Below are positions 1 through 64,000 of a stretch of 64,000 nt of DNA, piece by piece. Both the position numbers and the translations under genes were made by a program. The DNA is from Cloeon dipterum (taxonomy: Eukaryota > Arthropoda > Insecta > Ephemeroptera > Baetidae): positions 18,931,681-18,995,680 of the forward strand of contig NC_088786.1 of assembly GCF_949628265.1 (NCBI RefSeq). Reading direction: 5' to 3'. Position 1 is the first letter of the stretch. The number at the start of each line of letters is the position of its first letter. The notes under the pieces were generated by a model. The model was not told the origin of the DNA. It saw only the letters and a list, made by a program, of their open reading frames with translations, and searched no databases.

Positions 1-2
1 CA

Positions 3-68
3 GGTATGCTGATTAAAGAGCACAATAATGCAACCGTGGAAGTTCAAGTTCTATATCCTAATTTTTAA
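3..68 (+). CDS. possible last exon of a gene entering from the left
   Basis: A frame open from the window edge (first codon at 3) runs for 21 residues and stops at TAA 66-68. An AATAAA signal lies at 71-76, three bases after the stop. This fits the tail of a plus-strand terminal exon, but the peptide (ending VLYPNF) is too short to assign to a family, and a chance open frame of this length is easy to get. No function is proposed. Confidence 0.25.
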   Translation, partial: GMLIKEHNNATVEVQVLYPNF

Positions 69-295
69 ATAATAAAGATTTATGAGACTTAATCACCCAA
101 ATTAATTTTAAAACTGACTATGCGATCGTAATTGAATAATTATGAAAAAAGTTCTGAGTAAAAAATGTATTAACATAAACTCCTTTAAAAACACCCTACC
201 CAGCTGGTTTTGAGCTAGCAGCTGCAGAGCAAAATACAAATTCGCTGCAGTGCTTAACGCCAGATTTTTGCAGTAAATTAAACATATTTCTAGTG

Positions 296-734
296 ATGGC
301 GACGCCCAGAGACATCAGCCCACTTCTGCAAAAACTCAGGGCCTTTCTCCTTGGCGTAAGTACAAAAAAACTGCGGTCTGGTGTATCAGAAACATGTTAT
401 TCCACCATTATTTCGACTATCTATCACAGAGAAACCACACGAACGCGTTGAGATTTGCGGACTACATCGCAGCCAGGACCCAGCCTGCTCCAAATTTACC
501 TGAAGGCCCAGCGCACAAACTCTCTGCAAATTATTATTATACAAGAGACGCTCGGAGGGAGATCCAACCTCCACAGGTCGTGGCATCTGGACAGAAGGCA
601 ATTGCATCTGGGTAAAAAAAGCTATTTTTATAAGAATAGAAACGACCTTCTGATCAATTTGCCTATACAATTGCAGTTCTGCTGTTGCATCAAAAGGTTT
701 AGTAACTCCTGGCAACCAGTGGCGTTGGGATTGA
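296..734 (+). CDS. NDUFA7: NADH:ubiquinone oxidoreductase subunit NDUFA7 (B14.5a)
   Basis: Accessory subunit of mitochondrial complex I, found in the matrix-side part of the enzyme. Three coding exons: 296-355, 430-611 and 677-734, about 99 residues in all (the human protein is about 113). Donors are GTAAG at 356 and GT at 612; acceptors are CAG ending at 429 and 676; phases 0 and 2 join cleanly. Recognisable family blocks are the N-terminal [11 protein letters not shown], then [20 protein letters not shown] and [14 protein letters not shown], and a tryptophan-rich end NQWRWD before TGA. These line up with the [20 protein letters not shown] and YCTRDGRRE blocks I recall from mammalian NDUFA7. 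AATAAA for polyadenylation is at 776-781. The gene converges on NDUFAF6, whose stop is only 135 bp away. The start is the only ATG that gives the conserved N-terminus. Confidence 0.9.
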
Positions 735-775
735 GCACCAGTTATGAATGCTTCGTAATTTAGTTGAATGTAAAT

Positions 776-781
776 AATAAA
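776..781 (+). terminator. polyadenylation signal of NDUFA7
   Basis: AATAAA 42 bases after the NDUFA7 stop, in the short gap before the convergent NDUFAF6 gene. Confidence 0.6.
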
Positions 782-869
782 TACTGTCTCTATGTAAAAG
801 TTCAATTCTTTGGTTCTTTTATGACTGCGCTACAAGGTAGATATAATCGATTAAACACACTATAACATT

Positions 870-2746
870 TTAAAACTTCCCGATCAATTTATTGTACCAC
901 ATTCTAAAGTGCAAGGTGACTAGTCTCTTGTGCAAGCTGGGGTGAAAGGGGTTAAAGTTAACTTTCTCCAATCTCTTGAGATACAAATCTGCAGGCACGC
1001 TGGTCAACAAAAACGGCACTACTTCTTTTGGCACTTTAACTGTCCTTGCTTTGTCCAAATGGCGAAATGCCCGTCTGGCCACCTCATACACTGCATCCTG
1101 GACTTCCTTGTCAGACCCATGCCTGCGCACCATTTTCTCAGGATGCACCTTGTTCCTGCGCAACGTGTCCTTCGGTATGCCCAGTTCTGAGGAGTGAGTG
1201 GCGTGGGCTAGCCCTCGCAAGGCGTAGGTCAGTCCGATCGCCTTTCCCAGCCGACTTGTTGCATTGATCAGGTTCATGTAGTCACTCTAGAAAATTAAAT
1301 TTTATTAATTTGTGATCGTGGGTAGGAAAATCAATGGATAGAAGTGTATACTGATTTTTATAAACTTAAATAATTTCACTTCCTTTAAAATTGGATTTGC
1401 AGCTGTCCCTCAGGTTTTATCTACAGCTAGTTTTTCAAATAAGAAAAAAACGGCTATTCAATCCCAGTATCCTGTCTATAGGCAGGTTTGGGTCTTTAAC
1501 ATTAAAAATGCAATTAAATTAAAAGCCTGAGGCCAAAATAATTTGTCCAAAATATCCAACTAAATTTTGTCATACAGACAACTTAAAAGCTAAAAACTAC
1601 TAAAATTCAGTAAAATTCAAAAACGTAAACAAATGAAGAAGAGGCAAAAGTTATTAATAAAACTCCTTAGTTTCAAGTGTGAAATATTTAAAAAATTATG
1701 CATCAACCCGAAAATAGTGGGAAGCAATCAAAATTAGGAAAAACGCTGTTCAAAAGTAAAAACTTGATTTCAACTTCATTATATAATTTTAACTTTTTGA
1801 AGGGGTTTTCTGCAACCTAGTTGTGCGCAATAAATAACAAAATTTAAAATTAAAGCTAGATGAAGTTTTACAATTGTAGGGAAGTGGGATTCCTCTTTAA
1901 CTATTCTAAAAACTGCTATAAATTAGTCTGGTCATTTAAAAGAATAATTGACAAACCCACCCTTATGTTTAAATTTTAAGTTTGTTTCATAATTATTTTC
2001 ATTGAAGTGGGACAGTGACATGAAATAAACTCTTACCCCTGGCTTTTGAGCTGCAGCGGCTTGAAGGGAAAGGTACAAAAGTGGTGAGACAGTGTCTTCA
2101 GCGTACTGCTCCAAGTCTGCCAGAGTTTCATGACCTGGTTTTTCCAACTGCTTTTTCCGGCTTGTGATCAGTCTTTGGAGAAAAGCTTTGTTTAGTTTGT
2201 GTCTGGTCCTGGCTCTTTGCAGCTCCTGTGCCACTGGATGATGAGGCACATTCTGCTTGTCCAGACAATCTTGCCAGAAGTTCAACCGGCCCTGGCCAGC
2301 AATGGTTGCGTTGCTTACCTTTTGCGCCACCAAGGCCAACTGCAAATTTAAATATAAATAATATTCAGTGATATTGTCACATCAACATAAAATCTATAGT
2401 TGATTTTTATCGAGACTAGTTAAAATACATATATTTTAGCTGAAAATATGTACTAACAGTTTGGACTGAGAAGCAAAGGACTGTTTAACAGCTGTGTATT
2501 ATTAAAATTTCAATTAACCTCGACATTGAATGCTCTGAGGGCGATGACAGTGGTCCTCTGAGTCGCTTCTGGGATCAAAAGAGCGCTGAGAAAACCCTCA
2601 TAGTCGTGTTTTCTGACCAAATCGAGACAGTACTGCGAGCTGCTTGAGTCACTTCTTAACCTGATCGAGCCTGAAATCACGTTTCGGACCTGGCAAAGTC
2701 GGAAAATCCGCCGACGCAGCATTTTTGCCAGTAGCGGTGTGCTCAT
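870..2746 (-). CDS. NDUFAF6: NDUFAF6-like complex I assembly factor (squalene/phytoene synthase fold)
   Basis: Mitochondrial protein needed for early assembly of complex I; the fly orthologue is called sicily. Three coding exons in transcript order: 2746-2519, 2339-2037, 1286-870, all phase 0, about 315 residues (human about 333). The first exon gives a basic N-terminus ([14 protein letters not shown] at residue 9 onward) that suits a mitochondrial presequence, then [19 protein letters not shown] and the RALRAFNVE-type helix typical of this family. Exon 2 has the aspartate/glutamate-rich [18 protein letters not shown] segment. Exon 3 has [16 protein letters not shown] and the PKDTLRRN and [11 protein letters not shown] blocks. 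NDUFAF6 proteins share the squalene/phytoene synthase fold but are not known as synthases. The start could be 2746 or the in-frame ATG at 2722. The promoter region faces the Ly6 gene at 3716. Confidence 0.88.
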
Positions 2747-3715
2747 GCTCACATGAATCTGGTCCCTGTCCCTGGTATTTGTAGAACAGCTGCTCAGAGG
2801 CGGAGCCAAAACAGAAGGATGCAGTCAGATAGGCAACCCGCGAAAACATCCCGTACTCCCGGTTGCCCAAATTATGTTTTCAATTTTTGTAGAAACCTGG
2901 ATACGAGTTCTTAATTTTAATTTTGAGCTAAAACTTAACTTATAGGTACATATTTTAATTCAAATTAGAGATTCAGAACATTTTCTCTTTTTCCTTTATC
3001 AATATAAAACCTTATTGTTTTCTTACAGGATTTAAATATTTGCCTTTTTGACTTCAGACAGCAGCTACATTATGCGAGGGTTTTTAATTTAGGTATAAGC
3101 AGGCGTTTGGTACTTTCCAATTTCGAAACATAAAATTTGGCTTCCTTTCCTGGAAGATGGTTCTTTTATTCTGCAAAACAAATATGTGTGTCAAAATTGA
3201 TTTAACAAAATCGCACCTTTTGTTTTAATTGTAGGACATTTGCTAATTTGAACAATGAAAAGAAAATTGCAAGTGCGAAAACGAAATTAACAATGCAATG
3301 ATCTCATTCACATTGATGAGCAGAAACAAAAATATCAGTCGCGAGACCTCCCCTTGACCCGCAAACTAGGATAAAAATAGGTGCATATGCGGTCATCCTT
3401 GCGTGGGACAATCAAACTTGGCGCGAGGTGAGGTCGGTCTGTGAAGCATTTTCTATAAATGTTCTGTTTTTTACCGTGCGCGTGATATCACGCGTTTGTG
3501 TACTACTTGCACGTTCATACTATTATAACATTATACTGAAGACTGACTGAGGAGCGGCGTTGCAAAAGGGAAGGCGGCGCCTTCATCCGAGTCGAGCTCG
3601 CTGCTGGGGATTCAGGTTTTTGCGTCAGTTTGTCGTCGAAGCGCCTTCGAGAAGAAGCGGCTCTCTTTACTGGATAGCATAGACTGCATCTCATTTCATC
3701 AGGAATATTTAGAAA
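2747..3715. other. divergent intergenic region between NDUFAF6 and the first Ly6 gene
   Basis: Holds the upstream regions of two divergently transcribed genes. An ATAAAAATA stretch near 3371-3379 is TATA-like for the plus-strand Ly6 gene, which would give a 5' UTR of about 300 bases. The interval 3540-3660 is noticeably richer in G+C than the surroundings. No coding signal seen. Confidence 0.4.
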
Positions 3716-5976
3716 ATGAGCTTGTGCAAAGTTTTTGCTTTAGTTTTGTGCTCGCTAGCTCTCTTTGGACTCACTTCTGCGCAACCTACTGATGGAAATG
3801 GTAAGGAAATTTAATAATCAAATCGTTATTATACTACAAAAAATCACATAATATAATTAATTTATGAAAAAACATCAAAATTAGCTTTTAAAAGATTTGA
3901 AATTGCTTCTTTTCTCTGGTTTTGAGATCTTTTATTAAGGATGGGAGCTGTGAGGGAAATTTCTAGGCAAGAAAGATTAAATCCCACATTTTCATATTTA
4001 TTGTTTAGCTTTTTGCTTGCAGTTTTTGTCATGAAATCATTAAAACAAAATTCATTGCAGATTATAATAGCCATTTTTTATTTATTGAGCTTTTATTTTT
4101 AATCGTTGAAGACGGTAAAAACATTTAAAAGATTAATTCTGATTATTAAAATTCTAACATATGATATATGCGAGTTCAAATTCTTAGATATAAATTCTCA
4201 TTTGGGGTTGAGTCCATTTTGCCTAAATCACATCAACAGAAATCAGGTTTGACACTTTCAGTGTCTGAGAAACCAGGTTTTAGTCAAATGAATATATTAA
4301 TAATCAAATATTATGCTTAGATCGTGTGCAAATAAGTATATTAAAATTATTTTATGGAAAATCGAGAATTCCATAACGCTGTGAATAATTCATTTCGTCC
4401 CATCGTTTGTTTATTCATTCACACACATAAAGTCATCAATATGACATTTTCCTTACACTATTTATGGAGAATGGAGAATGTATATAGGCACAATGCATAA
4501 CAAAACTTTCGCGTTTTGCTGTACACCTTTAGGGAAAAATTCCAACAAGCGGATTCTCTTTCATTCGCAATATTTGTTTCAAAACAATCCTTTGGAAATC
4601 CTGCACCTTGAGCATTGTCATGAGAACGAATGAGTGTCGATTTTATTATGTTAATTCTATGCCTTGCGCGCATCCTATAGCAATAGAGACTGGCTATAGA
4701 AAATATTATTTGCTTTCTTTTTGCGCCTCGTGCATGTGTGTGCCAGACGTGTTTTATTCAGTTGTCAAAACTTTAAAGAATACAACAAACAATCAACACC
4801 TTTGCAATTGTAATTTTAGACAGTAAATTTGGAGTAAAACTATTAAGCACGCACGTTTTTAGTATGAATTTATTACTAAAAAGCAATTGGAACTTGTCCA
4901 TAACGCATGTTTCGAACTTTTTAGATAAGATATTTTATTGAGGCAATATTTTAATTTTTCTAGAATACAAAATAAATATGGTTTATTTGGTTTCCAGCTG
5001 CCCCTTTTAGATGCTACCAGTGCAACTCAGTGGACAACCCCGACTGCGGTGACCCTTTCACGCCCAACAACACGACTCTAAAGGCAACCGAATGTCAGGA
5101 CTTGGCTTACATTGCGGCGATATTTCTCACCAACACTTTCACCGAACAACGATTGAAGCACGCCTGCCTTAAAACGATCAAAACAAGTGGGTGCTCTCTC
5201 CTGCCAAATAATTATAATCAAATCAAAACAACCTCAATTTGCTAACAAATAATGCTGAGTGTTGCATAATAAAATTACAAAGTAAAAAGAAAAAATACTC
5301 CTCTTCCCCTTTGCGAAATTTAAAGAGTAAAAATTTCAAGATGATAATATGGCTCTCGCATGAGTCAGCAGTAAAATCATGTAAAAAACACTCCACTGAG
5401 AAACTATTTGACTTCAAGTGAAGAGTGTAGTCGTCTCCATTATACCACTTCATTTGTTTATTTTCAATATAATTTTTAATGCCGACGAAGGCAGATGCAA
5501 TTGAGGTCGTGATATATACGAGGTTTACAGCTGAAATTACAAAGTGCAATGTGTTGCTAGCTGTTTATATTTCCTCTTCTAATACATCTTTAATATTGAG
5601 TCAGGAATATATAAACAGCTCGAAACATTTGATTTCAACTGAATATCTGTAGTATATATTTTAACAAAATTTTTTAGTTGTTTCCGCTGAAACAATTATT
5701 TGAAATATAGTGATAAATAATATTCCAATTCAAATTTTAGCTGGTGACAAAGTGGTGGTCACTCGAAAGTGCTCGTTGGACACATCGCAGATCAAGGACT
5801 CTAAGGGCAATCCTGCGCCCAACATGTGTGACGAGGACCTGAAACAGTCTCCTGGAGAGCACTGCAGTGTCTGCTACACTGACGCTTGCAATTCGGCACC
5901 GAAAATGCCCCTGACCACTGCCCTTTTGGTCCCAACCTTCGCAGTCCTTTTCCTTAGAAGAAACATGATGTGGTGA
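3716..5976 (+). CDS. Ly6/quiver-type GPI-anchored protein (paralogue 1)
   Basis: Small cysteine-rich cell-surface protein of the three-finger (Ly6/uPAR, quiver/sleepless) class. Three exons: 3716-3800, 4998-5186, 5741-5976, both introns phase 1, 169 residues. Exon 1 encodes a signal peptide that should be cut after residue 22 (LTSA then QP). The mature part starts RCYQCNS, the usual Ly6 opening. It carries ten or more cysteines, including CSVCYTDACNSAP near the end, where the family has its terminal CN. It then runs into a hydrophobic tail (ALLVPTFAVLFL), as expected for a GPI signal. NNTT is a potential N-glycosylation site. Known relatives act at neuronal and epithelial membranes, e.g. modulating channels or septate junctions; the role here is not deducible. 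The gene at 8105 is a tandem paralogue with the same intron phases. AATAAA is at 6075-6080. Confidence 0.82.
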
Positions 5977-8104
5977 AGATGCTAAAAGTCAAAAGCAATA
6001 TAGGATATTAAGTTGTAAAAACATTCTGTGATTCTCGTAAGCCTAACTGATTATTATTCAAAATTTTCGCTGAAATAAATATTTTTGTAGTTAATTTCAG
6101 AAATTTTGGTTTAGTTCCGAAAAGAAATCTGGGAAATGAGATCATACTTATTTTCTCTTCTGTTCTTTGCTATTGCGAGTGCTATTTTAGGTTTAATTTG
6201 CTCTTGTGCACTTATTAAACTGTAAGAAAATACTGTTAAAATAGTTAAAATGATGCAACCGTGGCCGCAAGAGCCTTGAAAATTTGCAACATTACTTTTT
6301 CTTTCCTCGAATAAATTGTTACAAATTACGGTGGTCACATTTTTTTTTTTTTGTAATTTGTTCTTGGTTTTAGAATACCAAGAAGGTTATTCCAACTAAA
6401 CGCACAATTGATACTATCCTCTTTACTTCCTTAAAAATCATTGAATAATTTCATGTGGAGCTAAAATTAATGTTCTTTTAAATTTAAAAACAATTAAAAT
6501 TAGTAATTTCAGACAATTTTTTGTAGCAATTTGTAAGAAAAACTTGTTCCTTTTTTCTGAGCGAGTGCACATTTTGTACTCGGAAGTAAAAAGTGGCTAA
6601 CTGTTCATTCAACACACTTTGTGGGCATGCATCGCGTAATGTTTTTTGCGCGCAAGTAGCGAAATTATTGGAGCAGGTCAGACTTGTGTAAAAGAAATTG
6701 GACTGCAGCTAACTCGCTTAATGTATCCGCTTCACCTACTGACCAATCTCCGTGCTCACGGCCAACGTGATGCGCTGCTTATTTAACTTTTGCATGCCAA
6801 AAACCGGTTACGAAATCTCTCTGCTTTTGTTCGGCCCATTTGTTTAGGAGGTCAAATTTTATAATTTTTAATTGGTAGAGATTTCATTTTGCGAGCGATT
6901 ATTTAATTTGTGTATCTATATCCGCAGCAATAAATTAAATTATATTTATGTAATTAATTGGAAATTGTGCCTAGTGTATCATAAGTCCATTTTGATCGAT
7001 GACTGTATTTATTTTGGCAACAATAAAACAATAAAAAAATTTGAGCATATTTAATTATGGGTTATTCTCCTATTTCGTTAAAATTTTATGATCCAATTTT
7101 CTAGTTGGGGAGAAAAAAGGGGTCAATAAAATTTTCAGAGGTGCATTAACTCTGGAGAAAGTGCAGCTTTTATTATTTATTTTACTGTTGTAGCGGTTCC
7201 CGCAAATTTGGCGTTAAATCCACTGGACAGTATAAAATTTTGTTGTACCAAGACACCAAGAGTAACAAAATCAACCTCAACATGTGATTCCATGCATGAC
7301 TGCGTTGAGCCGGCTTTTTCTGTGTTTTAGTCTGGACATAGCCGCAAAAAAGTTGTAAAAGAAACTTAGCTGTTAATGTGTGTATTAGAAAGCTTTTTAA
7401 GCAATCAAAATATTTATTAGCAACAATAATAAATTGCGCTCCAATGCGCTGATGTCAAATATTGGATTGCAGTCTTTTTCATGTTGTTTTTTCTTAATTA
7501 CAGATTGAAATGTCTGAAGAGTATCTTTCGAAAGTTTAATCGGAATTCGCGATTCGTTTGCGAGTTTTTACGCTAACACAATTTAAGTCCATCCAAAATA
7601 TATTTTATTTGTCCTTATTTCATTATATATATCCATTACATATATTTATTTGCTCATGAGTAAATATACTCAAATCAAATTAAACGAGGGCGAAGGTCTA
7701 TATTCCAATATTTTCATTCATTATAGTATGTTAAAATAATGATCCTATGTTGTGTAGCTTACACATACAACGCGCGTGACAGTGCGTCAAATTCTGATGC
7801 GTAGTTTTCCTTTAGTTCCGTCGCCGAAAATAAGTCACAGTGATGTTTGCGCTGTGGCGACGGCTCCAAGCAGCAACCTTGACGCGGAGGCAGCAGAGAT
7901 AGGGGAAATAAATTAATGCGCCGACTCGTGGAACGGGAGTGCCCGTGCCAGGGGCACAGCAGAGAGCAAACTGAGCGGAGGAAGGCGTAGGCCATCCAGA
8001 CCATCAAAACAACGCACACAGCAAAAAAGTAGAGCGCACGCTGCCCTCCTCGTCGGCGAATTCGTCGCCCAGATATCTTCCCTTTTCCCTCCTTCAAAAA
8101 CGCG
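5977..8104. other. intergenic region between the two Ly6 genes
   Basis: AT-rich spacer of 2.1 kb with the polyadenylation signal of the first Ly6 gene at 6075-6080. The last 300 bases (about 7800-8104) are much richer in G+C and probably hold the promoter and 5' UTR of the second Ly6 gene. Nothing else seen; the short ORFs here show no family features. Confidence 0.4.
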
Positions 8105-9731
8105 ATGATCGTGCGGCACGCTGCCCTCAGCACGGCTCTGATCGCCCTTCTAACCTTTCAATCAGGTGAGCCCTACACAATGTCATTCCCAGCCACTTAC
8201 TTTTAATATCAATTTTTCAACTTTGACCTCTCTCTTGATCTAAGAATAACCTATAAATTGATCGTAGAGGTACGTAATATCAAAAGTAGATGAAATTCTA
8301 ATCCTATAATAATTAAAATTGCATTAATATTATTGAAACAGTTCTAATTAAAAACAAAATCCCATGGATGATCATGGCTCAATCTTTTTTAGTGAAAATT
8401 AGTTCAGAACTTTTAAATCTCGATCAACTTTCGCTTTTTTCATAAGAATTAAAGATACAATTTTAATTTCCGCCTTCCGCCACATTATTAAATTTTAATA
8501 AAAATTAAAAGTTAGAGTGTGCGCGTTTATTTTGCTATGAATTTAATTTTCTTTTATGCTTTTTGATTTATCAGTTGTGTAAAATTATGTATTAAAGGAA
8601 ATAACTTCCTTATTCACTGTGTACGCAATGATTAATGTCATAATCATAATGCACTACTTGCAACATTATTTGTATTCCAACTTTATTATTTACTTACGGA
8701 CAAATTTAATTTTGCATTAATCATGACATTGCAAGCTTCCTTGAATAAAATTATCTGGACGCTTCCGTTGTCGTGTAGTTCTAAATTTACTATCAGGCCT
8801 TGAGTAAAACCAAACATTTATTTAAAAATCAGTTGCTCATATTCAAATAACTACCGTCAGCCATTATTTTTTTATTAAAGTCTCAATAAACAATTTTTTT
8901 TAGCTGTTGGAGAAGACTTCAAGTGCTTCCAGTGCTCCTCAGACAGGGATGAATGGTGTGAGAATCCTTTGGCAAATGAGAGGGAGGCCACCGAGTGTGA
9001 CCATTTAGAGCACCAGGCCAAAATCCTTTTCCAAAAGACCAAAAACGTTTTCAAAGGTCTCTTCCAAAGCATAATTAGCAAGGACGGTGCACCCAGCGAT
9101 CAAAACTTCCATTACGCCTGCCTGAAAGAGGTCTCTACTTGTGAGTATTTTGATTTCCAAATTGCTAATGTCTTGATGGTCATATTTATTTCATAATTTA
9201 ACTCAAATTGACAAAATGATTTGACACAACGTAATATCATGCATTTTAAAATTCTTGAGCTTTAAAGGCAACCTTGTGGGTGAAGTTTTACGACACTTTG
9301 TGGTTTTGTTGGTACCCGGTTGACGTTAATCGCCAATAAACAAGCAATTTTTACTTAATGATCAGTCCTATCATCTATTTTTTTTTTAATTTTATTAGAG
9401 CGAAGAATTTCACCATAAAGGGGGCTTTAAGCATTAAATCTACGTTTTGTAAAATTTTCTTTCCTGGTGTTAATTATCGCTCGATTTAATTTTAATATTT
9501 CCCATTTTTTCAGTGGGTGGGATGCGAGTGGTGAAAAGGAAATGCACCCTTGACACCTCTGAAGTTCGTGATGAAGACGGACACCCATTGGAGAATGAGT
9601 GTGCATCCAAAACTACCTACACGAGCTATTGCGACATCTGCAAGACAGACAGTTGCAATTCGGCTCCTGCCTTGGCCATGCATCAAATCGTGTTTCTTGT
9701 TGGCTGTCTCCTGCTGAAATTGCTCTGGTAA
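8105..9731 (+). CDS. Ly6/quiver-type GPI-anchored protein (paralogue 2)
   Basis: Second three-finger protein gene. Exons 8105-8165, 8904-9140, 9514-9731; both introns phase 1; 171 residues. Exon 1 is a signal peptide (MIVRHAALSTALIALLTF), followed by the mature FKCFQCSSDRDEWCENP opening. The last exon repeats the paralogue's pattern: KRKCTLDTSEVRDEDGHP against RKCSLDTSQIKDSKGNP, then CDICKTDSCNSAP, then a hydrophobic GPI-type tail (IVFLVGCLLLKLLW). The middle exon is 48 bases longer than in paralogue 1, adding about 16 residues between the early cysteines. Shared exon phases, order and motifs mark the pair as a tandem duplication. The start is the first ATG of the signal-peptide frame, with donor GTGAG at 8166. 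Confidence 0.82.
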
Positions 9732-10324
9732 TTTTTTCGCATCATTTTGCCACAAATGTAATGGACTGATATTTTTATCTATATTTGTAAGTCCATTTGT
9801 GATTATCTCTGGCGATTACAATTTTTATCAAGCCATTCTAATATCAGTCAATCCTTTTTTAAGTGTGTTTATTTGTTGTTTAATGTGTAGTCGCTCAAAA
9901 TCTAACATGAGCTTTTGGTGACAGCAAAGACATTTTAAAAATAGTAATATATTTATGCATTTGAACATGTATCGCCATAGCTAAAGCGGGCTTTAAACTA
10001 TTTGAAAATTGTGCATTCCAATTTAAACTTGACCTATTTTTATTTAGATTTGTATTTTCAGTAGAGATTGTGTTAAAAATTAAAATTAATTTTTGGTCAA
10101 ATTAAAAAAATACTTGCAAGCGCAGAAAACCAACCTGATATTTATATAATATTAATTGTACTAACGGAAAACATTAAAATGATAACGCTGAATACCTCAG
10201 CCTGTAGGTAATGATAAAATGTATATTTATACCAAAGGAACATCAAATAAATGTGCAACATACTCTTATATATAAAACCTAAGCTTTATTTACATTAATC
10301 AAGTCAGATAAGTTAAAGCTTAAT
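9732..10324. other. gap between Ly6 paralogue 2 and the Q-rich gene
   Basis: AT-rich sequence between convergent gene ends. A plus-strand AATAAA lies near 10246. A minus-strand AATAAA (reading 10290-10285) is placed to serve the Q-rich gene, whose stop is at 10325. No coding signal. Confidence 0.4.
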
Positions 10325-13300
10325 CTACAAAAATTGGGCATCCGATCTAACTGGAGAATGGTAGTGCTCAACCTCTTCATGGTGAAGACCTCCTTGCGAC
10401 TTGACTATCTCCATCTCGCTCTTTTCAGTTTGATTTTCGGTTTGTGCCTCTATCAAAGATCTCCTTTCGCCAGAAGACTGTCCAAGTCTAGCCCCACTGA
10501 GAGTCTTCTGAGTCACCATGCTGGTGGCCAAGAGTTCGTCCAACATAGGAGCAGTTGGCTCTGCGTACACGAGGTATGGGTCCCTAAAGAGAGACTTCAT
10601 AATTACTTCAGATTGAAAATTATTGTACTTTACCTTATTTTCCTTTCTGCTCGCGATTCCTTTCGTTTTTTGGACTGAATTTTCTCAATCACTGATCTGT
10701 CCTTCTCATGTACCACTCTCGGCTTCACTGAAGAATACATGTAGTGGAATTTCTTAACCTCTTTCGGCTGTGAGGGTAAAGTGGTAGGGATGTTGTTCAA
10801 GTGAAAATCATAATATGAAGGAGTCGTTCCTGCCTCTTCCGTCGTTCCGCTCCTTTCTTCTTCGGTGTTTTGGAAGAAGGTTGACTCGATGGGGTAGTGG
10901 ATGGTCACGTACGGGTCCTTGTAAACGCCATGCACGGGGTTCTGGTAAATTACTTCTTCATCTGCTACAAAGGCGCGTCTGGTCGGAGCCTGGTTGCGAG
11001 TCGCGTGCGTATATTTTTCCTGCTGCTGGTGCCGCACCTGAGTCAACGCCTTTAATTAAAAAAATTAAAAATCCATTTCATTTTCACCTTTTAAATCAAG
11101 GTTGTAAAAAAAGCTTCATGGAAAAAATGCAATGCACTTCTTAATTATCACCAAATTCTTGGAGGCATTGAGGTTTAAAATAATTCGTTAGTAATTTTGT
11201 ATTTGACCTCGAGAAGTGGACAGACAAAATTAAAAAATTTCATTTTAGCTCTTTAGAGCAGCAGTTTTTTTACCTATAACCGCAAATTTTGGATATTTGC
11301 TTTTAAAAAGCGGTAAAAAGTGGAAAAACTGAGTGGTACGAAAATCCCTCCTTTAAATTTTAAAAATGCGCGAATTAAAATAATTGCAACTATTAGTAAA
11401 AACGTAAAACTGTTTGTCTTACCTGTTGCAAAAAATACTCAGCGTTGAAATTCGAGACAGGATTCTTTATTATAATAGGAGGGGACTCGATGGAAGGTAC
11501 AACCTCAACGTTAGTTATCGTTTTCGGTTGTTGCTGATATTGAAATTGCTGCTGCTCCTGCTGCTGTTGTTGTTGTTGTTGTTGCTGCTGCTGCTGCTGT
11601 TCTTGCAGTCGCTGCTGATCTTGTTGCTGCTTCTGCTGTTGCTGCTGCTCTTGTTGTTGCCGCTGCTGCTGCTGTTGTCGCTGCTTCTGCTGTTGCTGCT
11701 GCTGCTCTTGTTGTTGCCGCTGTTGTTGTTGCTGTTGCTGCTGTTTCTGATGTTGTTCTTGCTGTTCTTGTGAAGATGTCGCTGTCTCAGAGGACGCTGC
11801 AGTTTGATGGTTGTTTGTACTTAGGGTGGTACTTGGTAATGAAGTTGTTGTAGGTAAAGCAGAAGTGTGGGTCGTGGGAGAGCTCTGGACGTGAAATACC
11901 GGCCGAGGAGAAGTGTAGCCGACGTTGGGTGTGCTCTGCAACTGCGTGAAAGGTTGCATTGACTGGCGGAAGTTGAGTATTGACGGTGCAGAGGTGTAAG
12001 GGCGCAGAATTTGTGGGTTGGGGTTGGCAATTGGCACCCAACCATTCTCACGAACGATCACAGTTGAGAGGGTTGGCCGAATCATGTTGTAGTCAGCATC
12101 AAAGAAGCTAGGCGTGCCGACATTTGGTGGTGGGAATTGATTTTTCTTTCTGACTTGATGTGGTTTAAACCGTGCCGATTGGATTTCGTTGTCGCCAAAG
12201 AAGGGAGAGCGCAATGGGAAAGGAGTTGTTGGGCTCACAGCAGGGGTGGAGAAAAGATAACGGAAGAAACCACTGTTGCTGGGTTGCATGGGTTTGTAAG
12301 GGACGGGCAATTTACTCATTATCGGCCCGAAAGGTGGAGCTTTGAAGACTTGGTTTCTCTGAGATTCACTGGAGAAAATATTCGATCTTTTGGACCCCTT
12401 AAATCGAACTTTGTTGGGACCCTTGGCGCCCTTAGGCTTTCCTCCATACGGGTTAATTTTTAAGGGCTTTCTAGTTATGTCGACGTTGTAAATCGGGAAC
12501 TCACTATAGGCGCCTTCCTCTGGTGGCACCAGATAATCAAAGGGAACTTTCTGATTTGATGGAACACTGGCTGCGTCTTTGAAAGCGGGAACAGAGGAGG
12601 TGTATACACTTTGGTTTTCGTTTGTTAAATCAATTAATGTGCTGTCCAAAACATGGGTCGTGGTTGTTGTTTCAGGGCTGAGAGTAAAAGGGCTGGTAAC
12701 AGAAGGATTTGCTGTCGGCTCCAAAGGAGGATCTTTGATTTTCTTCGTCTTGGTTTTTCTCAGAGGTATATAAAAAGTGCCATGTGGGTGTTCAGGCCCT
12801 TCCATGAAAATAGCTTGCGTCATATCTTCAGCACTGTAAAATGGAATGCTGGAGGGCTTCAATTTGTGCACCTTGTTCATAGGACGAACGTGATGATGGC
12901 CGTAGAACTGGACTTTCTGCGGCCAGTAAGTCTGTAATAATACCAAAATGGTGATTAATATATATACTCAAAAATTAATTCCCACCGTGTGAGATCGAAA
13001 AATTGGATCTCACAATCAGTTTGAGACTGAAAAGTTTCCTCGATCTCGTGGTTTAAGTCTCAAATTAGATCTGATTTTTCAATCTCATGGTGTGTTTTTA
13101 TTTATTGTTGTAAATTTTAGACAGCAAGAAATTGCCGTGTGGTACTTACCCTTATAACTTCTGTTGATGCAACTTCAGGCTCAGGGTGGAGAGGGTGGTT
13201 AATTGGCAGGGTGGCAAGCTGAGAAGGCATGGTATTGGTCTCAAACGGCTGCGGGGGTGGTTTTGAGCCTTCACCTTCCCCACTAGCGTAGTGCGCTAAA

Positions 13301-13374
13301 TATCCATGATTTGCTGAGCACCCTTTGGCAAGGAGAAAGGCCGTCGTGGCCCATATCACGGACCACTGCACCAT
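10325..13374 (-). CDS. large secreted glutamine-rich protein, function unknown
   Basis: Four coding exons in transcript order: 13374-13150, 12931-11423, 11049-10634, 10583-10325, phases 0, 0, 2, about 802 residues. Exon 1 starts with a signal peptide (MVQWSVIWATTAFLLAKGCS). The large exon has a proline/threonine/serine-rich half, then a glutamine tract of about 90 residues (plus-strand 11534-11770, mixed CAG and CAA codons with interspersed R, E and K). The ends are less repetitive: VQFYGHHHVRPMNKVHKL near the start, and two tyrosine-rich DPY motifs, YKDPYVTIHYP in exon 3 and RDPYLVYAEP in exon 4. I do not recognise the family. Features fit a secreted matrix, cuticle or salivary protein, but that is a guess. 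The only cysteine I see is in the signal peptide, so no disulphide fold is expected. A TATA box lies upstream at 13467-13472. Confidence 0.7.
11534..11770 (-). repeat. coding glutamine repeat (CAG/CAA)
   Basis: Trinucleotide tract encoding runs of glutamine broken by R, E, K and L. Mixed CAG and CAA codons should make it less slippage-prone than a pure CAG array. It lies in the large exon of the secreted Q-rich protein and is likely polymorphic in length. Confidence 0.9.
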
Positions 13375-14662
13375 TCTTCCACTGTAGACTAGATTTTTTG
13401 TGTTGAAGGAACGCTCACCATGTCAGCCCCAAGTGCCAAATGAGCGTTCTGTTGCATCTCAAGCCATTTATACCTCCTCCTCCCAATTTTTGCGTACTCG
13501 CAACAACAGAGAAAGTAACACGTTGATTTTGAGAGAAAACGCATATAATGCGCTTATTGTGTCGCACATTATGAGCAGCATTGGAGCATTTTTCTCTCGT
13601 GACATTCGCGCTCTGCTTGAGGACACGCGAGCTGCATGCTCGGTGAAATAAATGCGTTCAATTTGCCGCAAATATACTGCGATCCAACGAGTAAAAATGA
13701 AACTCGCTCATATCACAAACATCATCTTACGAGTGTGCTTCGCACAAAGCAATCAAAATGAATTACTATCTCATATTCTTTTGTTTTTAACAAATCAGAA
13801 AAACGTTTCAACGAGCTTAATTTGGTTTTTTAGTGCATGATTTAAAGGTTAATACAACAATGTAAATTAAATGCGCTGTTTTTACATTTCTGTACATTAA
13901 AGCAGACATCATAAAAAATGGGAAATACGATGATATTCGTAACGGAGCAATACTATCAGAGATAACTATTGTTAGTCTTTCTTGAATGAAAGGGCCGTAT
14001 GTAATTGTTTCCATTGTTATTTCGTGAATGATTCGGAAGTTTTGTCTCAAGTTTAATAATAAAAGAGACTCTTAAGCACTGCTTGCTAGCATGAGATAAA
14101 AAGAAATCCAGTTAAAAATCTTATCGCTCTTTTTGCTCCTGCGGTTGACACGCGTCTTCGTCATGCCAAGTGGTTTTCTAAACTTTGACTGAATCAACTG
14201 TGCTGTGGCAAAAGTGACGACGCAATTTTATTGCTCATTCGCTTCAAGCAGACACACTTCTAGGAATTTCAGGCTGTTTTACGTAACGACCGACCCAAAA
14301 GCTGTGAAATTATTTTTTTGCACAACATCAAATATACGAGTTGTCTGATGTTAAAATTTTTCTACAAATTTGATGTATGAATGAACTAGCGCACTCTTTT
14401 GAATTGTTTAAAGAATATTGGTTGTTGCCCTAGATTTAATTATTTTGTTCAATTTCCCCGTTATTGAATTTAATATATTTATCCTGTAGGTATATAACCG
14501 CAGCGATAAAAAAATCGGCAATATGAACACCTCAAAATATAATTCATCTTATCACATAATTTAACAAATAAGAATTGGATACAATAAGGTATTGATAAAA
14601 ATATTTTTCACATCAAACAACGTGCAGTTTATTAGTTGCAAACTTAATACACTATAACTTGT
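13375..14662. other. spacer between the Q-rich gene and the protease homologue
   Basis: Contains the promoter of the Q-rich gene (TATA at 13467-13472) and the downstream flank of the protease homologue. Short ORFs on both strands show no family motifs. Nothing else seen. Confidence 0.4.
13467..13472 (-). promoter_or_regulatory. TATA box of the Q-rich gene
   Basis: TATAAA on the minus strand, 93 bases upstream of the ATG at 13374, in the context GGTATAAATGGC. Spacing allows a start site about 30 bases downstream and a short 5' UTR. Confidence 0.55.
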
Positions 14663-15761
14663 TCATGGCCTTATCTCAATTCCGGTATTTGCCGCTAACC
14701 AATCTAGGTAAGCGGCCACGCGCATGTAAATTACAGGGATGTGAGAGTTACAAACACCAACCTCCTCAGAACCCACAAACCATTTGATCATGAAACCGAT
14801 CAGGGTATACTGTCCATCTTTTTCCTTGGTAATCATTGGGCTGCCATTGTCACCATCGTAGCACGCCGTCGGTGATCCTGGAACCGTGTTGTCTAAGCAC
14901 AGGTTTTCGTCAGTCACGTGTAATGAGCCATGCAAAAACTGGCAGTCGAGGAAATTTAAAGTGAAGGTGTCCGCATGTTGGAGATTCGGTTCAGTACGAC
15001 CAGCTATAAGAAAAAGCACTCGGTTCATTTCAACCATGTGAGGAAATTTCAGCAGTAATTCTCTACTTAAGCGTCTGACGTTAGAAAAACAATAGAAAAT
15101 GTCAGATCGACTATCTTACTTTCTCCTCCCCAGCCTAGGATTGTGATTTCAGTGCGATTTAGGAAATCGTTGATTTGGGATTTGGATGGCAAGCGTATCG
15201 GCTTGATTTCTGTAATGTCAAAGAGATGAAAAATTTGAAAAAACAAAAAGTGCACACATCATACTTGGATTTTTAATTGGGGTTTTCAAAATCAAGGCAG
15301 CTATGTCATTCGCGCCAGATACGCTGTCGTAATCTTCATGAAAAACGTAGCTATATCCATACAAGTCAACGAATTCAACATGTTCTGCTTGGTAATTGTT
15401 GTAATCAACGGCCCCAATGGTAATGTTGAAACTGCTCAAGCTGCGGGAAAATTAATTTTACTGTAAAAATATTTTTCAAATAATTTTTCGTTTACTCTTT
15501 GAAAAGACAGTCAGCAGTGATGAGAATCACGCTGTCGGAAATGAGGGATCCGACACAAACTTTGCTGTACCTCATCTGGAGAAAGGCTTGGAAACTGAAT
15601 TGGCCAACCGTTGCGTTTCCGCCATTGATTATGCGTTGCCCATTTTGCAATGCAAAGGTGCCCTAGAACCGAATGTTTCATCTGCATAATTACTGTAGAA
15701 GAAACCAATTTACCTGTGCAATTAGGGCAACTGCGAAACACAAAATTGACGTCCGCGACAT
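14663..15761 (-). CDS. trypsin-like serine protease homologue, catalytically inactive
   Basis: S1-family fold with the catalytic residues changed. Five exons in transcript order: 15761-15714, 15662-15496, 15440-15265, 15209-15120, 15003-14663, phases 0, 2, 1, 1, about 273 residues. Exon 1 is a signal peptide (MSRTSILCFAVALIAQ). The zymogen cleavage site looks like R followed by IINGG. The histidine block reads LITADC where active enzymes have LTAAHC, so His is Asp. The aspartate block NDIAALIL is intact. The serine block reads GDNGSP in place of GDSGGP, so Ser is Asn. The residue at the trypsin specificity position appears to be T (TACYDGDNGSP). Such homologues are secreted cofactors or decoys in insect immune, clotting or digestive systems; which applies here is unknown. 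The five cysteines read with confidence are at usual S1 positions. A single-exon change cannot explain both substitutions, since they lie in exons 2 and 5. Confidence 0.85.
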
Positions 15762-17581
15762 TTCTGCTCCCTATAACAGACTGAAAAATCGCCGTGATTA
15801 GCAGCATATTTATTCGATCTGATAAACCCACGGAAAATGCATTTCATTGAGACCTTCATAGATTGGCCGTATTTGCTTCGCAATGATTAAGAGATTTTTA
15901 TTCACTCTCTCCTTATCACCACTTGACAAAGCACAATTATTGTTTTTTAGTAGCGCAAAATTGCAACCCTGTGATGAATATTCTTATTTTTTTGTCATCA
16001 ATTGATTAAAATATAAGAGTCATGTCAACAGGTTGAAAAATGACCACAATGAAATAAAGAAACACGTGTAGTATTTTAATGTTGGAAAGTGCTTCAGCCA
16101 ATATATCCATGACTGTTATCCCACAAAAATTACAGCATTAAATTTTCTCCTTCAAGGCCGAGTATTCATACATTTTAAACGCATGAACTGCTCCTATCAA
16201 GTCGATCTCAGATCAAAAAATTACTTACGAGGACTGATGCAGAGATCCGTAGCAGTGTTACAAATTTACAGTTTAAACTTGAGTTCCGTGCGCTTCTTGT
16301 TGTTGGTAGTGGCCGCAAAACAGCTTAAAAGAAGAAATAAAATTACCGTTTGAAAAATTGATGGATTGGTTTTATTCAATATAAAAATTTATCGCTCTCA
16401 CGGATATATGCGTTATTTATTTCTTATTTAGTTACTTATTTAAAAAGTCCTAGAACAAAAGTCATATTAAAAATTTCTTTCACGTGGAGCCAAATCGTGT
16501 AAGCTGGAAGCTAACTAATCGCAACCTCGCAAAGCAGAACAGGCAACAAGTGCAATTAAATTTCAAGCGTTCGGCGTTGACCCCACCACTCATTGTTCTA
16601 ATAATTTACACTTATGCAAGTGCAATGTTTTGTTGAATGAATAAAAGTTAGAAAAATCAATTCAAGATGGTTCATAACTCATAATGAGCTAGATGATATG
16701 TGAATATGGAGAGTTGATTAATTACAGTGATATTGACATAATTTAATTAAATGCGGCTATACCTTATTGAATAGCGAGTCTATAACAATAAGCTATTCTG
16801 TATTACTTTATAGAATAACCTTCCTGTGCACCGAAGTTAATTTTAACAGGAAATATTATGACCTCGAGTTCATCCGCATTCATTGGCATCAGATTTGCGA
16901 TATGCATCTAAAAATTAAATACCAATCACAATTTTGAACTATAGATATGGTAGCGGTCAAAGTATTTTCGTTTAACTGGTGAAAATGCAGCCCAAAATCT
17001 TACACTTTTTCATTACGTTTGATTTAAAGAACAAACATTCATGTTAATAAAATTCATACACCGATTTGAAAAAGTTTATTTAAAAAAAAATCCAATCGAA
17101 ACGGTTCAGTCAAGATATTAATTGAATGCTTGCTTTTGTGGAAGCAGTGTATGGAGAAAGTTCACCATCGCGTGCATTTGTGAGTGCTGAAACCAACTGC
17201 CTGTGAAATTTCATACAATATGTAACGGTCTTCAAATAGTCAGCGAGTAGTCGTCCCGTAATATTTTTTTATTATACTTAGTTTTAATCGAAGGATAATC
17301 GTATTTATGTAAAGCTAAATTAAATTCAATAATGTAGAATGAGTTGATTGACAATTGGGTCGTGAAATCATTTTGTTGTAAAAAAATATTAAATTAAATT
17401 CTACCCAATTTAGCCAGAATATTTTTGTATTGATGTCTGGCTGAATTAAGAACTAGTATTATGTTTATGAGAATTTAAAAAATCCATAGATTTGAGAGCA
17501 CTCATCTATGCTAATTTCACTTACACACTCTGCCGATAAGTTCTTGTAACGCAGCACTTAAGTTCGTTCACATTAATTCCA
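15762..17581. other. intergenic region without recognised genes
   Basis: AT-rich spacer of 1.8 kb between the protease homologue and the SLC34 gene. It must hold the promoter of the former (an AATAAATA stretch near 15806-15813 on the minus strand is a weak TATA candidate) and the 3' end of the latter. No coding or repeat structure noticed. Confidence 0.35.
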
Positions 17582-20500
17582 CTAGTCAGGTGCCACTATA
17601 TTTTCAATGCCCTTGGCTTCGTTGAGCTCCTCGTTTTTGGCAATTTCCTCCTTCTCATCCTCCGTCATATCTTTGACGCAACATCCGCAAAGTTTGGAGA
17701 TCAGCCTGTCAGCGGGCTCGATGCTGCGCATCCAGAGCGGCAGCCAGTCCCAAGTCCGCAGGAAAGGCGGCAGAGCTTTCGGGAAGCGATTCTGCAGCAG
17801 GTTGATGATGACAACGAGCGCGAGGATTAACAGGATGGGAATGCCGACGCCCATGAGGACGTAGCCGTTTTCGTCGGCGAGCGAGAGGCCGAGAACGATG
17901 CCTGGGATGACGAAGAAGGACATGAGCAAGTAGAAGAAGGCAAACCAGCGGAAGCGGGCGGTCGTCTGGCCCAGCTTCTTGCACATGGGCAGGGGCCACC
18001 GCATGAAGGGGATCGGGTAGAAAATGAGGATGCCAGTCAGGTTGAAGAACAAGTGGCACAGCGCGATCTGCACCGTCAGCTTAATCTTGGACGCGCTGGC
18101 CGTGAGAGCGGCGATCAGGGCCGTCGTCGTCGTGCCAATGTTGGACCCCAGGCACAAGGGGTACATCCGGTTCACGGAAATGATCTGCATGCCGACCAAT
18201 GGGGTCAGGGCGGACGTGAACACTGAGCTCGATTGCAGGACGAAAGTGGCTCCAGCACCGACCAAGATGGCAATGTAACCGGTCAGCCAGGGCACGTATG
18301 GGATGTTTGCGTTGATTGTCTTCTGAATTAGCTTAGCCACGGTTCCTGGAAAGTGATTAACTAATATATTTACACTTTAAAACTACAAAATCTAAGATAG
18401 TTTAGTTTCTGAACGAGGCCTGCGGGGCCGAAACAGTGAGCTATACTGTATGGAAACGTGTTTTTTTCTTATTAAATATATAGATCGACGGGCTGTGGCT
18501 GGGAGGCGTCTACTTGCTGGTTTTCACTCCTTTTCAGCGGCTTGAGGGACAAATTTCTGGTGTTTGAATTTTGAATAAAAGACCTCGGTGGGGGAGGCAA
18601 AAAGATGGCCACATTGGGCCCAAGCTTTTCTGCGGCCACTCGGGCTCATGTTATCCGCTTGGCGGTGTTATTGGAAATTGAGACCCGGTGAGCTCGCATA
18701 GCCCACGGGACGTGCTTAGCAGAGGATCAAAAACAAATCACCAATGGTCTGCATCCTAATTAAGACCCATTTCTTAATTTATTAGTTTCCCTTAAATCCA
18801 AGGAAAATAAAGCGCTTTAAAATTTTCGTGAGTCTGCACACGTACGTATTTTTAGTGCCGCATAAAAGGTTTAACTAATAAAATTGTCTTGTTAGAGATT
18901 ATGGCTTAAGCGCTATTTGTTATGCAACCTGCTTATCACTTAAGTCGCGCGTGTTGCTGATATCTTTCGTTCTTTTGAAGCAAAATTAAATAATTTTTAC
19001 TTAGTAACGTACCTTGTAAAACATTTTGCAGCAACTTAACCATCAGAATCAAGCATCCACACAGCAGTAATAGAGAAACGACAGTCATGATTGCTCCGGT
19101 TGCGGTGTCGCCAATGTCAAACAAGGCAAATAGAGATTCGCCTAGAATTTTTAACAAATTATAGTTATATTATATTTTATTAAAATATCATATCTAAGCA
19201 GCAAACACTTACATTTTTCTTCACCACACCAAACTTTCAAAAGGGTTTTATTATCATAATCAGGATCTTGCATAGCCCAACCATTGAGCACATTCTTGTC
19301 GATTTCCATGATGGCTTTTGTCAAGGGCTCGGTGATGACTTTTATTAATTTTATGTCTTCGGCTCCTTCATTGTAATCCAAGGTGGCCACGATTGCTTCC
19401 GTGAGATAAAATAAGTAGCCTGCAAACACTTAAAAAGTGAGAGAATGAAAAATGGGACACTATAGAGAGTTCATACCTGTAGACACTTCAATTATGAGAA
19501 GGACGACAACCGTGAGCCAGTTGAACATATCGTGCACCGTCGCTCCAGCAAAAGCAAGCCCAAACTCGGCCCGGTTATTGATCCTGGTGATGGCCACCAG
19601 GGTGTTGGTGATAGATGTGCCCACGTTTGCGCCCATGATAATGGGAATGGCAGTCTTCACAGAGGGAAAATCTGCACATTGAACGCGTATTGTGGCAGAA
19701 AATTTAAAAAAGTCGAGCATTTACATCCTGCCGCGACCAGACTGACGACAATAGACGTTGAAGTCGACGAACTCTGAACGGCCACCGTGACCAAAATGCC
19801 AATCATCAGGCCAACCATCGGATTCGACATCAAAGGGTTGCTGAAAATTTCACCTGTTTGGACAGCAAAAAAAGCGTTGGTAATTTTCAATTACAATTGG
19901 AAGAAATATTCCTTACCTGTAGCTTTTCCACCCACTAGTTGCAAAGCCATAGAAAGGAGATCCAGTGAGCACACAAAAAGGTACAGAAGCGCGAGCAAAG
20001 CCACGGTTTTCCCGCAAATCAAAAATAGCCTCATTGCCCTCTCTTTTCCATTCATATCTACAAGAAGAATTTGGTTCTAAATGACAGTATAAATAAAAAA
20101 CATTTCATATCATACCTCTCCATTTCTTTGATTCTGGTGGCGTGTCAAGCTCAATTTTCACGTGTCCTTCTTTATTTTTTCTTAAATCCATGGCTGAGAT
20201 ATTATGAACGTCTTTTTCAGAGCATGCATTCTGGGAACAGAATTTTAAATTTGTATTTTTTACCTAATGTTCATTCAAATGGTAATGTTAATTTTTCGCT
20301 CCGTTAAAATGACAAAGTTTTTATTAGGAAGGTTGAAATTGAGTGAATAATTTTTTTTAATATTATATATATGTTCATTTCCAACATTGTCTATGAAAAC
20401 CTTTGCCAAAACCATTGTGCTGATAAATAAATTCAACATTTTACAACTTTACGAGTTTTGCCGATTTGGCCATAATTCCAATGTACAAATACATTAATTG

Positions 20501-21014
20501 TTACAACTTAGCACCATCGCATTTAAATTGAAATAATTAACTAAGTTTACACATATCTCACATTGCATTAAAATTACAAAAATAAATAATTAGGTCCGAT
20601 ATATATTTGTATAAAATTAGTATTCCTCAAATTAAAAAAGCTGCTCGAGTTTATATCTTTATATAATTCACCTTTCCTATGGAATCTACGTTAGACTTAT
20701 TGTTGGCAAAAGCTCATAACATCAGTCACCAATTAAATTTTTTTAACTATTCCTTTACATTTCCAAACCTCTGTATTAACTGAATTTACATCAATTTTAT
20801 CACAGCCACATTTGTAATTGATTTCGATCTGATCTAAGAACAATCACTTTGAATTAGACGAAATAACAATTTAAAAAATGTATTCGCCAAATTTATGGCA
20901 GTCGCAGACTTTAGTAAAATTAATAAAAATGATCATTTTTTAATCTCTTTTGTGATAATGCACCATTCAATAAATATTAAAACGTAATTATACCTTTTGA
21001 GGTTTTGTGTCCAT
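17582..21014 (-). CDS. SLC34-type sodium-dependent phosphate cotransporter
   Basis: Plasma-membrane importer of inorganic phosphate coupled to sodium. Eight exons in transcript order: 21014-20994, 20230-20116, 20057-19917, 19853-19725, 19671-19477, 19419-19213, 19141-19013, 18345-17582; phase 0 then 1 throughout; about 566 residues. The two inverted-repeat halves each show the diagnostic QSSS motif: [19 protein letters not shown] in exon 4 and [18 protein letters not shown] in exon 8. The paired [14 protein letters not shown] and [15 protein letters not shown] motifs are also present. [20 protein letters not shown] and [20 protein letters not shown] match the usual entry to the first membrane segments, and [15 protein letters not shown] follows the first half. 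The extracellular loop between the halves is short, with a DNKT glycosylation site and a C-x4-C pair. The tail has a CGCC cluster and an acidic/lysine-rich end. The start ATG follows a TATA box by about 75 bases. Confidence 0.92.
18486..18732 (+). repeat. dispersed repeat, copy 1 (in SLC34 intron 7)
   Basis: About 250 bp matching the segments near 22300-22490 (reversed), 42731-42972 and 53098-53339. Shared blocks include GGGCTGGGAGGCG, CAGCGGCTTNAGGGACAAAT, AAAAGATGGCCACATTGGGC and ATCCGCTTGGCGGTGTTATT. It is not coding on any frame I could support. Family unknown; see the findings. Confidence 0.75.
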
Positions 21015-21087
21015 GTTGTCAGTTTTGCTGCAATCGTCCTTCCGGAGTTTTGCGACAATGCCTGCAAATACTGAATGTTCTTCCCGT

Positions 21088-21095
21088 CTTATATA
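21088..21095 (-). promoter_or_regulatory. TATA box of the SLC34 gene
   Basis: TATATAAG on the minus strand in the context GAGGTATATAAGACGGG, 74 bases upstream of the ATG at 21014. Confidence 0.55.
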
Positions 21096-22274
21096 CCTCT
21101 CTTTTGCACCAATCCCAGACAATGCTTGGCATTGATAGATAACGTATAGAGAGGTGGATTAACCTCTCACACTGCTAATCTGGAACGATTCGAGTAATTG
21201 TCATTATGATATAATACCACCGAATCTTATAAATTGAGAAAAATGGATATTCTATAGTTTATCTATTAATTTTATTTTCAAATTAATTACGTAAGTTTGA
21301 AAAATCATTGTAAAACGACCAAAAGTACATAAGGGGAAATATCCCCTGCAGTAAATGAGACCATACAGCTTATCTCCAGACCACTAGCTATAATTTTCTT
21401 GTTCCTTAAATCTTTAAAAGGTATTAACTATCACGTGAACTTTTGTCTCCTCGTGGGTGTGAAACACGCACCCACAACATGCACCAACCAAATCGATCCG
21501 TGCCCCTAATACAACTCGCTATCTCCATCCAATTCCCTTTTGTTTACTATCAAGTCCACGGTATTTATTTGCGTGGCAATCACGTGTTAGATTTACGTCG
21601 CTATAATGCACGTCCTTGGACCAGCACGTGCATTTTTTTTTATCAAATTGTTGTTAGTTTTACCAAAGTCACCATACAATAATTTTGATAATTTCAGGGC
21701 TTGTGAACTAGGAAATCGAAACAGCTACAATTAAGTAAACTACGCCTTAGTCGATTTGTATTTGGCAAGCTTTAATTTTAATAGTTATTTCCCTATTTGA
21801 ATCCCCTTAATGCCTAAACTCGTTTACCTTATTTGAAGGTTGGAGGAGATTTGAACAATGCACTTTCACCTTCGCAACAGATACTGGTCATGCGTTTTCC
21901 AATTTTCCACTTACACAACAAGTGCTGTGCGCTATCTTATCTATAAATGCATAGAAATTATGGGTATTAGATACAACATCTCGACAGGGGTATTGAACGC
22001 CAGCCCCAAGGTCTCGGTTGCTCGTCCCTTTTCTCATGCGTCATATAAAAGACAAAGTAGGTACCATAATGGAGTGTTTGCACCAAATCATCACTGTTTA
22101 TTAATATATTTTGCTTCTCCAATGATGAGTTAGTATTTCGAAATTTACTCTTAGTGTTGTGCCGGATAACTTTACAATTTTGTTCAATTAATTAAGTTTT
22201 CATTTATTATAAAATTTTGTTTTTGTTTTAAAAAGAAATTATAAAAATTGGACAATAATATCCTAGTTTTACGA

Positions 22275-22632
22275 AGAAATTTTCCTTGGGCTCAAAAAGG
22301 GTCCCAATAACACCGCCGAGCGGTAACATGGCCACAGATGAGCTTGGGCTCAATGTGGCCATCTTTTCACCTTTTCGCACAGAGGTTTTTCGTTGAAACG
22401 CCAGACATTTGTCCCTTAAGCCGCTGGATAGGTGCAAAAACCAGTAAGTGGCGAGTCGGCGTCGGTGCGCCTCCCAGCCCGTCAAGCTATTTGAGTATTT
22501 CGAGTCACTAAATTAACCACCTTTTGCCATCTCTGACATTGGGCAGCCAGTATTTTGATCCCTGAACTGCTCAAATATCTCCCATTGCTTTGACACTCCT
22601 GAGAATGCTTTAACAATGCGAGTCAACGGGCT
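22275..22632 (-). repeat. dispersed repeat, copy 2 (reversed, extended)
   Basis: Reads on the minus strand. 22632 to about 22500 matches 42449-42560 (TTGTTAAAGCATTCTCAGGA-type block). From 22490 down it matches the core shared with copy 1, including AAAAGATGGCCACATT and CGGCGGTGTTATTGGGA. The inner segment is flanked by CTAGCCCGTTGA and its near inverse TTGACGGGCTGGG, which suggests short terminal inverted repeats. Confidence 0.7.
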
Positions 22633-22961
22633 AGTTGTGAGAAATTAAAATTAAAAAATTGGTATAGGGGATCATCAACAGAATTAATTTAAGCACTGGT
22701 TTTTGTATTGCAATTTTGGCTAATCCCAAGTCTTGCATTGTTTTATATTGTATTTCAGAAAATGATGTTGGGAAGCGGTTGGAAAAATATCCATGTATCT
22801 TCAATTAAAAGTATTTTAATTAAATGCATCCATCACAATAACTCATATCATATGATCTACTTATTTTATAATCTTCTTAACATGTCAACATAATTTGGAG
22901 AGGCAGCCTAAACTAATGAAATTTATCTATTTTCAAAAGGATAAACTTATGATACAGGTGT

Positions 22962-24845
22962 CTACTGCGGATTCAAGTCGCATCTTTCACTCATGCAGAC
23001 AGTGCCTTTAATCAGGTCCGTTGTTGATTCAGCCATGAAAATTCTAAAGTTGATTTCTGTGGGGTCCATGGTGCGTAGAAAATACTTGTGGTATCGCGAG
23101 GATAGCGCCCATAGGCGTTGGCTTTGATCAACCTGAAACAATTACACGTAAGCACCAGATTTCAAGAGTAAATTTTGTATTTCTTACGCTGACTGTGGAA
23201 ATAAACTGCATTGTGTCGTTGTTTTGCGCCAGCCTTGCAATTCTCGTTGGATCGAACGTTTTTCTTGTGTTCCAACAAGCCAAAGCATCGCGGTTGACCA
23301 AACCGAAGAAGAGAATGCCATTTTTGTCCATGTCGTATCCTGCGCTCTGTCCAGGTCGCGGCTGAGAGCCTTTGATGAAGTCCGTCGGTGAGTTGTTGGC
23401 CAAAGACTCATTGCGGAGGACGGAGGTGTTCACCCAGTACTGCTGGTTGCTCGTCAGGGCGGAGAAATAAAGAGTCCTTCCAGCACTGGTGTTCGATTTT
23501 GGCCCTTAACAAGCAAGAGTTTCCCATGAAAAATGCAAATTAGGATATGGGGATTCGAGGTAAAAAATTTACCGAGGGCCAGTCCGATGACGCCGTCCAT
23601 CAACTCAAAATTTTCGCCAGCAACGTAGATGGTGCCCTCTTCAGGTGAAGGGTACATAGTCTTGTCAGTAACCCTCCACGCTTTATTCGCTTTTAAATCA
23701 TATACGATCAGGGCAAATCGTCTGTTGTCAGCTATGTAGAGCACTGCGTCGTTGTGTCTTCCACAGGTACCATTGGGGTACTCGACCTCGATATTGGCAA
23801 ACGAAGAATCTTCTTTCAGGGCACCCTAATAAAAAATATTATTGCTGCAAGATGAGCAGATAGAGGCAATTGATATGCAAACTCACTGATGGCAAGTAGA
23901 GAGTTTGAAGGATTCTATCAGTGTTGAGGTCGATGACAGTCACTTTAGGGTTGCAGTATTTCCGGCCGGCGGCGACACCGGAGTCTACTAACCAGAGTCT
24001 GTTGCACTCGTCCACCTTGACCCTGAGTGTTGAAACGATGCTGTTGCAGCCACTGCCCAATCTGTTTAATTCCCAGCTCGGGTAGGGCACCAACAGGGGA
24101 GACGTCGTGTTACTGGGGAAGCGCACGTACGCCAAAGTAGCAGGCACACCGCTTCTCCAACGGGGAATGGCCAGAAAGATGCGGTCTCCGGCAGCCTGAG
24201 AAACGATTTTTAGGGTTTAGCAAGTTTTGGAAGATTAATTCTTAGCTGCGTAATTAATTCTCAGCTAGGAGCTTTGTTCATATTTTATTTTTCAAATATA
24301 TTCCTTTGCTTTTAAATAGATGCGTATATAATCACTTCACTTCAGAAGCAAATTATTTTTAAATGTTACAAACAATTATTAAGTTTTGGAAAATTAATAT
24401 TTCCCATGGACTTTATTCAAATTGCATATAGCTTGCCGCTCTTTATCTTGTTTTATTATCAAAATTGCTGAACGAAACAAGTTATAAGTTCCTTTCATTT
24501 AACACAATAAAGTAATTGTAAGACGTAATATATAGATTATCAAAAGCGCTGAGAGAGGAATAAGAATGAAATGATTTTTATCGTATTATATATCTTCCTT
24601 CAAATTTATAGGTCGTAAAATATACGTACTGCAACGCCAATTGGCACCATGGACAAGTTGGCTACAAAATTGCCGTTGGCGATGGCCTGATTGCGGGCTA
24701 CTTGGGACGGAAACTGAAAGTCCAACTGGCTCCAGTTCAAAACCTCTCGAAGGCTCGGCTGGAATCCTTCGTCCCAAACGCTGCGAGTGTCACCGTTTAC
24801 ACCAACCAGCGCCAAAAGTACGCAGGACAATAGATACAAATACAT
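22962..24845 (-). CDS. yellow/major royal jelly protein family gene A
   Basis: Secreted protein of the yellow/MRJP family (six-bladed propeller; members act in cuticle pigmentation, hormone-linked signalling or nutrition). Exons in transcript order: 24845-24630, 24195-23887, 23825-23573, 23504-23188, 23132-22962; phases 0, 0, 1, 0; 421 residues. Signal peptide at the start (MYLYLLSCVLLALVGVNG). Family blocks: REVLNWSQLDFQFPS, FLAIPRWRSGVPATLAYV, KVDECNRLWLVDSG, VTVIDLNTD, VLYIADNRRFALIVYDL, AWRVTDKTMYPSP, FELMDGVIGLALG, YFSALTSNQQYWVNTSVLRN, YDMDKNGILFFGLVNRDALA, QRLWALSSRYHKYFLRTMDP, NFRIFMAES, GTVC. The usual NCxGLTSVFRV block has drifted to GCNSIVSTLRV, and VLDTG to LVDSG. A TATA box is at 24901-24908. 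Its nearest neighbour in sequence looks like gene B. Which named yellow subfamily it belongs to cannot be told without a tree. Confidence 0.9.
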
Positions 24846-25801
24846 GTTGAAGCTTCAATGTCTTAAACAGAGTGCGTATAGACCCCTTAGTTCTTAGGCC
24901 TTTATATATTGAAGTCTCGTAGCAACGAACTCAAGTAGAAAATTTTTATATAAAACAAACAATAAAACAGGAAAATACCTGGGTTATATTTGACTCTACA
25001 ATTATAAAACGCTGTCTGCGCAAACTGAATTTCCTGGGATTTTCCTCAAAGCCATAATTTGAGCAAATTAAACGCACTGATAAGGTGGAGCGAAGCTTTT
25101 ATAACATTATTTCAGAAAAACAAACTGGGCTACACAACAACATAAAGTTTTTGCAAATTTACCAAGGCAATATTAAATAGTTATTATTTGATATATAACT
25201 GGATTGTGTACCTAGAAAGGAGCAATAACCAAGTCTTATTCAAATACAAGATTTATGCAATGTACTTCACCTCTGTAACTGTAAAGCAATTTTGAACGAT
25301 TTTGTATTCTTGTTAATTTCACTTGAAAAAGAAAACTAACAGATAAGAAATTTACACGTTCAAAAGAATATAAAATGATAAAAGGCTTCATGCAATAATA
25401 ATAAATTGAGAGTAGTGTAATTTAAAAGTACAATATCTGACATTTTTATTTAAAATTCGGTTTCAAATCTAAAAAAGATTCACAGTTGGAAATGCCGTGC
25501 GCACAAACAAAGCAGTGCCATAAGAGCTCATATCGCACTACTTCTAATTTTGATTATTGGCATATTAAAATAATAATAATAATCCTGAGCACGCTTAATT
25601 AATTTTAAACTTCGTTGTTCAACCTCAGTGGACGATCGAGTACCAATACGATCCATCAGGGTTGACAACAATGGTCGAGCGGGCGGCGCGGGGCGTGGTG
25701 TGTGAGCTTTCAGGGCTCCAAGAAGTGTCAGAGTCGAAGCCCCACCAGCGACGGGGACTGGGCTGCGTGGGGAAGCGCCACCGCGAACGCCCTTGCACAC
25801 G
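24846..25801. other. spacer between yellow genes A and B
   Basis: AT-rich, with the promoter of A. A G+C-rich patch at about 25660-25800 lies directly downstream of the stop of B (25802) and is probably its 3' UTR. No other gene seen. Confidence 0.4.
24901..24908 (-). promoter_or_regulatory. TATA box of yellow gene A
   Basis: TATATAAA on the minus strand, 56-63 bases upstream of the ATG at 24845; consistent with a start site about 30 bases downstream and a very short 5' UTR. Confidence 0.6.
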
Positions 25802-28487
25802 TCATGGCCTAAACACCAGCTGCTGTGGTGCGTTAAAGTTTGAGGCGTCGTTGGCGCACACCGTGTCTTTGATCAGCTCAGTGGATGACTCGGCCATGAA
25901 GACGCGGAAATTCACGTCTCGGGGGTTCATCGTGCCGGAGAAAAAGCTTTGGAAGCGACTGGAAATGGCCCATACGCGCTGCCTCTTGTCAACCTGTAAC
26001 CAAAACATTATTTGTTGTTAAACTCAAAAAAACTCAAAAAAATTCCTTTGAGAAATGGACATTTTTGATTTGCTTATATGGAAAAGCTACAGTTCTTGCT
26101 GACTTTACCGTTTACACGCATCAAATCTGTCGTCACTACACTAAAAACATTGAAAGGCGAGAACTGTAACTTTTCCATAGTCATAGCAATTGAAAATTTA
26201 ATTTAATTATACAGGAAGAGATGAACAATAGAAACTATTGAAGCATTGGTTTTTAATTCGTCTCTCAGCAAAATTTTTAATTTTAAATAGATAAATAATC
26301 ATCACTAAATGAATTTCATAATAAATTTGGAAATGCGCAAGTCAAATTTCTATAGAGAAAATTGAAACTTACAAATCATTACATTTTTTAGACTGATTCG
26401 TTCGTTTTTTGTATAAATTAATTTTAAAAATTGAAACCGCGATCCAGGATCTTATTTAATTTAATTTTAAGGCACTACACTTACGCTGACAGTTGCAAAA
26501 AATTGCATCGTCTGGCTGTTTTGGGCTAGTTTGGCGATGTTCCTAGGCTCAAACGACTTTCTCGTGTTCCAGCAGGCCAGCGTGTCTGAATTTACAAAGC
26601 CGAAGAATAGCACCCCGTTTTTGTCCATGCCGCTGCCTGCACTCTGGCCGGGGCGCATTTGGGTGCCTGTTTGGAACGCCAACGGTTGACTGTTAGCCGC
26701 GGATTCATTGCGAAGCACGGAGGTATGCACCCATCGCTGTTGAAAACTGCTCATGGCCGAGAAGTAAAGTGTTCTTCCGCGTTGGTCTAAATTTGGTCCT
26801 GAAGAAAATGGAAATTTTTGTTTAAAAATGTGTTTGAAAAAGTGACGAAAAACTTGTCTCTGCTCTGATCATTGCACATTAATAAGCTAAAGGTTTTGTA
26901 AAAATATCTTTATTAGTAACGCTAAAGCGCTCCCGTGTTCCACTTACCAGACCAAAATGATCTGAGTGTCATTAAAAATTTCTTTTAACTATACGGCTAT
27001 GAATTTGATCAGATCGACTAAACTCCCATGAATTTGTGGAATTTGAAGAAATTTCAAACACCTATAAAACCATGAAAATCAGCCTAAAACTATAAATTAT
27101 GTATTTTGTTGTTCTGAATGTGAGAATGTATGGGGCATGGTTGCTATTGATCCGCAATAAAATTACTTTTTGAATCTAAAACTAACTAAACACAATCTTA
27201 AACTGTTTGAGTCGAATAATTAAATAAAAATAAAACTGCAAAAGTTTCGCCCTGTGTTGTTTTCTAAATTTTAAAATTCTAGGTTAGAATATTCAGTAAG
27301 AGCTTCAAGTTAACTAGGGACTTACATGAAAACTATATATACTAAAAATTGTTTGAATCAACTAAGAAACCGTTTGTTCTGAAAAAGTCTTAAAGTGCCT
27401 TAATTTATTTTTAGAGTAGATGAACGCAATCAAGCGAGCTTATCATGCTTACACACACACACACACAAAAAAGTTTTTTAACGGAAATGTCAACCGCGTT
27501 AGAGTTAAAAATTAAATACCCAAGGCGAGTGCAAGGACGCCGTCCATCAGCTCAAACGTTTCCCCGGCTACATTAAAAGTGCCCGCCTCTGGTGAAGGAA
27601 ACACCGTTTTGTCAGTAACTCTCCATGCTCTATTAGTGGACAGATCAGCCACTATAATGGCATATGTGGTTGTGTCTGCCATATAAACAACAGCATCGGT
27701 CAGTTTGCCGCAATTTCCTTTGGGGTATTCAACCTCAATGGTCACAGGCAGTGAATCTTCCTTCAAAGCGCTCTGTTTCCAAATAAATTTTATTTTCATG
27801 CGTGAATAGAAAATAAATAGTTTTGGCTCACCTGAGGAATTCTGAATCGGTTGATGATCCTGTCTGTTTTAAGGTCGATGGTGACCACCTGCGGAGGACA
27901 GATGCGTTTGCCATCTTCAAAGGAGTTCACGAGTCCGGTGTCCAACACCCACAGCCTGTCGCAATCGTCAACCATGACTCTGAACACCGAGGTCAGACCC
28001 TGACAGTTGCCCTGCCTGTTGAGTTCCCAGCTTGGGTACGGTATTAGCGGAGGCGATCGATTTGTCGAACTCAATTCGACGTAGGCAAGGGTGGCAGGCA
28101 CCCCCTGTTTCCAGCGGGGCATAGCTAAGAAAACTCGATTACCTGCACCCTGCAACAATTACTAGTTAACTCTCAGGGCATGGAGGGACAAAAGGTTCTT
28201 ACAAACACGCTAATGGGAACCATCGAGCCATCAGGAACGAATGATCCGGAGTTGATGGCCTGCTCGCGTGCCCGTTGGTTTGGGTAAACGAAGTCAAGTT
28301 GGGTCCAGCTGAATACTTCTCTGAGGCGGGACTCTCCACTTGACTGGGACTGTTGGTTTTGTGGGGGTCTCGGGGGTCTTTTGATGGCACTTGGGTTCCC
28401 TGATTGTGAGTTGCCCCCATTGTAACTGAAAGCGTGGACACACAGCCCGGCCGCAACTAGGCTAAACAAATGAAGCCACAGCCGCAT
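25802..28487 (-). CDS. yellow/major royal jelly protein family gene B
   Basis: Exons in transcript order: 28487-28203, 28149-27832, 27772-27520, 26798-26485, 25993-25802; phases 0, 0, 1, 0; 453 residues. Signal peptide (MRLWLHLFSLVAAGLCVHAF), then a low-complexity serine/glutamine/proline linker of about 35 residues not present in the other copies, then LREVFSWTQLDFVYPN. Family blocks are complete: FLAMPRWKQGVPATLAYV, GLTSVFRVMVDDCDRLWVLD, PPQVVTIDLKTDRI, AVVYMADTTTYAIIVADL, AWRVTDKTVFPSPEAG, FELMDGVLALALG, MDKNGVLFFGFVNSDTLACW, VWAISSRFQSFFSGTMNP, FRVFMAESSTELIKDTVC. The ATG comes directly after a TTTATGTTTAG acceptor-like string, so the gene probably has a non-coding first exon upstream (see 31688). 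Introns 3 and 4 are longer than in the other copies. Most similar to A by eye. Confidence 0.9.
26077..26179. repeat. inverted repeat in intron 4 of yellow gene B
   Basis: Arms of about 23 bases at 26077-26099 and 26157-26179 are inverse complements with two mismatches (TATGGAAAAGNTACAGTTCT core), separated by 57 bases. It could fold as a hairpin in the intron RNA or be the remains of a small inverted-repeat element. Confidence 0.6.
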
Positions 28488-31400
28488 CTAAACATAAAAT
28501 TAATATACCTTAATTAAATCATTTTAACTTAATAACTGAAACAAATTTTGACGAATTATTTATAAATTAATATTTTTTGCAAGATTTTTTTTTAAAGGCA
28601 TGCATGAAATTCTTTTATTTGTTGCAATAAAATTTCCCTCATTTGATAAAATTTGTAAAATAAAATTTCATTTATTTAAAGAGCCAAAAAGCTTTTGAAA
28701 ATAATTTAGCTAAGACGAACGGGATCACTGAAAGTGACCATGATCGACCTATGAACGGTTTTTGATAAAAGTCTATAGCGCTAACTGGGGCAAAGTTCTT
28801 CGCTGTTGGAAAAACGTTTTTAAAAAACACCCCACTGACCCGAAAATTATTCTATTCATTTAGGGACCTCAAGACGTTGGACTACTTGCCCCCAAAATTT
28901 CAGGCAAATCTGCTGATCCCTGCCAAAAGCGGGCTCACGTATTAATTTTTTCTGCAGTATATCTTATTAATAAGAAATTCAGTGAAAAGGGACCCCGCAA
29001 AATTGCTTCAATAGAATAAATTGGTAAAATCACGATCGCTAATGTGTCGCAATATCAAAGTATGAATGAAAAATCGGCTTGAATTGGCGAGTTGTTGCAC
29101 ATTGACTGAATTGCATTATCCTGTCTTGTCGACAACACACTCTTTTGTCACGAAATCACTGACGAAATTCCTAACGCTTTACTGCGAGAGCAAAAAGACG
29201 ACGAAGTAAATGTGAGGTAAAAAACTGTTTATACCGTTCAGTGCAGGCGCGGCAGCAATACGATTGTTCGTCAACCAGCCATGGCTTACAGTTTTTTCGC
29301 TTTTGCTTTCGCCATTTCAGTATACAAAAGAAAATCGACCAAGTAACACCAAATACGTGCCAAACCATCTATATTTATATTCTATTTGCAGCTCAGTCAA
29401 ATTGCGAGATGATTTGTTAAAAGACAAAATCGACCGTACAGTTTACGTGACTTTCAGATTATTGCACCTCAAGTGCAACCGCGTGGAAGAAAACTAACGC
29501 AACATAACTGCGAACAAGCGTGTGCTCCTGGAACTCCAAAATACTTAATACAATTAAAAGCGATTAAATTTAAAATTAATGGAAATGCTAGCGTCTGTCA
29601 GCTTCCATTCTTTGATTATATTGTGTTTCATTAAGCGTTTTACGACTTTTTCATTTAAGATATTTAGAAAGAAAAAAATTTGATAAAAAGAATTTTACTC
29701 GTATTCTTTCTGTAAATAAATCAAAATCAAATCTAAAAAGTAGCTGAACGTGATCTATTATATGATTACTTTGAGTAATTACCTCAAGAATTGATATGCG
29801 ATCCAAAAATAAATTTTTCCGTGAAGAGCCGATTTAAATTATATTAAATAAACTGATTCACTCACTTAATTTACGATATGGCTATAGAAATAAAACCTGA
29901 TCCGTCAAGTCTTATTCCAACCTTTTCTGTGTTGGATGAGCGTTTTGAGAAGCGAGAAAGTGCACGAATAATTTCGGAATCCAGCTGCTGCGCACACCTG
30001 AAGAGTCGCCGGTGAACTGGACTCAGTCAGACTGAGCACTGTCCCTTTGCGCGCACTCGCAACAAAGAAACTCGTCAGAGCGGATCGTGCGGCTTTTACT
30101 ACATTATTATTGTAATTTTAAAGGAGTGCGCTCTTGATTGACGTGCTGGTGGCAAAAACCACTCTCGCTTACAATAATAAAACAAATCATGAAGCTACTT
30201 TCCCGTTCAAAATCACTGCACGCTAGCTGCGCGTTGAGAGAGAGAAGAAAGATGATGTCAAGATTTCATGCTCCAGTGTCATTGTCAAGATTGGGAGCAA
30301 TTTGCGAGGTTAACTGTTTATGAAAAGTACTGAATTTTTCCAGACTTCATGTAACCACGAAGTAAACAATGTTGAGAAGTGCGGTCATTACGAGTGTACC
30401 ACGTTTTGATCTCGAATTTCCTAACCACGAAAATCCTTGTCCTTGATAGACTGGGAATGTGGTGCAACAATTTTCGAATACATGCTTCCAGCATCATCAT
30501 CAATTTTCCACAAAACAAAACTTAATTCTTAATCAAAATTATTTCTAAGAAAAGCTTCACAAAAAGTTGAGAAAATCATCTTTACTTTTTTTCTTGAAAT
30601 ACACGCACTTTCAAAAAATTCGGAACAAAACTAAAATTCATCCAGTTTGCCGTGTAATTTTGCGAGTTAATCGGCTCTTTGCATGCTTATCAATCGGTGA
30701 CCAATGTCTCTCTGCGGAATATTTATCTCGCCAGACAGAAAATTTAGCTCATATAGTTCGTACGCCATTCAATAGATAGCGATGAAAGAAATCGAAATCA
30801 AGCGAAAAAATCATTTGCATGTTATACAGTTTATTTAAAATTTACTTCAATGAACGACCAACGCATGTTGATCTTAATTGTTGGCCCACATATAAAAGTG
30901 AAATGTATCGTAATGTGTATTTGAATGGATAACTCTTATAAAAAATATTAAATAAATTAAAAATCCGAATACAGTTTATTCCATTGGAAAATTAGCAGTG
31001 CCAATGTAGCGTTATCAACATCTGGTTCCTGGTTTGTTTTCTCTCGGGTCATCGATCTAAACTTTTTGTCCTCCTTTTAGTTATCAAACTCTCAGAAAGA
31101 AAACTGATCGGAGAGGCTCTGAATTGTGAAAAAAAACTAATATTAGAGACAAAAAATTTCACGCCATTAAAATCGCTATCATGACGTCACCTTTCCCGTA
31201 ATCAATTGAAAATCTGTATACTTAGAGCTGTAGAATAAGCATTTTAATGTTTTTCACATTTCTTCATTAATGTCGAGGAAGCAGTGCCCTAGTTTGATAA
31301 ACCGATTCGCAGTTATTTATTTGCTGCCTGCATTATCAAGTAAAAACTTTGGATGTTTTTTTACAAATGAAAAACTTAAAATATACTCATAACTAAATAA

Positions 31401-33583
31401 AATACTTTAATTACGAAGACATCAATTTTTAGTATAAAGAACGTGAATTGTCCAATTAGTTAATCTTATATAATAATTTTAAATTTTGCTCATTAATATT
31501 ATTTAATTACTTATTCATCCTGTTGAAATGATACTAAAATTCTAATTATATAACATATCATCAAAAAATGTATCATTTTACCTAGAGAATTTAAGTTCCC
31601 TGATTAACCTACAAAATTATATTTATTTACCGATATCTAGTAGATTCAAAACTGTTTGAAAGAGTCCCCTTTAAAAACCCATATTACCTGGTTTGTATGT
31701 AGGTTGCGAATGCTGCGAAGAATGCGTGTGTGAAGTAGCGTCTTCCCAGTCCGACGTCGGTGCGTTGAGTGCCCCGCCGACCTCGACCGCTCTCTGCTTT
31801 TTGCGCTAATATAATTGGATAAAATCAGCTGGTGTGGTAGAGGCGGCGAACACTGCCTTTCAAGTAGTTATTCTACTGCAGAAAAAACTCTAAAGGTGGA
31901 GGGAAGGTGCCCAGCGGCGTGATTCCCACAGCACTGCTTGATGGATTCCCGCAGCAGCAAACACAATTATTGGCGAGAGGCATGACGTCATGCAATCGAC
32001 TGAAAAATATGGGTTTTGCTCATCCTTTTGATTAAATATGTTGGCACACGGAGAATAGCCGGAACTGGTTTTTACTGACAGCGTTTGGCGGGCTCATAAT
32101 GCACATACGAAATTACGCCATGGGAATCGTGCTTGTGTGGCACCAAATAATAATATTCCCCGTGATATCTGCAGTGAATTTTCCTCCTGAACTCACTGTT
32201 TGTTTTCAATGCTCTTATAGTTTACAGGAAAGTCTTAAAAGCTGTATAGCTTCCTGTTGTCATCGTGTTATTCCGTATATTTTACCTTGTTTGTGATCTA
32301 TCTTGGATTAAAAGGCTGAGAAATAAAACTGCATCAGCCATGATATACGCCAATGCTTCAATTTGCTCTTTTTTACTAGAACCTTCTGCTCAGCACTTCT
32401 CGTGGGCTAATAGCTCACCTTCATCGCCGAGCGAATAACATGAGGCCCGAAATGGTCGTTGACAAGCATGGGCCCCTTCTTGGAAGTTAAAACCTTGCCA
32501 TTCATGTATCTAATTTCAAAATATTAATTGATGATTGAATATGAAGATACATTTGATATTCTTATTCTATTTATCCCAAAAGATTTAATAATATTTCTGT
32601 TAGTGGACATTTCCGCACTTTCAGAAATTATAAACTTAATTCGTATGAATAAAAGAATAACGTGCACGATACTTAAAAAAAATGAGTTTGAAATTTGATT
32701 TCAGGAGGCAAAAAACATATTAAGACACCTAGAACATCGTTTTTCGAGCGTCTAAAATATATGCTAAGAAAAACCCCACCCCCGAAAAGTGGGGTGAGTT
32801 CCAACCCCAGACTTAGATCTCCCAAAACTGTTTAGCATTATTTAGCAAGTTTATGATTAAATATTCTAGAAATCTGTGCGAATTGATTTTATATTCAAGT
32901 CACCTTGCTTTTTAGATGCAAAAAAGGACATTTTTAAACTTTGAGTGATTAGATCTAAAAAAAAGAAAAAACGAGACGACACCATAATTTATATATGATA
33001 TTTCGTTTGGATTTTAAAATATTTCATTTTTTACGGTGTGCAGATATATTTTGAAATATTTTACCCAATTTATCGACTATGACCTTAGACCTACAAAGTT
33101 GGTCAATCTGACCAAGTTGATGGCACCTAAATTTAAACATTTGATCACATAAAGTTACAATTTACTGCACTCACGATAAAATTTACCATTGTTTAAAAAA
33201 ATATTATGCATAATAAAATATAAGTGGTATTTAAAAAAATATTTTAGGGTTTAACATTGGCTCACTGTGGCAACACCTGCACAAAATTTCATCAAAATCT
33301 GAAGACCAATGCCAAATCTAGATTCAATCATTTCAGTTTTATTTTTCCATACAATAAGTCGATAATGTATTTTGTACTTTTCTCACTATGTACTTTCTAT
33401 TTTTTTTTTAATTTTTGACAAACTGTTTTTTAACATGTATGTACATTTTTTTGGTGAGAATAAACAAGCAATGAATTAAAATGCCTAATTTGTATTTAAA
33501 TGCCTAATTTTTTTATGATTTTGAAACACTAATTCTATTTGAAATTAAACTGAAACTTTTATATCACTGGCCGCAACACAAAA
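28488..33583. other. 5.1-kb region between yellow genes B and C
   Basis: Mostly AT-rich with no supported coding gene. Probable non-coding first exon of gene B at 31688-31800. G+C-richer islands near 29930-30110 and 31700-31950 look like promoter-type sequence. The segment 32930-33330 resembles 59950-60260 in places (CAAAATTTCATCAAAATCT block, GACCT half sites) and may be an old repeat. Confidence 0.4.
31688..31800 (-). other. candidate non-coding first exon of yellow gene B
   Basis: On the minus strand a G+C-rich segment ends in ACCAG followed by GTAATA, a good donor with GT at 31687-31686. Gene B's coding start follows an acceptor-like TTTAG at once, so a spliced leader is expected; this is the best upstream donor I see, giving an intron of about 3.2 kb. 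The 5' end at 31800 is a guess. Confidence 0.35.
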
Positions 33584-35936
33584 TTATTTTCCACGGGCGT
33601 CACAAACAGTGCCCTCAATCGCTTGTTGCACAGATGGACTCATGAAAACCCTGAAGTTGACATCTTTCGGGTCAATGGTCTCCAAAACAAACTTCTGATT
33701 CCTCGTAGAGATAGCCCACACTCTTTCATCATTGTCGATCTGCGTATGAATAGGCGATTTATTTCCATTAATTAATTTAAAATATTTATTCCACTAACCA
33801 CAACGGTGGCGAGAAACTGCATTGCCGTCTTGTCCTGCGCGAGGTAGCCGAAATTCCTCGGTTCAAATGGATTTTTCGAGTTTCAGCAAACGAGAGCGTC
33901 CGAATTGAGCAAGCCAAATATCATAACGCCGTTTTTGTCCATGGCGTAGCCAGCAGTTTGGCTCTGCCTGGACTTGAGGCCCGTCTTAAAAGCATTAGGG
34001 GAATTTTTGGCCTTCTTCTTGTCTCGCAATATCGACGTTTTCACCCAATGCTGCGACTCACCGCCCATCGCCGAGTAATATAATTCACGGTCTCCGTTAG
34101 CCATGCGCGGACCTGAAAAATAAATAATTATTGTGAAATTAATTAAAATAATTGTTTTGACCCAGTTCTTTATAAAAGTTTACTTTTTAGATTATTTTAT
34201 GAAGGAGAAAAATTGTATGTGTTGATACGGCAAAAATAAACAGGTATTTAAATTAATCAATTTAACGTACTTCATCTTCGTTCCTTTAAAACTTCAATCA
34301 TTTTCATAATTAAAAATTCAATTGAGGAAATCGCAAACCTAAAGCTATTCCCATGACGCCATCAATCATGTCAAAGGTTTGTCCGGCAACGTGGAAAGTG
34401 GTCAATTCAGGATTCGGATAGACGGTTTTGTCTGTAACGCGCCAAGCGTCACCGGTGGACATGTCTGCCACGATGATGGAACAAGCCACCGTGTCGGCGA
34501 TGTAGAGGAACGCTTGTTTCGGGTTTTTGCAGTCGCCCTTGGGGAATTCCACCTGTATGTTGACCGGGAGGGCATCACTTTTCACCACGTGCTATGAAAA
34601 ACAGTAAAGAGAGCAATTAGAGAAAATATGTTAATTTATATTTGCCTTGAAAAATAGAATGTCCTCTGTCTCATTGATAGCATTATTTTGGAATGAGGTT
34701 ATTTTTACTGCACGCTATTGATACAGCTTGGAACGCGTACATTTACTTTTTTAATAATATTTTAAAACATTTTAAGTTTTAAATAATTTTGACGCTCCAT
34801 CCTTTTATGCTCTTTACCGGAAATGGGATGATTTAATCTATTAAAATATATTCTGATTATTTTAACAGCTCACGCAACAAAAATATTTATAGTCTCGTTG
34901 AGCTTAATTAGTAGTCATATTGTAGAATTGCAGGAGCTAGATATTTTATTGAACTATGATGTTCCCTAAAATCTAAATTAAATCCATGAGAATCGCAATC
35001 CACCAAGAAAACTATTCAAATTTGACACAATAAACCTTTGTTGTGAACAAAAAAAAAAAATTAATAGGCAGTAACTTCTTATAACATGTCAGAGAATCGA
35101 CTCTAAAAAGATGAGTAAAACCCCTTAAAATTGGCACCAAAACCCAACTTAAAGAGATCAAAACCGTTCTAAAAATTCATCTTTTTTTGTTGAAATAAAG
35201 TTTCTTAATGACAATTTTATTCTTCTGCTAATTAATTTTAGTTTTTTAAGAACATAACATACAAACCTTCGGGAGGACGTATTGCAGGATAACTTTATCG
35301 GTTTTTAAGTCGATTGCCATAACCTTTACAGGGCAGATGCGGTCAGGCACGAGCCAAGAGGGCGACCAACCAGTGTCGATGGCCCACAACCTGTTGCATT
35401 CGTCGATAAACACCCTGAACACCGAGGTCAGCCCTTCGCAGTTGCCCTCCCTGCTCAGCTCCCAGCTGGGATAGGGGTTGAGCCGCGGCGAACGCTCGCC
35501 CTTTGCGTCAGGGTACACGGCGTAGGCCAGGGTTGCCGGCACTCCGCGCCGCCAGCGAGGCAGACACACGAACACGCGATTTCCGGCTGCCTGCAAAGCG
35601 CAAAAACACACGAAAAATCAATTAGCATTATGGCCTCGAACTTGTGCATTCAAGGTTTTCAAATTGTATCCCTAAAGCTTGTTAAATTTAATTTAAATTT
35701 TAAATTAGAATAATATAACTTACGTGAACGCCTGTTGGGTCCATAGCGGACGGCACAAAAGAACCATTTTTCAGGGCTTCCTGTCTCTGCTCCTCACTAG
35801 GGTAGTTGAAATCAAACTGACTCCACCCAAATACTTCCACGACCCGTTGCTTCGCAGGCCCTGCATCTGTTTTCTCTGCTGCGGCGAGCACTGTGCTCAG
35901 CAGAGATAAGAGGCTGGCTAACAGCAACAGCCTCAT
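33584..35936 (-). pseudogene. yellow/MRJP family gene C, interrupted by an in-frame stop
   Basis: Same plan as its paralogue C': exons 35936-35724, 35590-35267, 34591-34339, 34112-33799, 33739-33584; phases 0, 0, 1, 0; a full product would be 419 residues. In exon 4 the codon at 33885-33883 is TGA where C' and C'' have TGG (the tryptophan of DALVCWNS), so the product would end after 339 residues, losing the last propeller strands and the final cysteine. All splice sites still look usable, including a GTTTGT donor after exon 2, and no frameshift was noticed, so inactivation is recent or the base is polymorphic. Signal peptide MRLLLLASLLSLLSTVLA. Family blocks VVEVFGWSQFDFNYPSEEQR, FRVFIDECNRLWAIDTG, AWRVTDKTVYPNPE are intact. 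Very similar to C'/C'', but clearly diverged from them in introns. Confidence 0.8.
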
Positions 35937-37218
35937 ATCGGTAAATGGCAAAAGGATTATTCGATGTTAATCTGCTTTCGGATTTTTGTTCTGTCAGGAG
36001 TAATTGTTATCGAGAGGATTGGCAAACATCAAAAGGTGTTTTCTGGTGGCGCTGCTGAACCGAGTTAAAAAACATCTTGGTAATTTTGTTTTCATGTTTG
36101 CTTCAACCTCGAATACTTGCAGACCGCATACTTCCTTGCCAACCCATGATAAGGATAAAATTCGTCCGTGGTTTAGACAATTCTTATCAAATTGCTATTT
36201 TCAGATTGCGCATTATTTTTTGTCTAGTTTGTATCCAAACAGTCATGAATATGCAAATTGTTGGGTTTATTCTCTCTTTTCGTTTATCTCATACAAAATG
36301 AATAAATCAAGACTAATTGCAGAAAATGTTGACGAAAAATAAAAAAGCTCATTTTGAACATTTTCTGGATATTTATTAGCAATAGCCCCATATCGATTTA
36401 TGGCATGGATTTTTCAATGTTGATCTGCTTTCGGAGTTTTTTCTGTTAGGGTGAGCGATTGTAGAAGGCTCAGCAAGCTGCGTTGCGCCGCGCAAGCCGG
36501 CAAATTTTGGGTAACGTGGGCAGCCGCTGTGAATCTGGCTAAGCTTCGCCAGCCATGCCAGCTACCGAGGAAAAAGGGTCAAAAAATAAAAAAATGCGTG
36601 AAAGAGAAAAAATGTCTTCCGGCCCTTCAGACCGTTAAACACGATCAAACTTCACGTTTAAAAAATTGTCAGCCGCACCATTCGCAGGTGAAAATGGCCA
36701 GCCACCGCCGGGCAAAAAATTTGGCAAACTAAGCCCGGCAGTCACCGTCTTAAATCTCGCGGGTGAGACCTCTAAGCAAATTTTATCGAAAATGTGAATT
36801 AGCAAACAACAAAAGATGTTTTCTTATGGCACTGTTAAACAACATTTTGGGAATTTTGTTTTCATGTTTGCTTAAACCACGAATATTTTTAAACCGCAAA
36901 TTTCCCTGTCAACATGTCAAAGGACAACATTTGTCTGCGGTTTAGACTTAAACTTATCAAATTGCTAAATTTTCAGACTACATTTTAAGTCTGGTATGTC
37001 CAAATTTTTAAATGATTGGGTTTTAATCTCTCTTTTACGTTTAGATTCAAAATTTGGTTTATTACGGATCAGCAGGGTACCGTACATCAAAAGAATAATC
37101 AAGATTCTGCAGGAATGTTTAAGAAAAACAAAAAGGCTTCCTTGGAATATTAATCATCTGAATACTTTTATTGTTATAATTCTTATAGAAAATAGTAAAT
37201 AACGTCGAGAATCAAATA
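35937..37218. other. spacer between C and D with an internal duplication
   Basis: Starts in the 5' flank of C; the left end of the 10,367-bp unit lies here (36082-36100). Two related segments, about 36010-36300 and 36775-37120, share GCAAACANCAAAAGNTGTTTTCT, TTTTGTTTTCATGTTTGCTT and TTATCAAATTGCTA blocks. Between them, 36400-36460 resembles the sequence just upstream of C (GATCTGCTTTCGGANTTTT). A G+C-rich insert at 36450-36770 has no counterpart upstream of D''. No coding gene supported. Confidence 0.55.
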
Positions 37219-39046
37219 TCAAAATTCATTAGTTCTGTCCCTCTTGTAGGCCCTTTTTTTCTTTATTTCGTCATTATCACAAATGGTCCCCTTGACTGCA
37301 GTGACGGTGCTTTCGCTCATAAAAACGCGAGTGCTGATCTCATTGGGGTTCATCTTTTCTGAGAAATACGTCTGTATGCCTGAAGAAATAGCCCAGAGGC
37401 GCCCAGTTTCATCAATCTATATTCATGACAAACTGTAAAAAACCTTCAACTCTCCAAACTGAAATTCCGCATACCGTTACTTCTGCGAGGAACTTCATTG
37501 CCACTTTGTCCTGCGCCAAGACACCGAAGAACCTACTTTCGTAGGGGTTGCGGCGAGAGTTCCAGCAAACGAGGGCATCCGAGTTTAGCAGCCCAAAAAA
37601 CAGCACACCATTCTTGTCCATGGCGTAGGCGCCTGTTTGGCTGGTTCGCGGCAGGGACCCGGTTTTGAATTCATCGCGCGGAGGGCTCAAGACAGAGTCC
37701 TTGTTGCGAAGAACGGACGTTTTCACCCAGTGCTGTTTGAATGAGCTCATTGACGAAAAATATAACGTTCGGTCACCTTTCCCAGGGGCACCTATACACG
37801 AAAAGAGGGTCATTCTCAGAATGAAGGAATATTTAAAAATAATTATGAGATTTGAACTAAATAAACATTGAAATGCAAGGAAATTTTAAAATCATTAAAT
37901 TTTTAGTAGGTAATGCACTCATGATTCACGGAATATTGTTAGAAAGAAATAAAAACGATAATGGAGGATTTTATTTTTGTAAAAAGAATTAATAGAGCTT
38001 TGCAACGGACCAGATATTAATAATAGCAATCCTTGCCAAAAAAGCAGCTGAATATTAATAAAACTCTAGAAAGATATCGTGGCTTTCGGTTTTTTTTACA
38101 GAAATATTCCAAACAAAGTATGTTTTATTCGTTTCATACTCAGGGCCATTCCCATAATTCCGTTCATCGTTTCAAAGGTTTTTTTTCCAACGTGGAAAGT
38201 GCTTGCTTCTGGATCGGGGAGAACGGTTTTCTGAATGATTCGCCACGACTGGCCAGAAGACAAATCAGCAACGATTATCGCAAAGGAGGCAGTGTCTGCA
38301 ATGTAAAGGAACGCGTCTTTTGGCGAGCCGCAGGTGCCCTTTGGATACTCCACCTTGATGTTAACAGGCAACGACTCGTTTCTCACAGCTTCCTGCAAAA
38401 CGTGTTTTTTTTTTTACAAGTCCCGCCCGTATTAAACCATCCAGACTTACTTCGTCTTTTAGGATGAAGGTGTTGACAAGTTTGTCTGTTTTGAGGTCAA
38501 AGGTGAGCACCTTGGCAGGACAGACTCTAGTGTACTCGTGCTGAATGGAACTTGCTATGCCTGTGTCGAGGACCCACAGCCTCCCGCACTCATCTGTTGT
38601 GACCCTGAACACCGAGGTCAAGCCCTGGCATTGGCCCACCTTTTGAGAGGCCCAGTCAGGGTAGGGGGTAAGCGGGGGCGCAGCGTCCCTGGAGGGGTAC
38701 TCGACGAACGCCAGAGTCGCGGGAATGCCCTTGGGTTTCCAGCGAGGCATGGAGAGGAAGACGCGGTTACCAGCCACCTTTGTTTTTTAGGTTAATAATT
38801 ATCAGGACAAGAAATTAGTGAGGATATTACATGGACTCCAGCGACATGCACGTCAGAAGGGTTGAATTCGCCGCTGCTGATGGCCTCTGCCCGTGCCTTG
38901 GGGCTAGCATATTTAAAATCGATCTGCTTCCAGCCAAATACCTGCTTCACTCGCGCGTCGTCCAGTGGCGGAAACCCTACGGCCTGCACTAATGGGGTCA
39001 GGTGCAGGACGCCAAACAGAAAACAGGTCGGAAGCAACATTTTCAT
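37219..39046 (-). CDS. yellow/major royal jelly protein family gene D
   Basis: Exons in transcript order: 39046-38831, 38777-38451, 38392-38140, 37791-37475, 37416-37219; phases 0, 0, 1, 0; 436 residues. Signal peptide starts MKMLLPTCFLFGVLHL. Blocks: VKQVFGWKQIDFKYASPKAR, VFLSMPRWKPKGIPATLAFV, QGLTSVFRVTTDECGRLWVL, AFLYIADTASFAIIVADL, SWRIIQKTVLPDPEAS (elsewhere WRVTDKT), AMDKNGVLFFGLLNSDALVC, LWAISSGIQTYFSEKMNP. The C-terminus after GTIC is an unusual lysine/arginine-rich tail (NDEIKKKRAYKRDRTNEF) shared by D' and, with changes, D''. Intron 1 is only 53 bases and its acceptor (ACAAAG) lacks a pyrimidine tract. A TATA box is at 39100-39105. The copy D' at +10,367 looks the same throughout. 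Confidence 0.9.
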
Positions 39047-39099
39047 GAGATCCCTTAACTCGCCGCGTACTTTAAATGATGGGCTTTTGGGTTTCCGTC

Positions 39100-39105
39100 T
39101 TTATA
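39100..39105 (-). promoter_or_regulatory. TATA box of yellow gene D
   Basis: TATAAA on the minus strand (CGTATAAAGACGG), 54 bases upstream of the ATG at 39046. The copy for D' is at 49467-49472. Confidence 0.55.
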
Positions 39106-39309
39106 CGTTTGTGGTTTGGCTTGAGAGCAACAAAAACAACATAAAAAATACTTATCGCTTTATACTTCCTCTGCGACATTATACACGGGGACGAATTTCT
39201 ATGCTCATCGTTTGGATAATTTGCGCCTACTTTTGATTCTCTTGCAATAACGAGGGTCTACTTCAGATTTGGAGGGAGTTTGCTTCATGCAGTCCAACTC
39301 GCACCATTT

Positions 39310-39840
39310 TTTTTTAATAATAATAATTTTTATTTGTCTTTTGGCATGTACATAATTTAACACAGTAATGCAATAAACCACATACATCCAATTGCAAATC
39401 AAACATTCAGTTACATTCACTCAAAAAGAAAAGAAAAATTGAAGTTGCTACAACTTCTGTACACAATCAAAATACTCTTCAGCACTATAAAACTGTTTTT
39501 GATGTACAAATTCACGCAGCATAGCAACAAACTCCTTATAACGCGGCTCAAGACGAAGAGACACTGGCAGCGCATTATACAAAGTAGCTGTCCAGCATGC
39601 GTAAATGAATTTCACGGGACGAATGCCCAGCATTGAAAGATCCCGGTGCGGAGGCAGAAACACGATCGAGCCTTTGTCTTTTCTGAATCGGGTTTTGTCT
39701 AACGAGGCCCGTGCACCCATGATATTCGTTTGCGAGTATATGTAATTGGGACAATTTTTGAGTGTTGTACGTTATCAGGGGCCGTCTCAAAACTGGTGAA
39801 TCTATCATATCATATTTAAATGCGACGTATGACATACGCC
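39310..39840 (-). mobile_element. LINE (non-LTR retrotransposon) 3' relict
   Basis: The minus-strand frame 39720-39448 ends in a pattern typical of the C-terminus of non-LTR reverse transcriptases: a hydrophobic/tryptophan stretch, then LYNALPVSLRLEPRYKEF and MLREFV. Upstream sequence (39835-39575) continues in another frame, so the piece is decayed. Beyond the stop comes an untranslated tail ending AATAAAAATTATTATTATT and a run of nine A at 39309-39317, the usual LINE 3' end. 5'-truncated; the clade is not identified. A second copy at 49677-50207 exists only because of the tandem duplication. Confidence 0.55.
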
Positions 39841-40540
39841 GTCACTGCTTGAGAGGCTGTCAATTTGTCTAATTAAAATTATTTGCAAGAATAATAAATG
39901 TATGCTAGTTAGCATATATTTATGTACTGTGAGTGAATTCTTTACATTTTTGGATTGTTAAATACGTCGATATAATTTAAGCCTAGTTTTTAAATTTTGT
40001 TTGCTAATTTTTACACTGTACAAACACACCAATATGGCACAAGACACAAGATTGATTGTACTTACTTGATCCCCTGTGATATGAAGAACCTAAGATGAAT
40101 AGAAAAATATTTGTCCAACTTTTATTTAACTTATTATGTAGATTATGGAAGCTACCTAACACCTTAAATGAAACTGAAATTTAACCTTTCTTTATACTGC
40201 TAAAAAAATACGAAAAACAAAATTATACTACAACAATTATATTATAAGGGATATGACTGAGTTTTATATTCACTGCGCAAATTCACGACCTGAGACAGGT
40301 CAGGTGTACCACTTCTTGTTAACTTTTTTAACGGCATTTATACATTGATATAGAGATTGGGTGACTACATTTACGTTGCTTCTCTGGCAGAGCTTTTAAA
40401 TCGATGCGCCATTTAGCCACATCCTCTTTTAATAGCTGTCAGCGAAACGCAAAACAAGAAACGGCACTCATTAGTTTTCCTGCTGTAATAAAATGCTGTA
40501 ACCAGTTTGCATTTCTTGAGAGGTCACAAGTTAATCCGCG

Positions 40541-43196
40541 ATGCATCGAAAAGCAGTGCCGTTTTTAGCCTTTTCCGTGATTCTTCTCCTTCTGCACTCG
40601 CAGAGCTCGGTTTGCAACCGCAGGAAAGGTCACCAATATGAGCAGTATTACTGGAACACCCGTAACTCTTCTTCGCGCTCCGGTGAGGTTAGAGAAGTTT
40701 TCAACTGGAAGCAACTGGACTTTGAATTTCCCAACGAGCAAATGCGGGGACAAGCGATTCAAAGTGGTGCTTTCGTGGAGATAAATTCATCAATGCCACT
40801 TTCCCTGGAGGTATTTAAATAAAATAAAACTAAAATAAAATAACAAACGATTTGCAGGCTGACAGCACGCGTTTATTTGTGTCGGCACCACGTTGGCGTC
40901 AAGGTGTTCCCTTCACCCTGACCTATTTGCCCTTGCCCGGTGCTGACCCAAAGCGCGTACCAACCCAGTCCTCACCCCGTTTGAAACCTTACCCCAATGC
41001 CGAGGCGAACCGCCAGGGAAACTGCGACGGTCTGACCTCCGTCTTCAGGATGTCTATTGATAATTGTAACAGACTTTGGGTCGTGGACACCGGCAGGGTT
41101 GGCGCACAACAACTCTGCCCTCCTCAGGTTATCGCTTTCGACCTGCAGACCGATGCTATCGTCTACAGGCACCGATTCTCGCAGGTTGACCAGAAAAAAT
41201 ATAGTTTTCAATATAATTGACGGAGAAGAATAACCAAATTAAAAAATATATTGGGACGATAACATTATCATTCAAATAGTCTAAGTGTAGTCTTTTTGGT
41301 AGTTTTATATATTGCCACTCTGCCCTCCAACCAAACCTATTTGATATTGAACTAAAATAGTGTCAGTTACCTGATAATAAAATTATTGATGTATATGTAG
41401 TCATATTTTGCTTTTTAAACGGAAGTGATAAATTATATAATTCATATCTGATGAAAAATGGACATTGCCATATTTTACACCTCGATTGACTGGGAAATAT
41501 ATTTTATTTTTTATTCCCACCTTGAATGAAAATTCCAAAACTTATATTTTACAGATTGTTAGTTTTGATTAATTAAGAAAAAACAGCTAAAAAACAAATC
41601 CTGTCAAATTTAATGTTAAAAATTGCGTAATTAGGAATCCTTGCTGTGCAACTCGCAACCCACAAACATCGCTGTTGAATATAAAGCAGAGGCCCAGTGT
41701 GGAAGAGGAAATAATTTGGATGCTTTCTTGTATGTGACGGACACGTTGGCCTACGCTATCATTGTCATCGACACCTCGAGTGGAAGGTCATGGCGCGTGT
41801 CCGACAAGAGCATGTTCCCCAACCCCGAGGCCGGTTCTTTTAACGTGCAAGGCGTCAAATTCGACTTAATGGACGGCATTCTTGGGCTTGCTATAGGTGG
41901 GATAAAATTTTGCTGTGCAGACGAAAAAGTATTTATAAAAATAAATTGAAATTTGAATTTAAAATTAGTTTGATAGCAGTAAATAACAAACCTCAATCAG
42001 GCTCTGCATTGGCACACATTTTAATTCTAAATATTAAATGATTTAATAATTTTTTAATTACGATTTCCTCCCTTTTAGGACCTCCTAGGTACTACAAAAA
42101 TGACCGTGATTTGTTCTACAACCCGATGACCTCATTCCAACACTTCTGGGTGCGTACGTCTCGTCTCCAGAATGAAAACGCGACGACTCCTTCCAACCCT
42201 CAGCCATTTGAGACTTTCCAGACAGGGCAATGGAAACGCAATTCTCAGTCGGCAGGCTGCGGCATCAGCTCCAGCGGCGTTCTCTTCTTTGGGCTCGTCA
42301 ACCAAAACGCCCTTGCTTGCTGGGACACGTCCAAACCATACACGGCCCAAAACATTGCTGTTCTAAAAAAAGATGACGAGAAACTGCAGTTTCTCTCAAC
42401 CGTTGTGGTCAGTATATTAGCCACTATTTTTTTGCAACCGATTTAGAACCAGCCCGTTGGATCGTATTGTTAAGGCGTTCTCAGGAGTGTCGAAGCAATA
42501 GGGGGACATTAAAGCATTTCAGGGATATTTTAATGGCTGCTTGTTGCGAATGACTGCAACACAGCAAACCTGAGAATTAGTGCCCTCCAACACCTTAACT
42601 TACAGCTCGTATAACTGGAACGGCTCCTGACTTACCAGCAAAGCTCGCTGCCGCTCTTGCTCGTCTTGAATATTTTCTATTGAGCTCGTTTGGGCAGTTC
42701 TGGCCGCTGACTCGAAATGCTAAAATAGCTCAACGGGCTGGGAGGCGCACCGGCGCCGAATCGCCACTAGATGGTTTTCACACTTTCCAGCGGCTTTAAG
42801 GACAAATTAATGTAAAGTACGTGTTTCAATAAAAGACCTCGGTGCGGGGAGACGAAAAGATGGCCACATTGGGCCCAAGCTGCTGTGCGGCCACTTGGGC
42901 CCCATATTATCCGCTTGACGGAGTTATTTGAACTCGGTGAGCTCAAAGCCCACGGAAAGTGCTGAGCAGACAAAAATACAAGAAAAAATAAATAAATGTG
43001 TTTCTGATCCTTATAGGTTGATCGCATGGACCGATTGTGGGCGCTGTCTACTCGTTTCCAACGCTTCTTCACGAACAGCCTCAACCCTGAAGATGTTAAC
43101 TTCCGAATTTTCTCCGGCACAGCCGCAGAAGCAGTGCGCAACACTGCGTGCTACGTTCCAACCCTTGGAGAAGGTCCAATGCGTGGTTGGGCGTAA
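40541..43196 (+). CDS. yellow/major royal jelly protein family gene E
   Basis: Opposite strand to its neighbours. Exons 40541-40810, 40858-41184, 41635-41896, 42079-42407, 43017-43196; phases 0, 0, 1, 0; 455 residues. Signal peptide (VPFLAFSVILLLLHSQSSVC), then a basic/tyrosine-rich spacer (RRKGHQYEQYYWNTRN) before VREVFNWKQLDFEFPN. Blocks: FVSAPRWRQGVPFTLTYL, GLTSVFRMSIDNCNRLWVVD, AFLYVTDTLAYAIIVIDTSS, WRVSDKSMFPNPEAGSF, FDLMDGILGLAIG, SGVLFFGLVNQNALACWDTS, LWALSTRFQRFFTNSLNPED, NFRIFSG. The most diverged member here: exon 3 is 9 bases longer and the MDKNG motif is GISSSG. The C-terminus ends GEGPMRGWA. Intron 4 hosts a copy of the dispersed repeat. The ATG is chosen as the only one giving a signal peptide. 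Confidence 0.9.
42449..42972 (+). repeat. dispersed repeat, copy 3 (in intron 4 of gene E)
   Basis: 42731-42972 matches the core of copies 1 and 2 (GGGCTGGGAGGCGCACCGGC, AAAAGATGGCCACATTGGGC). 42449-42560 matches the extension of copy 2. CCAGCCCGTTG at 42449-42459 and CAACGGGCTGG at 42731-42741 are exact inverse complements, so a 293-bp piece is bounded by 11-bp inverted repeats. The fourth copy, 52816-53339, is its tandem-duplication twin. Confidence 0.75.
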
Positions 43197-44162
43197 AAAT
43201 CAATATTTATTATCATTAGAATAATACACAGTAAAATGGGTTGTAAATTAATAATAAATTTATTCATACCTAATTGAGTTGAGACAAATAAATATTATCT
43301 TCATCCTTGATAAAATTACTCATTTTGAATAAATGATCCAGTGATCAAAATATTTTTGACCAAACTACGATATGTATACTAAATAAAATATTAGTACAAA
43401 TTTTTACGAAATATCTTTTCAATACACCAACAGAATTTTCCCGTTTGAATATATAAGGGGCTATATGCTGGATCGGTTAAAATCTCTTTTTAAATGTAAA
43501 AATGAAATCAGGGTTACTATAGGGGAGGTTTAACATTAAATATATCAAAGAGTAAAACTGTAAATCCTATAATTCAAGGGGCTATGAGTTCTTCAACGGA
43601 AAGCTGTTCACTTCAGCGATTAAAATCAATAAAATACCACTCTAAAAATCTTTTTTTCAATTTCATTAAATCCCTTAGCACTTTGACACTTGTCGTGTTT
43701 CTTCACGCACTACTCACAGAAGACCATGTGTGTCGTAGCCCATTCTGACTTCCTGCTCGGACTATTCGACAGGTTGCTTGCACAGCTTCACGTAGGCGCA
43801 TTTGGGAGAGATCTTTTCGTGCTCGCAATTATTTTTATTATGACTATTATTGTTAGATTAGAATAAACAATTATATATTCAACGTTCCAAAATAACTGAC
43901 CACCCTGAAAAGAGTGGTTGGGGTGTGATCGAAATTACAACGGCTCGCCGGTCAGAAACTGTAGAAGTTTTGATAGTGAAATTTTCAACCCTTTCAGACG
44001 AGTGGTTTCGTCGCTGCACCAAAACAGTTTCTTATGGGAATCTCATTTTAAACCAATTTTTGGAAAAAAGTTTCGAAACTTCTCATCATGCAAATGTGAT
44101 TTCTAGACCAATATTTTGCGCTGATTCAGAATCTGAGGTCAATTTTTGTTCCGGCATCCGAA
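43197..44162. other. convergent spacer between E and C'
   Basis: AT-rich 3' flanks of E (+) and C' (-), with a decayed fragment of the IAP RING exon at 43677-43824. Nothing else supported. Confidence 0.5.
43677..43824 (-). pseudogene. IAP RING-exon fragment, copy 1
   Basis: Matches about 60442-60650 of the IAP gene further right, same orientation: TCACAGAAGACCATGTG, then, after a gap of about 60 bases relative to the gene, GTAGCCCATTC and CGACAGGTTGCTTGCACAGC through CACGTAGGCGCATTTGGG. The gap removes the first zinc ligands of the RING. Substitutions throughout. Only last-exon sequence is seen, so retroposition and segmental duplication cannot be told apart here. Confidence 0.8.
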
Positions 44163-46301
44163 TTATTTTCCATGGGCGTCACAAACGGTGCCCTCAATCG
44201 CTTGTTTCACAGATGGACTCATGAAAACCCTGAAGTTGACATCGTTTGGGTCAATGGTGTCCAAAACAAACTGCTGAATCCTAGCAGAGAGAGCCCACAC
44301 TCTTTTAATATTGTCGATCTGCGTATGAATAGGTATAATTTATTTCCATTAATTAATTTAAAATATTTATTTCACTTACCACGACGGAGACGAGAAACTG
44401 CATTGCCGTCTTGTCCTGCGCGAGGTAGCCGAAATTCCTCGGTTCAAATGGACTTTTTGAGTTCCAGCAAACGAGAGCGTCCGAATTGAGCAAACCAAAT
44501 ATCATAACGCCGTTTTTGTCCATGGCGTAGCCAGCAGTTTGGCTCTGCCTGGACTTGAGGCCCGTCTTAAAAGCATTAGGGGAATTTTTGGCCTTCTTCT
44601 TGTCTCGCAATATCGACGTTTTCACCCAATGCTGCATGTCACCGCCCATCGCCGAGAAATATAATTCACGGTCTCCGTTAGCCATACGCGGACCTGAAAA
44701 ATAAATAATTAATGTGAAATTAAATAAATTAATTTATGTGACCAAGGGCAGGTTCAATATTACGAATTATTTTTTTTTAGATATTTCAATGAAATTAATT
44801 ATATTAAATTATATTTATGTATTGATGCGCAAGAATGACCAAGTATATCTTTTATCTTTTTCATTATTAAAATTCAATTGAGGAAGTCGCAAACCTAAAG
44901 CCATTCCCATGACGCCATCCGTCAAGTCAAAGGTTTGTCCACCAACGTGGAAAGTGGTCCATTCGGGATTCGGATAGACAGTTTTGTCTGTAACACGCCA
45001 AGCGTCACCGGTGGACATGTCTGCCACAATGATGGAGTAGGCCACTGTGTCGGCGATGTAGAGGAACGCTTGTTTCGGGTTTTTGCAACCGCCCTTAGGA
45101 AATTCCACCTGTATGTTTGCCGGAAGGGCATCACTTTTCAACACGTGCTGTGAAAAACAGTAAAGACTGGAATTAGCGGAAATCTGATATTTTTTAATTT
45201 ACTTGACACATATAGAATGTCATCTCTGTGTCTCATTGATTTTATTAGTTTAGAATAAGATTATTTTTCCTCACACTTTCCTTTAGATTGACTTACGTAC
45301 ATTTGTTTTTTGTAATTCAAAAATTATTTTAAATTCGACGATCATTTACAGAATATAATTTGATGTATTATGTAAAAAAACCCATTCAAACTAGACACAA
45401 AAACATTTTTGGAGACAAAAAAATAATAGCTCTATTGCTTATATATAAGGCAATAGCTTTGATTGTTGGAAAATCGAGGTAAAATCCTCTAAACCGGCTC
45501 TAGGATCCAACTAAAAGAGATCAAAACCGTTCTTTTATGCTGAAAAAATTCTCTTTTTGACACCAATTTTTTTCTTTACCCAATATTTAAGTTTTAGTTT
45601 TTAAGAACAAACAAATAATTAAAACCTTCGGAAGGACGTATTGCAGGACAACTTTATCGGTTTTTAGGTCGATTGCCATAACCTTTACAGGGCAGATGCG
45701 GTTAGGCACGAGCCACGAGGACGACCAACCAGTGTCGATGGCCCACAACCTGTTGCATTCGTCGATAAACACCCTGAACACCGAGGTCAGCCCATCGCAG
45801 TTGCCCTCCCTGCTCAGTTCCCAGCTGGGATAGGGGTTGAGCCGCGGCGAACGCTCGCCCTTTGCGTCAGGGTACTCAGCGTAGGCCAGGGTTGCCGGCA
45901 CTCCGCTCTTCCAGCGAGGCAGACTCACGAACACGCGATTTCCGGCTGCCTGCAAAGCGCAAAAACACATGAAAAAATCAATTAGCATTATGGCCTCGAA
46001 CTTGTGCATTCAAGGTTTTCAAATTGTATCCCTAAAGCGTTTCAAACTTAATTTAAAGTTTTAAATTTCAATAATATAACCGACATACGTGAATACCTGT
46101 TGGAACAGCGGCGGACGGCACAAAAGAACCATTTTTCAGAGCTTCCTGTCTCTGCTCCTCGCTAGGGTAGTTGAAATCAAACTGACTCCACCCAAATACT
46201 TCCACGACCCGTTGCTTCGCAGCCCCTGCATCTTTTTTCTCTGCTGCGGCGAGCACTGTGCTCAGCAGAGATAAGAGGCTGGCTAACAGCAACAGCCTCA
46301 T
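44163..46301 (-). CDS. yellow/major royal jelly protein family gene C'
   Basis: Intact paralogue of C. Exons in transcript order: 46301-46089, 45949-45626, 45147-44895, 44693-44380, 44318-44163; phases 0, 0, 1, 0; 419 residues. Signal peptide MRLLLLASLLSLLSTVLA; blocks VVEVFGWSQFDFNYPSEEQR, VFVSLPRWKSGVPATLAYAE, GLTSVFRVFIDECNRLWAID, AFLYIADTVAYSIIVADM, AWRVTDKTVYPNPEWTTF, GVMGMALG, MDKNGVMIFGLLNSDALVCW, VWALSARIQQFVLDTIDP, NFRVFMSPSVKQAIEGTVC. The tryptophan codon lost in C is TGG here. The donor after exon 2 is AAG then GTTTTA, a poor match to the usual GTAAGT. The cysteine framework equals that of C. Its 5' flank carries the right-hand breakpoint of duplication unit 1. C'' is its copy at +10,367. 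Confidence 0.9.
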
Positions 46302-47585
46302 ATCGGTATATGGCAAGGATTATTCGATGTCAATCTGCTTTCGGATTTTTGATCTGTCAGGAGTAATTATTGTTATCGAGAGAAGTAGCAAACACCAAAA
46401 GATGTTTTCTGGTGGCTCTGTTGAGCCAATTTGAAAAACATTTTGGGGAATTTTGTTTTCATGTTTGCTTCAACCTCGAATACTTGCAGACCGCATACTT
46501 CCTTGCCAACCCATGATAAGGATAAAATTCGTCCGTGGTTTAGACAATTCTTATCAAATTGCTATTTTCAGATTGCGCATTATTTTTTGTCTAGTTTGTA
46601 TCCAAACAGTCATGAATATGCAAATTGTTGGGTTTATTCTCTCTTTTCGTTTATCTCATACAAAATGAATAAATCAAGACTAATTGCAGAAAATGTTGAC
46701 GAAAAATAAAAAAGCTCATTTTGAACATTTTCTGGATATTTATTAGCAATAGCCCCATATCGATTTATGGCATGGATTTTTCAATGTTGATCTGCTTTCG
46801 GAGTTTTTTCTGTTAGGGTGAGCGATTGTAGAAGGCTCAGCAAGCTGCGTTGCGCCGCGCAAGCCGGCAAATTTTGGGTAACGTGGGCAGCCGCTGTGAA
46901 TCTGGCTAAGCTTCGCCAGCCATGCCAGCTACCGAGGAAAAAGGGTCAAAAAATAAAAAAATGCGTGAAAGAGAAAAAATGTCTTCCGGCCCTTCAGACC
47001 GTTAAACACGATCAAACTTCACGTTTAAAAAATTGTCAGCCGCACCATTCGCAGGTGAAAATGGCCAGCCACCGCCGGGCAAAAAATTTGGCAAACTAAG
47101 CCCGGCAGTCACCGTCTTAAATCTCGCGGGTGAGACCTCTAAGCAAATTTTATCGAAAATGTGAATTAGCAAACAACAAAAGATGTTTTCTTATGGCACT
47201 GTTAAACAACATTTTGGGAATTTTGTTTTCATGTTTGCTTAAACCACGAATATTTTTAAACCGCAAATTTCCCTGTCAACATGTCAAAGGACAACATTTG
47301 TCTGCGGTTTAGACTTAAACTTATCAAATTGCTAAATTTTCAGACTACATTTTAAGTCTGGTATGTCCAAATTTTTAAATGATTGGGTTTTAATCTCTCT
47401 TTTACGTTTAGATTCAAAATTTGGTTTATTACGGATCAGCAGGGTACCGTACATCAAAAGAATAATCAAGATTCTGCAGGAATGTTTAAGAAAAACAAAA
47501 AGGCTTCCTTGGAATATTAATCATCTGAATACTTTTATTGTTATAATTCTTATAGAAAATAGTAAATAACGTCGAGAATCAAATA
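46302..47585. other. spacer between C' and D' with the duplication junction
   Basis: 46302-46448 is the 5' flank of C'; 46449-46467 is the junction string; the rest repeats 36101-37218, including the internal duplication and the G+C-rich insert (here about 46817-47137). Confidence 0.6.
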
Positions 47586-49413
47586 TCAAAATTCATTAGT
47601 TCTGTCCCTCTTGTAGGCCCTTTTTTTCTTTATTTCGTCATTATCACAAATGGTCCCCTTGACTGCAGTGACGGTGCTTTCGCTCATAAAAACGCGAGTG
47701 CTGATCTCATTGGGGTTCATCTTTTCTGAGAAATACGTCTGTATGCCTGAAGAAATAGCCCAGAGGCGCCCAGTTTCATCAATCTATATTCATGACAAAC
47801 TGTAAAAAACCTTCAACTCTCCAAACTGAAATTCCGCATACCGTTACTTCTGCGAGGAACTTCATTGCCACTTTGTCCTGCGCCAAGACACCGAAGAACC
47901 TACTTTCGTAGGGGTTGCGGCGAGAGTTCCAGCAAACGAGGGCATCCGAGTTTAGCAGCCCAAAAAACAGCACACCATTCTTGTCCATGGCGTAGGCGCC
48001 TGTTTGGCTGGTTCGCGGCAGGGACCCGGTTTTGAATTCATCGCGCGGAGGGCTCAAGACAGAGTCCTTGTTGCGAAGAACGGACGTTTTCACCCAGTGC
48101 TGTTTGAATGAGCTCATTGACGAAAAATATAACGTTCGGTCACCTTTCCCAGGGGCACCTATACACGAAAAGAGGGTCATTCTCAGAATGAAGGAATATT
48201 TAAAAATAATTATGAGATTTGAACTAAATAAACATTGAAATGCAAGGAAATTTTAAAATCATTAAATTTTTAGTAGGTAATGCACTCATGATTCACGGAA
48301 TATTGTTAGAAAGAAATAAAAACGATAATGGAGGATTTTATTTTTGTAAAAAGAATTAATAGAGCTTTGCAACGGACCAGATATTAATAATAGCAATCCT
48401 TGCCAAAAAAGCAGCTGAATATTAATAAAACTCTAGAAAGATATCGTGGCTTTCGGTTTTTTTTACAGAAATATTCCAAACAAAGTATGTTTTATTCGTT
48501 TCATACTCAGGGCCATTCCCATAATTCCGTTCATCGTTTCAAAGGTTTTTTTTCCAACGTGGAAAGTGCTTGCTTCTGGATCGGGGAGAACGGTTTTCTG
48601 AATGATTCGCCACGACTGGCCAGAAGACAAATCAGCAACGATTATCGCAAAGGAGGCAGTGTCTGCAATGTAAAGGAACGCGTCTTTTGGCGAGCCGCAG
48701 GTGCCCTTTGGATACTCCACCTTGATGTTAACAGGCAACGACTCGTTTCTCACAGCTTCCTGCAAAACGTGTTTTTTTTTTTACAAGTCCCGCCCGTATT
48801 AAACCATCCAGACTTACTTCGTCTTTTAGGATGAAGGTGTTGACAAGTTTGTCTGTTTTGAGGTCAAAGGTGAGCACCTTGGCAGGACAGACTCTAGTGT
48901 ACTCGTGCTGAATGGAACTTGCTATGCCTGTGTCGAGGACCCACAGCCTCCCGCACTCATCTGTTGTGACCCTGAACACCGAGGTCAAGCCCTGGCATTG
49001 GCCCACCTTTTGAGAGGCCCAGTCAGGGTAGGGGGTAAGCGGGGGCGCAGCGTCCCTGGAGGGGTACTCGACGAACGCCAGAGTCGCGGGAATGCCCTTG
49101 GGTTTCCAGCGAGGCATGGAGAGGAAGACGCGGTTACCAGCCACCTTTGTTTTTTAGGTTAATAATTATCAGGACAAGAAATTAGTGAGGATATTACATG
49201 GACTCCAGCGACATGCACGTCAGAAGGGTTGAATTCGCCGCTGCTGATGGCCTCTGCCCGTGCCTTGGGGCTAGCATATTTAAAATCGATCTGCTTCCAG
49301 CCAAATACCTGCTTCACTCGCGCGTCGTCCAGTGGCGGAAACCCTACGGCCTGCACTAATGGGGTCAGGTGCAGGACGCCAAACAGAAAACAGGTCGGAA
49401 GCAACATTTTCAT
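47586..49413 (-). CDS. yellow/major royal jelly protein family gene D' (copy of D)
   Basis: Exons in transcript order: 49413-49198, 49144-48818, 48759-48507, 48158-47842, 47783-47586; same phases and 436 residues. I found no difference from D in protein or in the intron lines compared, so the two would be indistinguishable to short reads. TATAAA at 49467-49472 on the minus strand. If the duplication is real, dosage of D is doubled with the same promoter. Confidence 0.88.
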
Positions 49414-50907
49414 GAGATCCCTTAACTCGCCGCGTACTTTAAATGATGGGCTTTTGGGTTTCCGTCTTTATACGTTTGTGGTTTGGCTTGAGAGCAACAA
49501 AAACAACATAAAAAATACTTATCGCTTTATACTTCCTCTGCGACATTATACACGGGGACGAATTTCTATGCTCATCGTTTGGATAATTTGCGCCTACTTT
49601 TGATTCTCTTGCAATAACGAGGGTCTACTTCAGATTTGGAGGGAGTTTGCTTCATGCAGTCCAACTCGCACCATTTTTTTTTAATAATAATAATTTTTAT
49701 TTGTCTTTTGGCATGTACATAATTTAACACAGTAATGCAATAAACCACATACATCCAATTGCAAATCAAACATTCAGTTACATTCACTCAAAAAGAAAAG
49801 AAAAATTGAAGTTGCTACAACTTCTGTACACAATCAAAATACTCTTCAGCACTATAAAACTGTTTTTGATGTACAAATTCACGCAGCATAGCAACAAACT
49901 CCTTATAACGCGGCTCAAGACGAAGAGACACTGGCAGCGCATTATACAAAGTAGCTGTCCAGCATGCGTAAATGAATTTCACGGGACGAATGCCCAGCAT
50001 TGAAAGATCCCGGTGCGGAGGCAGAAACACGATCGAGCCTTTGTCTTTTCTGAATCGGGTTTTGTCTAACGAGGCCCGTGCACCCATGATATTCGTTTGC
50101 GAGTATATGTAATTGGGACAATTTTTGAGTGTTGTACGTTATCAGGGGCCGTCTCAAAACTGGTGAATCTATCATATCATATTTAAATGCGACGTATGAC
50201 ATACGCCGTCACTGCTTGAGAGGCTGTCAATTTGTCTAATTAAAATTATTTGCAAGAATAATAAATGTATGCTAGTTAGCATATATTTATGTACTGTGAG
50301 TGAATTCTTTACATTTTTGGATTGTTAAATACGTCGATATAATTTAAGCCTAGTTTTTAAATTTTGTTTGCTAATTTTTACACTGTACAAACACACCAAT
50401 ATGGCACAAGACACAAGATTGATTGTACTTACTTGATCCCCTGTGATATGAAGAACCTAAGATGAATAGAAAAATATTTGTCCAACTTTTATTTAACTTA
50501 TTATGTAGATTATGGAAGCTACCTAACACCTTAAATGAAACTGAAATTTAACCTTTCTTTATACTGCTAAAAAAATACGAAAAACAAAATTATACTACAA
50601 CAATTATATTATAAGGGATATGACTGAGTTTTATATTCACTGCGCAAATTCACGACCTGAGACAGGTCAGGTGTACCACTTCTTGTTAACTTTTTTAACG
50701 GCATTTATACATTGATATAGAGATTGGGTGACTACATTTACGTTGCTTCTCTGGCAGAGCTTTTAAATCGATGCGCCATTTAGCCACATCCTCTTTTAAT
50801 AGCTGTCAGCGAAACGCAAAACAAGAAACGGCACTCATTAGTTTTCCTGCTGTAATAAAATGCTGTAACCAGTTTGCATTTCTTGAGAGGTCACAAGTTA
50901 ATCCGCG
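49414..50907. other. shared upstream region of D' and E'
   Basis: Copy of 39047-40540: D' TATA box, LINE 3' relict at 49677-50207, AT-rich remainder. Confidence 0.5.
49677..50207 (-). mobile_element. LINE 3' relict, tandem-duplication copy
   Basis: Twin of the relict at 39310-39840, at +10,367, with the same reverse-transcriptase C-terminus remnant (frame 50087-49815) and ATT-repeat tail. Not an independent insertion. Confidence 0.55.
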
Positions 50908-53563
50908 ATGCATCGAAAAGCAGTGCCGTTTTTAGCCTTTTCCGTGATTCTTCTCCTTCTGCACTCGCAGAGCTCGGTTTGCAACCGCAGGAAAGGTCAC
51001 CAATATGAGCAGTATTACTGGAACACCCGTAACTCTTCTTCGCGCTCCGGTGAGGTTAGAGAAGTTTTCAACTGGAAGCAACTGGACTTTGAATTTCCCA
51101 ACGAGCAAATGCGGGGACAAGCGATTCAAAGTGGTGCTTTCGTGGAGATAAATTCATCAATGCCACTTTCCCTGGAGGTATTTAAATAAAATAAAACTAA
51201 AATAAAATAACAAACGATTTGCAGGCTGACAGCACGCGTTTATTTGTGTCGGCACCACGTTGGCGTCAAGGTGTTCCCTTCACCCTGACCTATTTGCCCT
51301 TGCCCGGTGCTGACCCAAAGCGCGTACCAACCCAGTCCTCACCCCGTTTGAAACCTTACCCCAATGCCGAGGCGAACCGCCAGGGAAACTGCGACGGTCT
51401 GACCTCCGTCTTCAGGATGTCTATTGATAATTGTAACAGACTTTGGGTCGTGGACACCGGCAGGGTTGGCGCACAACAACTCTGCCCTCCTCAGGTTATC
51501 GCTTTCGACCTGCAGACCGATGCTATCGTCTACAGGCACCGATTCTCGCAGGTTGACCAGAAAAAATATAGTTTTCAATATAATTGACGGAGAAGAATAA
51601 CCAAATTAAAAAATATATTGGGACGATAACATTATCATTCAAATAGTCTAAGTGTAGTCTTTTTGGTAGTTTTATATATTGCCACTCTGCCCTCCAACCA
51701 AACCTATTTGATATTGAACTAAAATAGTGTCAGTTACCTGATAATAAAATTATTGATGTATATGTAGTCATATTTTGCTTTTTAAACGGAAGTGATAAAT
51801 TATATAATTCATATCTGATGAAAAATGGACATTGCCATATTTTACACCTCGATTGACTGGGAAATATATTTTATTTTTTATTCCCACCTTGAATGAAAAT
51901 TCCAAAACTTATATTTTACAGATTGTTAGTTTTGATTAATTAAGAAAAAACAGCTAAAAAACAAATCCTGTCAAATTTAATGTTAAAAATTGCGTAATTA
52001 GGAATCCTTGCTGTGCAACTCGCAACCCACAAACATCGCTGTTGAATATAAAGCAGAGGCCCAGTGTGGAAGAGGAAATAATTTGGATGCTTTCTTGTAT
52101 GTGACGGACACGTTGGCCTACGCTATCATTGTCATCGACACCTCGAGTGGAAGGTCATGGCGCGTGTCCGACAAGAGCATGTTCCCCAACCCCGAGGCCG
52201 GTTCTTTTAACGTGCAAGGCGTCAAATTCGACTTAATGGACGGCATTCTTGGGCTTGCTATAGGTGGGATAAAATTTTGCTGTGCAGACGAAAAAGTATT
52301 TATAAAAATAAATTGAAATTTGAATTTAAAATTAGTTTGATAGCAGTAAATAACAAACCTCAATCAGGCTCTGCATTGGCACACATTTTAATTCTAAATA
52401 TTAAATGATTTAATAATTTTTTAATTACGATTTCCTCCCTTTTAGGACCTCCTAGGTACTACAAAAATGACCGTGATTTGTTCTACAACCCGATGACCTC
52501 ATTCCAACACTTCTGGGTGCGTACGTCTCGTCTCCAGAATGAAAACGCGACGACTCCTTCCAACCCTCAGCCATTTGAGACTTTCCAGACAGGGCAATGG
52601 AAACGCAATTCTCAGTCGGCAGGCTGCGGCATCAGCTCCAGCGGCGTTCTCTTCTTTGGGCTCGTCAACCAAAACGCCCTTGCTTGCTGGGACACGTCCA
52701 AACCATACACGGCCCAAAACATTGCTGTTCTAAAAAAAGATGACGAGAAACTGCAGTTTCTCTCAACCGTTGTGGTCAGTATATTAGCCACTATTTTTTT
52801 GCAACCGATTTAGAACCAGCCCGTTGGATCGTATTGTTAAGGCGTTCTCAGGAGTGTCGAAGCAATAGGGGGACATTAAAGCATTTCAGGGATATTTTAA
52901 TGGCTGCTTGTTGCGAATGACTGCAACACAGCAAACCTGAGAATTAGTGCCCTCCAACACCTTAACTTACAGCTCGTATAACTGGAACGGCTCCTGACTT
53001 ACCAGCAAAGCTCGCTGCCGCTCTTGCTCGTCTTGAATATTTTCTATTGAGCTCGTTTGGGCAGTTCTGGCCGCTGACTCGAAATGCTAAAATAGCTCAA
53101 CGGGCTGGGAGGCGCACCGGCGCCGAATCGCCACTAGATGGTTTTCACACTTTCCAGCGGCTTTAAGGACAAATTAATGTAAAGTACGTGTTTCAATAAA
53201 AGACCTCGGTGCGGGGAGACGAAAAGATGGCCACATTGGGCCCAAGCTGCTGTGCGGCCACTTGGGCCCCATATTATCCGCTTGACGGAGTTATTTGAAC
53301 TCGGTGAGCTCAAAGCCCACGGAAAGTGCTGAGCAGACAAAAATACAAGAAAAAATAAATAAATGTGTTTCTGATCCTTATAGGTTGATCGCATGGACCG
53401 ATTGTGGGCGCTGTCTACTCGTTTCCAACGCTTCTTCACGAACAGCCTCAACCCTGAAGATGTTAACTTCCGAATTTTCTCCGGCACAGCCGCAGAAGCA
53501 GTGCGCAACACTGCGTGCTACGTTCCAACCCTTGGAGAAGGTCCAATGCGTGGTTGGGCGTAA
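50908..53563 (+). CDS. yellow/major royal jelly protein family gene E' (copy of E)
   Basis: Exons 50908-51177, 51225-51551, 52002-52263, 52446-52774, 53384-53563; 455 residues; no difference from E noticed. Intron 4 again holds the dispersed repeat (52816-53339). It lies divergent to D' and convergent to C''. Confidence 0.88.
52816..53339 (+). repeat. dispersed repeat, copy 4 (tandem-duplication twin of copy 3)
   Basis: Copy of 42449-42972 at +10,367, in intron 4 of E'. Confidence 0.75.
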
Positions 53564-54529
53564 AAATCAATATTTATTATCATTAGAATAATACACAGTA
53601 AAATGGGTTGTAAATTAATAATAAATTTATTCATACCTAATTGAGTTGAGACAAATAAATATTATCTTCATCCTTGATAAAATTACTCATTTTGAATAAA
53701 TGATCCAGTGATCAAAATATTTTTGACCAAACTACGATATGTATACTAAATAAAATATTAGTACAAATTTTTACGAAATATCTTTTCAATACACCAACAG
53801 AATTTTCCCGTTTGAATATATAAGGGGCTATATGCTGGATCGGTTAAAATCTCTTTTTAAATGTAAAAATGAAATCAGGGTTACTATAGGGGAGGTTTAA
53901 CATTAAATATATCAAAGAGTAAAACTGTAAATCCTATAATTCAAGGGGCTATGAGTTCTTCAACGGAAAGCTGTTCACTTCAGCGATTAAAATCAATAAA
54001 ATACCACTCTAAAAATCTTTTTTTCAATTTCATTAAATCCCTTAGCACTTTGACACTTGTCGTGTTTCTTCACGCACTACTCACAGAAGACCATGTGTGT
54101 CGTAGCCCATTCTGACTTCCTGCTCGGACTATTCGACAGGTTGCTTGCACAGCTTCACGTAGGCGCATTTGGGAGAGATCTTTTCGTGCTCGCAATTATT
54201 TTTATTATGACTATTATTGTTAGATTAGAATAAACAATTATATATTCAACGTTCCAAAATAACTGACCACCCTGAAAAGAGTGGTTGGGGTGTGATCGAA
54301 ATTACAACGGCTCGCCGGTCAGAAACTGTAGAAGTTTTGATAGTGAAATTTTCAACCCTTTCAGACGAGTGGTTTCGTCGCTGCACCAAAACAGTTTCTT
54401 ATGGGAATCTCATTTTAAACCAATTTTTGGAAAAAAGTTTCGAAACTTCTCATCATGCAAATGTGATTTCTAGACCAATATTTTGCGCTGATTCAGAATC
54501 TGAGGTCAATTTTTGTTCCGGCATCCGAA
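53564..54529. other. convergent spacer between E' and C''
   Basis: Copy of 43197-44162 with the second IAP fragment at 54044-54191. Nothing else supported. Confidence 0.5.
54044..54191 (-). pseudogene. IAP RING-exon fragment, copy 2
   Basis: Twin of the fragment at 43677-43824, at +10,367; same internal gap. Confidence 0.8.
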
Positions 54530-56668
54530 TTATTTTCCATGGGCGTCACAAACGGTGCCCTCAATCGCTTGTTTCACAGATGGACTCATGAAAACCCTGA
54601 AGTTGACATCGTTTGGGTCAATGGTGTCCAAAACAAACTGCTGAATCCTAGCAGAGAGAGCCCACACTCTTTTAATATTGTCGATCTGCGTATGAATAGG
54701 TATAATTTATTTCCATTAATTAATTTAAAATATTTATTTCACTTACCACGACGGAGACGAGAAACTGCATTGCCGTCTTGTCCTGCGCGAGGTAGCCGAA
54801 ATTCCTCGGTTCAAATGGACTTTTTGAGTTCCAGCAAACGAGAGCGTCCGAATTGAGCAAACCAAATATCATAACGCCGTTTTTGTCCATGGCGTAGCCA
54901 GCAGTTTGGCTCTGCCTGGACTTGAGGCCCGTCTTAAAAGCATTAGGGGAATTTTTGGCCTTCTTCTTGTCTCGCAATATCGACGTTTTCACCCAATGCT
55001 GCATGTCACCGCCCATCGCCGAGAAATATAATTCACGGTCTCCGTTAGCCATACGCGGACCTGAAAAATAAATAATTAATGTGAAATTAAATAAATTAAT
55101 TTATGTGACCAAGGGCAGGTTCAATATTACGAATTATTTTTTTTTAGATATTTCAATGAAATTAATTATATTAAATTATATTTATGTATTGATGCGCAAG
55201 AATGACCAAGTATATCTTTTATCTTTTTCATTATTAAAATTCAATTGAGGAAGTCGCAAACCTAAAGCCATTCCCATGACGCCATCCGTCAAGTCAAAGG
55301 TTTGTCCACCAACGTGGAAAGTGGTCCATTCGGGATTCGGATAGACAGTTTTGTCTGTAACACGCCAAGCGTCACCGGTGGACATGTCTGCCACAATGAT
55401 GGAGTAGGCCACTGTGTCGGCGATGTAGAGGAACGCTTGTTTCGGGTTTTTGCAACCGCCCTTAGGAAATTCCACCTGTATGTTTGCCGGAAGGGCATCA
55501 CTTTTCAACACGTGCTGTGAAAAACAGTAAAGACTGGAATTAGCGGAAATCTGATATTTTTTAATTTACTTGACACATATAGAATGTCATCTCTGTGTCT
55601 CATTGATTTTATTAGTTTAGAATAAGATTATTTTTCCTCACACTTTCCTTTAGATTGACTTACGTACATTTGTTTTTTGTAATTCAAAAATTATTTTAAA
55701 TTCGACGATCATTTACAGAATATAATTTGATGTATTATGTAAAAAAACCCATTCAAACTAGACACAAAAACATTTTTGGAGACAAAAAAATAATAGCTCT
55801 ATTGCTTATATATAAGGCAATAGCTTTGATTGTTGGAAAATCGAGGTAAAATCCTCTAAACCGGCTCTAGGATCCAACTAAAAGAGATCAAAACCGTTCT
55901 TTTATGCTGAAAAAATTCTCTTTTTGACACCAATTTTTTTCTTTACCCAATATTTAAGTTTTAGTTTTTAAGAACAAACAAATAATTAAAACCTTCGGAA
56001 GGACGTATTGCAGGACAACTTTATCGGTTTTTAGGTCGATTGCCATAACCTTTACAGGGCAGATGCGGTTAGGCACGAGCCACGAGGACGACCAACCAGT
56101 GTCGATGGCCCACAACCTGTTGCATTCGTCGATAAACACCCTGAACACCGAGGTCAGCCCATCGCAGTTGCCCTCCCTGCTCAGTTCCCAGCTGGGATAG
56201 GGGTTGAGCCGCGGCGAACGCTCGCCCTTTGCGTCAGGGTACTCAGCGTAGGCCAGGGTTGCCGGCACTCCGCTCTTCCAGCGAGGCAGACTCACGAACA
56301 CGCGATTTCCGGCTGCCTGCAAAGCGCAAAAACACATGAAAAAATCAATTAGCATTATGGCCTCGAACTTGTGCATTCAAGGTTTTCAAATTGTATCCCT
56401 AAAGCGTTTCAAACTTAATTTAAAGTTTTAAATTTCAATAATATAACCGACATACGTGAATACCTGTTGGAACAGCGGCGGACGGCACAAAAGAACCATT
56501 TTTCAGAGCTTCCTGTCTCTGCTCCTCGCTAGGGTAGTTGAAATCAAACTGACTCCACCCAAATACTTCCACGACCCGTTGCTTCGCAGCCCCTGCATCT
56601 TTTTTCTCTGCTGCGGCGAGCACTGTGCTCAGCAGAGATAAGAGGCTGGCTAACAGCAACAGCCTCAT
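54530..56668 (-). CDS. yellow/major royal jelly protein family gene C'' (copy of C')
   Basis: Exons in transcript order: 56668-56456, 56316-55993, 55514-55262, 55060-54747, 54685-54530; 419 residues; no difference from C' noticed. Its 5' flank continues past 56834 in the C'-flank version of the sequence, into the spacer before D''. Confidence 0.88.
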
Positions 56669-57149
56669 ATCGGTATATGGCAAGGATTATTCGATGTCAA
56701 TCTGCTTTCGGATTTTTGATCTGTCAGGAGTAATTATTGTTATCGAGAGAAGTAGCAAACACCAAAAGATGTTTTCTGGTGGCTCTGTTGAGCCAATTTG
56801 AAAAACATTTTGGGGAATTTTGTTTTCATGTTTGTTTAAACCACGAATACTTGCAAACCACAAAATTCAGTGACAACATGATAAGGATAAAATTCGTCTG
56901 TGGTTTAGACAATTCTTATCAAATTGCTATTTTCAGATTATGCATTTTTTTTGTCTAGTTTGTATTCAAACCGTCGTCAATATGCAAATTGTTGGGTTTT
57001 CATCACTCTTTTTGCATATCATGTATACAAGGAAAGAAATTTAGTCTCTGCAGGAATGTCAAAGAAATAAATGCTCTCTTTGAATATTAATTTTCTGGAT
57101 ATTTATTGGTGGGATGATTCATATCGAAATTGTTTACAAACGTCGGGCA
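56669..57149. other. spacer between C'' and D''
   Basis: 481 bases, against 1282 between C and D. It has one copy of the CATGTTTG / TTATCAAATTGCTA segment and lacks both the second copy and the G+C-rich insert found upstream at 36400-36775. This is likely the simpler, ancestral form of the C-D spacer. Confidence 0.5.
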
Positions 57150-58960
57150 TCAAAGATCATTATATCTGCTCCTCTTGTAGGTCTTTTTCTTCTTAATTTC
57201 GACATTCTCACAAACGGTTCCCTTGACTGCAATTTCAGTGCTTTCGCTCATAAAAATGCGAGTGCTGATCTCATTGGGGTTCATTTTTTCTGAGAAATAC
57301 TTCTGTATGCCTGAAGAAATAGCCCAGAGGCGCCCAGTTTCATCAATCTATATTCATGAAAAACTGTAAAAAACCTTCAACTCTCCAAACTGAAATTCCG
57401 CATACCGTTACTTCTGCGAGGAACTTCATCGCCATTTTGTCCTGCGCCAAGACGCCGAAGAACCTACTTTCGTAGGGGTTGCGGCGAGAGTTCCAACAAA
57501 CGAGGGCATTCGAGTTTAGCAGCCCAAAAAACAGCACACCATTCTTATCCATGGCGTAGGTGCCTGTTTGGCTGGTTCGCGGCAGGGACCCGGTTTTGAA
57601 AGCATCGCGTGGAGGGCTCAAGACAGAGTCCTTGTTGCGAAGAACGGACGTTTTCACCCAGTGCTGTTTGAATGAGCTCATTGACGAAAAAAATAATGTT
57701 CGATCGCCTTTCCAAGGGGTACCTACTCACGAAAATAGTGTCATTCTTAGAATTAAGTACATCCAAAAAATATTATGAGATTTGAACTATAAATATTAAA
57801 ATGTAGGAAATTTGAAAATTTGAATTTTTTTTTTAGAAGCTATTGACTCACGAAATATCATTAAATAGGAAACACAGCTATAATCAAGGATTTTATTTTT
57901 GTGATGAGCATTGATAGAGCTTTGCAACGGATCAAAAATTAACAATAGCATTTTTTTGTCAAAAAAGTAGCTAAATAAAAATAAAACTTATTTATCGTTA
58001 CTTTCGGTCGTTTTTTTAAAGAAATATCCCTGACAAAGCGTGTTGCATTTATTTCATACTTAGGGCCATTCCCATAACTCCGTTCATCATTTCAAAGGTT
58101 TCTTTTCCAACGTGGAAAGTGCTTGCTTCTGGATCGGGGAGAACGGTTTTCTGAATGATTCGCCACGACTGGCCAGAAGACAAATCAGCAACGATTATCG
58201 CAAAGGAGGCAGTGTCTGCAATGTAAAGGAACGCGTCTTTTGGCGAGCCGCAGGTGCCCTTTGGATACTCCACCTTGATGTTAACAGGCAACGACTCGTT
58301 TCTCACAGCTTCCTGCAAAACGTGTTTTTTTTTTTACAAGTCCCGCCCGTATTAAACCATCCAGACTTACTTCGTCTTTTAGGATGAAGGTGTTGACAAG
58401 TTTGTCTGTTTTGAGGTCAAAGGTGAGCACCTTGGCAGGACAGACTCTAGTGTACTCGTGCTGAATGGAACTTGCTATGCCTGTGTCGAGGACCCACAGC
58501 CTTCCGCACTCATCTGTTGTGACCCTGAACACCGAGGTCAAGCCCTGGCATTGGCCCACCTTTTGAGAGGCCCAGTCAGGGTAGGGGGTAAGCGGGGGCG
58601 CAGCGTCCCTGGAGGGGTACTCGACGAACGCCAGAGTCGCGGGAATGCCCTTGGGTTTCCAGCGAGGCATGGAGAGGAAGACGCGGTTACCAGCCACCTT
58701 TGTTTTTTAGGTTAATAATTATCAGGACAAGAAATTAGTGAGGATATTACATGGACTCCAGCGACATGCACGTCAGAAGGGTTGAATTCGCCGCTGCTGA
58801 TGGCCTCTGCCCGTGCCTTGGGGCTAGCATATTTAAAATCGATCTGCTTCCAGCCAAATACCTGCTTCACTCGCGCGTCGTCCAGTGGCGGAAACCCTAC
58901 GGCCTGCACTAATGGGGTCAGGTGCAGGACGCCAAACAGAAAACAGGTCGGAAGCAACAT
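57150..58960 (-). CDS. yellow/major royal jelly protein family gene D''
   Basis: Exons in transcript order: 58960-58751, 58697-58371, 58312-58060, 57722-57406, 57347-57150; phases 0, 0, 1, 0; 434 residues. The start differs from D: the first D codon ATG is ACG here, so translation begins at the second methionine (58960), still with a good signal peptide (MLLPTCFLFGVLHLTPLVQA after RM-shift). Exon 1 to most of exon 3 is almost the same as D (one difference noticed near 58503), while exons 4-5, introns 3-4 and both flanks differ clearly: STPWKGDRTLFFSS for SAPGKGDRTLYFSS in exon 4, and a changed basic tail (NVEIKKKKTYKRSRYNDL). The promoter-position string is TATAGA (59018-59023 on the minus strand) rather than TATAAA. 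Intron 1 is again 53 bases with a purine-rich acceptor. The reading frame is intact, so it is probably functional. Confidence 0.88.
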
Positions 58961-59373
58961 TCTCGTGAGCTCCCAGACTCGCCGCGTACTTAAATGATTG
59001 GATTTTTGTTTTTCGTCTCTATAAGTGTTTGCGGTTTGGCTTGAGAGCGACAAGAAAAAACATATTATGCTTATCGCTTTACTTCCTCTGCGACATTAAA
59101 CAGGGACGAATTTCTTTGCTCGCCGCTTGGTTGATCTGCGCTTGCTTTTTTCTCTTTTGCATTGCAAATATAAAAAGTCTACTTTGGATTTGGAAGGATT
59201 GCTTCCTGCTCCTGCAGTCCATGGATGCTCCACTGCAGAACTCTCCTGGAGTAAGCTAAACAATTGATAAAATCGTAGTCCACTCGTCTCTATTCAACCA
59301 GCTAACACCTCCTTTTGCAAGTGCAACTTAGCGGCTTCCTATGATCCAATCTTCCGACAACAATAGATAAAGA

Positions 59374-59471
<98 letters not shown>

Positions 59472-60400
59472 TGCACCCGAATCTCGGATATTAGTGGTCC
59501 TATTAACAAAAATTAAGTACCTTTTGACTCGACTTGAAGTGAACTAAGTAACTGAATTGGTTTGAAGAAGACAATTACTCGTCAACGTCATGCTAAGGTG
59601 TTAAAACGGACGAAAAATTCTAAATTTCACGTTATTGAGGGGGTTAAAAGGGGGTTGGGGGGTTGGTGGGTCTAATACCCCTTTAGTGCACTTAGGGACG
59701 TCGAGAGGAGTCTAACGGTATGCGGTTTTTCAAATTCTGATGACTAGAAGTCGAGATTTGGCCAATCATCGTTTTTTACCAACCTCGAAAAACAAGGGTT
59801 TTCGAAGTTTTCATTTTTTATTAAAAAAAATGAGGCAAAACGCCATTCCAAATTTTAACGTTTTTAGCTTCATTTTTTGTGCTCTACAAAATGGCTATGA
59901 AAAAAATAAAAAATTTCAATATATTCATTTTCAAATTTGAGTTTAAATTCAAAAAATTAATTTTTATGACCTTGACCTTTGACCTACCACTTTGAGGTCA
60001 ATGTAAAAGTTTTTTGCCTTGTTGAGACGAGTTTACGGGTTTTTTAATTTTTGTTCTAGGACTACCCTGAGCAAAGTTATGAAGTACTCAAAATTCCCAG
60101 ATTTTGACATTTGAACGCCCGCAAAACCCGCAAAAATTGGAAAGTCGGAGTTTTCTCAATTGTTTTGAAGTACAATTAGGGCAAAATTAACGCAAACAAA
60201 ATTTCATCAAAATCTATCGACCCCTGGACAGAAATTTGTTGCTTTGACTGAATATGGCTCATTACAAATTAAAAAAAGTCAGGGAGAGCAAAGTCTATAT
60301 TTAATATATTTTTTTTAATGCGATCATAGTCCAAGATATTTTACTCACACATGTCACACATATATTTACACTTACTTTCAAATTTAAATAATTATAAAAC
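58961..60400. other. spacer between D'' and the IAP gene
   Basis: Holds the D'' promoter region, a (CT)n microsatellite, a G-rich patch (about 59636-59670) and a 59740-60260 segment that may be an old dispersed repeat (it shares CAAAATTTCATCAAAATCT with 33280-33300). No E copy and no LINE relict, unlike the region beyond D and D'. Confidence 0.45.
59377..59468 (+). repeat. (CT)46 microsatellite
   Basis: 92 bases of uninterrupted CT dinucleotides in the spacer between D'' and the IAP gene. Pure and long, so likely highly variable in length. Confidence 0.98.
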
Positions 60401-62482
60401 TCAGGAAACGAAAATTTTAAGAAAAAAGTCGAGAGACCGGTTGCACTTTGGACACTGGTCGTGTTCCTGCACGCACTGCTCACAGAAGACCATGTGGCCG
60501 CAGGGTAGACAAGCAGTCTCGACCTCGCGCGGACAGCCAGAATGCTTGCACCGCTTGTCGAAGCCCATTCCAACTTCCTGGTCAGACTGTTCGACAGGTT
60601 GCTTGCACAGCTTCACGTAGGCGCATTTGGGCGAGATCTTTTCGTGCTCCTCCAAAGGACGGTTTTGTGGCTCCCACGCCCGCAAGCCCAGACCGCAGTA
60701 AAAACAAAGGCACTCGTCTTCTTTGCCTGTAGAATATTATTAAATTATTAAAAATATTAATTTTCAATAATGAATTTGTAAATCGCACCTGTATAGTAAA
60801 ATCCAGCAGCACTGAGTTCTGCGACAGACGGTTTATTCTGACCAGACCACTCTTTGAATGACTCCTGCCTCTTTTGTATGTTAACCATTTCTGGGTTTGA
60901 TGGAGAGTTTGGTGTGACAACTCCTAGGGTGCGAGCGCTGACTTTCAAATCTGACTTTTCAGTGGCTTTGTTTCTCTTGACCTTTAGTGCTCCATCTAAG
61001 GAAATTCAATAAGAATATTAAACACATTCATAGTTAGTTTTTGATCAACCTAATTTAAGTAGTTAAAAAATGATCAATTCATTCACAAAATTGCTCTCAT
61101 ATTCTCTCTACTTATAGAACTGACCAATTGTAATAGGTCACTATTATTGACTTCTTCATCTTCTCAAAATTCACCGAATAATATTCAAGGTGGAGAATGA
61201 AAGCCATTTCGTAACATACGTTCATATATCCTTTTGCTGTATTTTTTCATTCACGGTTGTTAACCATTTTTAGATTTAATTGTAAGAAAAAATTAAGGAT
61301 TTCGAAGTTTGAAAAAGATTTGACTGAGAAAATGTAATTAACTTTTGAACTACTTAACACATACAAAAATCTCTCTTTTTTACGATGTTAGAAAAATAAG
61401 CATGAAATATTGAACAATTTGAAACCCTTACATTTAGCCAGAGCTGCATTTTCTGTTTCGAAGCGATTTGGCCTGCGGTTCTCGTAAATTTCGTTTCCGA
61501 TTGCGATGTTGTAGGCGCAACCTTTGATGAAGGGACACAAAGGATTCCAGCGTTCGTGCTCAGTGTGCGCCGAGTCATCATCCTCCCACTGCATCACCTC
61601 CAGGTTGCAGAAGTGACACCTGCACCTGTCGATGTCCACTCCCAAAAAATAGAATCCATCTGCGGCTAGCTCATATGGAGAAACGGAACTATTCGGAAAT
61701 TTCTTCTCCAAAAATGTGAATAGCCTGGATAAACATAAATTGAAATAAATATTAATTTAACTGTGAAAGGTAAAATACTAGCATAAAATTAATATGATTA
61801 TTTTATCTGAAAAGTGTAATTCAAATCAAATCAATGCAATCTAGGCAACTTTAATTACTTATGAAATTAGTATAAAAAAGAAAAAAATTTAATCTAAAAA
61901 AACATATTTTGGGCAGCTGATGCCTCCTGAACTTTTAATAACGGCACAAACCTACAAAACAAAGTCTTATTTTAATAACATTTAAAAAAATGTAAAGCTG
62001 ATAGGGAAAAATAAAAATCAACGGAAATTTTGCACGTTTTTAAATGCTGAAAAAACTTTTCCTTGTTTTTTTTAACTAACCCATTTTACTGACACGTGCT
62101 GCTCACAAATTTAATTTAAGATCAACTCTTTCACTGATAAAGAAATTAAAATTTGCTCGAAATAAATTTACCTGTAAGCCTCAAAATTATAATTGATTAC
62201 GCTGGCGATGGGGAAGTTATTTACGCTTTCGTCCTCCTCATCGAGCAAAGGGCAATCCGGACTGCCCCTCTCGTGCAATAGATTAATTTCCAAAGGGTTT
62301 GATTTGAAATTGCTGGCTTCGTGATTGCAGTAGTGGCATCGCGGTAGATATTTTTCAATGTCGAAATAAAATCCTGAGGAGGTCAAGGCGCGTCGGTTGA
62401 CGGGGTGTCTCTCATCAAAGTCGGCAGGGAAGGAGATGTAGCGGTGCAGTTCGATGTTGAAGTCCAGCTTGCTTGGGTCCAT
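60401..62482 (-). CDS. inhibitor of apoptosis protein with three BIR domains and a RING
   Basis: Exons in transcript order: 62482-62172, 61724-61432, 60995-60789, 60726-60401; phases 2, 1, 1; 378 residues. BIR domains bind caspases or IAP antagonists, and the RING is an E3 ubiquitin ligase module. BIR1 (about residues 13-82): CHYCN, then the H/C pair LLHERGSPDCPLL. BIR2 (about 104-170): CHFCNLEVMQW, then EHERWNPLCPFI. BIR3 (about 234-310, split by intron 3): QESFKEWSG, GFYYTG, CFYCGLGLRAWE, EEHEKISPKCAYV. Each has the C-x2-C-x16-H-x6-C zinc pattern. The RING is C-terminal: CLPCGHMVFCEQC and CPKC are normal, but the first pair is C-x4-C (CKHSGC) rather than C-x2-C. Architecture resembles Diap2 without a visible UBA domain. 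A decayed piece of the last exon occurs twice inside the yellow cluster. Confidence 0.9.
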
Positions 62483-63834
62483 TGTTTCTTCTCACATTGC
62501 TGACCAGGCACGGTCTGAGAATATAAGGCAACGGGACTAATTATTTTATGGCGTTCCGTCAAAGACTATTACGACGGGTTACTAATTTTTTGGATAGGAG
62601 TCAAGCTTTGCAAGTTTTTCATCCGCGAATACTAAGATAAGATTGGAGTGGCCCACACGTCTTCTGGTCTTTTAGTCTAATCGCAAACGCATGAATCAGA
62701 ACAAGGACATGTTTATCGAAATATCAAAAAAGTCTAAGGGCGGAAATTTTTTCCTTATTTCCTGTTACAGCTTTTGCCGTATCGTTTTCTTCTTAGATTT
62801 AAATAACAGCGTTTTTTCTCAGATTATTTTTGCTTGCCATGATTTGTATTTTTTAAATTAAAATTCATTTTTCATTCTGCATGTTCCTATTTACTTCTTC
62901 TACAGGGAAAATCTTAAAAAAATTGATTGGGAATCAAACAAGAATGAATTTAATTCACACTTACGCACTTCTGGAAAAAAATTTTAAGAAAAATCGCAGA
63001 GTTGTCTCCTTATTTTACGCGATATTCGCAATGTAGGACTTTTAAATTTTCATTATTCATCACAAATAGGCAATAATAAATCGCGTTCAAAAGCAACTTC
63101 TATGATCAGCTCTAGCATGCTAGGAACAAAAACCATGACAATTTCCTCATAGACTTTTTGCCGAGCAGCGCGCACACTCTATTAAGAGTGGTGGTATTAT
63201 TGCTTCTGCTTTAATCGTGAGTTTCAGCAGGTTGTTCGCTGACACAACAAATGCCTGATTTCTCCTAAATTTCCTTTGTAGGTTTTATAATTTTATATAT
63301 TAAATGACCTTTTCGAAGAAATAAACTGAATTGAATTGATAGTGAGATTAAGTCGAAGCGCAACTACTGTATAGATGGCGCGAACATTGATTATTGCGAC
63401 GGTTCCGCAGAGAGGAGTAAAAAGTCAAAGCTAACGCGTGAGTCACGTTTCTCACTTGCGGCTGGTCAGTTACCGCAAATATTCGCTAGAATAATAAAAT
63501 GCTCTTTAATTTAAAACTCTTTGTTTAATGGTGTTTCTGCCACTCTGAATAATTGTCGTGATCATCGGTCACCTGTATATGCACTCTCTATTATTAATTA
63601 TTGGCTGTATTTTACAACTAACCCAGCAAGCTTTAAATGTATTTTTATGAAAATAAACCACTATATCGCGATTTTTTTTTGTCAATTGATCAAGTCTGTT
63701 AGGTCAAAAAGGTCAGTCAGGACTAAAGATATGATAAGCGTGTTAGTTGGCAACGACATTATTTGGTCAACAGCAGCGGAATAGAGGTACATTGACGTAC
63801 GTTATCGTTCTCACTCAGGTCGGCGCCAGTCATC
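62483..63834. other. upstream flank of the IAP gene
   Basis: AT-rich with no supported gene. The IAP promoter should be near 62490-62700. A G+C-richer patch at 63360-63480 and CACTCAGGTCGG near 63813 may belong to a promoter of a plus-strand gene leaving the window. Confidence 0.35.
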
Positions 63835-63866
63835 ATGGTCACCGAATTGTTCAGTAATTCACTCAG
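63835..63866 (+). CDS. possible first coding exon of a gene leaving the window on the right
   Basis: ATG in a good context (CATCATGG), ten codons (MVTELFSNSL) and a donor CAG then GTACGA at 63867. Nothing further can be checked inside the window, and a chance match is quite possible. Confidence 0.2.
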
Positions 63867-64000
63867 GTACGATAGCATTATAGAGAGAAATTCTTGATGA
63901 ACTTTTCAATTTAATTTTGCTAATTCTATAATACATAGTTATACTACGAATTAAATAATAGTTGAATAGTTGCGACATAATATGTATATTAATTTGAAAA

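Follow-up and report, generated by a model that had tools for sequence, protein, structure and literature searches.

Changes in the copy number of yellow genes can matter, as the wood tiger moth illustrates with its valkea duplication (PMC10635649). According to the sections of that report cited here, one yellow-family gene was duplicated, an unduplicated yellow-g2-like gene lies between the copies, and the duplication was verified by read depth and PCR and tied to a phenotype. The locus of Cloeon dipterum described here resembles valkea in being, probably, a recent duplication in a yellow-family cluster, but it comprises three genes, arranged head to tail with zero divergence. Short-repeat-mediated tandem amplification through unequal sister-chromatid exchange has been described in another system (PMC8831618). 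As presented in the cited part of that work, its unit is bordered by short repeats common to each junction. This is also the case in our locus, but its short repeat belongs to a longer paralogous flank of 1.2 kb, and the units number just two. In the Drosophila simulans complex, lineage-specific tandem duplications have been reported, some of them with whole genes (PMC7919458). Our locus is comparable to these ordinary insect tandem duplications in carrying complete genes. In the portion of the report considered, however, the Drosophila duplications are common to three species and hence older, whereas the copies described here are undiverged.

We analyzed a stretch of 64,000 nucleotides (NC_088786.1, positions 18,931,681 to 18,995,680), hereafter called the window. 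Self-comparison of the window revealed that positions 36082-46467 equal positions 46449-56834 at an offset of 10,367, with 0 differences across 10,386 bp, and that the exact match stops abruptly at both edges. A match of this length at this offset corresponds to a unit of 10,367 bp plus 19 bp common to both ends (Table 1), and the outer edges of the units are formed by a 19-mer at 36082-36100 and 56816-56834. The repeat had been noted at the same offset by an earlier, sequence-only reading of this locus, and not a single mismatch contradicts it. The three genes of the unit (B1, X, and A2) have the same sequence in both copies, introns as well as coding sequence.

Table 1. Features of the yellow cluster (positions in the window)
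Feature	Position	Strand	Description
Unit copy 1	36082-46448		10,367 bp; right part of F1, F1b, B1, X, A2, left part of A2 flank; exact match to 46449-56815
Unit copy 2	46449-56815		10,367 bp; exact match to copy 1; B1, X, and A2 coding sequences identical
A1	33584-35936	-	Yellow-family gene outside unit; five exons; in-frame TGA
F1	35144-36377		A1 5' end and upstream flank; 87% identical to F3
F1b	36385-37043		Older partial flank duplicate, holds 19-mer at 36852; 73-81% matches to F1; dispersed-repeat matches
B1, first copy	37219-39040	-	Intact five-exon yellow-family gene; 434 aa
B1/B2 tract	38183-39041 and 58103-58961		Near-identical, 859 bp, 1 substitution; also at 48550-49408
Dispersed repeat	39315-39591		Young, 277 bp, within unit; same site in both copies
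X, first copy	40541-43196	+	Intact five-exon yellow-family gene; 455 aa
A2, first copy	44163-46301	-	Intact; five exons; 419 aa; hybrid upstream region
F2	45507-46744		Hybrid flank of first A2, F3-type left and F1-type right by informative columns; junction 50-mer unique in genome
Putative exchange tract	46449-46467		19 bp at hybrid junction; no informative column within; types switch across it
B1, second copy	47586-49407	-	Identical to first
X, second copy	50908-53563	+	Identical to first
A2, second copy	54530-56668	-	Identical to first; with F3 upstream flank
F3	55874-57107		Second A2 5' end and upstream flank; paralogous to F1
B2	57150-58960	-	Intact B1 paralogue outside unit; five exons

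Matches to the MRJP/yellow profile PF03022 occur exon by exon from ∼23 to 58.5 kb of the window. A1, B1, X, A2, and B2, for which we built five-exon models with GT-AG introns, all have exon-wise matches over the curated cut-off and thus belong to the yellow/MRJP family by profile; the earlier count of three yellow genes per unit is confirmed by these matches and by intact models. The frames of B1, X, A2, and B2 are open. A2 was chosen for full-length comparison with solved family members in the PDB, and its spliced product finds dopachrome conversion enzyme (5.1e-48), MRJP1 (9.4e-45), and the 43.2-kDa salivary protein (8.4e-29). A1 differs in having one TGA (33883-33885, codon 340 of 419), which is TGG in A2, in an otherwise open frame, probably a young loss of function. 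Two further family members are located at ∼23-24.8 kb and ∼26.5-28.5 kb of the window. Contig C2 harbors, in arrays, a very large and distinct yellow-like family, whose copies reach 91% identity over 4.9 kb and whose open frames of ∼200-420 aa often contain two parts of the MRJP profile; counted by eye, ∼100 of the ∼150 PF03022 matches listed (of 199) fall on C2, nearly all between 0.39 and 4.6 Mb. Within 20 kb of this contig (C2:2712001-2732000), two adjoining frames resemble, by eye, a single-pass membrane tail.

Comparison of the A-gene 5' flanks (F1, F2, and F3) revealed that they can be aligned over 1.2 kb, in agreement with the paralogy that the sequence-only reading had assigned to the flanks of these genes, there called C, C', and C''. 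We classified F2 at informative columns, i.e. those where F1 and F3 differ, with each gap column counted singly. Left of the central 19-mer, F2 is F3-type at 111/111 such columns, and right of it F1-type at 69/69, precisely the C'-type and C-type halves that had been proposed. No mosaic pattern is found at the 180 informative columns, only one clean switch, which thus falls within the 19 bp at 46449-46467, exactly in register and 148-166 bp upstream of the ATG of the first A2 (46301). The middle A gene is wholly A2-type and identical to the last A at every position of 44163-46448. The 19-mer (AATTTTGTTTTCATGTTTG) had been reported to occur three times; these occurrences are present (36082, 46449, and 56816), but the window contains five in total, the extra two starting at 36852 and 47219. 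Both are located inside F1b, an older partial duplicate of the A-gene flank, whose pieces in the first unit (36385-36450 and 36798-37043) are split by a dispersed repeat at ∼36461-36774. The partner in the putative exchange is F1, not F1b. F1b lies between A1 and B1; this A-gene 5' flank had already been duplicated before. GATA-type motifs were considered as a conserved flank element and rejected: the four flank blocks contain 3, 3, 2, and 1, compared with ∼1 in shuffles (P 0.07 to 0.64).

The copies lie head to tail and are joined by a hybrid of two homologous, in-register flanks, the arrangement by which a tandem duplication through non-allelic homologous recombination is recognized. From the identity of the units, the hybrid junction, its register, and the intact frames, we infer that the animal probably carries a real and very recent tandem duplication that arose by one such exchange. 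The ancestral order would have been A1-B1-X-A2-B2. The upstream flank of A1 on one chromatid may have mispaired with the diverged upstream flank of A2 on the other, the chromatids being homologues or sisters, and unequal crossing-over inside the 19-bp identical tract would have generated A1-[B1-X-A2]-[B1-X-A2]-B2. The first A2 would have kept its own coding region and the proximal 148 bp, with A1-type sequence further upstream. One exchange between the mispaired flanks would account at once for the length of the unit, the head-to-tail order, the hybrid flank, and its register. Unequal crossing-over between these flanks had been suggested before, and it is supported by the register and the single switch free of mosaicism, and further by a unique junction, by the lack of a third copy of the queried stretches, and by other marks of ectopic exchange in the cluster, namely the older flank duplicate F1b and the B1/B2 tract (see below).

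A replication-based or end-joining duplication might instead have used the 19 bp as microhomology, independent of any crossover between paired paralogues. The common tract is indeed short, and longer ones were left unused: the A1 and A2 regions share 62 identical runs of at least 10 bp, and 25 of these exceed 19 bp (maximum 141 bp), which counts against simple length-driven pairing. However, both breakpoints are found at exactly homologous flank positions, which a random join would rarely hit, and we regard this route as very unlikely. Identical units would likewise be produced by the assembler, if overlaps between the A1 and A2 regions had formed a graph loop that was traversed twice. These regions are 84-87% identical in two ∼1.2-kb blocks and could be confused by noisy reads; the risk of a loop is higher if the assembly was built from such reads. 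Accurate long reads do not get joined via 19 bp within an 87%-identical flank, which is too short and too diverged for their overlap. The clean switch without mosaicism, the uniform A2 type of the middle A gene, and the fact that 264 kb contain no other exact long repeat beyond those named below also speak against a loop, which appears unlikely.

The sequence-only reading had cautioned that an assembly artefact might look similar, and the repeated path, i.e. the loop, stands as the part of this caution to be reckoned with. Its other part concerns a second haplotype placed wrongly; this is less likely, as such a sequence would normally carry heterozygous differences. Failed haplotig purging is a common assembly fault and may stack two haplotypes of one locus in tandem, but the complete identity of the units would then demand an almost homozygous animal, and simple stacking makes no hybrid flank. 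We consider this extremely improbable.

The search for copies elsewhere in the genome is in line with a single exchange that produced two units. In the assembly of 190,111,064 bp, a 50-mer spanning the hybrid junction has a single occurrence. A 1,201-base query from F2 returned the three A loci, at 100, 94, and 95% identity, and three weaker paralogous places, and an 841-base query from X returned exactly two places, at 100% each; a third copy of these stretches of X and the A2 flank was not found in the genome. A 10-kb query with the whole unit, for which 39 of 3,067 candidates were scored, returned only pieces of dispersed repeats and not even the copies in the window. It is thus uninformative on absence, and the copy search rests on the 1,201 bases of F2, the 841 bases of X, and the junction pattern. 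We scanned 264 kb of contiguous sequence without N (the window and 100 kb on each side) for exact repeats of at least 200 bp and found none beyond the unit, the B1/B2 tract, and a single dinucleotide run. With BLAST at 95% identity or more, one additional pair appeared (904 bp, 96% identical), located to the right of the window. The 277-bp repeat at 39315 is a young mobile or dispersed element: 12 compared copies elsewhere in the genome are 89.8-99.6% identical, and the best of them has 0 mismatches and a single gap. At 59377-59468, ∼0.4 kb upstream of the B2 ATG, the dinucleotide CT is repeated perfectly 46 times. The window contains no tRNA genes by ARAGORN (bacterial code) and no Rfam family at the gathering score. 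Exact (TTAGG)5 was not found in the whole assembly, which would mean that the genome lacks the telomere repeat usual in arthropods or that the chromosome ends are unassembled. An exon-wise genome search, a weak method, gave 5 matches to the insect odorant-receptor family and 1 to odorant-binding proteins; for C. dipterum, 49 odorant-receptor and 191 odorant-binding genes have been reported (PMC7250882).

The zero differences in 10,386 bp limit divergence between the units to fewer than ∼3 in 10,386 (95%). At an insect mutation rate of ∼3e-9 per site and generation, the duplication would be fewer than ∼50,000 generations old; if the units were later converted by one another, it could appear younger than it is. 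Both units contain the 277-bp repeat at the same site, and the duplication would therefore be younger than this insertion.

To the features listed by the sequence-only reading our analysis adds two more 19-mers, the stop codon in A1, and a tract of putative conversion between B1 and B2. The right end of this tract lies at the ATG. When B1/B2 and A1/A2 identity was calculated in 100-column windows, B1 and B2 were 46-80% identical outside the tract in most windows of introns and flanks, whereas windows covering the last two exons reached 89-98%. When the 206 columns that differ, out of 2,090, were shuffled 5,000 times, no stretch containing one difference or none was longer than 154. The 859-bp tract thus looks like gene conversion, and the conversion looks either older than the unit duplication or directed into B2 as the recipient afterward. 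The coding sequences of A1 and A2 show 75 differences in 1,257 bases (dS 0.12, dN 0.045), and the mainly intronic windows of the two genes are mostly <75% identical, as if the exons had been homogenized or the introns evolved faster. Taken together, the B1/B2 tract and the exon-intron contrast in A1/A2 suggest that ectopic exchange seems habitual in this yellow cluster.

The duplication would likely supply each of three yellow-family proteins in one additional dose, and the regulation of the first A2 of the duplicated pair would likely be partly swapped. A1 has an in-frame TGA; should this codon disable the gene, the event may have raised the number of intact A-type genes from one to two. The duplication might even be a segregating or newly fixed variant that had been favored, with A2 having taken over the lost expression domain of its paralogue A1 via the A1-type distal upstream sequence, but we think this quite unlikely. 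The class of event is well known, and our locus exemplifies this ordinary kind cleanly. If real, it would represent a tandem gene duplication near its birth: substitutions have yet to accumulate, the point of exchange can still be read, and one copy carries swapped upstream sequence from the outset. In combination with the B1/B2 tract and the stop codon of A1, the duplication would make gene birth, death, and homogenization observable in one yellow cluster.
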